64,000 nt of DNA from an uncultured Flavobacteriales bacterium (GTDB lineage: Bacteria > Bacteroidota > Bacteroidia > Flavobacteriales_G > Salibacteraceae): the NCBI GenBank assembly GCA_905181855.1, contig CAJIZE010000012.1:1-64000 (forward strand), given 5' to 3'. The notes under the pieces were generated by a model. The model was not told the origin of the DNA. It made no database searches and saw only the letters and a list, made by a program, of their open reading frames with translations. This document shows, piece by piece, positions 1-64,000 of this stretch; the stretch's first letter is position 1, and each line of letters opens with the position of its first letter. The position numbers and the translations under genes were made by a program.

Positions 1-77
1 AATGGCTTTTAGAAACTTGGTTTCCAGATGGTCCTACCGACATGCTAAAACGAATTGTAGATTTGGCTAAACAATAG
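1..77 (+). CDS. C-terminal end of an unidentified protein, cut by the window edge
   Basis: An open frame enters from the left edge in the frame starting at base 3 and stops with TAG at 75-77. The last 24 residues end in ..DMLKRIVDLAKQ, which reads like an amphipathic C-terminal helix. The other two forward frames stop within the same stretch. Too little is present to name a family. The next gene begins about 100 bases further on in the same direction. Confidence 0.5.
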   Translation, partial: WLLETWFPDGPTDMLKRIVDLAKQ

Positions 78-179
78 CCAGCATTTAAACTTCTGAATTA
101 CCATAATAAATCAGGATTTTGAATCTATTTTCCATTATATATTAATACTCTCACCAAACTTTATAAAAACAAACAACGT

Positions 180-665
180 ATGATAAAAATTATCAAACCA
201 ATAGGGGTACTAAGTTTATTTATTTTATTGATTACAACAAGCTGTGCAAGTGGATTCAAAGACCCTGAGGCTAAAAAAAATGAAGCAGAAAAGCTTGCTA
301 TCGAATTTATAAAAGCCGTTGATAACAGTAATTTTGATGCCACTTTCGAAATGTACCATCCTAGTTTTTGGGATTATGCTACAAAAGAAGAAGTTATAGA
401 AATTTATATTAAAAACCAAACAAAGCTAGGTGCTCTTAAGGAACTAAAGCTTGAGAATATTAAAACGCAAAAAGTAAATATTGGTAAAACTGTTGATGCT
501 ATATTAATGCTTTTTGAAAATCAATATGAAAAAAAATCTACCAGGGAGAACATTTGGGTTTTAGATGATGATAATGGGGTTTTAAAAATTTCAGGGTACA
601 ACTTGGAATTAAATTCTAGTTCTCAGAATACCAATAAGCTTGATGATCAATTAAAAATAGATTAA
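180..665 (+). CDS. Small lipoprotein, DUF4019/DUF3887-like
   Basis: This 161-residue protein has a hydrophobic N-terminal segment (residues 6-20) ending in a lipobox, ITTSC, so it is predicted to be cleaved and lipidated at about Cys22. The mature part begins with charged helix (KKNEAEKLAIEFIKAVD), then a stretch with conserved aromatic residues (MYHPSFWDY) and a mixed alpha/beta tail. This layout recalls small NTF2-like domains such as DUF4019 or DUF3887; that is a resemblance, not a proven match. Its end overlaps the convergent hutH stop by four bases, leaving no room for a classical terminator between them. The function is unknown. Confidence 0.75.
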   Translation: MIKIIKPIGVLSLFILLITTSCASGFKDPEAKKNEAEKLAIEFIKAVDNSNFDATFEMYHPSFWDYATKEEVIEIYIKNQTKLGALKELKLENIKTQKVNIGKTVDAILMLFENQYEKKSTRENIWVLDDDNGVLKISGYNLELNSSSQNTNKLDDQLKID

Positions 666-2131
666 AGTTTTACAAACTCAATGGCCTTTATAATAAGATC
701 TCTCATTAGCACGTCATCAGTCACAAATGGAACTAATTTTCTAAACTCAATTTGCATGGCTTTAATCTTTGGAGCACTTTTTTGATCTCTAAATTCGATG
801 GCTTGAAACGCATTTAAGAATTCAATACCTAATATTTTCTCAAGATTTTCAACTACTTTATAGCATTTGGTTGCAGCGTTTGCTCCCATTGAAACATGGT
901 CTTCTTGTCCATTTGATGAATCAATTGAATCGATGCTCGCTGGTGTACAGAATTGCTTGTTTTGGCTCACAATTGAAGCCGCTGTGTATTGCGGAATCAT
1001 AAACCCACTGTTTACTCCAGGATTTTTAACCAAGAAAGCAGGTAATCCTCTTTGTCCTGAAATTAGCTTGTAGGTTCTACGCTCAGAAATACTACCCAAT
1101 TCTGCTAATGCGATGGCTAGTGAATCAAGCGCAAGTGCCATTGATTGGCCATGAAAGTTACCACCAGAAACAACTAAATCTTCTTCTTCAAAAACGGTTG
1201 GGTTATCAGTTACTGAAGAAATCTCGTTTTCTACAACCTGCTTTACAAAAGCAATCCATTGCCCTGATGCACCATGTACTTGTGGAGAACAACGAAAAGA
1301 ATATGGATCTTGAACTTGCGGCTTGTCACGGAAAATAATTTCGCTACCCTCAATCATATCTCTTACTTGTGCCGCAACAACCTCTTGGAAGGGTTGTTTT
1401 CTCACTTTATGAAGTGGAGCAACAAAAGCTCCATGAAGTCCATCAAAACCTTCTAATGAAACCGAAGTGGCCTTATTGGCCATTCTAAATAGGTGCTCAC
1501 CTTTGATTAAAACCTGAACACCATAAGCAGCCATAAACTGAGTTCCATTCAATAAAGCCAAGCCTTCTTTGGCTTGTAATACAATTGGTTCGATACCTAT
1601 TTTGTTTAGCGCATCAATCGATCTCATTTTAACGCCGTCAAGGTAAACTTCACCTTCGCCAAGTAACGGTAACGATAGGTGAGCCAACGGAGCTAAATCT
1701 CCTGAAGCTCCCAATGAGCCTTGTTGGTAAACAACTGGTAAAATACCATTGTTGTATAATTCAATAAGTCGTTCAACCACAATTAAACGAACACCTGAAT
1801 GGCCATAAACCATGTTTTGAATTTTCAAAAGCAGCATTGTTTTAACAACATCTGCGGGTACTTCATCACCTAATCCACAGGCATGTGATATAACCAAGTT
1901 GCGTTGTAGTTGACTTAATTGATCGTTGCTAATTACTGTATCGCAAAGTGAACCAAAACCTGTGTTAATTCCATAAATTGGCTTAGAGGCCAATGCCATT
2001 TTCTTTTCCAGGAACGTACGGTTTTGTTCAATCTGTTTTTTTGATTTTACAGAAAGCTTAACCTTATTTTTTAATGCAGATTGCACATTAGCAATGGTTA
2101 TTGACCTTGTTTCTATTTGAAAATAACCCAT
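662..2131 (-). CDS. hutH: Histidine ammonia-lyase
   Basis: Histidine ammonia-lyase removes ammonia from L-histidine to give trans-urocanate, the first step of histidine degradation in the cytoplasm. The 489-residue length is normal for the aromatic amino acid lyase family. The Ala-Ser-Gly triad that cyclises to the MIO cofactor is at about residues 142-144 in GSLGASGDLAPLAH, and the conserved YGINTGFG loop is at 53-60. The gene follows hisS with a one-base overlap of stop and start codons, so the two are probably co-transcribed. Both enzymes use histidine. No hutU, hutI or hutG is visible in the window, so the rest of the pathway must lie elsewhere or be missing. A tyrosine or phenylalanine lyase is possible but less likely. 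Confidence 0.95.
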   Translation of the reverse strand: MGYFQIETRSITIANVQSALKNKVKLSVKSKKQIEQNRTFLEKKMALASKPIYGINTGFGSLCDTVISNDQLSQLQRNLVISHACGLGDEVPADVVKTMLLLKIQNMVYGHSGVRLIVVERLIELYNNGILPVVYQQGSLGASGDLAPLAHLSLPLLGEGEVYLDGVKMRSIDALNKIGIEPIVLQAKEGLALLNGTQFMAAYGVQVLIKGEHLFRMANKATSVSLEGFDGLHGAFVAPLHKVRKQPFQEVVAAQVRDMIEGSEIIFRDKPQVQDPYSFRCSPQVHGASGQWIAFVKQVVENEISSVTDNPTVFEEEDLVVSGGNFHGQSMALALDSLAIALAELGSISERRTYKLISGQRGLPAFLVKNPGVNSGFMIPQYTAASIVSQNKQFCTPASIDSIDSSNGQEDHVSMGANAATKCYKVVENLEKILGIEFLNAFQAIEFRDQKSAPKIKAMQIEFRKLVPFVTDDVLMRDLIIKAIEFVKL

Positions 2132-3471
2132 TAATTTCGATTTAATTGTACGATAAATTCATCAACACTTAACTCTTCTTGCTCTCCACTGGCTTGGTCT
2201 TTTACTTTAATCAAGCTCGACTCTAATTCCGTTTCGCCAATAAAAACAATGTATGGTATGTTTTTGTCTTCGGCATATTTAAACTGTTTTTTCATCTTAG
2301 CGTTGTCCGGATATATTTCGCAAGATATACCGTTTGCTCGTAAATCGGCTGCGGCTTCCATACAACGTTCCACTTCTTTGTCGCCAAAATTCATGAACAA
2401 TACTTTGGCAGCTGAGCCAATGTTGTCAGGATACAAACCTTTATCCTCAAGTAAATCGTAGATGCGGTCAGCGCCAAAAGAAACACCTACACCCGACATA
2501 TCTTTTAATCCAAAAACACCTGTTAGATCATCGTATCTACCTCCACCACAGATGGATGAATTGAAATCAGGATGGGTTACCTCGATGATTGCCCCAGTAT
2601 AATAATTAAGTCCACGAGCAAGAGTTGCATCAAATTCAATATTTTCAATTCCAGATAATTTGGTTTTCGCAAACACCTCATCCAGTTCATTAAAACCTGT
2701 TAAATCAATATTTGAAATGGCCATAAGAGCCTTTAATTCAGCATAATAATTAATTGCATTAGCCTTTAGAGCAATTAATGCTTTTAATTTTTCGGATTGA
2801 CTTTCGTTAAATCCTTTTTCAACTAATTCTTTCAGAACTCCCTCCTCGCCTATCTTGTCTATTTTATCAAGGGCAACAGTAAAGTCCACAAAACTATTTT
2901 CGGCATCAACATATTTAGCCATCGATAAAAGAATCTTGCGGTTGTTTATTTTAATAGTTACATCTGGCAAACCCAAAGCCTTAAAACCCGTCGACATAAT
3001 CTGAACTAACTCAACCTCATTGTTCAATGATTTTGAACCAATTACATCTACATCACACTGAAAAAACTCGCGGTAACGTCCTTTTTGGGGGCGATCCGCT
3101 CTCCAAACTGGTTGAATTTGATACCGTTTAAAAGGAAAAGTAATGTCGTTTTGATATTGCACGACCATACGTGCGAACGGAACGGTTAAGTCGTAGCGCA
3201 AAGCTTCAGCAGCTAACTCCTTTTGAGATGTATTCTCTTGATTTAGCGCTTTGGTTAGCTTATCACCTCGGTTTAATATTTTAAAAATCAATCGATCTCC
3301 TTCCTCACCGTACTTTCCTGTAAGGGTTTCTAATTTCTCCATAGCAGGAGTTTCAACAGGTAAAAACCCATGACTTTCAAACACCGATTTAAGGGTATTG
3401 AAGATGTATATTCTTTTGGCCGCTTGCTCTGGTAAAAAATCTCTTGTTCCTTTTGGTATTGATGGTTTCAT
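2131..3471 (-). CDS. hisS: Histidine--tRNA ligase
   Basis: This is the class II aminoacyl-tRNA synthetase that charges tRNA-His. At 446 residues it has the usual length. Visible landmarks are the N-terminal PKGTRDFLP (6-14), motif 2 around RADRPQKGRYREFFQCD (124-140), the histidine-specific LARGLNYYTG (284-293), the GGGRYDDL loop (309-316) and motif 3 GVGVSFGADRI (327-337). A C-terminal anticodon-binding domain follows. The gene leads a two-gene unit with hutH and is read leftwards. The 150 bases upstream hold no gene. Confidence 0.97.
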   Translation of the reverse strand: MKPSIPKGTRDFLPEQAAKRIYIFNTLKSVFESHGFLPVETPAMEKLETLTGKYGEEGDRLIFKILNRGDKLTKALNQENTSQKELAAEALRYDLTVPFARMVVQYQNDITFPFKRYQIQPVWRADRPQKGRYREFFQCDVDVIGSKSLNNEVELVQIMSTGFKALGLPDVTIKINNRKILLSMAKYVDAENSFVDFTVALDKIDKIGEEGVLKELVEKGFNESQSEKLKALIALKANAINYYAELKALMAISNIDLTGFNELDEVFAKTKLSGIENIEFDATLARGLNYYTGAIIEVTHPDFNSSICGGGRYDDLTGVFGLKDMSGVGVSFGADRIYDLLEDKGLYPDNIGSAAKVLFMNFGDKEVERCMEAAADLRANGISCEIYPDNAKMKKQFKYAEDKNIPYIVFIGETELESSLIKVKDQASGEQEELSVDEFIVQLNRN

Positions 3472-3618
3472 CGAAAATTTTTGACAAAGTAAAGAGAATT
3501 GCGGTTTTGGTATGCTTAATGAAACAATTAATCGTTAGAGATGATGAATCTCAGTTGTCAACTTCATTTTAATCAGTGCTATTATCCAGTAGTATTCTCA
3601 TATTTGAAAACAAAAATC

Positions 3619-3693
3619 ATGGAAGGATTTAAAACCATTATTGAACCATTTAGAATTAAAATGGTTGAAGCTACCAAAATTGACAACTGCTAA
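3619..3693 (+). pseudogene. tnaA: Tryptophanase N-terminal remnant (24 codons)
   Basis: An ATG at 3619 opens a 24-codon frame ending in TAA at 3691-3693. Its peptide, FKTIIEPFRIKMVEATK, strongly resembles the start of tryptophanases from Bacteroidota, which begin with an EPFRIKMVEP-like segment. After about 20 residues the resemblance stops at the premature TAA. The remaining 430 or so codons are absent. Immediately downstream lies the tail of an AraC-type regulator, so the break looks like a deletion joining two unrelated genes. The tryptophanase identification rests on a short segment and is therefore moderate. Confidence 0.5.
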
Positions 3694-3696
3694 TGA

Positions 3697-3882
3697 ATGC
3701 ATACAATACCTAAAAAATGGGCTACAAAGTTATTGTCTGAAAGCACCAAGAGTATTTCAGACATCTGCTTTGAATGCGGATTTAACAACTTTTCTAATTT
3801 CAATAAACTGTTTAAAGAATTCACCGGCAAAAACGCTTCGAAATACCGCAGCGAAATGAAACGGATGGTGCGGGAAAAGTGA
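3697..3882 (+). pseudogene. AraC-family regulator C-terminal remnant
   Basis: This 61-codon frame encodes the second helix-turn-helix of an AraC/XylS-type activator: KSISDICFECGFNNFSNFNK followed by FKEFTGKNASKYR. A complete AraC domain needs about 100 residues, plus usually a sensor domain. Here the first helix-turn-helix is missing, and an in-frame TGA lies directly before the apparent ATG. I read it as the leftover 3' end of a deleted gene. A functional 61-residue DNA-binding peptide cannot be excluded but is unlikely. Confidence 0.7.
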
Positions 3883-4064
3883 ATCATGGCAGCCTAAGAA
3901 CTCATTCCGTCGCTCTGTGACACCTTCCCCACTTCGATATGCTCAGTGCAGGCAAGGAAGGAACTGGATTTCGAAATGGGAAGAAAGTATCGGGAAATCA
4001 AAAAAAGTTCCTATTACTTCTTCCTTTTAACTTTTCCCTCTTCGCTTATAACTAATGCCTAGCT
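3883..4064. other. Non-coding remnant stretch with a possible dispersed repeat
   Basis: No plausible gene is seen here. The part from about 3900 to 3962 is visibly more GC-rich than its surroundings and carries opposed CCTTCC (3923) and GGAAGG (3956) arms. It resembles short dispersed intergenic repeats found in Bacteroidota, but no second copy is visible in this window, so the repeat call is only a suggestion. Confidence 0.25.
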
Positions 4065-5273
4065 CTAATGATGATGTCCGTGGCCACCAGTTCCTTTGTT
4101 CATTTCAGCCATTAAGTAATAGGCGCCTTTGGTAACTACTTTAATCTCTTCGGGCAGGTATTCGGCAGGCACAACATGGGTAAAGCCCATATCGCTTACG
4201 CCCGTGTTTACTTCGATTTTCTTAAAAATATACTCGTCCTCATGGCCTTCTTCGTTGCTTTTCGAAATCATTGCAAAAATGTAATCAAGCCCTTCGTGGT
4301 TTACAATAGCATCGTTTGGCAAAGCCATTACTGTTTCGTTGTTGGTTATGATGCGAGCATCCACATACATACCTGGCAATAAGTTACCTGTTGGATTGTC
4401 AATTTCGGCATGTACTAAAACTGCTTTTGGATCGTCTTCAAACGATTTACCAACCGAAAAAATTCTACCTCGGTACAGCGAATCTTTCCTACTGGTAATA
4501 CTAAAGTCTACCTCCTGCCCTATCTCAACTCGCTGTATGTCCTTTTCATAAACCCTTAAATCAATATGAATGTGGTCGTTATCTATAATAGTAAAAAGAT
4601 TGTTTTCAGCTAAAGTGTAAATCCCAATGTTGGTATTTATTTGATGAATAAAACCCGGAATTGGAGCCTTAATTGGAAACCTTGAAATTAGCTCGCCCTT
4701 GGTAATGTTTTTAACATCAAGCTGCAACAATTCAAGTTGCGCCTTGCTCGACAAAAGCATTGAGTTGATTTGGTTGTAATCGTTTTGTGCTTCTTGCACT
4801 GCTTGTAACGAAGTTGCACTATCAGCGTACAATTGCTCTGCTCTTTGCAATTCTGTTTTCTGAAACTCAAGGTTTGAATGGGCTTGTAAAAACTCTTCTT
4901 GCAACTCAATTAAACTTGGGTTTTCTAAATAAGCCAAAATTTGACCTTTGGTTACTTTCTGACCAATAAGCACATCAATGCTTACTACTTTGCCAGCTAA
5001 TATTGAACTAACCAAAGCTTTTTTGTGAGGTGGTAACTCCAGACGCCCGTTTGATTTTACTGATGAACTCAGATTGATGTTGGTAAACGAACCCATTTCA
5101 ATTTGCATTACCTCCATTTGTTGAGCAACCAAATGTACCATGTCTTCAGCGGGTTCATCATAAGCATGTTCATCCTCCTGTTCGACTGCCTTAGCTTCGT
5201 TGTTTTTAGGACTAGTACAACTCACCATCCAAAAGAGGGGAAGAATTGCCAAAAGTTTTATAGAATAATTCAT
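4065..5273 (-). CDS. czcB: Periplasmic adaptor subunit of a CzcCBA-type metal efflux pump
   Basis: This 402-residue lipoprotein (lipobox WMVSC, Cys19) is a membrane-fusion protein of an RND heavy-metal exporter. It bridges the inner-membrane pump to an outer-membrane channel. The mature protein shows the expected order: a barrel-sandwich/lipoyl half (about 80-120, ending LAYLENPSL), a coiled-coil hairpin rich in Gln, Glu and Leu (about 120-190), the second lipoyl half (PIKAPIPGFIHQ), then beta-barrel and membrane-proximal domains. The C-terminus ends in GGHGHHH, and there is an acidic and His-containing stretch after the lipid anchor; both could bind metal. It starts five bases after the pump gene ends, so they form one transcript. 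Confidence 0.9.
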   Translation of the reverse strand: MNYSIKLLAILPLFWMVSCTSPKNNEAKAVEQEDEHAYDEPAEDMVHLVAQQMEVMQIEMGSFTNINLSSSVKSNGRLELPPHKKALVSSILAGKVVSIDVLIGQKVTKGQILAYLENPSLIELQEEFLQAHSNLEFQKTELQRAEQLYADSATSLQAVQEAQNDYNQINSMLLSSKAQLELLQLDVKNITKGELISRFPIKAPIPGFIHQINTNIGIYTLAENNLFTIIDNDHIHIDLRVYEKDIQRVEIGQEVDFSITSRKDSLYRGRIFSVGKSFEDDPKAVLVHAEIDNPTGNLLPGMYVDARIITNNETVMALPNDAIVNHEGLDYIFAMISKSNEEGHEDEYIFKKIEVNTGVSDMGFTHVVPAEYLPEEIKVVTKGAYYLMAEMNKGTGGHGHHH

Positions 5274-5278
5274 CTGAA

Positions 5279-8200
5279 TTAATTTTTTGATTTTTTATTA
5301 ATAGATTTTGGCTCAAAGACCGAATACAATACTGGCAGAACCACTAAGGTTAAAAAGGTAGCAGATATTAAACCACCGATCACTACTGTTGCTAATGGAC
5401 GTTGCACTTCGGCACCTGCATTACCTGATAAAGCCATCGGCAGAAAGCCAAGAGCAGCCACTGCTGCAGTAAGTAAAACCGGTCGAAATCGTGTTTTTGT
5501 TCCTTCTAAAATCCGTTCTTTTATATCCGTTTTACCTTCTTCTTTAAGTCGGTTGAAATAGGCAATTAACACAATTCCGTTTAACACTGCCACACCAAAA
5601 AGGGCAATAAATCCAACACCTGCAGAAATGCTAAAAGGCATATCGCGCAGCCATAAAGCATAAATGCCACCAATGGCTGAGAGCGGAATTGCTGAGAATA
5701 TTAACAGCGATTGCTTAACCGATTGAAAGGTAAAAAACAATAGTACCAAAATGAGGAGTAATGCAGCAGGCACTGCAATTGAAAGTCGTTTCTTTGCTTC
5801 AACTAAATTCTCAAACTGGCCTCCATATTCAATATGATACCCTGCAGGCATTATTAAGTTTGAATTTATTTCACTTTGTATTTCTTCTATCAAACCTTCT
5901 AAATCTCGATTACGGGCATTTACACCAATAACAACTCTACGTTGTGCGTTTTCACGCGATATTTGGGCAGGCCCCAATTTGTAATCGATGTCTGCCACGG
6001 CATAAAGCGGAATTTGTTGACCTGAAGGTAAGCCGATAAAAAGGTTTCTTATTTCTGTGATGTCGTGCCTAAAATGTTCTTGCATTCTGATTACCAAATC
6101 AAAACGACGCTCCTCTTCAAAAACGCTGTTGATAATTTCGCCTGCAAAAGCTGCTCGAATTGTTTGGTTTATGTCGGCAATGGTTAAGCCGTATTGAGCA
6201 ATCTTGTTTCGGTTGTAATCGATTATAATTTGGGGTAACCCTTGCGTTTGCTCAACTCTAATATCGCCTGCTCCCTGAATTGTTTCAATTATTTGTTCAG
6301 TTTGGGTTGCTAGTCCATCCAGTATTTCCATGTTCTCACCAAAAATTTTGATTGCAACATCCTCACGCACCCCAGCAATCAGTTCATTAAACCGCATTTG
6401 TATTGGTTGAGTAAACTCATATTCAACGCCAGGAATCTGACTTAACTTTTCTTCCATCACCTCAAACATCTCCTCTTTTGAAGATGCAGTAACCCATTCG
6501 CTCTTGGGTTTCATTTTCACCATAATGTCGCCAACTTCAATCGGCATTGGATCGGTTGGAATTTCAGCCGTTCCAATTTTACTGACCACCATTTCTATTT
6601 CGGGAAAATTCCGCAATAAATTGGCTTGAATTTTCTTAGAAACTTCAATACTTTGGTTTAGTGAACTGCCAGGTGGTAATATTTGATGTAGCGCAAAGTC
6701 GCCTTCTTCAAGCGTTGGTATAAACTCTCCACCCATCCTGTTAAAAGTAATTAGACTAGCTACTAACAATGCAAAGCTTACCGCGATGGTTGTTGCTTTG
6801 TTTCTTAAGGCGAAGTTGAGCCAAGGTTGATACCATTTATATAGTACATCAATTATTCGGTCTGAGAAGGTTCTTTTGCTTGAGATGTCTTTTTTAATAA
6901 ACAACGCCATCATCATAGGCACATAAGTCATTGAAAGTATTAATGCCCCCAGTATTGCGAAACTTACCGTTTTTGCCATTGGCCCGAACATCTTACCTTC
7001 AATGCCAACCAATGCTAAAATTGGTAAATACACTATCAAAATGATGATTTCGCCAAAGGCAGCTGAACTTCTAATTTTTGATGAAGCAGTATGAACTTCA
7101 CTGTTCATAAGTGATTGGGTTAATTGTTTGCCAGTAAATTTCAAACTGAGCCGATGCAGTATTGCTTCTACAATTATTACTGAGCCATCTACAATTAGTC
7201 CGAAATCTATCGCGCCAAGCGACATTAAATTGGCCGAAACCCCAAACAAATTCATTAAACAAATAGCGAACAACATGGCCAACGGAATAACCGAAGCTAC
7301 GATTAATCCACCTCGCAAATTCCCAAGCAGCAATACCAAAACAAAAATGACAATTAATCCACCTTCAATTAAATTGGTTGATACAGTATTAATGGTTCTA
7401 CCTATCAATTGCGACCGATCTAGGTAAGGCATTATGGTTAACCCTTTGGGCAACGTTGTTTTAATTTTTTCGATGCGTTCTTTAACCGCTTGAACCACTT
7501 CATATGAGTTTGCACCTTTAAGCATGAGCGTTTGACCTCCTACAACTTCTCCTGTTGCATTGTACGTTAAAGCTCCGTAACGTGGAGCGCTACCATACCC
7601 TACTTTAGCAATATCTCTGATTAGAATAGGAATTCCCCCGATATTTTTCACCACAATATTTTCGATGTCCTCGAGATTTTTTACAGTTCCCTCACCTCTT
7701 ATAAAGTAGGTGTTGTATTTCTTTTCTATATAGCTACTACCAAGGTTTTCGTTATTTTTTTGTACTGCTTCCATCACTTGAGCAATGTTGATTTCCAAAC
7801 TATTAAGCTTGTTCGGGTTGATTGCTACTTCGTATTGTTTTAAATGACCTCCCCAACCACTGACTTCAATTACACCGGGTGTTCCTGCCAATTGCCGTTT
7901 TACAATCCAATCGTTAATCGTTCTTAGCTCGGTATCTGTGTAGGCTGTGTCGCAATCTTCGGTTGTGGTTAAAATATATTGATACACTTCTCCTAATCCT
8001 GTTGAGTTTGGACCAAGTTGTGGCGATCCAAACTCCTTTGGTATTTCGTTTTCAGCAAATTTTATTTGCTCTGAAATAAGTTGACGAGCCAAATAGGTAT
8101 CAAAATCATCGGTAAAAACCACGGTAATTACAGAAAGTCCGTAACGAGAAACAGACCGTATTTCAACTACTTCTGGTAAATTAGCCAACCTCGATTCGAG

Positions 8201-8407
8201 AGGAAACGTTATGTATTGCTCAATTTCTTGAGGTGCAAGATTGGGCGATTGGGTAATTACTTGAACCTGATTGGTCGTAATATCTGGAACCGCATCGATA
8301 GGGATTCTACTTATCGAAAAAATACCCCATACAATTAAGGCAAGTATAAATACGCCTATTACTAACTTGTTGTTTATGGAATAATGGATGAGTTTATCAA
8401 TCATCAC
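5279..8407 (-). CDS. czcA: CzcA-family heavy-metal RND efflux transporter
   Basis: This proton-driven inner-membrane pump exports divalent metal ions. Its 1042 residues and twelve membrane segments in two blocks are typical of the HME-RND family. The family signature with the proton-relay acidic residues is AIDFGLIVDGSVIIVEA (residues 399-415). Aligned by eye with Escherichia coli CusA, the three methionines that bind Cu(I)/Ag(I) (M573, M623, M672) correspond to Val in PMPIEV, Leu in QMRFNEL and Leu in AQYGLTI. The sequence therefore fits a Zn/Co/Cd/Ni-type pump better than a copper pump. The substrate remains inferred. Many Bacteroidota homologues are followed by or fused to a TolC-like channel; none is present here. 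Confidence 0.92.
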   Translation of the reverse strand: MMIDKLIHYSINNKLVIGVFILALIVWGIFSISRIPIDAVPDITTNQVQVITQSPNLAPQEIEQYITFPLESRLANLPEVVEIRSVSRYGLSVITVVFTDDFDTYLARQLISEQIKFAENEIPKEFGSPQLGPNSTGLGEVYQYILTTTEDCDTAYTDTELRTINDWIVKRQLAGTPGVIEVSGWGGHLKQYEVAINPNKLNSLEINIAQVMEAVQKNNENLGSSYIEKKYNTYFIRGEGTVKNLEDIENIVVKNIGGIPILIRDIAKVGYGSAPRYGALTYNATGEVVGGQTLMLKGANSYEVVQAVKERIEKIKTTLPKGLTIMPYLDRSQLIGRTINTVSTNLIEGGLIVIFVLVLLLGNLRGGLIVASVIPLAMLFAICLMNLFGVSANLMSLGAIDFGLIVDGSVIIVEAILHRLSLKFTGKQLTQSLMNSEVHTASSKIRSSAAFGEIIILIVYLPILALVGIEGKMFGPMAKTVSFAILGALILSMTYVPMMMALFIKKDISSKRTFSDRIIDVLYKWYQPWLNFALRNKATTIAVSFALLVASLITFNRMGGEFIPTLEEGDFALHQILPPGSSLNQSIEVSKKIQANLLRNFPEIEMVVSKIGTAEIPTDPMPIEVGDIMVKMKPKSEWVTASSKEEMFEVMEEKLSQIPGVEYEFTQPIQMRFNELIAGVREDVAIKIFGENMEILDGLATQTEQIIETIQGAGDIRVEQTQGLPQIIIDYNRNKIAQYGLTIADINQTIRAAFAGEIINSVFEEERRFDLVIRMQEHFRHDITEIRNLFIGLPSGQQIPLYAVADIDYKLGPAQISRENAQRRVVIGVNARNRDLEGLIEEIQSEINSNLIMPAGYHIEYGGQFENLVEAKKRLSIAVPAALLLILVLLFFTFQSVKQSLLIFSAIPLSAIGGIYALWLRDMPFSISAGVGFIALFGVAVLNGIVLIAYFNRLKEEGKTDIKERILEGTKTRFRPVLLTAAVAALGFLPMALSGNAGAEVQRPLATVVIGGLISATFLTLVVLPVLYSVFEPKSINKKSKN

Positions 8408-8433
8408 TTAAATTGTTAATGTGTTATTGAATT

Positions 8434-8458
8434 GCTGTTAAATAGTAATATTAACAGC
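8434..8458. promoter_or_regulatory. Inverted repeat between the His-rich gene and czcA
   Basis: GCTGTTAA at 8434-8441 pairs with TTAACAGC at 8451-8458 across a nine-base loop. It lies in the 88-base gap upstream of czcA. It could be a transcript hairpin tuning expression between the two genes, or a protein-binding site. No T-tract follows on either strand, so it is not a convincing terminator. Confidence 0.3.
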
Positions 8459-8495
8459 GTTAAACCAGTTCAGTGGCTTTTCTGAACGAACTACA

Positions 8496-8915
8496 TTAAC
8501 AAATTGGTGGAGCTCTGTCTTTTAGGTTTTGTGTTCTAAAAGCAGAATGGACAAAATGTATTTCTGATAAAACAAAACCACTTAATTGGACCTGATTTAA
8601 AACTTCAAAATCGTGAGGAAATAAAAATGCTAAATGGTGATTTGAATATTTAGGACTTGTATCTTGAACAGCCAAATGTTGAAACTGATCTTGATTGTCG
8701 TGGATTTTAGATTCTGATAATACGCTAATTAAAACGCTCCAAAAATCAGAATTCTCATGTCCGCGAAGTGCTCCATCGTGCTGATGTTCTTCATGGTTTT
8801 TAGTAAAAAAATGATTAATCTCAGAATGATGGCAATGTGGAATAATGTTGTGTCCTAGAATTAAGGCATAACAAAACAAAAAGAAAAAAGCCCAACGGGT
8901 TGATACCATTTTCAT
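8496..8915 (-). CDS. Small His-rich exported protein heading the metal-efflux operon
   Basis: This 139-residue protein has one N-terminal hydrophobic segment (about 7-24), likely a signal peptide or anchor. It is followed by histidine-rich stretches (HCHHSEINHFF, NHEEHQHDG) and ends in LKDRAPPIC. Small proteins with a similar layout and an R-x-PP-like C-terminus occur at the head of Cus/Czc-type operons in Bacteroidota. The His clusters suggest periplasmic metal capture, which is inference. It is read in the same direction as czcA with an 88-base gap. A -7-like TATTTTTG lies at 8928-8921, a few bases before its ATG on the same strand, suggesting a short leader. Confidence 0.7.
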   Translation of the reverse strand: MKMVSTRWAFFFLFCYALILGHNIIPHCHHSEINHFFTKNHEEHQHDGALRGHENSDFWSVLISVLSESKIHDNQDQFQHLAVQDTSPKYSNHHLAFLFPHDFEVLNQVQLSGFVLSEIHFVHSAFRTQNLKDRAPPIC

Positions 8916-8940
8916 TGGTGCAAAAATAAGTATAAGTTTA

Positions 8941-9207
8941 TTGGTGGGTGAGTTAGTGGGTTTACAGCTAGATAATTTGGTGTCTCGGCTAATTACTGTT
9001 TACCGTCAACCGAACAAACCGACAACTAAAGTAAGACAACCTTTTCTTAATTTCACCTACTTATCAATGATGCAAAACATGGTTATTGGTCTGTTTTTTA
9101 TTGATGATAAATCGGGGTTACCGAGTATTCAAACCAACAAACTTTATGGTGGTATAAGCTATCGAAAGAAGGTTAGCATGCGCGAGTTTTCTGCCAGGCC
9201 AAAATAA
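8941..9207 (+). CDS. Doubtful 88-codon open frame, possibly a gene fragment
   Basis: The frame opens with TTG at 8941 and has no in-frame ATG start near its beginning. The middle contains an unremarkable mix of aromatic and polar residues, and the end (GGISYRKKVSM) faintly recalls the last strand of an outer-membrane beta-barrel. No family was recognised. It sits between the metal-efflux operon and a dead insertion sequence, an area rich in gene stubs, so a fragment of a lost gene is the likeliest reading. Confidence 0.2.
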   Translation: MVGELVGLQLDNLVSRLITVYRQPNKPTTKVRQPFLNFTYLSMMQNMVIGLFFIDDKSGLPSIQTNKLYGGISYRKKVSMREFSARPK

Positions 9208-9243
9208 AGCTAACCGCTGGTATTCAAGTTATACTATGTTAAA

Positions 9244-9251
9244 TTGTTTAA
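9244..9251. repeat. Left target-site duplication of the IS1595-like element
   Basis: TTGTTTAA here matches TTGTTTAA at 10247-10254 exactly and directly abuts the left inverted repeat. Confidence 0.75.
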
Positions 9252-9262
9252 AGTGCTAATAC
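9252..9262 (+). repeat. Left terminal inverted repeat of the IS1595-like element
   Basis: AGTGCTAATAC pairs perfectly with the reverse complement of 10237-10247. Sequence identity between the two ends falls off directly inside this block. Confidence 0.75.
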
Positions 9263-9268
9263 GCAATG

Positions 9269-10174
9269 TTACCAATAAGATTTAGCTACAGCTAAAGTAA
9301 GTCTATCAAATAAGCAATTCCCAAAGAACCTTCTGTTAAGCTTGTAACAGAACTCATCCAAATAAAGTTGAAGGTATTTACCTTTTATTTTATGATAGAT
9401 TCCAAGTAAGGTTCTCTTTGCATTACTAATAGCAACATGTACCCATTTCAAGTGAGATTGAGTTGTGGTTTTGTTGGATTTAAACATTACATGAGTTTCT
9501 ACAAATCGAGATATGTCCAAATATAATTTGCTTTTATCACTGAAAACAATGGAATTGTCATCAATATTCTGAGTTACCACATCGTTGATTTGTGAACCTG
9601 CATGACCAGTTAATACCTTCATTTTAAAATAACGACAGTACTTACTTGTTTTCCCTGTTTCAATATCTTCTAATGGTGTTGACTCTGCTATAACAGCTAC
9701 GTTTTGTTGTCGTTGACTGCCCTTTCCTCGCTTTAGTTTAATCCCTGATGGAGTTGCTTTAGAGAAGTAAGCTTCATCAAATTCTATCATACCTTCCAAA
9801 GTTTAAAGATTATCTCTATTACCCATTGCATTTCTGATACGGTGCATTAAAGACTATACAGTTGCATAGCGATTATGTTCCAGTTGCCTTTGCAATTCAT
9901 GGGCTGATAACCCTTTTTTACTGAAACTCATAAAGGCCATTGCTAAATACCATGTCCGAACAGGTAAATTACTATTTTCCATCATACTACCACTGCGTAA
10001 AGTAGTACGAAACCTACATTTCTTACATTGCCATTGTTCTTTGGAGTTTAAAAAGTAATGATCTTTTGATTTACACTTTTTGCAAATAATCCCTTCTTGC
10101 TCTCGTTTCATGCGAAAATCTGATCGGCATGATACTTCTGTTGGGTACTCTTCTAGAAATTTTAATATTGTCAT
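9269..10174 (-). pseudogene. IS1595-family (ISXO2-like DDE) transposase with two in-frame stops
   Basis: Read leftwards from 10174, the frame encodes an N-terminal zinc ribbon (CKKCKSKDHYF ... CKKCRFRTTLRSG), then a helical region (WYLAMAFMSFSKKGLSAHEL), then the ISXO2-like DDE catalytic domain beginning EGMIEFDEAYF. One reading frame runs through the whole gene but is broken by TAG at 9854-9856 (where Trp would fit, before SLMHRIRNAMGNR) and TAA at 9803-9805 (before TLEGMIEFDEA). There is no frameshift, so simple point mutations explain both. The C-terminus, LFDRLTLAVAKSYW, appears complete. The protein cannot be made in full, so the element is non-autonomous. Confidence 0.9.
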
Positions 10175-10236
10175 TGCTATTTTTTTTCAAAACAACAATC
10201 TCAGAGCGTAACCTATTTACGTTGTGGTATAATTAT

Positions 10237-10247
10237 GTATTAGCACT
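10237..10247 (-). repeat. Right terminal inverted repeat of the IS1595-like element
   Basis: Reverse complement of the left terminal repeat, located about 60 bases upstream of the transposase start. Confidence 0.75.
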
Positions 10248-10254
10248 TGTTTAA
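10247..10254. repeat. Right target-site duplication of the IS1595-like element
   Basis: TTGTTTAA, identical to 9244-9251. The first T can equally be assigned to the inverted repeat. Confidence 0.75.
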
Positions 10255-10307
10255 TATCCCTATTAATCTCATTATAACTCAAACCAAAGCACTTACTTCT
10301 TCCCAAC

Positions 10308-10478
10308 CTAAATAACTTTTCTTCCAGCTAAATTAGTCGCCAACGTAACAAATCCAACCACGGTAACCGAACTAAGCGGAATTAACAAGACTGCATAAAG
10401 AGGTGATAATTGACCGATAACAGCAAAGCTCAAACCTACGATGTTGTATGAAATTGAAATAAGTCGGCTAAAAGCAAA
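10308..10478 (-). pseudogene. ccoI: C-terminal stub of a CcoI/FixI-type copper P-type ATPase
   Basis: Reading leftwards from 10478, 56 codons encode a peptide containing SYNIVGLSFAVIGQLSPLYA and VLLIPLSSVTVVGFVTLATN, then end in TAG at 10308-10310. This is the last membrane hairpin and tail of heavy-metal P1B ATPases of the CcoI/FixI branch, in which the conserved YN..GLS.AV.G.LSP..AA.LMP.SS pattern is characteristic. An in-frame TAA lies immediately upstream, and the phosphorylation and nucleotide domains are absent. The gene was thus largely deleted. CcoI loads copper into cbb3 oxidase; neither cco structural genes nor assembly genes are seen here. The intergenic DNA on both sides (10255-10307, 10479-10596) contains nothing else recognisable. 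Confidence 0.75.
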
Positions 10479-10596
10479 TTATTTTTTCTCACAAAAGTGC
10501 TAAGCAACATTTTTAAGATCATTGGCCCTCGAGCGCTGCCGAGTGGCTACTTTCTTTTTTCTTCTTTCTGTTTACTAATTTCATTTTCTTTGCAAG

Positions 10597-11214
10597 ATGC
10601 AGCTACCATCAAAACATCTTGACAAAGCAGTTGAGGCCATAAGCAGTTTACCAGGCATCGGTAGAAGAACCGCTTTGAGACTTGCTCTTTTTCTCTTAAA
10701 ACAACCGCAAGATTTTGCACTAGATTTTGGTGACGCGATTCATAACTTGGTGAAAAATGCTAAACGCTGTGTAGTTTGCAACAACATTTCCGACCATGAT
10801 ACTTGCTCTATTTGTGCTTCAGTTAAACGTGATAAAAAAACCATTTGCGTTGTGGAAGACATTCGCGATGTGATGGCCATTGAAGGCACACAACAATATT
10901 TTGGATCATACCATGTTCTTGGCGGATTGATTTCGCCAATGGATGGAATAGGACCTGCTGATTTAGCCATTGGGCTTTTAGCAACACGCTTAAATTCAGG
11001 CGAGGTTGAAGAAGTTATTTTCGCGTTAAGCGCTACAATGGAAGGCGATACAACCAATTTTTATCTTTACCGTCAGTTCAAAGAAATTGAGATAAAACTC
11101 ACAACAATTGCAAGAGGTGTAGCAGTAGGTAATGAACTTGAATACACCGACGAAATAACACTTGGCAAATCAATCAGAAACAGGTTGCTTTACGAATCTT
11201 CATTAACCCATTGA
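10597..11214 (+). CDS. recR: Recombination protein RecR
   Basis: RecR acts with RecF and RecO to load RecA at single-strand gaps. The 205-residue protein has the expected parts: an N-terminal helix-hairpin-helix (SLPGIGRRTALRLALFLL), a four-cysteine zinc finger (CVVCNNISDHDTCSIC, about residues 57-72) and a Toprim domain with the acidic VVEDIRDV strand followed by YHVLGGLISPMDGIGP. The stop codon overlaps the ATG of the next gene by one base (TGATG), so recR and the glycosyltransferase are probably translated from one message. A TTTGC a few bases before the ATG suggests a promoter with a very short leader. Confidence 0.96.
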   Translation: MQLPSKHLDKAVEAISSLPGIGRRTALRLALFLLKQPQDFALDFGDAIHNLVKNAKRCVVCNNISDHDTCSICASVKRDKKTICVVEDIRDVMAIEGTQQYFGSYHVLGGLISPMDGIGPADLAIGLLATRLNSGEVEEVIFALSATMEGDTTNFYLYRQFKEIEIKLTTIARGVAVGNELEYTDEITLGKSIRNRLLYESSLTH

Positions 11215-13166
11215 TGGAAATAGAGTTATCGGTAGTCATTGTTAATTACAACGTTTCTTACTTTTTAGAGCAGTGCTTGTTGAGTGTTCAAAGAGCAATG
11301 CAACATGTAAACACTGAAGTTTTTGTTGTTGACAATAAATCTTCCGATGAATCGGTTGAAATGGTTCGTGATAAATTTGATTGGGTTCATGTTATAGCAA
11401 ATCAGGACAATGTTGGATTTTCGAAAGCAAACAATCAGGCGATTAAAATCAGCAAGGGCAAGTACGTTCTACTTTTAAACCCAGACACTGTTATTGAGGA
11501 ATATACCTTTAAAAAGGTGTGTGATTTCATAAACAAAACTCCAGATGCTGGTGGTCTTGGAGTGAAAATGATTGATGGAAAGGGACTCTTTTTACCCGAA
11601 TCAAAAAGAAGCCTCCCTACTCCTACCGTTTCATTTTACAAAATCTTTGGGCTTTCGAGTTTATTTCCTAAATCAGAAAAATACGGCAAGTATCATTTGG
11701 CCTATTTAGATAAAGATAAAACGCACGAAATTGACGTTCTTTCTGGTGCATTTATGTTGATGCGCAAAGAAACCTTGGATAAATGTGGGCTACTAGATGA
11801 AACCTTTTTTATGTACGGTGAAGACATTGATTTATCGTATCGGATTCAATTAGCAGGTTACAAGAATTATTACTTTTCTGATACAACCATCATTCATTAC
11901 AAAGGTGAAAGCACTAAAAAAGGAAGTATTAATTATGTGCTTGTTTTTTACAAGGCCATGATCATTTTTGCTAAAAAACACTTTGCACTCCAGTATTTGT
12001 GGTTGTTTTCACTTTTAATATATGTAGCTGTATATTTAAGAGCTTTTGGTGCTCTCGTTAGCCGGATGATTAAAAATTTAATTGTTCCTTTCGTTGATGC
12101 TGCAGTAATTGGTGGAGCCTTTTATATTACACACACCGTTTACACCTTGTATTCAGGCACCTTTTTTCCTGATGACCTGATCTACAATGCTACTTATTTG
12201 TTACCTATAGTGTGGGTTATTAGTCTTTTCTTATCCGGTGGATACGATAGACCTTTTCAGTTAAAGTACATCACTAGAGGCAATTTAGCCGCCACTTTTT
12301 TGCTGTTTGGGATTTACGCTTTTCTGAGTGAGTCCTTTCGCTTTTCGCGATTGGTAATGGTTTCTTCTATTTCAATCTCTTGGATTTCGATTTACGCTAT
12401 TCGAACTATTTTTAACATGCTTCCTTTTAAAGGATTAAAACTTAAGAAAAGAATTGCCAAAAGAATCGGAGTTGTTGGTGATGCTAAAAACAAAGCCTCT
12501 ATTCAAGATATTTTAAATCAAAATAAAATAAACTACGAGCGAATTTTCAATATTTCGCCATCAAATGAAAGACAAAAATATGGAGGCTATATAAGTTCGT
12601 TAAACAACATTGAGTCTGCTGTAAAAGATTTCAAAATAAATGAATTGATCTTTTCCGGAAAAGATGTTTCCAATAAAGTAATCATTGATTTAATGGAGCG
12701 TCTTTCTCATCAAAAAATAGAATTCAAAATTGCTCCCGTAAATAGTGAGTTCATCATTGGTAGTAATTCATTAAACACCTCTGGCGAGTTTTACAGCTTG
12801 CTAAATAAAGTTACTATAAACCAAACTACTAACAGACGAAACAAAAGAATATTCGATATTTTCACCTCTGTTATTTTAATTCTTTTAAGTCCAATACACA
12901 TATTTTTTCAAAAGAATAAGCTCAAAGCAATTGCAACAACTATGGATGTAATTACCGGAAAATTAAGTTGGGTGGGCTATTGTAACGATGCTAAAATGAA
13001 CGTTTCACTACCAAAAATAAAAATTGGTGTTTTCACTCCTGCAAACGTTCCTGATAAACCTGTACTTTTATCGCACGAAATTGAACCCTTAAATATTGAA
13101 TACGCCGTTAAGTATTCTGTAGTAAAAGATGCTTACATATTAATAAACAACCTATTAAAAATTTAA
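11214..13166 (+). CDS. Family 2 glycosyltransferase fused to a degenerate polyprenyl-phosphate sugar-transferase-like half
   Basis: The start is taken as the ATG at 11214, overlapping the recR stop; a TTG at 11211 is the only alternative. Residues 1-230 form a GT2 domain of rhamnosyltransferase type: VVIVNYNVSYFLEQCL, VDNKSSDES, NVGFSKANNQAI and the metal-binding LLLNPDT. Membrane segments follow (about 245-400). The C-terminal 250 residues resemble polyprenyl glycosylphosphotransferases: a Rossmann-like region (RIGVVGDAKNKAS) and an NKRIFDIFTSVILILLSP membrane helix. The catalytic acidic/PRPE-type motifs expected after that helix are not visible. The C-terminal half is probably structural or regulatory rather than catalytic. 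It likely adds a sugar to a membrane-linked glycan. Confidence 0.85.
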   Translation: MEIELSVVIVNYNVSYFLEQCLLSVQRAMQHVNTEVFVVDNKSSDESVEMVRDKFDWVHVIANQDNVGFSKANNQAIKISKGKYVLLLNPDTVIEEYTFKKVCDFINKTPDAGGLGVKMIDGKGLFLPESKRSLPTPTVSFYKIFGLSSLFPKSEKYGKYHLAYLDKDKTHEIDVLSGAFMLMRKETLDKCGLLDETFFMYGEDIDLSYRIQLAGYKNYYFSDTTIIHYKGESTKKGSINYVLVFYKAMIIFAKKHFALQYLWLFSLLIYVAVYLRAFGALVSRMIKNLIVPFVDAAVIGGAFYITHTVYTLYSGTFFPDDLIYNATYLLPIVWVISLFLSGGYDRPFQLKYITRGNLAATFLLFGIYAFLSESFRFSRLVMVSSISISWISIYAIRTIFNMLPFKGLKLKKRIAKRIGVVGDAKNKASIQDILNQNKINYERIFNISPSNERQKYGGYISSLNNIESAVKDFKINELIFSGKDVSNKVIIDLMERLSHQKIEFKIAPVNSEFIIGSNSLNTSGEFYSLLNKVTINQTTNRRNKRIFDIFTSVILILLSPIHIFFQKNKLKAIATTMDVITGKLSWVGYCNDAKMNVSLPKIKIGVFTPANVPDKPVLLSHEIEPLNIEYAVKYSVVKDAYILINNLLKI

Positions 13167-13167
13167 A

Positions 13168-14301
13168 ATGAAATTCATATACAGCATCGCTTTAATCCTA
13201 TTTGTTAGTCCTTTATTCGCTCAAATCCCCACGGGTTACTATAATACAGCAGCGGGATTAACTAAAGCTCCATTAAAAGCTGCTTTAAATAATATTATAA
13301 AAGGGCATACTGGTTTTCCTTATACAAGCTCATCTACTGATGTTTGGGATATTTTATCGGTTATTGATGAAGACCCGAACAACAGTTCAAACATTATTAT
13401 GATCTACACTGGCCGTTCTGAACCTAAAGTAAACAAGGCCAGTGGTTCTGCATCTAGCAATCAAAACTATTGGAACCGAGAACATGTGTGGGCTCAATCA
13501 CATGGCGGATTTGGTACATCAACAGGTGCTGGTACAGATGTTCATCATTTAAAACCTTCTGATGTATCGGTAAATTCAGCAAGAGGAAATTTAGATTTTG
13601 ACAATGGCGGCTCACCTCATTCCGAAGCAACAGGTTGTAATTTTGATTCCAACTCGTGGGAACCTCGTGATGAGGTTAAAGGAGATGTAGCTCGTATGAT
13701 TTTTTACATGGCTACACGGTATGAAGGTGCAGGTAGCGAACCTGACTTAGAGGTTAACGACCTAACCTCCAATAGCTCAACTCCATTGCATGGTAAACTT
13801 TCAACACTTGTTCAATGGCACTATCAAGATACGGTAGATGCTTTTGAAAAAAACAGAAACAACTTGATTTATTATAACTACCAAGGCAACAGAAACCCTT
13901 ACATTGATCACCCTGAATACGCTTCATTTATATTTGATAGCAACTATGTTGCAAATACAGTAGATCCTGAACCTACTCATCATGTTACCGATTTTAAAGC
14001 ATTAAAAAGTGCAACTATTGATTGGACTGATGCCACTGGTGCAGTTCTTCCCACAGGTTATTTGGTTGTGCTAAGCGAGCTTGGTTTTAATCAAATTCAA
14101 AGCCCTGTTGATGGTGTTACAGCAACAAATTACATGAATACTAAAGTGGTTCCTTATGGCACTCAAACAGCAACATTCGGACTTTTAAAACCAGGCACAA
14201 ACTACTTTTTTAAGGTATTTTCATATACTGGTTCAGGTGCAACTACCAATTACAAAACAATAGGCTCTATTCCTTCTATAATGGTTACAACAACAAATTA
14301 G
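13168..14301 (+). CDS. Secreted endonuclease I (EndA/NucM type) with a fibronectin III-like tail
   Basis: A signal peptide (MKFIYSIALILFVSPLFAQ) is followed by an endonuclease I domain of about 240 residues. The beta-beta-alpha-metal motif is clear: NREHVWAQSHG with Glu105 and catalytic His106, then DVHHLKPSDVSVNSARGNLD with the metal-binding Asn around 136-141. Enzymes of this group cut DNA and RNA non-specifically outside the cytoplasm for nutrient use or biofilm turnover. Residues 275-375 look like a fibronectin type III fold (GYLVVLSE, LLKPGTNYFFKVFSY). No T9SS sorting domain is seen at the C-terminus. The gene begins one base after the glycosyltransferase stop, so it probably shares its transcript. 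Confidence 0.9.
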   Translation: MKFIYSIALILFVSPLFAQIPTGYYNTAAGLTKAPLKAALNNIIKGHTGFPYTSSSTDVWDILSVIDEDPNNSSNIIMIYTGRSEPKVNKASGSASSNQNYWNREHVWAQSHGGFGTSTGAGTDVHHLKPSDVSVNSARGNLDFDNGGSPHSEATGCNFDSNSWEPRDEVKGDVARMIFYMATRYEGAGSEPDLEVNDLTSNSSTPLHGKLSTLVQWHYQDTVDAFEKNRNNLIYYNYQGNRNPYIDHPEYASFIFDSNYVANTVDPEPTHHVTDFKALKSATIDWTDATGAVLPTGYLVVLSELGFNQIQSPVDGVTATNYMNTKVVPYGTQTATFGLLKPGTNYFFKVFSYTGSGATTNYKTIGSIPSIMVTTTN

Positions 14302-14356
14302 GTTATTTTTTGGTCGAACAAAAAACATTTACTTTTCGCTTAAAATTAAAATTTTC

Positions 14357-15232
14357 ATGAGAAAACACGCAAGCATAATTTTATTAGTTGGTTGTTTTAC
14401 ATTTAGTTGCAGCAACAATTATGATGACTCGAACCCAGCCACCATTCAGCTAAACGAGGAAAACCACAAATCTGCTTCTGAACTATCTTCAATAGAAAAT
14501 GAAAAAGCAGAAAAACTTGATTTTGTACTTCCCTCTCCTCTTCAAATAGCGGCCATTTTCCAAAAATCAGGCTTAGAGTATAAAAAATCGTTAACACATA
14601 AGCTTGGCATTTCAAGTATCTACAGTACTGAATTTCAGCAGGCTCTGAATTTTGGAGTGTACAGCGCCGATCTAAATTACTGTGTTTTAAACAAGCAAAA
14701 CCAAGTCTCAATTGATTACTTAAGTGAAGTTAGATACATGTCGGATCAGCTTGGTTTAATTGCCATTTTTGAAATAGAGCCATTACTGGAGTCTTTTGAA
14801 AGAAACATTGACAACAAAGACTCAATCATCTATATTTTAAGTAAACTACAACGCAATTTAGATTTGTTTTTAGAAGAGAACGAAACGAGTTATAAAGCGA
14901 TAATTTACTTTACCGGAGCCTGGATTGAAGGAATGTACCTTGGCTCTAACTCTGTTGATCTTAGAAACAAAGAAAAAATCAGTAATCGTTTAGTTGAGCA
15001 ATTACCATTGCTTAAAAACTTGATAAAAGGTTTAGAAAATTACCCGCGTCAAACCAGCGAATTTGCTGATTTGGTTTTTAAATTAAAGAACTTAAAAAGT
15101 GCTATGCAGGTTATTTCAGATAATGGTACTCAAAATGAAACAGGATTTACCAACTATTATATGGATGATGCGACATTGGATCATATTACCAACATTGTAT
15201 CTGACGTGAGAACACACATAACTAAAAGCTAA
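14357..15232 (+). CDS. Lipoprotein of unknown function
   Basis: This 291-residue protein has a lipobox, CFTFSC, predicting lipidation at Cys18. The mature part is helical and charged, with no recognised catalytic motif. A region with LDLFLEENETSYKAIIYFTGAWIEGMYLG is followed by more helices and a short Asp/Asn-rich tail (YYMDDATLDHI). The all-helical pattern resembles substrate-free TPR or helical-bundle lipoproteins, but I cannot assign a family. The next gene starts three bases after its stop, so the two are likely translated together and may act as a pair in the envelope. Confidence 0.8.
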   Translation: MRKHASIILLVGCFTFSCSNNYDDSNPATIQLNEENHKSASELSSIENEKAEKLDFVLPSPLQIAAIFQKSGLEYKKSLTHKLGISSIYSTEFQQALNFGVYSADLNYCVLNKQNQVSIDYLSEVRYMSDQLGLIAIFEIEPLLESFERNIDNKDSIIYILSKLQRNLDLFLEENETSYKAIIYFTGAWIEGMYLGSNSVDLRNKEKISNRLVEQLPLLKNLIKGLENYPRQTSEFADLVFKLKNLKSAMQVISDNGTQNETGFTNYYMDDATLDHITNIVSDVRTHITKS

Positions 15233-15235
15233 AGA

Positions 15236-15703
15236 ATGAAAAAGTTGTTCCTTGTTTTATTGGTTTTACCACTTTTTTTTAGTTTTAGAACTGATATTTT
15301 CGATTTATGTGACGATGAAGGTTCACGTAATAAAGCCACTTTGCTTTTAAACGATTATGCCTATTCCGCGGCTAAAACATCAAAATTCTATTTTATTAAC
15401 AACGAACAAATTAGAGAAATTGAAGTTAACCTCTTTGAAGGTGAAGACTATCGAATAGTATTTAACAACGAATCGTTGCCTCAAAATATTGAAGTGAGGG
15501 TTTACGATAAACCAAAAGATAACAAGTTCAGAAAAATGCTTTTTAGCTCAAAATCTACACCTAGCGAAAAAATATTTCTTTACGAACCCTCTTGGAAAAA
15601 TAGAATTTTATACATCACGTATGTGGTGCCTCCTTCAACTTCTGATAAAATAACAAAAGGCTGTGCTGTATTTGTTATGGGTTACAAATTGAATTTTATG
15701 TAA
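15236..15703 (+). CDS. Small exported protein of unknown function, paired with the upstream lipoprotein
   Basis: This 155-residue protein has an N-terminal signal peptide (MKKLFLVLLVLPLFFSF). The mature portion contains a stretch of alternating hydrophobic and polar residues consistent with a beta-sandwich (YRIVFNNESLPQNIEVRVYD, then ILYITYVVPPS) and ends in a hydrophobic strand (CAVFVMGYKLNFM). No family was recognised. The three-base spacing to the preceding lipoprotein suggests a two-gene unit. Proximity to the endonuclease does not by itself imply a functional link. Confidence 0.75.
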   Translation: MKKLFLVLLVLPLFFSFRTDIFDLCDDEGSRNKATLLLNDYAYSAAKTSKFYFINNEQIREIEVNLFEGEDYRIVFNNESLPQNIEVRVYDKPKDNKFRKMLFSSKSTPSEKIFLYEPSWKNRILYITYVVPPSTSDKITKGCAVFVMGYKLNFM

Positions 15704-15717
15704 GTTTAATTGGCTAT

Positions 15718-17232
15718 CTAAAAAGCAACTTTCTTAAACACCTTTACCTCATTGCCCATTCTTACTTGAACCAAATACAACCCTGAGTTTGGCAGTACTA
15801 TTTGCTTGTAAGAATGTACAATGGCTTGGTTTACCATTCGGCCATTAGCATCAAACAATTTAACCTGAATCGGTAAAATAGATTGTGACTCAATTTGCAA
15901 TTTTCTGCCAAGCAAGTTAACATCAACTAATTGATCAAAAACTATAGCTTTTATTCCCAAAGCTTGCTGATTAATTTGAATTGCTGCCGATGCGTTTCGA
16001 AGTGAGATAAAAGGCTTGATTCCCCAAGGTACATGATTAGCTACTTGGTTTTTTAAGGCGTCGTCAAAATCAGAAATGCTAAATCCATAATCGAGCGAAT
16101 AATAAGTATCGTGTAGCAAGGCAGGTCTTATTAATTGAGCGGTTGAATCAATTACATCAAAAATATAATCCTGGTTGTAATAATTTGTAATGAACTGATT
16201 CACAAACTCCGTATACATTTTATAAAACTCATCAACCACCAATAAATTTTCAAACAAAGGTCTTGATTCGTTCGTTCTGCTCCAGGTGTAAATGTTTCTA
16301 TCGGTCCAATCACGGCCAATGAAATCAACACCAAGTGTATTGTCAACATCGTATGGAATTACCTCCATTTTACCCGTTGCTGTGTTTTGGTATAAATAGA
16401 AATTATTCTTGTTGTAGGCGTATCCATCCCAATGACCAATCAGCACTTCAACAGCCAAGTATTTTAAGGCTCCTTCAACGTTTAAAGTCTTGTAAATATT
16501 ATCTCTAAAATTGCCAAAAGTTGAGTTGTTTAACACATCCAAAAAGTTTTCTAAATCAGATCTATCGTTGGTTAATTTATTTGTTTCTAACTCAAACAAA
16601 CCATTGTCATAAGCATCGTTGCCAACTGTTAAATCAGCACCCCAAAAGCACTTGTAAAGGTTTCCGTCTTTGTTTGCAAACCTGCTCTTTAAATAGCGTT
16701 TGTCAATTTGCTCAATGTTTAAATAAACCCCCATAAATTCATTATTCACATACAATTTAACATGACTAGTTCTGGTTGCCGGTAACTCAATTGCCCTCAG
16801 CAACCTAAACGAAATATGCTCGCGCATTACTAATGGATCGTTGTGCGCTCCTTTTAAATTCAACTTACTTAATCCATAAAACTCTGTACCGGGTGCAAAC
16901 TCGCTAAATTTCACTTTGAATGATTTTTTGTCCGCTTGGCGCGAAGTGTTTCCTCTCAATCTGAAGCCAATGTTGTTAATTAGAACACTGTCGTTGTTTA
17001 AATAATATTTAAAATTAGCCGTTTTGTAAACATCGCTGTACCAGTTTGCTTTATCTAGCATCCAATTTAAATCAACTTGTGCCATATCAATTTTCACAGT
17101 AGCTATGTTGTTTTGTTCAAAAGGAACTTCATAAGCAGGGTTTAAAACTTGCCCTTTTAACTCTGCATAAAATATTAAGTTTACTGCAATTATTAATATA
17201 CCAATCAGCAAATTAATCCATGCCGTTTTCAA
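15718..17232 (-). CDS. CotH-kinase-like secreted protein with T9SS sorting domain
   Basis: The core carries CotH-family landmarks: a glycine/arginine/lysine loop RLRGNTSRQADKKSFKVKF, the NIEQIDKRYLKSRF helix and the metal-binding VIPYDVDNTLGVD. CotH proteins are atypical kinases that phosphorylate secreted proteins; in Bacteroidota they are usually surface-exported. The last 70 residues (KLFDANGRMV ... SGLYLVQVRMGNEVKVFKKVAF) are a T9SS type A sorting domain. No in-frame ATG precedes the hydrophobic leader. I chose TTG at 17232, giving MKTAWINLLIGILIIAVNLI, a proper signal peptide. A longer frame reaches 17298 (also TTG). The chosen start overlaps the divergent neighbour by 13 bases. Confidence 0.85.
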   Translation of the reverse strand: MKTAWINLLIGILIIAVNLIFYAELKGQVLNPAYEVPFEQNNIATVKIDMAQVDLNWMLDKANWYSDVYKTANFKYYLNNDSVLINNIGFRLRGNTSRQADKKSFKVKFSEFAPGTEFYGLSKLNLKGAHNDPLVMREHISFRLLRAIELPATRTSHVKLYVNNEFMGVYLNIEQIDKRYLKSRFANKDGNLYKCFWGADLTVGNDAYDNGLFELETNKLTNDRSDLENFLDVLNNSTFGNFRDNIYKTLNVEGALKYLAVEVLIGHWDGYAYNKNNFYLYQNTATGKMEVIPYDVDNTLGVDFIGRDWTDRNIYTWSRTNESRPLFENLLVVDEFYKMYTEFVNQFITNYYNQDYIFDVIDSTAQLIRPALLHDTYYSLDYGFSISDFDDALKNQVANHVPWGIKPFISLRNASAAIQINQQALGIKAIVFDQLVDVNLLGRKLQIESQSILPIQVKLFDANGRMVNQAIVHSYKQIVLPNSGLYLVQVRMGNEVKVFKKVAF

Positions 17233-17687
17233 ACTATCCAAAATCGTTTTTTTTAGAGGAGCTAAAAATACTTTTAAAAAACATACAACCCGAAACAAAA
17301 CCTCAGTGGGGAATCATGACACCACAACACATGATTGAGCACTTGGTGGGCGCATGGCGCATTTCAAATGGTAATGCAAGGGTAAAGTTATCGGTTAAAC
17401 CGAATGACGTTCCAAAAAGAAAAGCTTTTTTGATGTCGGATATGTTGTTTCCTAAAGGCGTACAAAAACCAGTTACTAAGGGAGGTTTAGGTAAACTAAG
17501 AAAAGCCAATCTAACTGAAGCTAAAAATCAGCTTTTTTTAGAGGTTGAGGCTTTTTTCATCTACCATGAGGCTAATGCTGATGCTTTAGAAATTCACCCA
17601 GCGTTTGGGCCTCTTACAAAAGATGAATGGATCAGGTTTCAATCAAAACATATGTACCACCATTTATCTCAATTCGGATTGATGTAA
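17220..17687 (+). CDS. DUF1569/DinB-superfamily protein
   Basis: This 155-residue cytoplasmic protein has the DUF1569 layout: an opening helix, then ETKPQWGIMTPQHMIEHLVGA, which carries the first conserved His of the DinB-like four-helix fold. A later HMYHHLSQFGLM supplies further conserved histidines. DinB-like proteins often bind a divalent metal through three His, and several are thiol-dependent transferases, but no activity can be assigned here. It starts divergently from, and slightly inside, the CotH-like gene. Its end overlaps the convergent acetyltransferase by 24 bases. Confidence 0.85.
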   Translation: MPFSNYPKSFFLEELKILLKNIQPETKPQWGIMTPQHMIEHLVGAWRISNGNARVKLSVKPNDVPKRKAFLMSDMLFPKGVQKPVTKGGLGKLRKANLTEAKNQLFLEVEAFFIYHEANADALEIHPAFGPLTKDEWIRFQSKHMYHHLSQFGLM

Positions 17688-18161
17688 TTTCTTAGCCATA
17701 AAAACATCACAACTAGTATGACCCGTAGCCCCCATACGGGTATTGATGTATTCAAACCCGTTTAACCTGTACAATTTTTGAGCAGCGGTCATGTTTGGAA
17801 GCGTTTCCAAATAGCAGTTTTCAAAACCTTGTTGTACTGCGAAACCCAAACATCGCTCAATTAATTTTTTTCCAAAACCTAAACCTCTAAGCTCAGGTTT
17901 GAAATACATTTTTTGCAATTCGCACCAACCTCCTTGACTCCCTTTTAAAGGTCCAACGCCTGCTCCACCCAAAACGGTATCTTGCCTATCTACAATTATC
18001 CAATACGCAGATTTTGATTTATTAAAAAAATCAGACAAATAATTCAACTCCTCATCTTGCGATGCATAGCCTGGGCCTTTTGCTCCAAAGGATTTTAGAA
18101 CATCTATAATTATCATTTTTAGCAATGCGTTGTCTTTTGGCTGTATTCTTCTTATGTTCAT
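17664..18161 (-). CDS. GNAT-family N-acetyltransferase
   Basis: The 165-residue protein has the GNAT fold signature: beta-strand LQKMYFKPELRGLGFGKKLIERC, with the acetyl-CoA pyrophosphate loop RGLGFGK, followed by the YLETLPNMTAAQKLYRLNGFE segment typical of motif B. It transfers an acetyl group from acetyl-CoA to an unknown amine. Its tail overlaps the convergent DUF1569 gene. The 187 bases to its right are shared with the divergent isocitrate dehydrogenase gene. Confidence 0.9.
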   Translation of the reverse strand: MNIRRIQPKDNALLKMIIIDVLKSFGAKGPGYASQDEELNYLSDFFNKSKSAYWIIVDRQDTVLGGAGVGPLKGSQGGWCELQKMYFKPELRGLGFGKKLIERCLGFAVQQGFENCYLETLPNMTAAQKLYRLNGFEYINTRMGATGHTSCDVFMAKKLHQSELR

Positions 18162-18260
18162 TTTGCTTTTAAAAATATTCTAAGCGGTGAATTTATTTTA
18201 AATTCTTTAAACAATAAATCAATTATTTGATGCGAATAAACTTGCATTATTAATCAATTA

Positions 18261-18295
18261 TTTGGTGGTTTAAGAACACACGTTGCTTAATTTTG
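18261..18295 (+). promoter_or_regulatory. Candidate promoter of icd
   Basis: TTTG at 18261-18264 and TAATTTTG at 18288-18295 match the Bacteroidota -33 and -7 elements. The 23-base spacing is at the long end of the usual range. Transcription would begin near 18302, giving a leader of about 45 bases. Confidence 0.35.
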
Positions 18296-18309
18296 CTGCT
18301 TGAATTTAG

Positions 18310-20568
<2,259 letters not shown>

Positions 20569-20580
20569 GCGGTTAAAAAA

Positions 20581-21054
20581 ATGAAAACGATTAAGGTAAT
20601 AAAAGGGCGAATTTTACAACGCGAGGGCGATGTTTCACGTAAGGTTTACCATATAAAATCAGGGTTGTTACGAAGTTTTTATATTGACCATAAAGGCAAA
20701 GAACATGTATTTATGTTTGCGCCTGAAAATTGGATAATTGGAGATGCAGTTAAAGAAGGTATGCCTTGTGTTCTTTTTATTGACGCACTAGAAGATTCTG
20801 AACTTGAAGTAAGGGATCATCTGCTTGAATTGAACCCAAATTCGGATATAAAAGCATTGTACAATAGAATGGTGGTTTTACAAAACCGTATAATAATGCT
20901 TATGAGCGCAACTGCAATTAAACGCTATGAGCATTTTGTTGATACTTATCCAAATATAATACAGCGAGTTCCGCAACGCATGGTTGCCTCTTATTTGGGT
21001 ATTACACCCGAAGCTTTAAGCAAAGTTAAAGGCGATAAATTTAGGGGCAAGTAG
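20581..21054 (+). CDS. Short Crp/Fnr-family regulator
   Basis: This 157-residue protein contains the cyclic-nucleotide-binding-like beta-roll (GRILQREGDVSRKVYHIKSG, KGKEHVFMFAPENWIIGD), a dimer helix, and a C-terminal helix-turn-helix with RVPQRMVASYLGITPEALSKVK. Family members in Bacteroidota are usually about 190 residues and begin with roughly 30 residues ahead of the first beta-strand; those are missing here. The frame continues upstream for four codons to the icd stop, so no longer start is possible. The C-terminus is complete. It is either a functional short form or a gene truncated by a rearrangement. Residues needed for cAMP binding are not evident, as in most Bacteroidota homologues. 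Confidence 0.8.
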   Translation: MKTIKVIKGRILQREGDVSRKVYHIKSGLLRSFYIDHKGKEHVFMFAPENWIIGDAVKEGMPCVLFIDALEDSELEVRDHLLELNPNSDIKALYNRMVVLQNRIIMLMSATAIKRYEHFVDTYPNIIQRVPQRMVASYLGITPEALSKVKGDKFRGK

Positions 21055-21406
21055 CTTAAAGTTATTTACAACACTATTTAAAAGCAGTAGCAATTTGGAT
21101 GCGTGGAACTAGAGCTATAAACTATTGTGAAGTTTTCATCATACCGAGAAAATAACAATTTATCATTTTGGAGAAAAGTAGTTTTAGGCATTAAATACAA
21201 GAGAAATGGATATATATGAAACAGATAAATCAACTAAATGCGTTATGAGCCAATGGATTGAAGGCTCGAAATTATCCTTAAAATTAGTGTCAATGTCATT
21301 ACATTAATAAATAGAATTAAAGAAGAAATCGGCCTAAAGAATGAAACATAAAGATTGTCAAGAAACAGTTCTGATAAATAAACAAAGGTAACGTTGTAAA
21401 CCCTAA
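21055..21406. other. Gene-free stretch
   Basis: About 350 AT-rich bases with frequent stops in all frames. No convincing coding remnant, RNA gene or repeat was seen. A short peptide near 21292-21345 (LINRIKEEIGLKN) looks protein-like but is too brief to interpret. Confidence 0.4.
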
Positions 21407-21799
21407 CTATTCAATATCCTTCTCAACTTGCGGGATATCGCTAAATGATGGCAAATTTTCCGTAATACTACCCGCACCCTTTTTATTAATTTTAAAAGTT
21501 ACGTCCTTTGTTGTGGTAAATAACAAAACAGATGAAAAGGACTTTCTTAGATATGATTTCAAGACTACAAAAGCCTCTTCTAGTGTAAGCTTCTCCTCCT
21601 TATCCACAGTATCTCTAGAACGATAGCGCAATTTCAGTAAAACCTTAAAGCTATCTTCAGAATAGACTGGTCTGAGAAATATATTTCTCAAGTTAGGCTT
21701 ACCAATGGTCTTTGCCATAGTTAACTTGGCAAAGCGGCCTTCTTGGGCACTTTCTTTTACCTGTTCCCAGAAAAGAACAAACGCATCTTGGTACGGCAT
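21407..21799 (-). CDS. Conserved-looking protein of unknown function
   Basis: This 130-residue cytoplasmic protein shows alternating basic and hydrophobic strands: EGRFAKLTMAKTIGKPNLRN, IFLRPVYSEDSFKVLLKLRY, RSRDTVDKEEKLTLEEAFVV, then VLLFTTTKDVTFKINKKGAG. This pattern resembles an N-terminal domain I associate with some uncharacterised Bacteroidota proteins that carry a methyltransferase domain behind it; here nothing follows. It could be a standalone single-domain version or a truncated gene. The call is open, and the 290 bases upstream contain no other gene. Confidence 0.55.
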   Translation of the reverse strand: MPYQDAFVLFWEQVKESAQEGRFAKLTMAKTIGKPNLRNIFLRPVYSEDSFKVLLKLRYRSRDTVDKEEKLTLEEAFVVLKSYLRKSFSSVLLFTTTKDVTFKINKKGAGSITENLPSFSDIPQVEKDIE

Positions 21800-22089
21800 A
21801 AACTAAAAATTGATGAGGAAATAATTTGGTAACTCAAAAGTAAGACTAATAATTCAATTCATATATCCGAGTCCATCTTCATCACTCAAGAATCAGAAAA
21901 TAGTAACTAACATAACGTAAGGCCTTAGGTTTAACTCTTTACTTTAGTCCTGTATATGGGAAATACCTTGTTATTGGAATGAAATAAATTGACTTTTGCA
22001 TTGGTGATTCGGGATGGGCTGTAAGACACTTAAAACAATTAGCTCTATAATCAAAGCTAACCACTTACATCAACAATCCGTCTCGACTT

Positions 22090-25000
22090 TTAAAGCACTA
22101 TCAAAATGAAGTCTTTTTGTGATTTTTCACTTATAAGCTGAATGGTATAAGTTCCTGCTGCGAGTGATTCAATGCGCAGTGCATTTTCTCCTAAGTTAAC
22201 ATTCTGAGTCAACAGTATACGTCCAGTATTATCGATCAACTTTACCTTATTAAAACTAGCGTTTTCCAAGTCCACAAAAACGGTATTGGTTGCTGGGTTG
22301 GGATAAATTCTGACCTCGGAATTTTCCTGTTCTAAAATACCAGAAATTCCGTGGATTATCGGTTCCGAAATTTCAGAAGGACATCCCAAATCGCTGACAA
22401 CGACCTCATAATTTCCATTTGACATAGCAGGGATTGACTGGGTCGTAAAACTCAACAGTTGACCATTGTTCCACCAAGCATAGCTTCCGCCTAAAATGGT
22501 GCATGTTAGGCTATCTTTTCCGATTGGAAGGATGGAAGGTGTGGCTGGAATTGGATTGACTGTCCAGAGCAACGAATCAGAAACGCCTGTACAACCTATA
22601 CTGTCTTCCAATTGGCAATAGACAACATCACCATCCATGAGCTGATACGATTCAAATAAAGAATCTGGACCTGTGGATGCAACGGTACTATTTTGATAGA
22701 AAATGTATTGCGTTAAACCTGATTGTGTTGCCATCAGAACTGTATCACCGGCACAGATAGTCAAATCCGGGTTGCTGGACCAAAGCACGGCTTCGTTTAA
22801 ATCGGGCTGCACTTTAATTAGCAATGATGCACTAGAAATGGAACAAGTGGCATTGATATAGTTTTCTACATGGATGCTATTACCGTTACTTACAACTACA
22901 GGTCCCAAAGTTGAACTTTGGCCTGTTTGAATCAGAGAATTTTGAATGTAAAAGCTATAGTTTGATCCAATACCTTGCGCTGAAAAATTGGCCAATGCAC
23001 CTGCACAAAAGGTATTATGTAATCCGTCTGAAACCAACGTAGGCGCACCAAAACTCCCAACGTAAAACAATTGAGAATCAATCAAAGTATCTGATCCTGT
23101 ACTGTTATTTGCGATAAGTTGAACACTATACCAACCTGTATCAGTAGGTGAAATAATTGGGGTCACACTTGAATCGTTTCCTGAAGTATAAGTAAACGTA
23201 TTGGGTGAAATGGTCCACTTATAGCTCGTTCCGTAAGTTGTTGGGTTTTGTAAGGGTACACTTTGACCAAGGCAAAAGCTGTCGTAAACGGTTTCAAAAG
23301 CAGCTAGCGGAAAAGTGGATAGGTTAATGTCGTCCAACGCTAAATCACTTGCATAACCATAGCCCGTTCGCCCTCTAAACCGAACTATAATCTCCTTTCC
23401 AATAAAAGCACTTAAAGATGTTTGTTTCTGAATCCATTGGTTGCCTTTCTGACCGATAACAGGCGGAGCAACGTCTAAATGCCATTTTCCTTCTGCCAAC
23501 ACATCTACATGAAGCGAACCAATTCCACTCCCATAAGAATGGTACCAATACGATAAAGTAGGATTGTTGGTTCCCGACAAATCAAGACAAGGCATTAGTG
23601 CTTTAGCTTCTTTGTTGGTACAGCCAGAACCTCCGTTTCCACTCCCTTCCAAATACAAGTATTTACCACTTCCAGTTGTGTGATCACTTGCTGGGCCAGT
23701 ACCTCCTGTTCCTGTTGCGCCACTGTGGGTGCGCCAGTCAATGCTATCCACACCAATAATATTGGGTAGGTTGTACCATCCCTGAAATAAACTACAGGTC
23801 ACAGAAGCACACCCCCAACTGGTGCTACAATTGGTGAAATTATCGAAGTTTTGGACATATGGAAGCGTCCCTGCGGAACTGCTATAAACTACGATGTCAA
23901 CTTCCATGGTATCATTCGCTGTATTGCCATCACCAGGGTAAGTACTCCATGTTTTCAATGTATTGGTCCCGAATTGCAACAACACGGCCTTAGGAAAGAC
24001 ATACACATCTTCTACTGCAGAATACAGTGTTGAAAATAAGGTATCGTTTAGAATATTTCCTCCGTTTAGTTGAACTGCAATTGGCATATAAGAAAGCGTT
24101 GATACCCCTTTGTTTTTGATTCTTAATTCAACATCCATCGAATCGGTCGCTATACAGTCGGCATAATAGCCGGGAAAAGGACTGATTATTTCTTGCATGG
24201 ATAAATCGAACGCTACACAATTAAAGTCGCCGGGCTCAATGGTAATGGCAATGGCACGCCTTCCCGATCCAAGATCTGGTAAAACTGTTTGAACACTTAC
24301 CCACTCTGTTTCATTTGCAGAAAGGTTGTATAAGGTAGTGAATGTATTTGTGGTAAAACTTGCGGTATCCATGTATTTATTCCCCAACCGATAAACGCGG
24401 TAACCCAATGCACCTGGAACCGAATCCCATGAGAAAATAGCTGAATCAGCACAACGCCAAACCAAATCGAGGTTGGTTGGTGGTGGTGCAATGGTAAAAC
24501 GGCTGCTGCTAATATCTTGCTGAGCTGCAGTTTTTACTTTCAGCAAGCAATTACCCGACAGGCTATTTGGAATCGTCCAATTGTAGGATCGGATATTACT
24601 AGCCAGACCAGTGGTAATGGATTGCCAAATGCTGCCACTATCGATAGAAAATTCAAGATCGAAAAGCGCACCCGTATCAAAAGCATCCCAGCGAATTCTT
24701 CGACTTTCCCCAGGAACCAATCCTTCACCTCCATTGGGATATACGACACCAATTGAATCGTATACAAAACTGTAAATCACTCGATACACTTGTGGTCCAA
24801 AAGGAACCAGAGTTCCAGTAATCTCAGCTGTATAATTGCCAGAAGTTGGATTATCAATGGTTACAAGTTCAACATTGTTTAACGTATCTGTAGAATGGGT
24901 TGCTACTAAATTTAGGCTATCAGGATGGGGAAATGAATTGAGAACCCATGGCTGAACCCATGCATTGCTAGGCTTATTCACTCGAAGATCGAGGTTGTTT

Positions 25001-26586
25001 ACCAGCGTTTTTCCCATAATTCCAGCTGTTGCTTCATGATCGTTCCAATAGATACTGATCTTTAATTGACTTACTCCAGTTGGAATATTGATTGTATGTG
25101 TTTCCACTACCCCATCGGCTATGCTATCTGTCAAAAACTGATTGGCTTCAATTACTTTTAAAGCCCGAGTAGCATTGATTCTTCCAAAGCCTGTTTTGTA
25201 ATCCGGTCCAGGGTTTTCGATGTCATCGGCTGTATTCAGAATAATTGCTTTTATCAAGCCGGAGTTTGGCCACTGGTTGCTATTTTCGTTTCGGTAAGCT
25301 TCTATTAAAAGCGCATTAACTCCTGCCAAATTGGGAGATGCATGAGAAGTTCCTCCGGGGCCTGCAGCTGTAATATCAGGCAGGATTCTGCCATCCATCG
25401 CTGGTCCGCGACTACTAAATCCAGTTAGCTGATCGTCAGTATTCATGGCTCCAACGGCAAAAATATTTTTTGCTGATTTTACTAGCCCCGTAATATTACC
25501 CCAGCCGGCACCTGCTCCGTAGTTGGCACAAGACGAGTTGCCTATATTGCCGCATGAATAGGTAATCATAAAACGTTCGTAGGTACGCACAAGAAAATCA
25601 TTGGTAGCTGCACCAGAGTTATACGTTGGTCCTAAAGGAATACAGCCATAACCAAAGGAATTGTTAACTATATTAATGTTGTTTTGGGCTGCTGTAGTAA
25701 AGTTAATTCCTCCAGACACCAATTCTGCTCCCCAAGCTTCTCCTCTGTGAATTGGATTGATGTTGCCTGCGGATGCCATCCGCAGACCAACTCCTGTTTT
25801 ATGACCGCTAGTATTGCCTACCTCCAGTGTTCTATCTATTCTATTTTTAAAGTTAGGATCAACCAACGAGTCAACAATTCCACCTTCGTTAACAGCAATG
25901 GTAATGTTGTGTCCGGTTAGGCCGTCCAACTTATAGTAGCCGTTTATAAAAGCTCCCCTACCAAGGGTGATTTCATCTTCAAACTCCAATTCTGCTGGTG
26001 GTTCTGGAAGTTCAACAAAAATCACAAATGGCAGTTTTGCCACAGAAATCAATGCGTTTTCAGAACCTTTCACTTGAAGAATTCCAAGGGGAGTAAATAC
26101 ATCCACAATGGATAAATCCTCCATTTGCAACTGTTCTATTATTCGATCATACACGTTAGATGCTGCTACAATTACAGTGGCTGTGACTTCCAATCCAGAT
26201 TTGGCATAATCGGGAACGAAACCTCTAAAAATACGCTGATCTGCTTTTTCAAGAAGTGGCTTCACAAAAACCTGACGAACTCCGACAGCATATAACATGT
26301 TTGGATCCACATCAAGCGGCATTGAAGCAAACCAATTAAGGTCGGGTTGGTATTGATGCAAGTATACATGAGCCTTAACTAATTGATCTTTCTGCTCTGC
26401 ATTTGGAACCGAACCAAATCGAAGGTAACACCAAAGCTTATTTTCGAACTTATAAGTACTGCCTTGTTGCAGTAGTTCATTTAGCTCTTCACCAACATCT
26501 TCGCGAAGAGCAATTTCATCAGCGCTTTGTTGCGCAAAAAGAGCAAAAGGAAAAAATATTAGACCAACTAAAAATGCTCTTTTCAT
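22090..26586 (-). CDS. Giant subtilase-fold (S8) secreted protein with T9SS sorting domain
   Basis: I chose the ATG at 26586 (MKRAFLVGLIFFPFALFAQ, a clear signal peptide) over an upstream TTG, giving 1498 residues. The subtilase domain spans about residues 205-480. The serine motif is intact (GGTSHASPNLAG, Ser414), as is the oxyanion Asn in NNSFGYG (about 308). The aspartate motif, normally D-D/S/T-G, reads AVNEGGIVD with Glu at the Asp position, and the histidine motif HGTHV reads HKTGV (His262). Behind it come fibronectin-like segments, a MAM-like domain (about 920-1110, ending DLALDDINLS), PKD-like domains and a type A sorting domain starting at VRIYPNPATNTV. It is exported and surface-attached or released. 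Protease activity is uncertain. Confidence 0.88.
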   Translation of the reverse strand: MKRAFLVGLIFFPFALFAQQSADEIALREDVGEELNELLQQGSTYKFENKLWCYLRFGSVPNAEQKDQLVKAHVYLHQYQPDLNWFASMPLDVDPNMLYAVGVRQVFVKPLLEKADQRIFRGFVPDYAKSGLEVTATVIVAASNVYDRIIEQLQMEDLSIVDVFTPLGILQVKGSENALISVAKLPFVIFVELPEPPAELEFEDEITLGRGAFINGYYKLDGLTGHNITIAVNEGGIVDSLVDPNFKNRIDRTLEVGNTSGHKTGVGLRMASAGNINPIHRGEAWGAELVSGGINFTTAAQNNINIVNNSFGYGCIPLGPTYNSGAATNDFLVRTYERFMITYSCGNIGNSSCANYGAGAGWGNITGLVKSAKNIFAVGAMNTDDQLTGFSSRGPAMDGRILPDITAAGPGGTSHASPNLAGVNALLIEAYRNENSNQWPNSGLIKAIILNTADDIENPGPDYKTGFGRINATRALKVIEANQFLTDSIADGVVETHTINIPTGVSQLKISIYWNDHEATAGIMGKTLVNNLDLRVNKPSNAWVQPWVLNSFPHPDSLNLVATHSTDTLNNVELVTIDNPTSGNYTAEITGTLVPFGPQVYRVIYSFVYDSIGVVYPNGGEGLVPGESRRIRWDAFDTGALFDLEFSIDSGSIWQSITTGLASNIRSYNWTIPNSLSGNCLLKVKTAAQQDISSSRFTIAPPPTNLDLVWRCADSAIFSWDSVPGALGYRVYRLGNKYMDTASFTTNTFTTLYNLSANETEWVSVQTVLPDLGSGRRAIAITIEPGDFNCVAFDLSMQEIISPFPGYYADCIATDSMDVELRIKNKGVSTLSYMPIAVQLNGGNILNDTLFSTLYSAVEDVYVFPKAVLLQFGTNTLKTWSTYPGDGNTANDTMEVDIVVYSSSAGTLPYVQNFDNFTNCSTSWGCASVTCSLFQGWYNLPNIIGVDSIDWRTHSGATGTGGTGPASDHTTGSGKYLYLEGSGNGGSGCTNKEAKALMPCLDLSGTNNPTLSYWYHSYGSGIGSLHVDVLAEGKWHLDVAPPVIGQKGNQWIQKQTSLSAFIGKEIIVRFRGRTGYGYASDLALDDINLSTFPLAAFETVYDSFCLGQSVPLQNPTTYGTSYKWTISPNTFTYTSGNDSSVTPIISPTDTGWYSVQLIANNSTGSDTLIDSQLFYVGSFGAPTLVSDGLHNTFCAGALANFSAQGIGSNYSFYIQNSLIQTGQSSTLGPVVVSNGNSIHVENYINATCSISSASLLIKVQPDLNEAVLWSSNPDLTICAGDTVLMATQSGLTQYIFYQNSTVASTGPDSLFESYQLMDGDVVYCQLEDSIGCTGVSDSLLWTVNPIPATPSILPIGKDSLTCTILGGSYAWWNNGQLLSFTTQSIPAMSNGNYEVVVSDLGCPSEISEPIIHGISGILEQENSEVRIYPNPATNTVFVDLENASFNKVKLIDNTGRILLTQNVNLGENALRIESLAAGTYTIQLISEKSQKDFILIVL

Positions 26587-27007
26587 ACGTAGTTTATACA
26601 ATTACATGTTGCCGCCTAAATTACAGAAAATATTAGTGTGGGATTACTCGGTGAAGACACAACAGGTTATGGCGGCTATAAAATAGGAATTATTTTTTGG
26701 GTTTTCATTTTAACAGTAACTTCGTCTTCTACAATGGAGTTTCCCGGTAGACAATTCTATCTTGGAAAATAAAATACCGGTTGGTGAGGATTATAGACAA
26801 TCAAGGTAGAGCTAAAATTAACGTTTGGATTTTAACAGTTACCTTTGTTTTTATGATAAAAATTAGCTTGAATATATTTGCTACTTTGCCGCTACTAAAA
26901 ATAATCGGGCAATTAAAACTCAATGAAACAGACGTTTTCTGCAAGTCAATGCTATTGGTTTGTTCGAGAAAAACTACATAATTATTTTAAAGGACTAAAG
27001 CTAATTT
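26587..27007. other. Gene-free stretch with a possible promoter
   Basis: No supported gene. A TATATTTG at 26873-26880 matches the Bacteroidota -7 element and could serve the downstream gene, but a well-spaced TTTG partner is not obvious (the nearest lies 25 bases upstream at 26844). Short peptides in this stretch do not resemble any family I know. Confidence 0.35.
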
Positions 27008-27379
27008 ATGAGAAGTCAATTGGAATCAATAAGGCCGATAATTAAAACAATAACTAATGAAAAGGAGACAAGTACAATGGAATCTTTTCAAAACCAGACG
27101 CTTCGCCCTATTCTAAAATTTCAGAACAGTTTAGTTTTATCCATTTTTCTCAACCACCTAGAAAAGCACAAACAAACTTTTCAGCACTTAACTGATGCAA
27201 AACGCAATGAATTCATCGAAGAGATTATTAAAAAAGATCGAAAAATTAATCAATTGCTGTTGGGTATTGTAATCGGTCATTTTACAGACCAAGAGTATCA
27301 ATCATATAAGGAAAATGAAAAAGAACTTAATCGTCGTGCTATCAATATGCTCATGCAGAGATTACAGAGTCAATTATAA
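27008..27379 (+). CDS. Small conserved Bacteroidota protein (often labelled glyoxalase without a glyoxalase fold)
   Basis: The 123-residue all-helical protein has the recognisable core FQNQTLRPILKFQNSLVLSI, then FIEEIIKKDRKINQLLLGIV and IGHFTDQEYQSYKENEKELN. Proteins of this shape are widespread in Flavobacteriia and some are database-labelled glyoxalase, yet nothing here resembles the glyoxalase/VOC fold or its metal ligands. No signal peptide is present. The biochemical role is unknown. It lies 59 bases upstream of an alpha/beta hydrolase gene in the same direction, which may share its transcript. Confidence 0.75.
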   Translation: MRSQLESIRPIIKTITNEKETSTMESFQNQTLRPILKFQNSLVLSIFLNHLEKHKQTFQHLTDAKRNEFIEEIIKKDRKINQLLLGIVIGHFTDQEYQSYKENEKELNRRAINMLMQRLQSQL

Positions 27380-27438
27380 AATGCATCATTGTTTAATTGT
27401 TTTGTTCCTTTCTTTAACTGGTTTCAATAAGTAGCTAT

Positions 27439-28269
27439 ATGTCTTCTATCAAAACAAACATTTCTAATCATTTTATGTCATCAGATAACAGCTTACTTTA
27501 CTTTGAAACACACCAGCGTTCAAATAACGACACATGGATGCTTTTGGTACATGGTGCAGGAGGCAGCATAAGAACCTGGAAAAAGCAAACCGAAGATTTA
27601 GGAGTACAATACAATTTATTGATTGTGGATTTGCCTGGCCATGGAAATAATGCAGGTAATTCTGAGCAATTTCCAAATTATTCTTTTTTATTTATGGCAG
27701 AAAAAATGTGGGAAGTTGTTGATCATCTTAAGATAGCAAAACTTCATATTGTAGGTGTTTCGTTAGGGACTATTATATGTTTACAAATGCGTGTTTCACA
27801 ACCAGCTCGCATACTTTCAGTGATTATGCCTGGAGCTATTGTAAAGCTAAATACTAAATTGAAGGTTTTAGCTAGCTTAAGTTTAACTCTTGCAAAAATT
27901 ATAGGATATCGTAATTTTTATAAACTGAGTGCTCGTATAATGCTACCCCGAAACAACCACAAAAAGTCAAGAGATGTGTTTATTAAGGAATCGAAAGCAT
28001 TAAGTATTAATGAGTTCAAGAAATGGACAGCATTGTATTACAACCTCAATAAAAAGCTTATTGAGTTTTTTTATCTGAAATCCGAAATTCCGCATTTATT
28101 GATCATGGGGAGTCAAGACCATTTGTTTCTTCCTCCAGCCAAAGATTTTGTTGTTCAACATGTTAATGCAGAAATATCAATAGTTGCAGATTGTGGTCAT
28201 GTTGTTAGCATTGAACGTGCTCAAAGTTTCAATACAATTTGTTTGCAATTTCTAAAGTCACTTTCATAA
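27439..28269 (+). CDS. Alpha/beta hydrolase
   Basis: The 276-residue protein has the full catalytic set of the fold: the oxyanion HGAGGS segment after LLVHG, the nucleophile elbow VGVSLGT (Ser around residue 110), the acid in MGSQDHLFLPP and the His in DCGHVVSIERA. Substrates of such enzymes range from esters to dienelactones and cannot be told from the sequence. There is no signal peptide, so it acts in the cytoplasm. A decayed DUF429 gene follows directly after its stop. Confidence 0.9.
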   Translation: MSSIKTNISNHFMSSDNSLLYFETHQRSNNDTWMLLVHGAGGSIRTWKKQTEDLGVQYNLLIVDLPGHGNNAGNSEQFPNYSFLFMAEKMWEVVDHLKIAKLHIVGVSLGTIICLQMRVSQPARILSVIMPGAIVKLNTKLKVLASLSLTLAKIIGYRNFYKLSARIMLPRNNHKKSRDVFIKESKALSINEFKKWTALYYNLNKKLIEFFYLKSEIPHLLIMGSQDHLFLPPAKDFVVQHVNAEISIVADCGHVVSIERAQSFNTICLQFLKSLS

Positions 28270-28596
28270 ATGATTTTAGGCGGAATAGATGGTTTCCGCA
28301 CAGGTTAGATCTTGGTAAAATTTCAAGACGACAAGTATTCGTTTGGTATCTATGAAACGTTTAAAAAGCTAATAAATAATCTGCAATGAGCATGCTTTTT
28401 ATTGATATGCCCATAGGTTTAAGTTCCTAATCTCATAAAAGAACAATTGATGAAGTGCTGGAAGGAACTTAAAGAAAGGACCTCAACCGTTTTTAATGCC
28501 CCTTGCCGAGAGGCTGTTTATGCAGCTGATGAGGAAAAATAGAAGCAGATAAATAAAGAAACAGAAGGTAAAAGCTTATCCATTTTTGCAAGATGA
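28270..28596 (+). pseudogene. Decayed DUF429 (RNase H-fold) gene
   Basis: Translating across frames recovers the family's blocks: MILGGIDGFRTG then stop (TAG at 28306 where Trp is expected), KFQDDKYSFGIYETF, then FIDMPIGLSS followed by a TAA and HKRTIDEVL, and finally KELKERTSTVFNAPCREAVY with AADEEK, a TAG, and KQINKETEGKSLSI. DUF429 proteins are predicted RNase H-like nucleases with exactly this order (G-D-W start, D-P-I-G loop, PCR.A.YA). At least three nonsense codons and two frame changes are present, so the gene is dead. The ATG begins right after the hydrolase stop. Confidence 0.8.
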
Positions 28597-28691
28597 CAAT
28601 AGCGTTGATGAAAAACAAATAGCCTTAAAAATTGGTTACTGCAAAGCGTAGTGCTTTTTGTTAATTTCATTTACTAGTTGATTAAATAATA

Positions 28692-28728
28692 TTTGTTTGC
28701 AATTCCTTTTATCGTAATATTGCAATAT
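28692..28728 (+). promoter_or_regulatory. arsR promoter with overlapping palindromic operator
   Basis: TTTG at 28692-28695 and TAATATTG at 28715-28722 are spaced by 19 bases, matching the Bacteroidota -33/-7 pair. The 12-base perfect palindrome ATATTGCAATAT at 28717-28728 overlaps the -7 element. That is where an ArsR-type repressor would block polymerase, so autoregulation with release by arsenite or antimonite is likely. Binding itself is inferred. Confidence 0.6.
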
Positions 28729-28740
28729 AATAATCAAACA

Positions 28741-29064
28741 ATGGGCGTTACTAAATCAAATCTTTTTACCGAAAACCAAAACAACATAGCCAAATCGGCT
28801 AAATTGTTTGCTCATCCTGCAAGGGTTGCCATACTTCAATACTTGGTAAAATCCAACCAGTGCATCAACTCTGACCTTGTTGAAGAACTTGGTCTTGCGC
28901 AAGCTACTATATCACAGCATTTGCGCGAATTGAAAGATCAAGGTTTAATAAAGGGCAACATTGAAGGAACCTCGTTTTGCTATTGTATTAATGGAGAGCG
29001 ATGGAACGAAATAAAAAACGAATTCAACCTGTTGTTTGATAACATCACAAAATCTTGTTGCTAA
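28741..29064 (+). CDS. arsR: ArsR-family metalloregulatory repressor
   Basis: The ATG at 28741 is preferred over an upstream ATG at 28693 because the promoter and operator occupy 28692-28728. The 107-residue protein is a winged-helix repressor: AHPARVAILQYLVKSNQC, recognition region LGLAQATISQHLRELKDQGL, then the beta-wing IEGTSFCYCING. The classical ELCVCDL arsenic site is not present. Candidate metal ligands are the Cys in SNQCINSD, two Cys in the wing (FCYC) and the terminal CC pair. It precedes arsM by 24 bases, so it most likely controls arsenic methylation. Confidence 0.88.
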   Translation: MGVTKSNLFTENQNNIAKSAKLFAHPARVAILQYLVKSNQCINSDLVEELGLAQATISQHLRELKDQGLIKGNIEGTSFCYCINGERWNEIKNEFNLLFDNITKSCC

Positions 29065-29088
29065 TTAAGCAACCTAAAATTAAAAAAA

Positions 29089-29967
29089 ATGAAAACAGAA
29101 CAAGAATTAAAAGATATAGTTAGAACGAAATACGGAGAAATAGCTGAACAAAACGTGGAAGATAACGCTGCATCATGCTGTGGATCTGGCGGTTGCTCTA
29201 CTGAAGTATACAACATTATGACCGACGATTATTCGGAAATTAAAGGCTATCAAGGCGATGCTGATTTAAGTTTGGGTTGTGGTTTACCTACTCAGTTTGC
29301 TCAAATAAAGCCGGGTCATACAGTTATCGATTTAGGCTCAGGAGCAGGCAACGATTGCTTTGTAGCAAGGCACGAAACCGGTCCAACAGGCAAAGTAATT
29401 GGTATCGACTTTACCGCTGCTATGCTGAACAAAGCAAGAATTAATGCCGACAAACTTGGGTTCAACAATGTTGAGTTTAGAGAAGGCGATATTGAAGCCA
29501 TGCCAGTTGCGGACAATTTAGCAGATGTTGTTGTAAGTAACTGTGTTTTAAATTTAGTTCCAAATAAAAAGAATGTTGTTAAAGACATTTATCGTGTTTT
29601 AAAACCGGGCGGTCATTTTAGCATTTCAGATATTGTTTTGGTTGGTGAATTACCACTTGAATTAAAAAACGATGCAGAAATGTACGCTGGTTGTGTTTCT
29701 GGTGCGATTCAAAAAGACGCTTACCTTGGTTTTATTGCTGACGCAGGATTTGAAAACATTACTTTACCAAAGCAAAAAGACATTCTTATTCCAGATGATA
29801 TTCTGTCAAAATATTTTGATGCAGAAAAACTAGAGCAATTTAAATCTGGCTCAACAGGTATTTTTAGTGTTACTGTGTTTGCTCAAAAACCAGGTATTAA
29901 TTCGAGCAAACCAAAAGTTAACGTTGCTGATGTTGAAGCTTGTGTTCCAGGTGGTGGGTGTTGTTAA
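29089..29967 (+). CDS. arsM: Arsenite methyltransferase
   Basis: ArsM uses S-adenosylmethionine to convert As(III) to methylated, partly volatile arsenicals. The 292-residue protein has the SAM site VIDLGSGAGNDCFVAR and the three cysteines known to bind As(III) in this family: in LGCGLP, in SNCVLN and in AGCVSG. Additional Cys clusters lie at the N-terminus (SCCGSGGC) and C-terminus (VPGGGCC), as often seen in bacterial ArsM. No arsenite efflux pump or arsenate reductase is nearby, so detoxification here seems to rest on methylation. It is co-directional with arsR. Its stop overlaps the convergent YkgJ-like gene by four bases. Confidence 0.94.
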   Translation: MKTEQELKDIVRTKYGEIAEQNVEDNAASCCGSGGCSTEVYNIMTDDYSEIKGYQGDADLSLGCGLPTQFAQIKPGHTVIDLGSGAGNDCFVARHETGPTGKVIGIDFTAAMLNKARINADKLGFNNVEFREGDIEAMPVADNLADVVVSNCVLNLVPNKKNVVKDIYRVLKPGGHFSISDIVLVGELPLELKNDAEMYAGCVSGAIQKDAYLGFIADAGFENITLPKQKDILIPDDILSKYFDAEKLEQFKSGSTGIFSVTVFAQKPGINSSKPKVNVADVEACVPGGGCC

Positions 29968-30449
29968 GCATTACCCAACCTAGTAACAATATCAGCTACG
30001 GCAGGACAAATAGCGCAATTCTTTTTCGTTATTTCTAATTTTTGTTTCATGTTGCCATCATCGGTATGCGGGTATTCCCTACATGCCGTTGGTCGGTCTT
30101 CATAAACTGAACAGTAATTGTTTTCACCAAGCATTGGGCAAGGCATAGATTTAAAAACCCAATCTTCATCTTCATCTAATTTAAGATAAGTTTTTAAGAA
30201 AACACCAGAAGACATTTTTTTGGCTTTTGCTAACCGCTGAATATCAATAGGCAAAAGCAAAGGGCCAGTAGTCTTACAACAATTGGCACATTGAAGGCAG
30301 TCAATTTTTTCAAAAGCTTGGTTGTGCAGTTCTTTAAAAAGTTGGTCAACAACAGTTCCTTTTTGGCTCTTTAAACTTTTCAAGCCCTCCTCCATTTTGA
30401 TTTCAGAGGCTTTGAACTTATCAATCAAAGATTTATATGATTCTTTCAA
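29964..30449 (-). CDS. YkgJ-like zinc/iron-chelating cysteine-cluster protein
   Basis: The 161-residue protein carries the family's spaced cysteines: CLQCANCCKTTGPL, then CPMLGENNYCSVYEDRPTAC with REYPH, and a tail CAIC pair. The cluster is thought to hold zinc or an iron-sulfur centre; the role is unsettled. The start appears to be TTG at 30449, because no in-frame ATG lies upstream and the N-terminal helix continues to it. An internal ATG after 18 codons is the alternative. Confidence 0.85.
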   Translation of the reverse strand: MKESYKSLIDKFKASEIKMEEGLKSLKSQKGTVVDQLFKELHNQAFEKIDCLQCANCCKTTGPLLLPIDIQRLAKAKKMSSGVFLKTYLKLDEDEDWVFKSMPCPMLGENNYCSVYEDRPTACREYPHTDDGNMKQKLEITKKNCAICPAVADIVTRLGNA

Positions 30450-30514
30450 CTTTCCATGCTTTTCAATTTATAATTTGGGTTACTTTTGCAGCAAATTTAA
30501 AGCAATAAAATCCG

Positions 30515-31795
30515 ATGGCTGATATTGAATTAATTCTTCCTAAAATGGGTGAAAGTGTTGCAGAAGCAACCATCACTGCTTGGTTAAAAAATGTAGGCGA
30601 CACAATCGAATCTGAAGAAAGTGTGGTTGAAATAGCTACCGATAAAGTAGACTCTGAGGTCCCTTCATCGGAAGATGGAATTCTTTCAAAAATTTTGGTT
30701 GGCGAAGGTGAAATTGCTCAAGTGGGCCAAGCTATTGCTATTATTACTACCAAAGGCGGTGGCTCTGCTCCTGCTCCAGTAGCTAAGGAAACTGTGGCTG
30801 CTCCGGCTCCGATTGTTGAAACCGCTGCTTTGGTTGAGGCCGTTGCAATTTCAAAAGAAGATTTTAAAAATTCAAGCAACTTTTACTCTCCATTAGTTAA
30901 AACCATCGCAAGTAAAGAAGGTGTTTCGGTTAACGAACTTGAAGCCTTAAGCGGAACAGGTCAAAACGGAAGAGTTACCAAAAAAGATATTTTAGAATAT
31001 ATCGATCAAAAAGGTTCAGTGCAAATTACCGCTCAGGCAGTTGCACCAAAAGTACCGGTTGCTTCTGCTCCAAAATCATATTCAGGCGAAGTAGAAATTA
31101 TCCAGATGGACCGAATGCGTAAACTTATTGCGGACCACATGGTAAATTCGGTTGCTACCTCACCGCACGTTACTTCTTTTGTTGAAGCTGATGTAACCAA
31201 TATCGTAAATTGGAGAAATAAAGTTAAAAATGAATTTCAAAAAAGAGAAGGTCAAAAAATCACCTTTACTCCAATTTTTATTGAAGCAATCGTAAAGGCA
31301 ATAAAAGATTTTCCGCTGATTAATAGCATGATCGATGGAGATACCATTGTTCGTAAAAAATACATCAATATTGGAATGGCTGCAGCTTTACCATCAGGTA
31401 ATTTAATTGTTCCGGTAATTAAAAATGCAGATCAACTAAATTTAGTTGGCGTGACAAAAGCTGTAAACGACCTTGCTTTAAGAGCTCGTACCAATCAGCT
31501 TAAACCAGATGAAATTCAAGACGGAACCTATACTGTAACCAACGTTGGTACGTTTGGTAACGTGATGGGCACACCAATTATTAATCAGCCCCAAGTTGCT
31601 ATTTTGGCGATGGGTGCAATCGTTAAAAAGCCTGCGGTAGTTGAAACACCTGAAGGTGATGCAATTGCTATTCGTCATAAAATATTTTTATCTCACTCCT
31701 ACGACCACCGAGTAGTTGATGGTGCTTTAGGTGGAATGTTTGTTCGACGAGTTGCTGATTATTTGGAATCTTTTGACATAAACAGAGAGTTTTAG
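30515..31795 (+). CDS. 2-oxoacid dehydrogenase complex E2 (dihydrolipoamide acyltransferase)
   Basis: This is the acyltransferase core of a pyruvate-, 2-oxoglutarate- or branched-chain-type dehydrogenase complex. Residues 1-77 form a lipoyl domain with the lipoylated Lys44 in ATDKVDSEVPS. An Ala/Pro-rich linker follows. The E3/E1-binding domain lies around 125-165 (LVKTIASKEGVSVNELEALS ... TKKDILEYI). The catalytic domain ends with the active-site SHSYDHRVVDG. No E1 or E3 gene is adjacent, so the substrate cannot be fixed; branched-chain type is plausible for Bacteroidota. A TACTTTTG at 30481 is a likely -7 element. Confidence 0.92.
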   Translation: MADIELILPKMGESVAEATITAWLKNVGDTIESEESVVEIATDKVDSEVPSSEDGILSKILVGEGEIAQVGQAIAIITTKGGGSAPAPVAKETVAAPAPIVETAALVEAVAISKEDFKNSSNFYSPLVKTIASKEGVSVNELEALSGTGQNGRVTKKDILEYIDQKGSVQITAQAVAPKVPVASAPKSYSGEVEIIQMDRMRKLIADHMVNSVATSPHVTSFVEADVTNIVNWRNKVKNEFQKREGQKITFTPIFIEAIVKAIKDFPLINSMIDGDTIVRKKYINIGMAAALPSGNLIVPVIKNADQLNLVGVTKAVNDLALRARTNQLKPDEIQDGTYTVTNVGTFGNVMGTPIINQPQVAILAMGAIVKKPAVVETPEGDAIAIRHKIFLSHSYDHRVVDGALGGMFVRRVADYLESFDINREF

Positions 31796-31859
31796 AAAGC
31801 CTATTTTTTCTTTATTGCGTATTATTGAATTAAGTTACATGCAACTTTGCGCTCATTAA

Positions 31860-32264
31860 ATGAGGAAAATATACTTTCTAGTAATTTTTGTTTTCACTTC
31901 TACACTGCTATTTGCGCAAAACACTGAACAAAAATTAAAAAAAGATCTTTATAAAAAAGTCAATAAGCACATGTATAATGAGAGTTACTTCGACGCGCAA
32001 CAAAACTATCTCAAGATTCTAGAAATAGCTCCTAACAAAGACATGCGCCTGTTTGGAACTGGTCTGTCATACTTTTTCTCATCATTAAATAAAAACGAAA
32101 GTTTAACGTATTTTGAAATGGTCAAATCTGTTTCTAGAACAGACACACTTACTGAATTAGATTATTATTTAGGAAGAGGAAATCAATTGACATCTAATTT
32201 TGAAGTGGCGGTTCAGCATTACGAAAACATTCCAAAGCAATCAAACCAGAAAACGGTTTTTTAA
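31860..32264 (+). CDS. Short exported TPR protein, possibly the truncated N-terminus of a larger envelope protein
   Basis: After a signal peptide (MRKIYFLVIFVFTSTLLFAQ) the 134-residue protein has two to three TPR-like helices (ESYFDAQQNYLKILEIAP, YYLGRGNQLTSNFEVAVQHY). The arrangement matches the N-terminal TPR region of PD40/OmpA-type envelope proteins, including residues 35-135 of the giant protein encoded at 44307-50717. Those relatives continue for hundreds of residues; this one stops. It may be a stand-alone form or the remnant of a longer gene. Confidence 0.65.
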   Translation: MRKIYFLVIFVFTSTLLFAQNTEQKLKKDLYKKVNKHMYNESYFDAQQNYLKILEIAPNKDMRLFGTGLSYFFSSLNKNESLTYFEMVKSVSRTDTLTELDYYLGRGNQLTSNFEVAVQHYENIPKQSNQKTVF

Positions 32265-32273
32265 TGTAATTCT

Positions 32274-32513
32274 ATGAAGCTAAATTACACCCGAAACCCA
32301 AATCCTATTGACCCACTTCATGGTATAACGCTTGCCATGATGATGGAACATCTTCATTCAAAATTTGGTTGGGAAGAACTTGGCGAACGAATTACTATTC
32401 GCTGCTTCACACATGATCCATCAATAAAATCGAGCTTAAAATTTTTACGAAGAACTCCTTGGGCTCGTAAAAAAGTAGAAGAGTTGTATTTGAGGAATCC
32501 TATCTCCAAATAA
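32274..32513 (+). CDS. VF530-family DNA-binding protein
   Basis: The 79-residue protein matches the VF530/DUF2132 family almost end to end: [53 protein letters not shown]. Members are small, basic and helical; a Vibrio member's structure led to the proposal that they bind DNA. It is complete, with a normal length, and starts nine bases after the upstream TPR protein stop. Confidence 0.92.
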
Positions 32514-32519
32514 TACCTT

Positions 32520-32536
32520 GCAACATACAATGTTGC
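32520..32536. terminator. Weak hairpin between convergent genes
   Basis: GCAACAT and ATGTTGC form a perfect seven-base stem with a three-base loop, seven bases after the VF530 stop and 20 bases from the convergent subtilase stop. No U-tract follows on either strand, so a terminator role is only possible. Confidence 0.3.
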
Positions 32537-32555
32537 GACATACTAAAACCCTCAG

Positions 32556-34724
32556 CTACTCCTTAACCAGCTTTTTAGTAACCAACCCATTTGACGTTTC
32601 AATTTTAATCAAATAAATACCGTTTGATAAAAACGAAATATTGATTTGATTATCTGTTGTAGATATAACTTTGCGTCCATCAATAGAGTATATATTTTTG
32701 GTTGCATCTAAAATGCATTGCGTTCCGTCAACAAACAAAACATTGCTACTAGGGTTAGGATAAACAACCAATTGATCTTCAATGGGCAACTCAATTCCAA
32801 CCAATCTTACAGCTTCATTAATTGCCCTGGTTGCTGTTACTTTTCCCCATCCCCACCGAGTAGAGCCAGTAACTGGTAACACCCCAGTTTTATCATCTTG
32901 TCGGGCTGTATTTTTTAATATTTCCTTAATTTCTAATGGAGATAAATTAGGGTTAGCCTCAAGCAACAATGCAACAACACCTGTTACACATGGTGATGAC
33001 ATGGATGTTCCTGAAAAAGCTGCAAAATCATATGTTCTACCTTTGAAATTGTAACTCAATAGCCCGTTGTATGATCTGGTTGTAAAGGAGGATATTGATG
33101 AAACTACTCCAACTCCAGGTGCTGAAACTTCAGGCTTTATTCTTCCATCAAGGGTTGGCCCGTAGCTTGAAAAATGTGCGATACTTCCATTTAATATATT
33201 TCCTTGTGAAATTAAAAACTCAGAATTATGAGCAGCTATTGAAATAGCACTTTTTGTTGATGCAGGAGCGCCTAAGCTGTAAAATTCATCCCCCAATGTT
33301 GAACCTGCACCTGCTGACATGAATGGCTGCCCCCAATTACCGGCACCGTTGGTAAGGTGGGTAACGTTCCAATAATTAACCGTCCCTGCGCTTGCAGTTG
33401 ATCGTATTACTACTGCATTTGCAGAAGCTCTATTTTGAATGGAAAAAATCAAATGAGGTCTTTTGTTTAATGGGTTATTGGCTTCTGAAACAACATTAAT
33501 AATAAGCGAATCACTTCCATAATAAATAATGGTATCCGTATTACCTGCCATGTCTGAAGTACAGTAAAATTTTGTTCTAGCTAGTAAATTAGTCCCATTG
33601 TATACTTCAACAGCAGTGCAGAACGCTTCATTCTCCTCTCCCCACATTATTACATTTTGACCAAACATTGCCGGGTTTGAAGCAAAGTTGTCAAATCCTA
33701 CTCTTGAAAAAATAGTGTCTAGTGTAAACTCTTTTTGAATGTGAAAAGGCGTATCACCATTATTACCAGCTGATGTAACCACCACCACTCCATCATTTGC
33801 AAGGTTATCCATTGCTTGACTTAGCATTGAGGTTCCATCCATATTTCCTAAATGGTAAAGGCCCCAACTCATATTAATCACTAGCCGCTTGTTTTCTTGA
33901 GCTGCTTTTTCTTTCATCCAATTCATGGCATCTATTACTGCACCTTCATCTAATAAAATTTGAGTAAATAAAAAATTGGCCCCATAAGCAGGACCCGATA
34001 ATGCCAAATCATCCAATCTTCCACCAGCAATACCTGCTACATGACTGCCGTGGGTTGCATAGTTGTAGTATAAACAAGCTGAATCTGATTGAGCTGCTAG
34101 AAGTTCTGTTTCACCAACATGCTCTGCTCCATAACTAAAGCCATTTGGTTTGTTCCCACCCTGTTTAAACTGATCCCATGAAGCTATAATTCTTGTGTGC
34201 TGTTGCGCCGAATCATAAAACATGGGGTGTGTGTAATCAAAGCCCCAATCGGTAATTCCAATAATTACACCTTCACCGCTGTACTTTGTTTGATTAAACA
34301 CCAACCCTTCATGAACTGAGTCCGCTCTTAGGTCAACAATCGCCTTTTTAATTTGCGGTATAATTTTACTTGCCACTTCAAAAATATCTATCCCTTTAAT
34401 TGCTTCAATTAAATCAAGGTTATATATGGATACCTTCAATGTAACTATGTTAGCTGCCCTTGACCCAAAAATAACTTGTTTTGGTAATTCATTGCTATCA
34501 AAACCGTTATTAACGGTGGCTATTATAGATAAGTATAATTTATTGTTAATAAGCTGAACTGTATATTCTTCTAGCAAATTATTGTTCGATAGCTCTGCTT
34601 TTGTAGCTAAAGAAACTTCATTTTTTAGTTTATCAATAATGTACTTAGAGTTTGCGGAAGTTACTGGTTGAGCAAACAAGCCAGAAACAGAAAGCAATAA
34701 GAACAAGGTAAATAGATTTTTCAT
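32556..34724 (-). CDS. Subtilisin-like serine protease (S8) with T9SS sorting domain
   Basis: A signal peptide (MKNLFTLFLLLSVSGLFAQ) is followed by a prodomain and a subtilase domain with all catalytic motifs: Asp159 in GITDWGFDYTHP, His225 in ATHGSHVAG, oxyanion Asn in SAGNNGDT and Ser in FSGTSMSSPCVTG (near residue 570). A long insert lies between the Asn and Ser motifs, as in PA-domain-like subtilases. The final 75 residues start at VVYPNPSSNVLFV and end in LVTKKLVKE, a type A sorting signal for type IX export. The 722-residue protein is thus a secreted or surface protease, in contrast to the altered relative at 22-26 kb. Confidence 0.93.
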   Translation of the reverse strand: MKNLFTLFLLLSVSGLFAQPVTSANSKYIIDKLKNEVSLATKAELSNNNLLEEYTVQLINNKLYLSIIATVNNGFDSNELPKQVIFGSRAANIVTLKVSIYNLDLIEAIKGIDIFEVASKIIPQIKKAIVDLRADSVHEGLVFNQTKYSGEGVIIGITDWGFDYTHPMFYDSAQQHTRIIASWDQFKQGGNKPNGFSYGAEHVGETELLAAQSDSACLYYNYATHGSHVAGIAGGRLDDLALSGPAYGANFLFTQILLDEGAVIDAMNWMKEKAAQENKRLVINMSWGLYHLGNMDGTSMLSQAMDNLANDGVVVVTSAGNNGDTPFHIQKEFTLDTIFSRVGFDNFASNPAMFGQNVIMWGEENEAFCTAVEVYNGTNLLARTKFYCTSDMAGNTDTIIYYGSDSLIINVVSEANNPLNKRPHLIFSIQNRASANAVVIRSTASAGTVNYWNVTHLTNGAGNWGQPFMSAGAGSTLGDEFYSLGAPASTKSAISIAAHNSEFLISQGNILNGSIAHFSSYGPTLDGRIKPEVSAPGVGVVSSISSFTTRSYNGLLSYNFKGRTYDFAAFSGTSMSSPCVTGVVALLLEANPNLSPLEIKEILKNTARQDDKTGVLPVTGSTRWGWGKVTATRAINEAVRLVGIELPIEDQLVVYPNPSSNVLFVDGTQCILDATKNIYSIDGRKVISTTDNQINISFLSNGIYLIKIETSNGLVTKKLVKE

Positions 34725-34830
34725 TTTTGAGGACTTTTTACAAACTAAGGCATTAATTGTTAATTGATGTTCAATAGTTCATGGTGTACGATAAGTTTAA
34801 GAATTTAACGGATTAATTATAGTGAATCTA

Positions 34831-34861
34831 TTTGCTTTTTAAGCAATTAAAACTACATTTG
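34831..34861 (+). promoter_or_regulatory. rpsA promoter
   Basis: TTTG at 34831-34834 (TTG at 34832-34834) and TACATTTG at 34854-34861 are 19 bases apart, an excellent match to the Bacteroidota housekeeping promoter. Transcription would start near 34867, giving an untranslated leader of about 85 bases that could hold regulatory structure. Confidence 0.65.
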
Positions 34862-34950
34862 CAGCCCGAAAAATGAACCATTTGTGGTTGGTTCTTAGTT
34901 TAATAAGCTTTCATCGTACCACAATTAGATGAAATACAAATACATATTTA

Positions 34951-37128
34951 ATGTCAGAAGAATCAAAAAAACCTGAAGAAACTGTAGACAGCACTGCTGC
35001 AGAGGTTAAAGAAACAAAAGCGACTGAAACTCCAGAAGCTACTAAAAAAGCTAAACCAGCTGCTAAGAAAACAGAAAAAAAAGTAAAAGTTAAAAAAGCA
35101 CCAGTAGAAACTGTTGTTGCAGAAACTGAAGCTGAAGAAGCTCCTGCGGCTGAGGTTGTAGTTGAAGCGCCAAAAACTGAAGAAGTTGTTGCTAAGGCAA
35201 AGCCAAAAAAAGCAAGAACCAAAAAAGTTGAAATGGTTAATCCAGAAACTGATGAAGTTGCTGCTGAAGAATCAACTGAGATACCAGTTTTTAATGAGCC
35301 AGAAGGTCAAAATCCTGAAGAATTTACAACAAAAAATGTAAATCCTCTTGAAGATTTTGATTGGAGTTTACTTGGAAAAAAAGAAGCTTTATATGCCCCA
35401 GAAGAGCAAACTAAGCTTGAAAACTTTTACAACGAAACATTAACTTCTATTTCTGACCACACGGTTATTGATGGAACTGTTGTTTCTGCAACAAAGAAAG
35501 AAGTTGTAATTAACATAGGTTATAAATCAGAAGGTGTTATTCCTTCATCAGAATTCAGATACAATCCAGATTTAGCTGCAGGCGACTCAGTTGAAATTTA
35601 TGTTGAAAGTACTGAGGATAGAACAGGCCAATTAATTTTATCACACAGAAAAGCGCGTACTTTAAGAGCTTGGGATAGAGTTAATGACGCTCTTGAAAAC
35701 AACGAAATTGTTAAAGGTTTTGTTAAATGTAGAACTAAAGGTGGTTTAATTGTAGATGTTTTTGGTATTGAAGCATTCTTACCAGGTTCTCAAATTGATG
35801 TTAAACCAATTAGAGATTACGATCAATATGTTGGTAAAAACATGGAATTCAAAGTTGTTAAGATTAACAAAGAATTCCGTAACGTAGTTGTATCACATAA
35901 AGCATTAATTGAAGCTGAGCTTGAAGAGCAAAAAGTTGAAATTATGCAAAAACTTGAAAAAGGTCAAGTTCTTGAAGGTGTTGTTAAAAACATTACTTCA
36001 TACGGTGTATTTATTGATCTTGGTGGTGTTGATGGACTTATCCATATTACTGACCTTTCATGGGGACGTATTAATCACCCAGAAGAAATAGTTGAGCTTG
36101 ATCAAAAAGTAAATGTTGTTATTCTTGATTTTGACGATCAGAAAAAACGAATTGCTTTAGGTATGAAACAACTTAACGAGCATCCTTGGGATAGTTTAAA
36201 TACTGAACTTAAAGTTGGCGATACCATTAAAGGTAAAGTTGTGGTTCTTGCTGATTATGGTGCGTTTGTAGAAATAGCTCCAGGTGTTGAAGGTTTAGTT
36301 CACGTTAGTGAAATGAGCTGGTCACAACATTTAAGAACAGCATCTGACTTCTATAAAGTTGGTGACGAAGTTGAATCAGTAGTAATGACTTTAGATCGTG
36401 AAGAACGTAAAATGTCATTAAGCCCACGTAAATTGAGTACTGATCCTTGGGAAGATATCGAGGCTAAATACCCTGTTGAATCTAAACATAAAGGTAAAAT
36501 CACAAACATCTCTAACTTCGGTGTATTCGTTGAATTAGAAGAGGGTATTGATGGTTTAGTTCACATTTCTGATTTATCATGGTCTAAGAAAATAAGCCAT
36601 CCATCTGAGTTTGTTAAAGCAGGCGAAAAACTAGAGGCTGTTGTTTTAGAAATTGATAAAGACAACCGTAGACTTAGCTTAGGTCACAAACAATTAGAAG
36701 AAAACCCTTGGGAAGTATTCGAAACTGTTTTTACCGAAGGATCTGTTCACGAAGGAACAATTTTATCAATGGCTGAAAAAGGCGCATTAGTTGGATTACC
36801 TTACGGTATTGAGGGTTTTGCTCCAGGTCGTCATCTTGTGAAAGAAGATGGAACTAAAGCAAAAGTTGAAGAGAAATTAAACTTTATGATTCTTGAGTTC
36901 AACAAAGGAGCTAAGAAAATTATCGTATCTCATTCTAGAATTCATGAAGATGAAAAACGTTTTACTGACGACAAAGAAGTTAAAGTTCGTAAAACTCGTG
37001 AAAAAACATCCAGTAAAATGGTTAAAAACATCAACAGTAATCTTGAAAAAACCACTCTTGGTGATTTAGGCGCTCTTAGCTTATTGAAAAAAGATATGGA
37101 AAAGAAAGAAAAAGAAGGAAAGAAATAA
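34951..37128 (+). CDS. rpsA: 30S ribosomal protein S1
   Basis: S1 binds mRNA and helps it reach the 30S decoding site. The 725-residue protein carries six S1/OB repeats (starting near residue 165, with clear copies such as GVFIDLGGVDGLIHITDLSW, GAFVEIAPGVEGLVHVSEMS and GVFVELEEGIDGLVHISDLS). Ahead of them is an about 110-residue low-complexity tail rich in Glu, Ala, Lys and Val (KKAKPAAKKTEKKVKVKK). Such N-terminal extensions occur in Bacteroidota S1 but not in Escherichia coli S1, which is 557 residues. A promoter and a strong terminator bracket the gene, so it is monocistronic. Confidence 0.95.
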   Translation: MSEESKKPEETVDSTAAEVKETKATETPEATKKAKPAAKKTEKKVKVKKAPVETVVAETEAEEAPAAEVVVEAPKTEEVVAKAKPKKARTKKVEMVNPETDEVAAEESTEIPVFNEPEGQNPEEFTTKNVNPLEDFDWSLLGKKEALYAPEEQTKLENFYNETLTSISDHTVIDGTVVSATKKEVVINIGYKSEGVIPSSEFRYNPDLAAGDSVEIYVESTEDRTGQLILSHRKARTLRAWDRVNDALENNEIVKGFVKCRTKGGLIVDVFGIEAFLPGSQIDVKPIRDYDQYVGKNMEFKVVKINKEFRNVVVSHKALIEAELEEQKVEIMQKLEKGQVLEGVVKNITSYGVFIDLGGVDGLIHITDLSWGRINHPEEIVELDQKVNVVILDFDDQKKRIALGMKQLNEHPWDSLNTELKVGDTIKGKVVVLADYGAFVEIAPGVEGLVHVSEMSWSQHLRTASDFYKVGDEVESVVMTLDREERKMSLSPRKLSTDPWEDIEAKYPVESKHKGKITNISNFGVFVELEEGIDGLVHISDLSWSKKISHPSEFVKAGEKLEAVVLEIDKDNRRLSLGHKQLEENPWEVFETVFTEGSVHEGTILSMAEKGALVGLPYGIEGFAPGRHLVKEDGTKAKVEEKLNFMILEFNKGAKKIIVSHSRIHEDEKRFTDDKEVKVRKTREKTSSKMVKNINSNLEKTTLGDLGALSLLKKDMEKKEKEGKK

Positions 37129-37154
37129 TTTCCTAATTAACTGATATTTAAAGG

Positions 37155-37184
37155 CCTGTTGCTTAATTGCAACAGGTTTTTTTT
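37155..37184 (+). terminator. Rho-independent terminator of rpsA
   Basis: CCTGTTGC (37155-37162) and GCAACAGG (37169-37176) form an eight-base stem with a six-base loop, followed by eight T residues. It lies 26 bases after the rpsA stop. Confidence 0.9.
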
Positions 37185-37243
37185 GCTCTAACATTTTACT
37201 TCTAAATTAAATAAGTGCAATGTGTTTAACCAAGCTGTTGTTC

Positions 37244-37251
37244 TATATTTG
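37244..37251 (+). promoter_or_regulatory. -7 element for the pyr unit, suggesting a leaderless message
   Basis: TATATTTG fits the Bacteroidota -7 consensus and ends nine bases before the pyrR ATG. Transcription would then start within a few bases of the start codon. No clear TTTG is found at the expected -33 position (the sequence there is TGTGTTTAA), so the promoter may be weak or activator-dependent. There is no room for a PyrR-type attenuator leader upstream of pyrR. Confidence 0.45.
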
Positions 37252-37259
37252 CACGCAGC

Positions 37260-37811
37260 ATGAAACCTAGGGTATTGTTAAATAGCAAGCAGATTGAACT
37301 AACCATTAATCGCCTTTGTTTTGAGCTTATCGAAAACCACTCTGATTTTTCTAGCTCCGTAATTTTAGGTATTCAGCCTAGAGGAATAAATGTATCGAGG
37401 CGCATTATTGAAACCCTTAAAAAACTTAAAGGCATTGATAATGTTCAGTACGGCGAACTCGATATTACCTTTTACAGAGATGATTTCAGAAGAAGAGATA
37501 TCCCGCTTGAGGCTACCTCAACCAAAATCGATTTTTTAATTGAAGACAAGAATGTAATTCTTGTTGACGATGTTTTATATACAGGTCGTACCACTAGGGC
37601 TGCTCTCGATGCACTGTTGGATTTTGGTCGACCAAATTCAGTGGAGTTTTTAGTTTTGATAGATCGACGTTTTAGCAGAGACTTGCCTATACAGGCCAAT
37701 TACGTTGGTAAAACAATTGATTCAATTGATTCAGAAAAAGTGATTGTGAATTGGAAAGAACTTCACAATAAAGATCAAGTACTTTTAAATAACGTTGATA
37801 AAAAAGCATGA
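37260..37811 (+). CDS. pyrR: PyrR-type uracil phosphoribosyltransferase/pyrimidine regulator
   Basis: The 183-residue protein is a type I phosphoribosyltransferase with the PRPP loop VILVDDVLYTGRTTRAALDA and the PyrR-typical GIQPRGINVSRRI and YGELDITFYRDDF. In Bacillus it binds pyr mRNA and attenuates transcription; it also makes UMP from uracil and PRPP. In Bacteroidota a regulatory role is less clear. The stop overlaps the pyrB start (ATGA), implying coupled translation with aspartate carbamoyltransferase. Confidence 0.93.
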   Translation: MKPRVLLNSKQIELTINRLCFELIENHSDFSSSVILGIQPRGINVSRRIIETLKKLKGIDNVQYGELDITFYRDDFRRRDIPLEATSTKIDFLIEDKNVILVDDVLYTGRTTRAALDALLDFGRPNSVEFLVLIDRRFSRDLPIQANYVGKTIDSIDSEKVIVNWKELHNKDQVLLNNVDKKA

Positions 37812-38737
37812 GCAGTTTAAGTGTTAATCATCTACTCGGCATTAAAAACATATCAAAAGAAGATATTGATTTAATTTTTGCTACAGCAGATAACTTTAAG
37901 GCTGTTATTAACCGTCCGATTAAAAAAGTTCCATCGTTAAGAGACCTTACCATTGCCAACTTATTCTTTGAAAACTCAACTCGAACGCGCTTAAGCTTTG
38001 AGCTGGCAGAGAAAAGGCTTTCTGCCGACGTCGTTAACTTTTCAGCATCCTCTTCAAGTGTAAAAAAGGGTGAAACTCTGGTTGATACCGTGAACAACAT
38101 ACTAGCAATGAAAGTTGATATGGTGGTCATGCGCCATCCAAATCCTGGTGCCTGTGTATTTCTATCAGAAAGAGTTGATGCACGTATTTTAAATGCCGGC
38201 GATGGAGCGCATGAACATCCTACTCAAGCATTACTTGATGCGTATTCAATTCGTGAAAAACATGGCGATGTAAAAGGAAAAAAAATACTTATTGTCGGTG
38301 ATATTTTACACTCAAGAGTAGCTTTATCGAATATCTTTTGTCTTCAAAAATTGGGTGCAGAAGTAAAAGTGTGCGGACCAACTACTTTGATACCAAAATA
38401 CATAGAAAGTCTTGGGGTTAAAGTGGAAAATAACCTCATTAAAGGCCTTGAATGGTGTGATGTAGCGAATATGTTACGGATACAATTGGAGAGACAAGAC
38501 ATTCAGTTTTTCCCATCACTTAGGGAATATACTATGATGTATGGATTAAATCAAGATATCCTCAAAGGACTAGGTAAAAAAATTACAATAATGCACCCAG
38601 GTCCAATCAATAGAGGTGTTGAAATCACATCAGACATTGCAGATTCAACTGATGCGATAATTTTGGGTCAGGTAGAAAATGGTGTTGCAATAAGAATGGC
38701 TGTTTTGTACTTGCTTGCAGCCAAAATTAAGCGATAA
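37808..38737 (+). CDS. pyrB: Aspartate carbamoyltransferase, catalytic subunit
   Basis: The enzyme joins carbamoyl phosphate and aspartate, the first committed step of pyrimidine synthesis. The 309-residue protein shows FFENSTRTRLSFELAEKRL (carbamoyl-phosphate loop), HPTQALLDAYSIRE, and the aspartate loop HPGPINRGVEI. No regulatory pyrI is found next to it, as is usual when pyrB follows pyrR. It overlaps pyrR by four bases. Confidence 0.95.
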   Translation: MSSLSVNHLLGIKNISKEDIDLIFATADNFKAVINRPIKKVPSLRDLTIANLFFENSTRTRLSFELAEKRLSADVVNFSASSSSVKKGETLVDTVNNILAMKVDMVVMRHPNPGACVFLSERVDARILNAGDGAHEHPTQALLDAYSIREKHGDVKGKKILIVGDILHSRVALSNIFCLQKLGAEVKVCGPTTLIPKYIESLGVKVENNLIKGLEWCDVANMLRIQLERQDIQFFPSLREYTMMYGLNQDILKGLGKKITIMHPGPINRGVEITSDIADSTDAIILGQVENGVAIRMAVLYLLAAKIKR

Positions 38738-38774
38738 ATTTCGCATTATAAAAAATATCACCAAACTTTACGAC

Positions 38775-39131
38775 ATGATTGAAGTTCAAGAATTAGACAA
38801 CATATCAGTTGTAAAAATTGTTTCAAAACTTTACTCAGTTGATAAATTGATACTTACAATTACCAAACTGCTTGAATCGGGTACAAATACTATTGTGAGC
38901 TTTAACTCAGAAATTAATATTGAAACAAGTTTATTGCAAAGGCTATTCACTATGAATGTATTAGCAATCAAGAACAAATGTTCATTTTTAATTGCCAATT
39001 TTACATCCACTCAGTTGAACATAATAGAAAACTCAGAATATTCTGAAAAGTTTACCTTTGCACCGACACTTTCTGAAGCACAAGACATTGTGTATATGGA
39101 GGAAATAGAACGCGAACTTGATCTTAAATAA
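38775..39131 (+). CDS. STAS-like small protein between pyrB and rnz
   Basis: I prefer the ATG at 38775 (118 residues) because an earlier frame start at 38715 would overlap pyrB and its first 20 residues do not look conserved. The protein has alternating strands and helices (ISVVKIVSKLYSVDKLILTI, NTIVSFNSEIN, KNKCSFLIANF) that fit a STAS/anti-sigma-antagonist-like fold; relatives often sit immediately before ribonuclease Z in Flavobacteriia. No phosphorylatable Ser/Thr in the usual DSSG context is seen, so classical antagonist chemistry is doubtful. Confidence 0.65.
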   Translation: MIEVQELDNISVVKIVSKLYSVDKLILTITKLLESGTNTIVSFNSEINIETSLLQRLFTMNVLAIKNKCSFLIANFTSTQLNIIENSEYSEKFTFAPTLSEAQDIVYMEEIERELDLK

Positions 39132-39132
39132 C

Positions 39133-39864
39133 ATGAAAAACATCTTTCTTTTAGCAGCGCTTATACTTATCTCATTTACCGGGGTTACTCAAATTTGCAC
39201 ACCAGATACTTCTCTTAAAGATCCAGGAATTTACCCGTCGACCTTACCTGCCGCTCAAAACGGTATTGCTTATGAACAAGCAATGACAGTGGTATCGTTA
39301 AAGGATACAACGATTGATTTGTTTGGAATTCCGATTCAAATCACAATAGATAGTATAGTACTAACAAGTATAGATAGTTTACCGTCGGTATTTACATATG
39401 AATGTTTACCAGTAAATTGCACATATTCATACACCAACCCTGGGTGCATTGTAATTAAAGGAACCCCGAATGACATTACTCTTGTTGGCAGCTACCGTTT
39501 AATGGCAAACATTACAATTTATAGTGCCGATGCTGCGCTTCTAGGTCAATCCCCAGCATATGAAACAATTGACATGGGTGAGTTTAATATTAATCCAGGC
39601 GTTGGTATTGGTGAGTTATCAAATAGCGCTCAATTCAACATTTACCCTCAACCAAGTAACAACAAATTAAATATTGATTTTACAAATCAGTTTAACAAGG
39701 CTGTTATCTCAATAATGGATTTAACTGGTAAGTATATAGTAAGTCAAAAGTCTGATTATCAGCAAAGTATTTCTATAAATACCAATTTACAAAGTGGATT
39801 GTATCTTTTGGAAATAAACCTCGATGGCGAAACAACAACGGAGAAAATAATCATCTCTAACTAA
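39133..39864 (+). CDS. Secreted T9SS cargo protein of unknown function
   Basis: The start at 39133 gives a clean signal peptide (MKNIFLLAALILISFTGVTQ) one base after the preceding stop. About 150 residues of beta-rich sequence follow, with four cysteines (CTPDTSL, ECLPVNC, PGC) that may form disulfides outside the cell. The last 70 residues form a sorting domain: FNIYPQPSNNKLNIDF, then GLYLLEINLDGETTTEKIII. The stop overlaps the rnz ATG (TAATG), so an exported surface protein is embedded in a metabolic and RNA-processing unit. Confidence 0.85.
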   Translation: MKNIFLLAALILISFTGVTQICTPDTSLKDPGIYPSTLPAAQNGIAYEQAMTVVSLKDTTIDLFGIPIQITIDSIVLTSIDSLPSVFTYECLPVNCTYSYTNPGCIVIKGTPNDITLVGSYRLMANITIYSADAALLGQSPAYETIDMGEFNINPGVGIGELSNSAQFNIYPQPSNNKLNIDFTNQFNKAVISIMDLTGKYIVSQKSDYQQSISINTNLQSGLYLLEINLDGETTTEKIIISN

Positions 39865-40772
39865 TGAAATTTAGCGTTATGGTATTAGGTGCAAATTCTG
39901 CCATACCTACCGCCAACCGTTTTCCTACTTCACAGGTCTTAAATGTAAACGAAACCTATTATCTAGTTGATTGCGGCGAAGGAACTCAAATCCAGCTTCG
40001 CAAAAACAAGATTAAGTTTCAGCGTATTACGGCTATTTTTATATCGCATTTACATGGCGATCATTACTTTGGCTTAATAGGATTACTGAACACTATGCAT
40101 CTGTTAAAGCGTGAGAAACATTTAACTATAGTTTGCCCTGAAGGGTTAAAGGCCATTCTACAAATCCAGTTTGATGCAGGAAATACAACACTAAATTATC
40201 CAATTAATTTCCAGTTTATAACCTTTGAAAATGGTGCTCAAGCCTATACTGATAATAAAATAACTGTTGAAATATTAAAACTAAACCATAGAATTAATTG
40301 CGCAGGTTTTGTTTTTACTGAAAATAAAAAAGAACCGAACATTAATAAATCAGCAGTTGCTGATTATCAATTAACTACAGATGAAATTAAAGCCCTAAAA
40401 CGCGGCGACACTTTAAATAAAAATGGTGTTGTTTTAGGAGACAATATATTGGATGTAGTGCATACTACTAGAAAATATGCTTATGTAACCGATACCAAAA
40501 AAAATTTAAAAATAATTCCATTTATTGAAAATGCTGATCTACTTTACCATGAAGCAACATTTTTAGACTCTGAAAAACTTCTTGCTAAAAAAACCTTTCA
40601 TTGCACTACTTTACAAGCTGCTGACATCGCTAATAGGTCTAAAGCTAAGCAACTCATGATTGGCCACTACTCTGCTAGATACAATGATTTAGACGTGTTA
40701 TTGGAAGAAACCAAAACGTCATTCCAAAATACGGTTTTAGCTCTTGAGGGAAAGACCTATGAACTTGGCTAA
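39864..40772 (+). CDS. rnz: Ribonuclease Z
   Basis: This metallo-beta-lactamase-fold endonuclease matures tRNA 3' ends. The 302-residue short form has the zinc motif SHLHGDHYFGLIGLL, the later metal ligands in LNHRINCAGF, DTK, HEATF and GHYSARY, and an exosite-like central insert. Its start codon overlaps the previous stop by one base. Ribonuclease Z at the end of a pyrB/STAS unit is a recurring flavobacterial arrangement. Confidence 0.95.
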   Translation: MKFSVMVLGANSAIPTANRFPTSQVLNVNETYYLVDCGEGTQIQLRKNKIKFQRITAIFISHLHGDHYFGLIGLLNTMHLLKREKHLTIVCPEGLKAILQIQFDAGNTTLNYPINFQFITFENGAQAYTDNKITVEILKLNHRINCAGFVFTENKKEPNINKSAVADYQLTTDEIKALKRGDTLNKNGVVLGDNILDVVHTTRKYAYVTDTKKNLKIIPFIENADLLYHEATFLDSEKLLAKKTFHCTTLQAADIANRSKAKQLMIGHYSARYNDLDVLLEETKTSFQNTVLALEGKTYELG

Positions 40773-40794
40773 ATACAAGTACATTATAAGTCTT

Positions 40795-40905
40795 AGATAA
40801 CAGGAAAATTAAAGTAAACAAACTGTACTCTCCTTCTTCAGAATCTAAATTAATAGAACCTCCTATGTATTTAATTCCTTCATTGGCGATATATAGTCCC
40901 GTGCT
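40795..40905 (-). pseudogene. Histidine-kinase C-terminal remnant
   Basis: Read leftwards, the bases just after rnz encode GLYIANEGIKYIGGSINLDS followed by EEGEYSLFTLIFL. This matches the end of the HATPase_c domain of sensor kinases (GLGLYI..EI...GG.I...S..G.GS.FTI.LP). The rest of the kinase is absent, and stop codons interrupt the frame upstream. It is a stub left after deletion. Confidence 0.55.
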
Positions 40906-41558
40906 ACAGCGCTATCAGAAGTTGCATTAAGCCTAACTAATAAACTACGTCTCTAATAATCCAGTCGAGACCCGTTTTGATTAATGCTAATTTTTGGTGG
41001 TTTGAATAAACGAATCAATGGTTGTGGCGATTCGGTTGTTTAATCTATTGACTGCTATACCAAATAAATAATATAGTAAAATTACTTTATTTTGAATTAT
41101 GTGGTGTAGTCCGTGAGTTGATTTATTATTATTCTAAATTAAATGATTTAGCAACCAACATTACCATTCATGTCGGTGACTAGTTTTCAGGTTTTGTCTT
41201 ATTGTAACCGTTTGGCTTTTAAAGCCGATTTTACTATATTTAAAAAAACTAACATGGTCATTGTGACGATGCCACCCTAAAAACCGTAGCTATACAAAAA
41301 ATATCATGCTGAACTCGGTTAAGTATCTATATATCCAATATCCCAGAGTCTAAACATTGATTATATACGAGATTATGAACAGCTGTTTCGTACCAATTTA
41401 CTTTCGTCAATTTGGTTCAACTACACTTTCAGAATGACCTTAGCGGACTTTTTTAGTAAAACATAAGCTAGCTTGGAGTCTAAAACCTCAGGTAAAAGTG
41501 CAAAAAACACAACCCGTAGATAAAACTAATAGTTAAGAATAATTTATTCTTTGACATC
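40906..41558. other. Gene-free stretch
   Basis: About 650 AT-rich bases with stops in every frame. Apart from the kinase stub to its left, no gene, RNA or repeat was recognised. A short GGCTTTTAAAGCC palindrome lies at 41214-41226. The region looks like decayed coding DNA. Confidence 0.4.
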
Positions 41559-41589
41559 AGCAAGCGCGTATTTCTATTCCGCGCTTGCT
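41559..41589 (-). terminator. Hairpin downstream of floA
   Basis: AGCAAGCGCG (41559-41568) pairs perfectly with CGCGCTTGCT (41580-41589) across an 11-base loop, 20 bases past the floA stop on the minus strand. The stem is strong and GC-rich for this genome, but no T-tract follows on that strand, so termination efficiency is uncertain. Confidence 0.5.
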
Positions 41590-41608
41590 ACATATCAATT
41601 CTTTCAAC

Positions 41609-42631
41609 CTACTTCAGCGGGTTATTACCATCATTTTTAGATGGTTTGGAAATACTCTTGCGCATTTCGGTATCGCTTTGTATATTTTTTAATTTATAGT
41701 AATCCATAATACCAAGATTGCCACTTCTAAAAGCTTCAGCAATGGCCATAGGTATTTGAGCTTCTGCTTCAATTACTTTAGCCCTTGCCTCTTCGGCTTT
41801 TGCTTTCATTTCTTGTTCAGTTGCAACAGCCATCGCTCTACGTTCTTCAGCTTTTGCTTGTGCAATGTTTTTATCTGCCTCAGCTTGATCTATTTGTAAA
41901 ACCGCACCAATGTTTTTCCCAATATCAACATCTGCAATATCAATCGATAAAATTTCGAATGCTGTTCCACTATCTAATCCACGTGCTAACACCACTTTTG
42001 AAATAGAATCAGGGTTTTCTAGTACTGCTTTGTGCGACGACGCTGAACCAATCGAAGAAACAACTCCCTCGCCTACTCTAGCCAAAATAGTATCCTCACC
42101 TGCACCACCAACCAATTGTTTGATGTTGGCACGAACCGTAATTCTTGCTTTAGCAATTAACTGAATTCCATCTTTTGCAACTGCTGTAACTGGAGGAGTA
42201 TCAATAACTTTCGGGTTAACCGACATTTGCACAGCTTCAAATACGTCTCTACCTGCCAAATCAATGGCCGTAGCTGATTTAAAATCTAAAGAAATGTTTG
42301 CCTTATCAGCTGATATTAATGCATTTACCACATTTATAACATTACCACCTGCTAAAAAATGCGTTTCCAAATCGTCTCTACTAATTCCTAAACCAGCTTT
42401 TGTTGAGTTTATCATAGCTTTAACGATAACTCCCGGCGGAACTTTTCTCCATCGCATCAGCACCAACTGCAACAACGATATTCTAACACCAGAAAGCAAT
42501 GCAGAAAACCACATCCCTACAGGAATAAAGTAGAACAAAAAATATAACGCGATAATGGCTCCTACTCCTAGTGCGATGATCATTCCTACGGTTTGTTCCA
42601 ATAACAGAACACTTAATAAATTCAAATTCAT
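41609..42631 (-). CDS. floA: Flotillin-like protein FloA
   Basis: FloA organises lipid-raft-like membrane microdomains. The 340-residue protein has an N-terminal membrane hairpin ([20 protein letters not shown]), a PHB/SPFH-like domain ([14 protein letters not shown] ... [21 protein letters not shown], split here for length) and a C-terminal Ala/Glu-rich coiled coil ([20 protein letters not shown]). It overlaps the upstream NfeD-like gene by four bases; the NfeD-FloA pairing is the classical arrangement. Confidence 0.94.
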
Positions 42632-43095
42632 TGTTTTGGTTTTACGATTATTTTATTGGCTTCAATCTGAACAATCTCAATTTCTACATTTTGATCTACA
42701 AATTCAGAGAATGAAGTAACTTCTACTAATTTATTTTTAATTCTTGCTTTCCCAACAGGGTTTAATCTTGATGTTGTTTTGCCAATTTCACCTACTTGAA
42801 AAAGCTCCTCATAATTATCGGAGTTACTTCTACCTGTTAAGGTTGTTTTTAGTGAAACGCGCTCCCATGTTTTTGCTCTCAACGATAATATTAAAATTCC
42901 CACGCTTGAAAATGCACCAACGGCCAATACCAAATGACCTGTATTCATGCTTCTTTCGTATGCCAGGTAAACTGAAAACAAGAGAAGTAAGAACCCAAAT
43001 ATGCCAACAAATCCAACGCCAGGAACCACAAGGACTTCAGCTATCATCAATAAGATAGCAAGGAACAAAATAATTAAAATGGCGGTTAATGTCAT
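42628..43095 (-). CDS. NfeD-like membrane protein partner of FloA
   Basis: The 155-residue protein has two to three N-terminal membrane helices ([55 protein letters not shown]). They are followed by a C-terminal OB-fold domain ([36 protein letters not shown]), the typical short NfeD. It lacks the ClpP-like protease domain of long NfeD. The ATGA overlap with floA supports joint expression. Confidence 0.88.
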
Positions 43096-43189
43096 ATAAT
43101 TTTAAGTTGCATAAAAGTAATAAAACATTGAACTATAAAACAACCATCTACCACATTTATCTGTGATTTAAAAACAGCTTTAATAAGTG

Positions 43190-43989
43190 TTACTTTTTGT
43201 AGTAAGAAAGAGCCTCTGGCAAATATGTTTTCAGGTCCGAAATTCTGGTTTCATGGTTTGGATAAGTACTCATAAATTCAGGTGTCTGAGCACCTCCTGT
43301 TGCTGCCATGCGGCCCCAAAAGCTAACAGCATCTGATGGGTCGTACCCTGCTAAAGCCATAAAAATCAAACCCATTTTTTCTGATTCAGATTCGTGTTTT
43401 CTAGAATATTTTAATGACCCCAATTGAGTTCCTAATCCATAAGAGGAAAAAAAATATTCTGACCAATATCAGGTTGTTCTTCAACAGCTTTTGAAAGGCC
43501 AACTCCACCAATTTGAATGGCCATTCCTTGACTCATACGTTCGTTACCATGGCGAGCAATAGCATGAGCAATTTCATGCCCCATTACTACGGCCAATCCT
43601 GTTTCTGTTTGTGTTAAGGGAAGAATACCAGTATAAAAACAAACTTTACCTCCTGGCATACACCAAGCATTAATTACATCTTTATCTACAACGTTGAACT
43701 CCCATTCAAAGTTTTTAATCCTTTTATCCAGATGGTTTTCAATTAGATAAGCTTCAACCGCTTTGGCAATTCGATTTCCAACACTTCTTAACATTTGAAC
43801 ACGATTATCTGATTCTGGTAATGCTTCATTCTCTTGCAAAAAAGTACCGTACTGTGTTAAGCTCATACTCATTAACTGACTTTCAGGCAATAAATTAAAT
43901 TGCTTACGACCAGTAATTGGAACCTTTGCGCAACTTTCAACTACTAATAGAACAACTATTAGCATTGAAACTTTAAAAATAATTTTCAT
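43190..43989 (-). pseudogene. M48-family metallopeptidase split by a one-base frameshift
   Basis: The first part is a lipoprotein (lipobox VVESC) with the zinc motif HEIAHAIARH in VVMGHEIAHAIARHGNER. It ends prematurely at about 43432. The remainder continues in another frame as SSYGLGTQLGSLKYSRKHES and ESEKMGLIFMALAGYDPSDA, which supplies the third zinc ligand Glu and the C-terminus. The break lies in a run of eight T (coding strand, 43446-43453); nine would restore a single 265-residue protein like LoiP/BepA-type peptidases. It may be a true inactivation, transcript slippage on the homopolymer, or an assembly error. The family acts in envelope quality control. Confidence 0.85.
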
Positions 43990-43990
43990 G

Positions 43991-44299
43991 TTATTCTATT
44001 TCGGCAGTAAGGCCGCGGTTGAGTAGTTCAGAGCAAATTGGCTTCAGCTCATTGTACGTTCCTGATTTTACATCACACTTACCTTTATAATGCACCAAAT
44101 AAGTACATTGTGTAGCTTGCTCTAATTCGTGCTCACATAAATCCATTAAGGCTTCTATTACAAAGTCAAAAGTGTTTTCTTCATCATTATAAAGAATGAT
44201 AGATTGAGCTTCTTGTTCAAGGATTAAAACTTCTTCTTCACATTCAGTTTGTGTATCAGAATTACCAACAACTAATTTTCCAAAGTAACTATTTCTCAT
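43991..44299 (-). CDS. clpS: ATP-dependent Clp protease adaptor ClpS
   Basis: ClpS hands N-degron substrates to ClpAP. The core SIILYNDEENTFDFVIEALM matches the ClpS ligand-binding site (YNDD.. region), followed by AMQ-type helix CEHELEQATQCTYLVHYKGK and the end LLNRGLTAEIE. The start is taken at the ATG at 44299; the longer frame from 44332 would overlap the next gene. The two acidic residues after N are DE, a normal variation. It is read in the same direction as the giant gene upstream, with only seven bases between. Confidence 0.9.
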   Translation of the reverse strand: MRNSYFGKLVVGNSDTQTECEEEVLILEQEAQSIILYNDEENTFDFVIEALMDLCEHELEQATQCTYLVHYKGKCDVKSGTYNELKPICSELLNRGLTAEIE

Positions 44300-44306
44300 T
44301 ATTAAT

Positions 44307-47300
44307 CTATTGATTTCGTGCTTTTTCAACATCTATTCTTTGACCTCCTTGAAGAGCAATTATGAATGCATCGTTAAGACCAAGTTTAATCATTGCATTT
44401 TTAAATTCATCCGCTTCCCTGTAGTTTTTATAAGTACCAACTAAATATTTGGTTAACCCTGCTGTATTTTCAACAATGTCAACCCCAAATTTTGTAAGAC
44501 CCAAAATCACTTTTGCCTCTTTAACAGGAATATCTTTTTCGTATGCACCAACTTGAATTCGGTAAACGATCGCATCTAGTGTTGGTCTGCTAACTGGATT
44601 TGTAGGAGCCACTGCATTTGGTATAGGTTTTTCAGTAGGTCGTACTTGAGGTTTGGTAGGTTGAGTTACCGTTTTATCAGCAGGCTTTTCTTGAACTGTT
44701 TTTGGAGTATTCGTTGGTTTATTTACTGGAGCAGATTGAGCAGTTAAGTTGTCAGGATTAACTCTGTTTTTATTTTCATATGCCGTTACAAAGGCATCTT
44801 GAACACCATTTGCCACAATTTTGTTTTTAGCGGTAATAGCCTCGTTAATGTTATCAAACACTCCTGAATTGTAGCGGTAAAAACCAGAAGCCGTTTTAAA
44901 GATGGCTATTGGTGAAATGTTATTTAAATCCTTTGGTTCAATAATCTTTCTATAAACCCCAATTTGCACTGTATAATAACTTCCCTCTAGTTTAGAAAGG
45001 TCTGTGTAGTCGGCACTTTTACTATTTGTTTGAATATCCGATACACTTGTTCTTTTGCTTGGTGTTGGTGGTAAGTTTTCAATTGAGCTGGCGGCTAATC
45101 CTGTGGTTGTTCCAGTATTCGAATTCGATGTTTCAGCTGATGATGGTTTTGGTAACCCTCCACTCAAATTTGCTGTAGGAGCGCCAACAAAGTTCTGTAA
45201 CTCTCTAGCATCTGAAGTCTGGATTCTTTTACCATTATAGTAGGCAACCACAAATGCATCTTGATACCCAAGTTTTCGGATTTCGTTTTTAGCAACATCT
45301 GCTGTTCCGAATTGCTCAAACAAACCTGCTGTATACCTTAACAAACCTCCACCTGCATTTTCTGCTGTTATAGGTGCAAATCCTCTAAAGTTCCCTGGTG
45401 GAATTCTTTTATTAAAAGCACCAATTTGAACTTTATATACTAAACCAGATGGCAGTTCAGGGTCAAATTGAATTGGTTGTGCTTCATTGTAATATGCAGT
45501 ATTCTCATCGCCAATTTTAAAGATTGACTTGGTATTCGGATCATACGATAAATCAATTTCCTTAGCACTAGCAACCGTTCGGAAAGCTGATGGATTTGGA
45601 GTAATATTCCCGTTTTTCGAAGAGCCTTGACTAATTGCATTGCCAGTGTTCTCACTTTCACCCTCATTTAAATTTGTATTGTTATCCGCTTGATTATTTG
45701 AATTTTGTTTATTGGTATTTTGGGCAATTTGACCTGAACTTGAGACAGGACTGGCTAATTGTTTGTTGTTATAGGCTATAACTAAGGAAGCTAGTGCTGG
45801 ATCTAAACTTGCCACAAAATCTTCAAGTTCTTTCTTCTTTGTCATACCGGCATCTGATAAATCAATGGCCGCACCTTCCATTTTTTCCGCCTCTTTAAGT
45901 TTTTCTTTTCCTGATTTATTTAAATCCTCAGCTTGCGTTAACAGTCTTTTCCTTTCTTCTAACTCTGTTGTAGCAGATGCTTGCTGCTTTAATTTAAGGG
46001 CATCTCCAATATCTAATTGTCCTTTCTCTCGTGTTGAATTAGCCTGTTTATACAACGTTTCTGCTTCGCGCATTACTCGTTCGTAATCGCCTTTTAAAGT
46101 TGTAAATTTCTCAAACTCTTGTGTTGATGTAACTTGTTTCACTTCTGCTTCGGTAAGCGTTCGATCTGAAGTTGGGAAATTAAAGTTCGACAACGTTGAA
46201 GGTAATTCACTTTTTACTTCGGCAATTTTTTCTACTCTTTTCACGTCAGATGCCAATGAAACCACCTGTTTTGACAATTCAAGGTTTTTGTTGGCTCTGG
46301 TTTCAACCATTGCCGCTTCTCTATAAAGTCTTTTATTTTCAGTGGTATCGGCACTTTCAGCATCAGATTTCAATTTCACAGAATAAGCTAAAGAATCTTC
46401 ACCCATTTGTTTTAGCTTTTTAGCGTCTTCTATTAATCCTTGAATTAGAGTTTCGTTTGCTTCAGGGTTTCCAACCGCATTTATTTCTGCATCCTTTATG
46501 GTTCTACTTTTCTTTTTAGCAAATTCGACATCTGCCTCGGCAAATGTTTTTTGCTGATTTAACTGAGCCAATCCTTGGAGCATTTCTGCCTTTTTAACAG
46601 GGTCACTTTCTGACTCGGCCGCAGACTTAATTGTATTAATTGAAGCCTCAATTAATATCACCTCTTGATTTGCCTGCTCAACCATAAAGTCTGCATTGTT
46701 TTGAGCATAAGTTTCACCCGTAAACAACTGCTGATTTACCCTAAAGTCATTTACTGATGCCGAATTGTTGATTGCAGAACTAACTGCTGATGAAGGGTTG
46801 TTTGTGCCATTTGATTTTGAACTACTCCCTAATGAACCTAGGTCAGCATTGTTGAACTCAGATTCAGAATTAAATGCAATGGTGTTTGATTTTGAAGTAG
46901 AATACCGTCCTAACGCAGCATAAATGTCGTTTGCTTGCTTCGCTAAAAACAAGGATTGGTCATAATCAAGGTTCGCCTGTTCAACAGCTCTATTTTTCTC
47001 ATCAGGATCTGTAATTGAGCTTGCATTTTGACTCTGTTGCACCGAACTTAATAACATTTGTTGTGACTGTGCTGCCAGATATTCTGCCCTATCCTTGGTA
47101 ACACCTGAACTTGGCGGTGGTAGGTCTGTAATAGGATTGTCTACTGCATATTGAACGACCAAGCCTGTTGCTTGGTTCATTTCCTTCTCCTTAATTGCCT
47201 TAAGTTGGGTCAAGCTAGAAATTCTTTTCTCTACTATCATTTTTCTATGTGGGTCCGCATCAGCAGCAGCTATTTGTTCAAGCTCCGCAACTTCTATTTG

Positions 47301-50300
47301 AATATCAGCAACCCATCTTTCACTTATGTCTTTTGTCTTTAACAATCTTAAATAATCATTGTCAATTTCTCCAACATCCCCAAATTCTAGGTTGTAGGCT
47401 TTATTGTAGCCACTTTTGTTCACATTACCAATGCTTTGATAGGCAAGTTGTGCATTTAAAACCGGGTCATCGGTTGCTCCAACAACAATTTGACCATTTT
47501 GCTTTACGCTTAAATATTCATATGTTCCAAATGCAGCATCTTCAATTTCATCAATCTGAACTTGTAGCTCATCTATTTCTGTGGTAAGCGTTTCTTTTTT
47601 AGAGTCTGATGTTGCATTTCTTCGTTTTTGTTTAAGGTAGAATAAGTCTGTTTCAAGCTTATTGCCCCAATTGTCCATAATCTCAGCCTTACTAGTTTCT
47701 CTTTGTATCTCATCTTCTATCACATTTGCTTGTTCAAGTTCAGCAGTAAACTTGCCAGCGTAATCATTATTCTGCGGTAATTCTGAAGGTTCAATTGAAC
47801 TTGGCTTGTTGGGCTTTACATTAGGTCCCCCAGATATTGAAGCACTAAGAGGCAGTTCGGCTCCTTCAGGAACCGGTAAAAAGAAACCAGCATTGTAATC
47901 AGAATTATAATTGTATGAATTGTTGTCAGTATTTGGATTGCTGTAACCTATTTCTTGGGAACTTTCAGACGAAGAATTTTGGTTACTTGCCTGCTCGCTA
48001 GTTGTGGAAGAATCTTGCGATGAGCTCTGAGAAGAGCCTTCGGTTGAGCTTTCGCTTAATGAGGATGCATTTGAAGTAACATTGTCATTTGAATTAGAAT
48101 CTGTGCTTGTATTTAAGTTACCATATTGATTATCAGCTAAAGCTGGAGCATCTAAAATGCTTGAAGTTGTTGCTGTTCCGTTTGGTGTATTCAAAGCAGT
48201 TAGAGCTGCAGCTGATTTAAAAAAATTAGGTACAAGAACCATCTCTGGGTCAACTCCTGAGTTGTTAATAGCTACGGCCATTTCTTGTTCGATTACATTA
48301 TCCGAAATATCAGGATATTGAATTTTGGTTAACTCGGGAATCATTGCAAGTTCATATTTTAAACTTTTCCGTTTTTTCTCAGCTTTTGCAATTGCAATTT
48401 TCGCATCTAAAATACCGGCTTTACTTGTGGCAATTAATTCCTCTTTATCATCTATCAATGGTTGAATTTCTGCTTTATTCTTATCCTTCTTTGTTATGTT
48501 CAGTTTAGTATATAAATCTTCAAGAGCCGATTCTTCTGAAGCTAAAGTCCTTTCAAGTTCATCTGCATAAGCTTGCTTTTTCTCAACCACTTTTTTACTA
48601 TCCTCATAATCAGAAAGCACTTTCTTGGTTATTGCAAAAGCAGAACTCACTTTTTCTTCCTCTTTATATTGGCTCACATATTCAACAAAATCAGATTGGA
48701 ATGAATCAGCATTCTCAACATCTGTTAATGATTGATTGTTTTGGTCTGCCTGAGTAGCTTTAGCGCCAAGCTCATTTGCTTTGATTGATTGATTTGAATA
48801 TGAAGATGAAAGTGCTGAATATTTTTCCGTTAATGATGCTGCTGCATTTGCTTGTTCTTGATGTGTATCTAATTCTGCCATTAGCGCATCAAGCTCCTTT
48901 TGAGTTTCAGGTGTAATTTCTTCGTCACTTAAGGTGAGTTTTTCTATTTGGGCAGATTCATTATCAGCAAGCTCTTGTTTGCTTGAAGAAATTGAATTTG
49001 ACAATGTACTTTGTTTACTTAAATTCTTGGAGCTCTCTTCAAAGAAAGAACTCATTTTTTCGGCTTGATCTGCAACTTTAGTTGGCTCTGAAAGCATTGC
49101 CGCATATTCAGCCTCTGCAATTTTTGCCGAAGAATTAATTGATGAGTTGTCGGAACCACTAGAATTACCCTGATCTGCTGTCAAATCAGAAATTTGACTG
49201 GTTTCACCTTCTTGATTGTTAATCAATTCAGTGTTTTCGGATGGTTTTGCTTGTGCAACTAACTGTTCTTTTTCTTGATAATTTACTTCGAGATTTGCCT
49301 GATCTACAAGTAACTCAACCGACATTGGTAATTCATCTTCTCCTATTCCTTCGTCAAGCAAGTTGGTGATAATTAACTTTTCCTCATCACCTTCCACTAC
49401 AATCTCCATTTTCTGTTTAAATGGTTTAAATGAGCCATTATCAGTCATTTCAACCACCCCAGCATGGGTTAAAAGAGAGTTTTCTTGCTCTACTAAGAAA
49501 CGAAATTTACCACTGCTAGGTAGTTTAATGGAATAGTTTCCAACAGCATCAGTTTCATAGCTACCGACTGTTTCGTTGTTGTACATGTTTTCAACGGTGA
49601 TTTTAGCGCTTTTAGAACTGGGCGCATTAAACTCACCCATTATCACCGAATATTGAACAGGAACTCTCACCATTCCTATGTTGTATACGTTTACTTTATT
49701 TCCTGCCATTGACCTATTAGAAGTAAAATAGGCTCTATCGTTGTCTTTATTTGGAATAAAGAAATAGTCGTCTTTTGGTGTATTGATAGCAAAATCAACA
49801 TTTACAGGCTCACTCCATTGGCCTGTTTCAGTATTTAGGAATGACCGAAAAATATCATACCCCCCCATACTGTTGTGACCAGTTGATGAAAAATAAAGTT
49901 CCGTTCCGTTTGGATGTATAAATGGATAATTCTCGTCACCTTCAGAATTCAGCACTCCTTCAAGCTTAATTGGTGTTCCCCATTCACCTTCAACTGTTTT
50001 ATCAACATAAAAAATATCTAAAGCTTGAGTTGTTTTAGGGTCGGTCATTGAAAAATATAACCGCTTGGCATCATCTGGCAAAAACATTACCGTGTTAACG
50101 TTGTTCTTTTTTTCAAATTCAGATTTAAAATCTTCGGGCTTAACAATTAACTTGCCTCCGTATCCTTCCATATTATAAGCTCTAAAAAAATCCTCATGCG
50201 TTGATTGACTTTTCTCATAAACTACTAAATCAGTAATATTTCTAAGAAGAGACAAGCCACTTTTACACATTTTAATTTTCGCATCAGCATCGAGTTCTTT

Positions 50301-50717
50301 CAAGGCTTTTCCTTTTGCTTTCACCTTAAATTTTTCATAAAAGTTTTGGGCTTTTTTAAACTCATAATTTTGATGATAAGCCAAGCCTAGATAATAATAT
50401 GCTGCAGGATCAACATCTTGTCTTGAAACAGCAAACTCCAGATAATTAATCGGCTCTTTTGAATCGTCACTAAAATCAAGTAAACACGCCCCATATTTGT
50501 AATTAAAATTTGGATCTTTTGGATACAATGACACTAATTGAGAGAAAAGAGGAGCAGCTTCGACGAAGTTTTTATCCAAAAAAAGCTTTTCAGCGCCTTT
50601 TTTAAGGTCATCTTCGGTTTTATAATCTTCTTGCGATGATGCAGGAAAAACGCCACCTATTACTATAGCAAAGGCAAGTAGCACCCTAATACCGAAATGA
50701 TTGATTGTCTTATTCAT
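44307..50717 (-). CDS. Giant TPR-PD40-coiled-coil protein with three C-terminal SPOR-like modules
   Basis: This exported protein of 2136 residues has a signal peptide (to about 29), TPR repeats (about 35-145) and PD40 beta-propeller blades (about 205-355; GTELYFSSTGHNSMGGYDIF). A carboxypeptidase-regulatory-like fold follows (about 365-440). The middle, about 480-1730, is rich in Ser, Asn, Gln, Glu and Ala with long predicted coiled coils (for example AEADVEFAKKKSRTIKDAEI). Three SPOR-like modules lie at about 1759-1835, 1913-1983 and 2050-2136; each begins Y-x-V/I-Q-I/V-G-x-F/Y and ends LG.qDAFVvAY.nGkRI. SPOR domains bind glycan strands of peptidoglycan, while PD40/TPR parts are common in gliding and T9SS-related proteins. 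A periplasm-spanning scaffold is my inference. It lies directly before clpS. Confidence 0.88.
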   Translation of the reverse strand: MNKTINHFGIRVLLAFAIVIGGVFPASSQEDYKTEDDLKKGAEKLFLDKNFVEAAPLFSQLVSLYPKDPNFNYKYGACLLDFSDDSKEPINYLEFAVSRQDVDPAAYYYLGLAYHQNYEFKKAQNFYEKFKVKAKGKALKELDADAKIKMCKSGLSLLRNITDLVVYEKSQSTHEDFFRAYNMEGYGGKLIVKPEDFKSEFEKKNNVNTVMFLPDDAKRLYFSMTDPKTTQALDIFYVDKTVEGEWGTPIKLEGVLNSEGDENYPFIHPNGTELYFSSTGHNSMGGYDIFRSFLNTETGQWSEPVNVDFAINTPKDDYFFIPNKDNDRAYFTSNRSMAGNKVNVYNIGMVRVPVQYSVIMGEFNAPSSKSAKITVENMYNNETVGSYETDAVGNYSIKLPSSGKFRFLVEQENSLLTHAGVVEMTDNGSFKPFKQKMEIVVEGDEEKLIITNLLDEGIGEDELPMSVELLVDQANLEVNYQEKEQLVAQAKPSENTELINNQEGETSQISDLTADQGNSSGSDNSSINSSAKIAEAEYAAMLSEPTKVADQAEKMSSFFEESSKNLSKQSTLSNSISSSKQELADNESAQIEKLTLSDEEITPETQKELDALMAELDTHQEQANAAASLTEKYSALSSSYSNQSIKANELGAKATQADQNNQSLTDVENADSFQSDFVEYVSQYKEEEKVSSAFAITKKVLSDYEDSKKVVEKKQAYADELERTLASEESALEDLYTKLNITKKDKNKAEIQPLIDDKEELIATSKAGILDAKIAIAKAEKKRKSLKYELAMIPELTKIQYPDISDNVIEQEMAVAINNSGVDPEMVLVPNFFKSAAALTALNTPNGTATTSSILDAPALADNQYGNLNTSTDSNSNDNVTSNASSLSESSTEGSSQSSSQDSSTTSEQASNQNSSSESSQEIGYSNPNTDNNSYNYNSDYNAGFFLPVPEGAELPLSASISGGPNVKPNKPSSIEPSELPQNNDYAGKFTAELEQANVIEDEIQRETSKAEIMDNWGNKLETDLFYLKQKRRNATSDSKKETLTTEIDELQVQIDEIEDAAFGTYEYLSVKQNGQIVVGATDDPVLNAQLAYQSIGNVNKSGYNKAYNLEFGDVGEIDNDYLRLLKTKDISERWVADIQIEVAELEQIAAADADPHRKMIVEKRISSLTQLKAIKEKEMNQATGLVVQYAVDNPITDLPPPSSGVTKDRAEYLAAQSQQMLLSSVQQSQNASSITDPDEKNRAVEQANLDYDQSLFLAKQANDIYAALGRYSTSKSNTIAFNSESEFNNADLGSLGSSSKSNGTNNPSSAVSSAINNSASVNDFRVNQQLFTGETYAQNNADFMVEQANQEVILIEASINTIKSAAESESDPVKKAEMLQGLAQLNQQKTFAEADVEFAKKKSRTIKDAEINAVGNPEANETLIQGLIEDAKKLKQMGEDSLAYSVKLKSDAESADTTENKRLYREAAMVETRANKNLELSKQVVSLASDVKRVEKIAEVKSELPSTLSNFNFPTSDRTLTEAEVKQVTSTQEFEKFTTLKGDYERVMREAETLYKQANSTREKGQLDIGDALKLKQQASATTELEERKRLLTQAEDLNKSGKEKLKEAEKMEGAAIDLSDAGMTKKKELEDFVASLDPALASLVIAYNNKQLASPVSSSGQIAQNTNKQNSNNQADNNTNLNEGESENTGNAISQGSSKNGNITPNPSAFRTVASAKEIDLSYDPNTKSIFKIGDENTAYYNEAQPIQFDPELPSGLVYKVQIGAFNKRIPPGNFRGFAPITAENAGGGLLRYTAGLFEQFGTADVAKNEIRKLGYQDAFVVAYYNGKRIQTSDARELQNFVGAPTANLSGGLPKPSSAETSNSNTGTTTGLAASSIENLPPTPSKRTSVSDIQTNSKSADYTDLSKLEGSYYTVQIGVYRKIIEPKDLNNISPIAIFKTASGFYRYNSGVFDNINEAITAKNKIVANGVQDAFVTAYENKNRVNPDNLTAQSAPVNKPTNTPKTVQEKPADKTVTQPTKPQVRPTEKPIPNAVAPTNPVSRPTLDAIVYRIQVGAYEKDIPVKEAKVILGLTKFGVDIVENTAGLTKYLVGTYKNYREADEFKNAMIKLGLNDAFIIALQGGQRIDVEKARNQ

Positions 50718-50833
50718 TAAAACGTAATAATCGCAAAGAAAACCAAATAATGCAAGTGGGATGCACCATACTTTTTAACTCAAGATTCTGAATAACAGGA
50801 ATTAATATGTAATTATTTAATGAATTACGATAA

Positions 50834-53800
50834 TTATTCATTGTCTTGAATTCTTCTTAAAAATATGGCTTTTTTTGCTTCAGAAGAAAGCATGTATCGA
50901 TACTTAGCTTTTCCTTTCTCTTTTTCAAGTTTGGTCTTCTTTGCATCTTTGACCGCGGTGTTAAAATCTTGGTTGGAGGAATACGCTTGAAATATTTCTG
51001 CTCTATAGTTAAAATAGAACCAAGTTGAACGGTCAATTTCAAGATATATATGCAATTCATCGCCAGACCTTTTCTTGATAAACTCAATATTACCATCAAC
51101 AAATTTGTTGACTTCTGTTTTATCCATGTTGCCAATACCAATTTTACCTACAGATCGATACGACTCACTTTCGTTGTTCCATTGCATCTTCAAATCGTTG
51201 AAGAAAATAGGCTTCGCTAAACCTTTAGGGAACTTTTTATACTTCTGATACAAACTCTGTTCAGACATTATTCTATCGGCTTCTTCTTTGCCAAGGATTT
51301 CTTGAACAGATCTTTTATAAACGTTACGGTCAAAATCGGTTCGACCAAGGCCTTCATCTTTTATAATTAAATCTTCCATAATGCTTAATGCTTTTTTATC
51401 AAAGTAAAAATCCATTAACCAAATCATATCCATTGTTGTGCTATCTCCATCAGTATAGTTTACAATGCTACCTGCAAACTCGTTGTCTATTCTTCCAAAA
51501 TTCACATTTGGACGAATCATTCCTTCACCTTCAATAGCGCAAGAATTTTTGTTGAGGACAAGGTAATTTCCCGGTAATGTTTTTTGTGTTATTTTTTCTA
51601 TGCTCGAAACAATATAGCTTTGAGCTGGCTTATCATAAAACAAAAATCCTTCTGAATTAAACAATTGATAATCAGAAGATTTAGTCGGTTCAGTTAAAAA
51701 GTTAGAATAAGTCCCATATGGATCTGAACTCATCATTATACCTGTTAATAAATTTGACCTATCATCCTCGGTCATAACAGAATCAATAGGGATATAAATT
51801 TCTTTAGGATCAATTTCTGAATTGAACTCAAACCATTCTATTTTCAACTCTTTACATGTATGGGAAATTTTAGAAAAACCATCGAAATTGAATAGTGGTT
51901 TGGCCGCTTCTAATCTAATGTTGCCGTAATATTGAAAATCTGGTGAGAGAGCAAATGATTGTTCTTTTTTAATCTTACCACGACCAACAGTCTGGTATGT
52001 TGTGTCTAACGATACATTCTCTAGAAAAATAACTTGCTTTTGATTGTCTTGATCAATGTAGTCAATATTCCCCTCTCCCTTATACTCTAATCTACCTTTA
52101 ACTTTTACTGAAACATCATAGATACGATGGTATTCTGTTACCGTATTGGCAACAATAACTGCATTTTTCAATGGATCCATATTGGCTTTGATTCTTACTA
52201 TGAGTTTGCCGCTATCAGGGTAAAAATAAGAATCACCAACAAGGAATAACTTTACATTTCGGGCCTTGATAATTTTATTGTTGTAATCAAACGTTGCCGC
52301 TGATGAATAAAAACTTAGTGAATCTTGATCAGGATGGACAGAAGTGAACTTTGAACCTTCGAGACTTAAATCTTTTTTAGAGGCCTCCTCTGAAACCTCA
52401 CCTCCTGAAAGTTCAATTTCTTTACTGTCCATGAACCAAGTAAATCGATCTATTTTAGCTATGTATTGATTTTCAGGCAGGTTAATGATTGTTGATCCAG
52501 CATTGGATATGAACAAAGCTTTTCTCTCTTTAAAATCTACATGAGCATTTACATTAGTCGTGTTAAATGTCAACAAATTATCTTCTAAGGATTCCAATAT
52601 AAAGTCTGCTGTATCGCTATCAAACTCCATAAATTTAAATAGGTAATCTCGCGAATAAAGAGTAGCCTCTTGAAATTCATACTTTCCTGCTCCTCTAAGT
52701 TCTTTAGGGTTATATTTTATGCTTCCATAAAATTTTGATTCGCCGTCATAAAAGCTTAACGGTTTTTCTTTAGTATATACTTTCATGTAATCTTTTATTG
52801 GCAACCATTTCACAAATACATCGTTTCCTGAAACTGGTGGATATTGCACATTGTCCATTTGCTCTTCGATTACATAATTTTCTCCTATCCCGAACATTGA
52901 ATCAGGATGAAAATTTAGATCTTTCGACTCGGTAGTAGATGTTAAATATTCAAGATATCCATCACCTTTAAGACCTTCATTACTTAGCTTAATCTCGTTG
53001 TAAAATTTTCCTTTTCCATTGTAAACATCAAAACCTTCGGGAGGTGTAGGTCGAACAAAACCAAGTGAATAATCGGGTTGAATGCTAAGTGTTTCGTTAA
53101 AAACAGGGAAAATGCCGGCTGATTCAAAAGTTCCTTCAAAGTTCAAACCTTGGTTCTTAAAATTATCAAGGCTATCCAACTCAAAGGGTTCAAGCTGAAA
53201 ACTAAAGTTATCGCGGTTGTAAACACCACCCTGCACTGCTTTCTTGTCGTAGTAGGCATATGACTCTTTAAGTGAATTAAATTTCGGGAACTTATGTAGT
53301 GATTTAAGTCCCGATTTGTTTCCTGGAGAATCAATTAACAACTCCCCTTTTACATCTACAATCACAGTTTTTAATCTCGTTGTTTTCTTTCTTCCAAATT
53401 CATCGATAACTTTTGTATTCACATAAATTCTAATTGAATCAATATTTGGTGAGTCGAATTTAAAGTTGTCGTAAGAAAACTCATGTTGGTTACCGAAAAT
53501 TTCAAAGTTTCCTGCGTTTATTATACCATCAAAAGAAAAATCACGGTTTTTTTTCATGATTAATTCTTGTGTTTTAGGGTAAATATAAACCATGTGAGAG
53601 TCACTTAAAAGAACCCTCTCTATACCCGAAATGGTTAATTCGTTGTTCGATAGGTTAAGTTTAGCATTTTTTCCTTGCTGCGGTTGACTATTAAATGAAA
53701 GTACATCATAATCTATTTTTTTTGCCTTCGCTTGAATAAACGTGAATAGCTTAGGCATTACTTGTACAAATTCTTTTTCTGAATCATAAGCTAAATAACC

Positions 53801-55267
53801 AAATGAGGCTAATTCGAGGATTAGCAGTTTTGCCCCAGTTAAAGAAAGTCTCATTTCTTTTGCCGCTTCTTTAATATAAAACTGGTCCATTCCGAATGCA
53901 CGGACCACCCTCATAACTCTAACTAAAGGATGCACGTTATCTATTCTATATAGGTCATCATACCGTTCTTCTTCAAAATAATCTAACGATTCAAACAACC
54001 CCGTCCTGTTGGTACTATTCACTAATGATTCCATTGTTATCAGAGGGTCATCAATTTTCCAATACATAGCTTCGAAACGCATATCAATATTGTGGTAGGT
54101 ATCGTAATACGGTGATTTGGTAATGTCATCACCGGTTCTTATTAATGATAGCAGCCTTTCTTTAATAAGAAATTGAAATTTAACACCAGGATGAAATATG
54201 GAGTCTTCATCGAGGGCTAATGTAACCTTAGCTCTTTCTGTAGTAATTCTGTCTTTTCTTATCGCAAAACTTGATGCTTTTGCTGTTAAAAATGGTTCAC
54301 CCTCTCGATAAAAAATAAGCTTTGCTTTTTCATCACCTAAACCTTTACCTAAGAATTTTCCACCAAGTTGAGCAAAACCACCCTCATAATCTACATTTCG
54401 AACTAAATTCTTGATTACTAGTGTTTTGCTCAAAGAATAAAATCTTGGATATAAGGCGTTTTCTTCTGTAACATTTGCTAATACTTTTTCTTCAAGTTTA
54501 CCAGGTAAAAAGTCATCGCCGAAATATTGCGGATTATGAAACAACACTGAATTTGCATTAAAATAAGGATGCTTGGTATCTATTTCATAATCGTTTAGTA
54601 AGGCATAAACTTTATCTGGATCGAAGCCTGCACGTTTCCAATCTACTTTACCTGCCTGTCCAACCCATTTCCCTTTCATTGGGTAATACTTCCCGCTGGT
54701 TTCATATATAACCGATGTGTCTCCTTTAGATAAACAGTATAAATCGATTGAAGGAAAATAAACCACCGGCTCTTCTTCATTGCCAAAAATAAAATCAGAA
54801 TTACTTGATTGCCAAGTTATTGTGTTGGTTTTGTATAACGCATTTGATTCTAAAAGATCAACACTGAATTTTAAATATTGATTATATCTACGTTTAGGGC
54901 CTGCAAGTAATTTGTCAATAACAACATGCCAGTTTTGAAATATAAAATAAGGTTTTTCTGAAAGTTTGTAATTCATAACCGATTTTAAATAATTATGAAA
55001 TTCAGGAAAAGGAAGCATCTTTTTATCGTTCATTTTATTGCATACTTCATAAATTTTGGCCCGTTCTTCATCGGTGTAATACCCACCAAACCATACATCT
55101 TCAAATTTCCTCAGGAATTTTCGAGCTTCAGGTTTTTTGGTACTTTTAAAGTAGCCATCAACTTCTTTGAAAAAACCTGTGGAATCAGATGGAAACATTT
55201 CAGGTCTTTGAGCAAAACCAGTTAAAGCAAAAACAATGAACAATATGGTTACGATAAATTTATTCAT
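50834..55267 (-). CDS. Large exported beta-rich protein of unknown function
   Basis: A signal peptide (MNKFIVTILFIVFALTGFAQ) is followed by 1457 residues with no named domain that I recognise. The first 500 residues are mixed alpha/beta, with a conserved-looking start (FWFGGYYTDEE-like). From about 530 on the sequence is dominated by repeated beta-strands with spacing typical of OstA/LptA-like or other jellyroll repeats (SAATFDYNNKIIKARNVKLF, VIVANTVTEYHRIYDVSVKV). Recurrent motifs such as GDGYLEYLTSTTES and GAGKYEFQEATLYSRDYLFK suggest an internal repeat of roughly 100-130 residues. There is no sorting domain. Its first eight bases overlap prmA, so it is co-transcribed with tpiA and prmA. 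Confidence 0.8.
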   Translation of the reverse strand: MNKFIVTILFIVFALTGFAQRPEMFPSDSTGFFKEVDGYFKSTKKPEARKFLRKFEDVWFGGYYTDEERAKIYEVCNKMNDKKMLPFPEFHNYLKSVMNYKLSEKPYFIFQNWHVVIDKLLAGPKRRYNQYLKFSVDLLESNALYKTNTITWQSSNSDFIFGNEEEPVVYFPSIDLYCLSKGDTSVIYETSGKYYPMKGKWVGQAGKVDWKRAGFDPDKVYALLNDYEIDTKHPYFNANSVLFHNPQYFGDDFLPGKLEEKVLANVTEENALYPRFYSLSKTLVIKNLVRNVDYEGGFAQLGGKFLGKGLGDEKAKLIFYREGEPFLTAKASSFAIRKDRITTERAKVTLALDEDSIFHPGVKFQFLIKERLLSLIRTGDDITKSPYYDTYHNIDMRFEAMYWKIDDPLITMESLVNSTNRTGLFESLDYFEEERYDDLYRIDNVHPLVRVMRVVRAFGMDQFYIKEAAKEMRLSLTGAKLLILELASFGYLAYDSEKEFVQVMPKLFTFIQAKAKKIDYDVLSFNSQPQQGKNAKLNLSNNELTISGIERVLLSDSHMVYIYPKTQELIMKKNRDFSFDGIINAGNFEIFGNQHEFSYDNFKFDSPNIDSIRIYVNTKVIDEFGRKKTTRLKTVIVDVKGELLIDSPGNKSGLKSLHKFPKFNSLKESYAYYDKKAVQGGVYNRDNFSFQLEPFELDSLDNFKNQGLNFEGTFESAGIFPVFNETLSIQPDYSLGFVRPTPPEGFDVYNGKGKFYNEIKLSNEGLKGDGYLEYLTSTTESKDLNFHPDSMFGIGENYVIEEQMDNVQYPPVSGNDVFVKWLPIKDYMKVYTKEKPLSFYDGESKFYGSIKYNPKELRGAGKYEFQEATLYSRDYLFKFMEFDSDTADFILESLEDNLLTFNTTNVNAHVDFKERKALFISNAGSTIINLPENQYIAKIDRFTWFMDSKEIELSGGEVSEEASKKDLSLEGSKFTSVHPDQDSLSFYSSAATFDYNNKIIKARNVKLFLVGDSYFYPDSGKLIVRIKANMDPLKNAVIVANTVTEYHRIYDVSVKVKGRLEYKGEGNIDYIDQDNQKQVIFLENVSLDTTYQTVGRGKIKKEQSFALSPDFQYYGNIRLEAAKPLFNFDGFSKISHTCKELKIEWFEFNSEIDPKEIYIPIDSVMTEDDRSNLLTGIMMSSDPYGTYSNFLTEPTKSSDYQLFNSEGFLFYDKPAQSYIVSSIEKITQKTLPGNYLVLNKNSCAIEGEGMIRPNVNFGRIDNEFAGSIVNYTDGDSTTMDMIWLMDFYFDKKALSIMEDLIIKDEGLGRTDFDRNVYKRSVQEILGKEEADRIMSEQSLYQKYKKFPKGLAKPIFFNDLKMQWNNESESYRSVGKIGIGNMDKTEVNKFVDGNIEFIKKRSGDELHIYLEIDRSTWFYFNYRAEIFQAYSSNQDFNTAVKDAKKTKLEKEKGKAKYRYMLSSEAKKAIFLRRIQDNE

Positions 55268-56081
55268 CTTTTTGAAAACTTAGACATGCCCAGTTGTTCT
55301 TATTTAATGATTTCTGTTTTTTTAATCCGTATGATATTACTAAATCAGACACCTCTTTTTCGTCACTGATTAAAAAACCCGATAAAAACATAATCCCACC
55401 TGAAGCTAAGCTGGATATATATTTTTGAATTTCTAATTTTATCACGTTTTTGTTGATATTGGCTAAAACTTTTTGGTACTGTTGATGCGCAATATCATCT
55501 ATTGTGCCTAAAACAAATGAGCAATTATTTAAGTTATTAGCCTTGGCATTTTCAATTGAATTGTGATATGCCCATTCTTCATTGTCTACTCCTATACATT
55601 TTGATGCGCCAAAAAATGATGCAGCAAAAGATAAAATCCCTGTTCCTGACCCAACATCTAGCACCGTATTATCAACCCAGGAATGCCCTAACATTTGGGT
55701 TATCATCATTGACGTAGTTTCATGATGCCCCGTTCCAAATGACATTTTAGGCGTAATAACTATTTCATATTGGTGCTTACTAGCCGGGTGAAAATCAGCT
55801 CGAATGTGAACCTTATCAGCAATAGTTAATGGATCAAACTGAGCTTCCCATTCTTGATTCCAATTTTTATTTTCAAGCTTTTGGATGGAATATTTAACAT
55901 TTGAATCAATTTTATTTAGCGTAGTTGCTAATAATGCTTCATTTAACTGCTGGCTAGGAATATAAGCTAGCAATTCATCTTCTTTTTCCTCGAAAGAATC
56001 AAATCCAATCTCAGACAACTCAGCGATAAACAATTCATAGATATCAAACTTTGCCTTAATATTAACAAACAAATAATCCAT
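55260..56081 (-). CDS. prmA: Ribosomal protein L11 methyltransferase
   Basis: PrmA trimethylates L11. The 273-residue protein has the substrate-recognition N-terminal domain and a Rossmann methyltransferase domain with SFGTGHHETTSMM, the SAM motif VLDVGSGTGILSFAA and the NINKNVI catalytic loop (N-P-x-Y-like position shifted, as usual for PrmA). Its start overlaps the tpiA stop by one base, and its end overlaps the start of the giant exported gene. Confidence 0.95.
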   Translation of the reverse strand: MDYLFVNIKAKFDIYELFIAELSEIGFDSFEEKEDELLAYIPSQQLNEALLATTLNKIDSNVKYSIQKLENKNWNQEWEAQFDPLTIADKVHIRADFHPASKHQYEIVITPKMSFGTGHHETTSMMITQMLGHSWVDNTVLDVGSGTGILSFAASFFGASKCIGVDNEEWAYHNSIENAKANNLNNCSFVLGTIDDIAHQQYQKVLANINKNVIKLEIQKYISSLASGGIMFLSGFLISDEKEVSDLVISYGLKKQKSLNKNNWACLSFQKDE

Positions 56082-56836
56082 TAAGCTGCATCAATAATTT
56101 TGCAAAAATCATCAACATTAAGAGATGCACCTCCAACGAGACCACCATCGATATCTGATTGCCCAAATAACTCAGGAGCAGTATTCGGCTTCACGCTTCC
56201 ACCATATAATATTCTAATTTCGTTTGCTATCTTCTCTGTTGTTGAAACTTGAACAACGTTTCTAATTGCTTGATGCATCGATTGTGCCTGCTCAGGAGTG
56301 GCCGTTTCGCCTGTTCCGATAGCCCAGATTGGCTCATAAGCTATTACCAAGCTTGCAATTTCTGTATTATCTAAATTACCGAATACTTGAGTTAATTGGC
56401 CTGAAACAAATTCTACATGTGTTTCTTTCTTCCGGACTTCTAAAGATTCACCACAACATAAAATTGGGGTTAAACCTGATTCTAAAGCTTGTTTTATCTT
56501 AGCTGTAAGCAAGGTTGCATCCTCCTTAAAATATTCTCGCCTTTCACTGTGTCCTATTAAAACATAGGTAGCTCCTACTGAACTTATTTGCCTTGCAGCT
56601 ACCTCGCCAGTGAAAGCTCCTGAACTATGTTGAGAACAATCTTGTGCACTAATTTTTATTGATGATCCGTACGTCCAATTGTTTCCTTTTTCTAAATAAA
56701 GATGAGGAACACACAAAACAACTTCAGCATTTGGCGCATTTTCAATTGTATGTTTAACTAGTGCTTTGGTAAGTGTTCTCGCTTCCTTTTGTAATAAATT
56801 CAACTTCCAGTTTCCTGCTACTATTTTCTGTCTCAT
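56081..56836 (-). CDS. tpiA: Triosephosphate isomerase
   Basis: The glycolytic isomerase interconverts dihydroxyacetone phosphate and glyceraldehyde 3-phosphate. The 251-residue protein has NWKLN with the substrate-binding Lys, the catalytic His in IGHSERREYF, the catalytic Glu in AYEPIWAIGTGETATPEQAQ (loop 6) and the phosphate site YGGSVKPNTA. It is complete. It begins the tpiA-prmA unit; DoxX-like and DUF1599 genes lie upstream in the same direction. Confidence 0.97.
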   Translation of the reverse strand: MRQKIVAGNWKLNLLQKEARTLTKALVKHTIENAPNAEVVLCVPHLYLEKGNNWTYGSSIKISAQDCSQHSSGAFTGEVAARQISSVGATYVLIGHSERREYFKEDATLLTAKIKQALESGLTPILCCGESLEVRKKETHVEFVSGQLTQVFGNLDNTEIASLVIAYEPIWAIGTGETATPEQAQSMHQAIRNVVQVSTTEKIANEIRILYGGSVKPNTAPELFGQSDIDGGLVGGASLNVDDFCKIIDAA

Positions 56837-56856
56837 ACTAAGTTATTTTTATACTT

Positions 56857-56884
56857 CAAATATAAGTAAACTACCTAGGCCAAA
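56857..56884 (-). promoter_or_regulatory. Candidate promoter of tpiA
   Basis: On the minus strand TTTG (56884-56881) and TATATTTG (56864-56857) are 16 bases apart, slightly short but close to the Bacteroidota consensus. The leader would be about 15 bases. Confidence 0.4.
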
Positions 56885-56943
56885 TAGATCTAATGCCACT
56901 TAGAATATGGGCATCTTGACAGAAATAAGCATTAGGAATTTTC

Positions 56944-58221
56944 TTAAAATATATCAGCGTAAACTGGTAAATCATCACTGTGCCATTTGCCTTTTACTGT
57001 TCCTTTTTCAAGGTATACAAGGCCTGGGTTTGATCTAATTATAGTTTTTAGCATAGTGCCATCTGCTGTTAAAAACGGAAACATATTTTGATTTTTATGT
57101 CTAAAATCATTTACCGCTTCATAATTTGACGCTGTTAATCCATACATAGGAACACCAGCTTTTTCGGCTAAAGCTGCTATGTCGTTTAATGCCTGCTGAT
57201 TCGACTCGTCTGTTTTATCCAGATCGTATGACACTACTAATAACACTCTATCATAACTTAACACCGAATAGGTAATATCGTCACCAGTTTCATCGTCAAT
57301 TAAATTAAAATCATGAACAGGGGGCTCATAACCTTCTTGGATAGTTATCGGATTACTAGTTTCAACAATCTCCCAACTTGAATCTTCCCAAATTCCTGAT
57401 GTCAAGTATTCATTATCCGTCATCTCCTTTTCAGAACCATCTGTGTTTCTTAATGTGTATATATAACCAAATTTTGGGCAGGGTAAGCCTAGTTCATCAC
57501 ACCCTTTAATTCCATCTTCTATGTTCTTTTCAACAGCATAAGGTCTGAAATCTCGAATCGGTAAGTTCATGACACAGTATACTGAAAAAACTGTAGAAAT
57601 CACTGTTGCTGCACCAGCCAAAATCCAATCGTTTTGATCCAATTTAACGTAGTTTTTAATCAAATAAATTACAACAAAAGTAATTAGAGAGAAAACTATT
57701 GGAAAGGTCCAAGAAATAACCCCTAATGAAAATAAAATAATGAAGAGTAAAGAAAATGAGAAGTAGACTAAATCACCGCGTTTTAAGTTACGCTGAATAT
57801 GTTTTTGGCGAATAAAAATTACTGAAATAAAAAAGAACAGAATCAAATCTTTGGTGAAAGATTGCCAAGGAGTAAATTTTAAGGCATCACCAAAACAACC
57901 ACAATCTGTTACTTTATCAAAATAAGCTGAGTAAAAGGTTAAAAAAGTAAAAAACACAATCATTGATAAAAGTGACCATGAAACTAATTTTGATTTAGAA
58001 CCCACTAAAACTGCCACACCCAAAACAATTTCAACAACACAAATAAATACTGCTAGATATAAAGCTAAAGGCTCTAAAAATGGTAGATTTAAAACATCTG
58101 TCGAAAAATATTCTTCTAGCTTGTACGAAAATCCCATCGGGTCGTTGGCTTTGATTAAGCCAGATACTATAAATAAGGAACCTACTAAAACACGAGATAT
58201 AAACTCTAAAATTTTCATCAT
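56944..58221 (-). CDS. BT_3928-like DoxX membrane protein with thioredoxin-like tail
   Basis: The 425-residue protein starts with a DoxX/MauE-type four-helix membrane domain (ISRVLVGSLFIVSGLIKAND, the family's FxxSGxxK signature; DCGCFGDALKFTPWQSFTKD). It continues with further helices and a soluble C-terminal domain resembling thioredoxin/AhpC (RVLLVVSYDLDKTDESNQQA, MYGLTASNYEAVNDF). No CxxC motif is visible in the tail, so classic disulfide exchange is unlikely there; the membrane part has a CGC pair. Proteins of this type are widespread in Bacteroidota and their role is unresolved, possibly redox-linked. It lies between DUF1599 and tpiA, a common local order. Confidence 0.85.
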   Translation of the reverse strand: MMKILEFISRVLVGSLFIVSGLIKANDPMGFSYKLEEYFSTDVLNLPFLEPLALYLAVFICVVEIVLGVAVLVGSKSKLVSWSLLSMIVFFTFLTFYSAYFDKVTDCGCFGDALKFTPWQSFTKDLILFFFISVIFIRQKHIQRNLKRGDLVYFSFSLLFIILFSLGVISWTFPIVFSLITFVVIYLIKNYVKLDQNDWILAGAATVISTVFSVYCVMNLPIRDFRPYAVEKNIEDGIKGCDELGLPCPKFGYIYTLRNTDGSEKEMTDNEYLTSGIWEDSSWEIVETSNPITIQEGYEPPVHDFNLIDDETGDDITYSVLSYDRVLLVVSYDLDKTDESNQQALNDIAALAEKAGVPMYGLTASNYEAVNDFRHKNQNMFPFLTADGTMLKTIIRSNPGLVYLEKGTVKGKWHSDDLPVYADIF

Positions 58222-58286
58222 TCTATTTGATATTTTCTGCTAAAATATTGGGCTTTAATTTTAACGTTAATTAATTTAACATCTAA

Positions 58287-58832
58287 TTAACCCTCCTGCT
58301 CTTGCATTTGAATAAGAGCAAAAACTCCATAATTTACTATGTCTAAATAATTAGCATCAATTCCCTCCGAAACTACTGTTTTGCCTTTGTTATCTTCAAT
58401 CTGCTTTATTCTCAATAATTTTACTAAAATTAAATCTGTAAATGAACTAACTCTCATATCACGCCATGCCTCTCCGTAATCATGGTTTTTAGCTTTCATT
58501 AAATTAAAGGCAATATCAAATTGATTTGTAAAATGTTCATCAGCATCGTCGGTTTTCATGTCAGCATTATTTGACACACCAAGATTTAGTTGAATTAACG
58601 CCATCAAACAGTAATTTATAATCCCTATAAATTCAGGTTCAATACCTTCATCTACCTTGGTAACGCCTGTTTCTTCAAGCGTTCTGATTCGGTTAGCTTT
58701 GATGAAAATCTGATCTGTTAAAGATTTTGTTCTTAGCACTCTCCAGGATGCACCATAATCTTTCATTTTGTTTGAGAAGATATCTTTGCACTTTGACATC
58801 ACTTGGTTGTACTGAGAAATGGTTTTTTCCAT
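58287..58832 (-). CDS. DUF1599-domain protein
   Basis: The 181-residue protein contains two DUF1599 copies: MKDYGASWRVLRTKSLTDQI with KANRIRTLEE, and NHDYGEAWRDMRVSSFTDLI with KLLRIKQIED. Each repeat ends in INYCLMALIQ or VNYGVFALIQ. The fold resembles MazG/all-alpha NTP pyrophosphatases, so nucleotide binding is possible but unproven. It is divergent from folP with 16 bases between the start codons, so the two promoters overlap the opposing coding sequences. Confidence 0.9.
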   Translation of the reverse strand: MEKTISQYNQVMSKCKDIFSNKMKDYGASWRVLRTKSLTDQIFIKANRIRTLEETGVTKVDEGIEPEFIGIINYCLMALIQLNLGVSNNADMKTDDADEHFTNQFDIAFNLMKAKNHDYGEAWRDMRVSSFTDLILVKLLRIKQIEDNKGKTVVSEGIDANYLDIVNYGVFALIQMQEQEG

Positions 58833-58848
58833 TTTAACACTTTAAATT

Positions 58849-59685
58849 ATGGCTCGAAAATACACTATAAGTTGCAAAGGAAAGCTCATAGATTTATCAA
58901 TTCCTAAAGTAATGGGAATTGTAAATATTACGCCAGATTCGTTTTTTGATGGTGGCAAAAACAATTCAATTGATGATGCTTTAGCGCAAGTCCAAAAACA
59001 TTTGGACCATGGTGCCGCATTTATAGATGTTGGGGGATACTCTACTCGTCCTGATGCTAGCTTGGTATCAGTTGAAGAGGAAAACCTGAGAGTTATTCCT
59101 GTTATCAAACAAATCGTCACTTCTTTTCCTGATGCTTGTATTTCTATTGACACCTTTAACAGTAAAGTTGCTCTGCAAGCAGTTGAAGCTGGTGCTTGCA
59201 TTATAAATGATATATCGGGAGGTGATTTTGATTCTAATATGTTTACTACATTAAAGCAAGTGCAAGTGCCTTATGTTTTGATGCACAGCAAAGGTAGTCT
59301 CAACAAAATGCACCAAAAGCCCCAATATGCTAATGTTACTCAAGAGGTAATCTTAAAACTTTCAGCAAAACTTGAGGAGCTGTCCTACCTTGGCATAAAC
59401 GATATAATCGTTGATCCTGGTTTTGGGTTTGCAAAAAACCTTGATCATAATTTTGAGTTATTAAAAAAATTAGAACAGCTTCAAATACTAAACAAGCCTA
59501 TTTTAACAGGTATTTCAAGAAAATCAATGATTTTTAAAACCCTTGAATCAAATGCTGTAAATGCCCTAAATGGTACCACAGTTTTAAATACTATTGCATT
59601 GCAAAAAGGAGCTACTATTTTAAGAGTTCACGACTCAAAAGAAGCTAGTGAAGCAATCACTTTAACAACTAAAGTTTACCACTAA
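58849..59685 (+). CDS. folP: Dihydropteroate synthase
   Basis: The enzyme condenses p-aminobenzoate with the pterin diphosphate in folate synthesis; it is the sulfonamide target. The 278-residue TIM-barrel protein has MGIVNITPDSFFDGG, FIDVGGYSTRPDA, SIDTFNS, IINDISGG, DPGFGFAK and GISRKSMI, all in order. The cdaA start codon follows directly after its stop. Confidence 0.96.
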   Translation: MARKYTISCKGKLIDLSIPKVMGIVNITPDSFFDGGKNNSIDDALAQVQKHLDHGAAFIDVGGYSTRPDASLVSVEEENLRVIPVIKQIVTSFPDACISIDTFNSKVALQAVEAGACIINDISGGDFDSNMFTTLKQVQVPYVLMHSKGSLNKMHQKPQYANVTQEVILKLSAKLEELSYLGINDIIVDPGFGFAKNLDHNFELLKKLEQLQILNKPILTGISRKSMIFKTLESNAVNALNGTTVLNTIALQKGATILRVHDSKEASEAITLTTKVYH

Positions 59686-60468
59686 ATGAAACTACCAGAA
59701 ATAAATTGGATAGAAATAATTGACGTTCTATTAGTAGCCTGGTTGATTTACCAGCTCTATAAGATTGTAAAAGGAACCGTGGCTATTCGAATTTTTGGCG
59801 GCCTGTTTGCCATTTATCTATTCTGGAAAGTAGTTGCAGCGTTAAAAATGGAGTTACTTACTGAGATTCTGGGACAATTTATTGGTGTTGGGGTTATAGC
59901 TTTAATTATTGTTTTCCAGCAAGAATTAAGACGGTTTTTACTCATTGTTGGTACACCAGATTTTTTAAACAACAATAAAACAGCAAAAAAGGTTTTTGGT
60001 TGGATGAAGAAGGATGAAGATGAATCTAAAATTCATTTAAACGAAATTGTTGGAGCAGTAAATAAAATGGCTAAAGCCAAAACCGGAGCGTTGATTGTAA
60101 TGGAAAAACAATCAGGCATTTCACCATTTGTGTCTTCATACACTACCATAGATTCAGTGATTTCTGAAGACTTATTAGAAAGTATATTTTTTAAAAATTC
60201 TCCTCTACACGATGGGGCACTAATAATTGCGAAAAATAGAATTTTATTTGCAGGCGCGGTATTACCAATATCTGATCAAAAATTAGCAGGAAAATACGGA
60301 ACAAGACATAGAGCTGCTTTTGGAATTACTGAATTAACAGATGCCATTGTCATTGTAGTTTCAGAAGAAACTGGTGATGTTAGCTTGGTTAATGACAATA
60401 AGATTCAAAAAATAAAAGATATTGAAGCTAATCTAAAAAAAGAACTGGTTATTTTATTTGGAAATTAA
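59686..60468 (+). CDS. cdaA: Membrane-bound diadenylate cyclase CdaA
   Basis: CdaA makes cyclic di-AMP from two ATP. The 260-residue protein has about three N-terminal membrane helices (IIDVLLVAWLIYQLYKIV, AIYLFWKVV, VGVIALIIVF) and a DisA_N cyclase domain with PLHDGALIIAKNRI and the KYGTRHRAAFGITE ATP-binding motif. It follows folP immediately, a common order in Bacteroidota. No CdaR or GlmM gene is next to it. Its end overlaps a convergent small membrane-protein gene by four bases. Confidence 0.95.
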   Translation: MKLPEINWIEIIDVLLVAWLIYQLYKIVKGTVAIRIFGGLFAIYLFWKVVAALKMELLTEILGQFIGVGVIALIIVFQQELRRFLLIVGTPDFLNNNKTAKKVFGWMKKDEDESKIHLNEIVGAVNKMAKAKTGALIVMEKQSGISPFVSSYTTIDSVISEDLLESIFFKNSPLHDGALIIAKNRILFAGAVLPISDQKLAGKYGTRHRAAFGITELTDAIVIVVSEETGDVSLVNDNKIQKIKDIEANLKKELVILFGN

Positions 60469-60806
60469 TCTTTCTTGCCATAGCACCAGCCTTTCATTGA
60501 TTCTTTAAACTTAGCTTTTTCTTCTTCGCTCATCCCCTCCATTTTTGTTTCAATCTTCTTTTTCCAGTGTTCTTTTTTATTGTCCAACCTTTGTTCATGT
60601 TGATATTTATCCATCATTCCAAATCCAAAAACAATTTTAGCCATTGCTAAAAGCCCTAAAGCCTGCCAATAAGATATTTGTATCAAACCAAATATCTCAG
60701 GTATTAACATGTTCCAGAGCAACATAAAAACATAACCTAAGATGGCTAATCCCACAAGTATCATTAGTATATAACCAAATCCCTTTTTCAACCAATAGCT
60801 TCCCAT
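60465..60806 (-). CDS. Small two-helix membrane protein downstream of a sigma factor
   Basis: The 113-residue protein has two membrane segments (FGYILMILVGLAILGYVFML, ALGLLAMAKIVFGFG) followed by a strongly charged, coiled-coil-like tail (KKKIETKMEGMSEEEKAKFK) ending with a Cys near GWCYG. It begins 11 bases after the ECF-type sigma gene. This placement is what one would expect of an anti-sigma factor or a related membrane partner, but no known anti-sigma domain is visible, so this is inference. Small proteins of this kind are common beside sigma genes in Flavobacteriia. Confidence 0.7.
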   Translation of the reverse strand: MGSYWLKKGFGYILMILVGLAILGYVFMLLWNMLIPEIFGLIQISYWQALGLLAMAKIVFGFGMMDKYQHEQRLDNKKEHWKKKIETKMEGMSEEEKAKFKESMKGWCYGKKD

Positions 60807-60816
60807 GACTTATGTT

Positions 60817-61413
60817 TTAATCATTAAACATTTCATCGTAAATTGACTTTAAATTTTCACGTAATTTAAGAATAGCGTAACGCTTTCTCGTAATTAATGT
60901 ATTCTCATTTTTACCGGTCATTTCTGCCATTTCTTTGAAACTTATTCCTTCAAACTCATGCATTTCAAACACTTCGCGTTGGCTCGCTGGCATATCATTT
61001 AAGGTTTCCTGAATCGTATCTCGAACCATTCCTCTTAACAATTCAAATTCTGGACCTCGATCAGAGGAAGGAATAATGTCATAAAGGGAGATTTCATCTC
61101 CATCATCATTCCCATAGCTGCGATTGAAATCTTCAATCCGCTGTGTTTTATGCTTTCTAAAAAAGTCTATTATTTTATTTCTGGCAACTCTGAATATCCA
61201 CGCACCACCACTTCTTATATCTTTAGCAAGTACATAGGCATCTGCTAATTGATAGAATACGTCTTGAAAAATATCTTCTGCGTCTTCGTTAGTAGGAACC
61301 CTACTTCTAATAAACCTAAATAGCTTATCGCCCTCTTTCTTAAATACCTCTTGCACAGACTCATTCATAAACTCTGATTGCAATTGTTGTACTTTCACTT
61401 CTACACTCATCAT
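60817..61413 (-). CDS. ECF-type RNA polymerase sigma factor
   Basis: I prefer a start at one of the paired ATGs at 61413/61410; the frame extends to an ATG at 61440, but those nine residues look non-conserved. The protein has sigma region 2 (LFRFIRSRVPTNEDAEDIFQ, WIFRVARNKIIDFFRKH) and region 4 (DMPASQREVFEMHEFEGISF with KEMAEMTGKNENTLITRKRY). It lacks the long regions 1 and 3 of housekeeping sigma. It would redirect polymerase to a stress or envelope regulon. The next gene downstream is a membrane protein that could be its regulator. Confidence 0.9.
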   Translation of the reverse strand: MMSVEVKVQQLQSEFMNESVQEVFKKEGDKLFRFIRSRVPTNEDAEDIFQDVFYQLADAYVLAKDIRSGGAWIFRVARNKIIDFFRKHKTQRIEDFNRSYGNDDGDEISLYDIIPSSDRGPEFELLRGMVRDTIQETLNDMPASQREVFEMHEFEGISFKEMAEMTGKNENTLITRKRYAILKLRENLKSIYDEMFND

Positions 61414-61476
61414 AAGTGTAAAGACGAAACAGCGTCGCAAATATTTGATTTAATCAAAAAAACTATTTAAAAAGTT

Positions 61477-61511
61477 AGGAGAATTTAAATTTATTTTATC
61501 TAAATTCTCCT
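61477..61511 (-). terminator. Rho-independent terminator of the T9SS surface protein gene
   Basis: On the minus strand the hairpin arms are AGGAGAATTTA (complement of 61511-61501) and TAAATTCTCCT (complement of 61487-61477), an 11-base perfect stem with a 13-base loop. A TAACTTTTT run and a later T7 follow in the direction of transcription. The stem starts six bases after the stop codon. Confidence 0.75.
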
Positions 61512-61517
61512 CCAAGT

Positions 61518-64000
61518 TTATTGTTTAGCTATTCTAAAATGGTAAACCTCGCTGTTTTTAGTAACCGATAAAATGTAAAACCCGTTGGCTAAACTCGTAA
61601 AATTTACAGTTTGGAACGAACCATTATTACTTATCTTGATGCTTTCAATTAAGCTTCCATTTAGAGTATGCATTTGAACAGAACTAATTTCATTGTTCTT
61701 GTTTTCAATATTAACAATACCATCTGATGGATTTGGATATACTTTTAATTCGTTGTTTTCAAAAACATCGTTTATAGAAACCAATTCAAAATAGAAATAT
61801 TCTGATTTTTGAGAATTACAAGTACCATTAACTGCAGTTACTTGATACCTTCCTGAAAGTAAAGCGACTATATATTGAAGGTTCCCAGGATACGTTTGCC
61901 CTTCATATGACCAAATATAAAGAGGTGCAACAACCGAGGCTTCTAATGAATCAATCCCAATCTTATTAATTATTGGAGTTGAAGGTATAGCTTCAATTAA
62001 AATGCTACTATTTGATAAGTTTGTACAACCTACTGAGTTTGTGAAAGTATAGGTTAACTGATTGTTCCCTGGCCCGGCTAACGCAGGATATAGCGTGTCG
62101 TTAACTATTCCATTTCCTGAGTAAACCCCTCCATTAGGTGAGCCTCCTGAAATTGGCAACGGTGAATAATTTTCGCATATATTGCCAAAAGCTCCAAAAT
62201 TCACTGTCGGTGATTCCAACAACTGAATGGTCTTTATTACTGAATTACTACAGCCATTTAAATCTGTAAATGTGTATTTAACTAGTTTATTACCAGGGCT
62301 ACCAGCATTTGACGGATTAAATAGTCCGTTTAAAATTCCCGGACCGGTATAAACGCCTCCTAGAGGAATACCTCCGGTAAGAGTAACAGATGGAGCGTTA
62401 TCGCAATAATTTTGGAAAGCGCCCATGGACACACTAGGTATTGTATCTACCGTAATAAAACCTTTTGCTAAATTTGAGCAACCATTACCATCCGTATACA
62501 TATAAGCTACAGAATCTTGCCCTACTCCTGCTAAAGAAGGGTTAAATAGTCCATTGCTCACGTTAGGACCTGAATAAATACCACCAACAGGTAAACCTCC
62601 TGATAAAGATATTGGTGTTGAATTCGCACAAACATTGGGAATTGATGGGATGGAAACATTAGGCAAGGAGTCTATCGTTACCATAATTGTATCACTTGCA
62701 ATACAGCCATATTGATCTGTTCCGATTACTGAATATTGGGTAGTAATAATAGGTGAAATCAATATTGAGTTACTATTACCTCCAGTACTCCAAACATATG
62801 ATGCTCCACCACTTGCATTAATTATTCTGCTCGACCCTATACAAACACTGGTATTTCCTCCTGCTGAAATAACGGGATAAACACGAACACCAACAACCAC
62901 AGTATCAGCATAACTTTCACATCCATTCTGATCTGTTTCAGTAATGTAATAGGTATGAACTCCTACCGTGCTAGAGGCTTGATAAGAAGAATTGTAAGAC
63001 AATGTAAAAGATGAGTCTAGACTTGCATCTGAATACCAGGTAAGTGTTCCTCCTGAGCCAATTGCAGAAATTGGAGAAACCACATCTCCAGGACAATAAT
63101 TTGTATCCGCTGAAGCTATTGGCGTATTTGGTAACTGAAGATTATTCAAAATTATTGAATTGGTATCGTTGACGTGAAGGGTATCTCCTGGTACGTTTAC
63201 CCAAGCTTTTATGTTTTGATTTCCAGTACCGCCAAAAGGAGCCAATGAAGAAAAAGTTAAAGTTTTTTGAATATTCGGATACAATGTATCCACAAATAGC
63301 TGATTAACAGCAGCGCCATTATTGATACTAAAGCTTGCCGGCACCCAATAAACGGTATCTGTTCCAGTGTTTGTTAAATGAATTTGAACATCTGAACTAC
63401 TAATGTTACAAGCTGTTTGAGTTGAAGTACCAATTGAATCAATAACGATATCAACTAAACCTGTGTCAGCATAAGGTATATCGACATTAACAAAAACAGT
63501 ATCTAGAATAAGACCGCACTGAGTATTAATACTTGCGACATAATTTAAAACGCCATTGTTAAAAAATGGACCAACGTTAGTTGTTGCATTTGTATCAATC
63601 AAATTAGTATCCAAATACCAATTAATGCTTGCTGCAAGCGATGAATCTAATCCTGGGTTAAATGTACCGATTGTTTGAGGTGTAGCACTAGAGAGTGTCC
63701 AGTCGCTTGCGCCATCAGTATCAGCACCGTATCTTGAAATACCGGCCATTCCACTTGATGAAGGTAAACTACCCGTCCAGTCCGTTGCAGAAACACCTGC
63801 AGTTGTTGGAAAAATAAAACTGTTGGTTGCTACTGCATCAACGATGTTGTTACTAGCATCTTTTAATACATACCCTTGTTGCACATTTGATGAAGTAGAA
63901 AATGTATTTGTAGACCAATACATGTTATTTACAAGGCTATTTGCTCCTGCACTAAAGGCATATCCTACAGTTAAAACATTGTAAGCTCCGATATTAGCCC
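61518..64000 (-). CDS. Large T9SS-exported surface protein with tandem Cys repeats, 5' end outside the window
   Basis: The frame is open through the right edge, so the start and signal peptide are missing; an internal Met at 63923 is not the start. Near the visible N-terminus GYVLKDASNNIVDAV and TDGASDWTLSSATPQTIGTF suggest a lamin-tail domain. Ig/PKD-like domains follow, with a DTVFVNVDIPYADTGLVDIV stretch. Three tandem repeats of about 75 residues lie around 61985-62640, each with a GG.P.GG.Y.G.G..NGLFNP..AG pattern and a Cys near NGCSN. The C-terminus is a type A sorting domain (LKVYPNPSDGIVNIEN to FRIAKQ). It is probably attached to the outer surface. Confidence 0.88.
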   Translation of the reverse strand, partial: ANIGAYNVLTVGYAFSAGANSLVNNMYWSTNTFSTSSNVQQGYVLKDASNNIVDAVATNSFIFPTTAGVSATDWTGSLPSSSGMAGISRYGADTDGASDWTLSSATPQTIGTFNPGLDSSLAASINWYLDTNLIDTNATTNVGPFFNNGVLNYVASINTQCGLILDTVFVNVDIPYADTGLVDIVIDSIGTSTQTACNISSSDVQIHLTNTGTDTVYWVPASFSINNGAAVNQLFVDTLYPNIQKTLTFSSLAPFGGTGNQNIKAWVNVPGDTLHVNDTNSIILNNLQLPNTPIASADTNYCPGDVVSPISAIGSGGTLTWYSDASLDSSFTLSYNSSYQASSTVGVHTYYITETDQNGCESYADTVVVGVRVYPVISAGGNTSVCIGSSRIINASGGASYVWSTGGNSNSILISPIITTQYSVIGTDQYGCIASDTIMVTIDSLPNVSIPSIPNVCANSTPISLSGGLPVGGIYSGPNVSNGLFNPSLAGVGQDSVAYMYTDGNGCSNLAKGFITVDTIPSVSMGAFQNYCDNAPSVTLTGGIPLGGVYTGPGILNGLFNPSNAGSPGNKLVKYTFTDLNGCSNSVIKTIQLLESPTVNFGAFGNICENYSPLPISGGSPNGGVYSGNGIVNDTLYPALAGPGNNQLTYTFTNSVGCTNLSNSSILIEAIPSTPIINKIGIDSLEASVVAPLYIWSYEGQTYPGNLQYIVALLSGRYQVTAVNGTCNSQKSEYFYFELVSINDVFENNELKVYPNPSDGIVNIENKNNEISSVQMHTLNGSLIESIKISNNGSFQTVNFTSLANGFYILSVTKNSEVYHFRIAKQ

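Follow-up and report, generated by a model that had tools for sequence, protein, structure and literature searches.

A secreted Bacteroidota protein with a PorE-like head, a long variable linker and three SPOR modules: a candidate wall-anchored tether of the cell envelope

The stretch of 64,000 nucleotides analyzed here (the window) encodes, on the minus strand at positions 44307-50717, a protein of 2136 residues that we call Q. Its signal peptide is followed by a TPR domain, a PD40 propeller, a CRD-like domain, a linker and three C-terminal SPOR modules (Table 1). With a probability of about one half, we propose that Q acts in the periplasm as a secreted tether, namely as an envelope scaffold that resembles PorE and is anchored to the wall by its SPOR modules. 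The reading frame is intact, lying within an open frame of 2155 residues, in a source assembly of 1.43 Mb that is 55% complete, and near full-length orthologues were found across the class, so that the architecture is beyond chance. The signal peptide proposed in the initial annotation of this DNA is present and is of the non-lipoprotein type; a lipobox cysteine is missing from Q and from almost all of its orthologues.

Table 1. Positions in the window of the parts of Q and of its neighboring genes.
Feature	Coordinates	Strand	Basis or remark
Signal peptide, residues 1-29	50631..50717	-	Sec type I, no lipobox cysteine; from sequence
TPR domain, residues ~35-157	50247..50615	-	AlphaFold2 helices; profile match to TPR structures; Foldseek
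Beta-propeller-like domain with PD40, residues ~166-364, about 3-4 blades	49626..50222	-	PF07676; model strands
CRD-like beta-sandwich, residues ~371-453	49359..49607	-	Model strands 346-428; weak PF13620
Variable linker, residues 476-1745	45483..49292	-	Long alpha-helices, short turns, S/N-rich low-complexity; poorly conserved
S/N-rich low-complexity stretch, residues 861-940	47898..48137	-	Composition
SPOR module 1, residues 1750-1837	45207..45470	-	PF05036, alignment, contact residues
SPOR module 2, residues 1910-1998	44724..44990	-	PF05036, hhalign to module 1, contact residues
SPOR module 3, residues 2049-2136	44310..44573	-	PF05036, model
clpS, conserved downstream neighbor	43991..44332	-	PF02617; overlaps Q gene end by 26 bp
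U1477, 1477-aa secreted protein directly upstream of Q	50834..55267	-	Conserved; likely co-transcribed
prmA, conserved upstream neighbor	55260..56081	-	Overlaps U1477 by 8 bp

A search for orthologues with the same architecture showed that they are widely present in the class. Tail matches with E <= 1e-80 were obtained for 33 of the first 34 relatives (same genus or family), and both ends of the protein are present in 24 of 58 genomes from other orders, representing 20 families; Q is missing from 27 of these class-level genomes. Carriers of the gene include Crocinitomicaceae, Vicingaceae, Fluviicola and other Flavobacteriales. Among GTDB contigs, 466 candidate stretches were found, and the best 80 of them are nearly all from Bacteroidota metagenome assemblies. 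Of 296 genomes drawn evenly from the phylum, only 2 reached E 1e-40, and one of these is the source genome itself. Across 41 aligned proteins the ends are conserved, and the well-conserved parts are residues 26-475 and the three SPOR modules only.

Inspection of the N-terminal part bears out the order of domains that had been suggested from the letters alone. Each single TPR match in Q falls under its Pfam cut-off. However, a profile built from 40 orthologue heads matches TPR structures with a best E of 5.5e-25, Foldseek matched the TPR domain of CHIP (TMt 0.73) and the AlphaFold2 model contains the expected paired helices. PD40 (PF07676) scores 35.2 bits against a Pfam cut-off of 20.9, and in the model the propeller appears to consist of about three full blades and a partial one. 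For the regulatory beta-domain there is a modeled beta-sandwich and a weak match to CarboxypepD_reg (PF13620, E 0.047). This head model (residues 26-830, 38 sequences) has a mean pLDDT of 86.1 and a pTM of 0.57; paired TPR helices, propeller-like strands and the beta-sandwich are followed in it by helices mostly of 50-57 residues with short turns. Because the pTM is low, both here and in the tail model described below, the arrangement of the domains should not be taken from the models. With the whole multi-domain models, Foldseek returned no match at E <= 0.001, and this counts against the tether proposed above.

It was of interest to compare this head with those of known envelope proteins. 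The head profile matches OmpA-type relatives of PorE and CHU_0125 with E values of about 1e-35 to 1e-50 over the TPR and propeller-CRD regions. PorE (PG1058 of Porphyromonas gingivalis) resembles Q in its signal peptide, in the head order TPR, beta-propeller, CRD and in possessing a C-terminal peptidoglycan-binding module, but it is a lipidated protein of about 670 residues with a five-bladed propeller, an OmpA_C anchor and no long linker (PMC5053529, PMC7192894). The members of the Q family, in contrast, lack a lipobox, have fewer blades and a linker of 0.7-1.7 thousand residues, end in SPOR modules and form a separate branch. CHU_0125 of Cytophaga hutchinsonii shares the TPR and PD40 head, and its NCBIfam model (NF053607) is the best on the head of Q; this 656-aa protein nevertheless differs in its OmpA_C anchor, and Q scores 68.9 bits against a curated cut-off of 620. 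For the PorE model (NF052230) the corresponding values are 65.1 and 600. Pfam detects no OmpA domain (PF00691) in Q, where SPOR stands in its place, and all five of the OmpA-type paralogues that were checked end in PF00691. In a tree of 26 Q-family and 27 OmpA-type heads from related genomes, one branch splits the two groups with support of 100/100, and OmpA-type PorE-like proteins, often several, coexist with the Q family in the same genomes; many of them likewise lack a lipobox. From the separate clade and this coexistence it follows that the Q family is, by sequence, an old sister or paralogue of the PorE-type proteins with a different anchor and is not PorE. The identification of Q as PorE itself was ruled out on these grounds together with the missing OmpA domain and scores of about one-tenth of the cut-off.

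The C-terminal domain of PorE has been crystallized together with a peptidoglycan fragment (PMC7192894), and this provides a precedent for the combination of such a head with a wall anchor. The propeller of Q is seemingly shorter than that of PorE and the partner may therefore differ. Unlike PorE, Q has no lipid anchor to fix the membrane side of its head, a feature that counts against a tether.

The three SPOR-like modules that the initial annotation had recognized are confirmed, since profile searches, hhalign and AlphaFold2 agree. PF05036 scores 33 bits in whole Q, where the Pfam cut-off is 21, and modules 1, 2 and 3 run alone score 24.0, 17.2 and 20.3 bits, respectively, against the same cut-off. 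All pairs of modules are homologous by hhalign (99.70-99.95%, with module 2 to module 1 at 99.95%), the tail profile aligns to the SPOR structures 1x60 and 1uta, and 39 of 40 orthologue tails match SPOR. In the tail model (residues 1340-2136, mean pLDDT 77.5, pTM 0.43), long helices mostly of 38-54 residues lead into three alpha/beta modules, with linkers of low confidence between them. The first SPOR helix is mostly absent from module 1 and present in module 3, which has both helices. Foldseek with the whole models matched the SPOR domain of DedD (rank 26, probability 0.89), and phmmer with single modules found no matches in the PDB.

In the SPOR-glycan complex of Pseudomonas aeruginosa RlpA, Q270 and R309 touch the glycan, and their FtsN equivalents are Q251 and R285 (PMC6895207). 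Alignment with FtsN places R285 four residues ahead of a conserved glycine, which fixes the mapping of the contact positions onto Q. In module 1 both the glutamine and the arginine are found in 40 of 40 sequences, and Q1764, F1768 and R1794 are invariant. Module 2 likewise carries the glutamine (Q1918) in 40 of 40 and an arginine or lysine at the R1948 position in 40 of 40. In module 3 the glutamine is kept in 27 of 40 and a basic residue in 5 of 40, although the source sequence itself retains both a glutamine and a lysine there. These residues predict binding of denuded glycan by modules 1 and 2; in most species module 3 probably does not bind it. An anchor composed of SPOR would aim Q at peptidoglycan processed by amidases. 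A plausible source of denuded strands exists in the same genome, namely an Amidase_3 enzyme (L002); module 1 of the tail profile matches its C-terminal part.

Intact contact residues predict targeting to the septum, and one may therefore ask whether Q, in analogy to Tol-Pal or to the SPOR proteins of division, is a factor for division or outer-membrane constriction and would pull the outer membrane to the septal peptidoglycan. The nearest head model, that of CHU_0125, would fit this notion, as this Pal-like protein serves outer-membrane integrity and its deletion leaves the outer membrane impaired (PMC5891637). However, many near-complete genomes within the class and the phylum lack Q, which argues that it is not a core division factor, and division genes were not found near it; we consider such a role unlikely.

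Q shares with RlpA, FtsN, DamX, DedD and CwlC the SPOR fold and, in modules 1 and 2, the glutamine and basic contact positions. Such proteins mostly consist of a membrane anchor, a disordered linker and then a single small SPOR domain (PMC6895207), whereas Q has three modules behind a PorE-like head. The presence of three SPOR modules on one chain had been thought striking, but further proteins of the same genomes have at least three and in one case about eight, tandem SPOR is common in the class, and the number was dropped as a unique trait. Among these lineages are proteins (L198, L201 and L205) in which a PorG-like barrel is joined to tandem SPOR repeats matched by the Q tail profile; their heads are PorG-like and not of the TPR-PD40-CRD type. 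The open-licence papers that were searched for SPOR together with PD40 or tetratricopeptide, Bacteroidota, Flavobacterium or type IX secretion describe no protein like Q, in keeping with the earlier suggestion that it is something undescribed.

Between these conserved ends, residues 476-1745 (about 1270 residues) contain no Pfam match. The middle of the protein had been described as about 1250 residues of low-complexity sequence and coiled coil, with the coiled coil setting the length of the molecule. A long helical and low-complexity middle is indeed present, and heptad-like periodicity exceeds that of shuffled sequences (p < 0.05) in 4 of 12 segments. A single giant coiled coil is not what we observe, as the two modeled parts of the linker consist of individual helices, each about 40-57 residues long and set off by short turns, and stretches rich in S, N, Q and T break it up. 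Nor is the length constant, for linkers of 664 to 1736 residues (median 1275) occur among the orthologues. One relative of only 604 aa (L223) combines a Q-type head with one SPOR-like module, and in four others (L219-L222, families f6 and f11) the head is followed by a long linker and by an apparently single, degenerate SPOR-like end as judged by eye. The range of linker lengths and the 604-aa relative point to reach and flexibility, not to a ruler, and together with the helix breaks they rule out a single continuous coiled-coil rod in that capacity.

We propose, then, that the TPR-propeller-CRD head would dock on a protein complex on the outer-membrane side or in the periplasm, while the long helical and partly disordered linker would supply reach and no fixed distance. 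SPOR modules 1 and 2 would bind glycan strands that amidases have stripped of peptides, and the docked complex would thereby be retained or enriched at the division septum or at other sites of remodeling. Module 3 probably is structural or binds another ligand. This proposal retains from the initial annotation a link between a peptidoglycan anchor and a partner, by way of an interaction head and a SPOR tail; the coiled-coil spacer has not survived, and the suggested connection with type IX secretion (T9SS) or gliding is shown neither by the locus nor by the other results.

The gene order tpiA-prmA-U1477-(plsY)-Q-clpS is retained at the majority of some 40 loci inspected, often followed by an M48 peptidase gene and two more genes that by their sequences resemble NfeD and SPFH; plsY was recognized in the same way, and the name prmA is likewise presumed from its sequence, not from a family search. 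U1477 and Q are separated by 116 bp and this gap, with the overlaps of 8 and 26 bp on either side, suggests that prmA, U1477, Q and clpS lie on one transcript. At the loci examined no T9SS or division genes adjoin Q, the neighbors being housekeeping genes and U1477, and this counts against the tether. U1477 has no relative of weight in Pfam, NCBIfam or the PDB. It occurs in 91 of 100 relatives, and in most loci its gene adjoins that of Q on the upstream side or is separated from it by plsY alone; the two proteins might therefore be partners in another envelope pathway, with SPOR serving for location only. This seems very unlikely to us: U1477, the commoner of the two, occurs also in genomes that lack Q and is located elsewhere in several that possess it, and the association may be merely an inherited gene order.

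A connection of Q with T9SS or gliding through its PorE-like head is plausible. The source organism has SprA and five PorP-family proteins, and three Por_Secre_tail cargo proteins are encoded in the window. A stronger version would make Q a true component of T9SS, derived from PorE, that docks on the secretion machinery and fastens it to the wall where SPOR parts took over the anchoring. The PorE and CHU_0125 models are nearest to the head, PorG-like barrels are fused to SPOR repeats in the same lineages and SprA is found in 95 of 100 relatives, all of which speaks for this version, as do the three cargo proteins. Yet OmpA-type PorE-like proteins are kept in the same genomes, the scores of Q are far under the PorE cut-off, and a 95% complete genome (G098) has Q with SprA undetected. 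Further, the absence of Q from 27 of 58 class-level genomes, set against the frequency of SprA, implies that Q is not generally needed for T9SS. On balance we give this stronger version only a small chance. Since SprA and U1477 are near-universal in the sampled relatives, their co-occurrence with Q is uninformative as to function and was dropped as functional proof.

As a tether, Q would represent a new family among the few means known to link envelope complexes of Bacteroidota to the wall. Its wide occurrence in lineages with few cultured members, combined with its rarity in the even draw of the phylum, may explain why it was overlooked. OmpA binds peptide-bearing wall. The analysis suggests that OmpA and SPOR anchors exist side by side on related heads, and the placement of such proteins is therefore directly testable. 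A broader reading, which we consider quite unlikely, is that across a broad part of the class SPOR took the place of OmpA on heads resembling those of PorE and PorG, placing machinery for secretion or surface assembly at amidase-denuded, mainly septal wall. If that were true, the division cycle would be coupled to the assembly of envelope machines, with Q as a long-reach tether.

Directly upstream of Q, the secreted protein with three C-terminal SPOR modules, lies the gene for U1477, which was found in 91 of 100 relatives, with a mean column identity of 51% (21 relatives), and for which no relative was found in Pfam, NCBIfam or PDB. In one related genome (G066) it is present as an apparent tandem duplicate. 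Most relatives carry plsY between the U1477 and Q genes; plsY is absent from this interval in the window (50718-50833), and likewise in some relatives. The M48 metallopeptidase gene of the window consists of a 185-residue ORF with the remainder in a different frame, while in relatives it is a single gene of about 260-300 residues. The two-frame form is a frameshift or assembly error.

Coordinates of the features discussed
Feature	Location	Strand	Remark
M48 metallopeptidase gene	43199-43989	-	broken into two frames
U1477	50834-55267	-	secreted, 1477 residues
T9SS cargo	22090-26601	-	Por_Secre_tail
T9SS cargo	32556-34724	-	Por_Secre_tail
T9SS cargo	61518-63923	-	Por_Secre_tail
Amidase_3 N-acetylmuramoyl-L-alanine amidase	L002 (G000:C28)
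TPR protein	L003 (G000:C15)		468 residues
Minimal relative of Q	L223:1291-3105	+	604 residues
PorG-like barrel, SPOR modules	L198:1784-4093	-	NF052316 match, relative
PorG-like barrel, SPOR modules	L201:342-2516	+	NF052316 match, relative
PorG-like barrel, SPOR modules	L205:2165-5755	-	NF052316 match, relative

SPOR-like sequences also occur elsewhere in the window's own genome, where the C-terminal ~108 residues of the amidase match module 1 of Q and the TPR protein contains two SPOR-like stretches. The minimal relative of Q combines the same head with a short linker and a single SPOR-like module.

Two of the three cargo proteins of the type IX secretion system (T9SS) in the window are subtilases. 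Three PorG-like barrel proteins of relatives, which match NF052316 at 45-65 bits, below its cut-off of 130, bear from three to about eight SPOR modules each; it looks as though PorG, the T9SS barrel, had acquired a wall anchor of its own.
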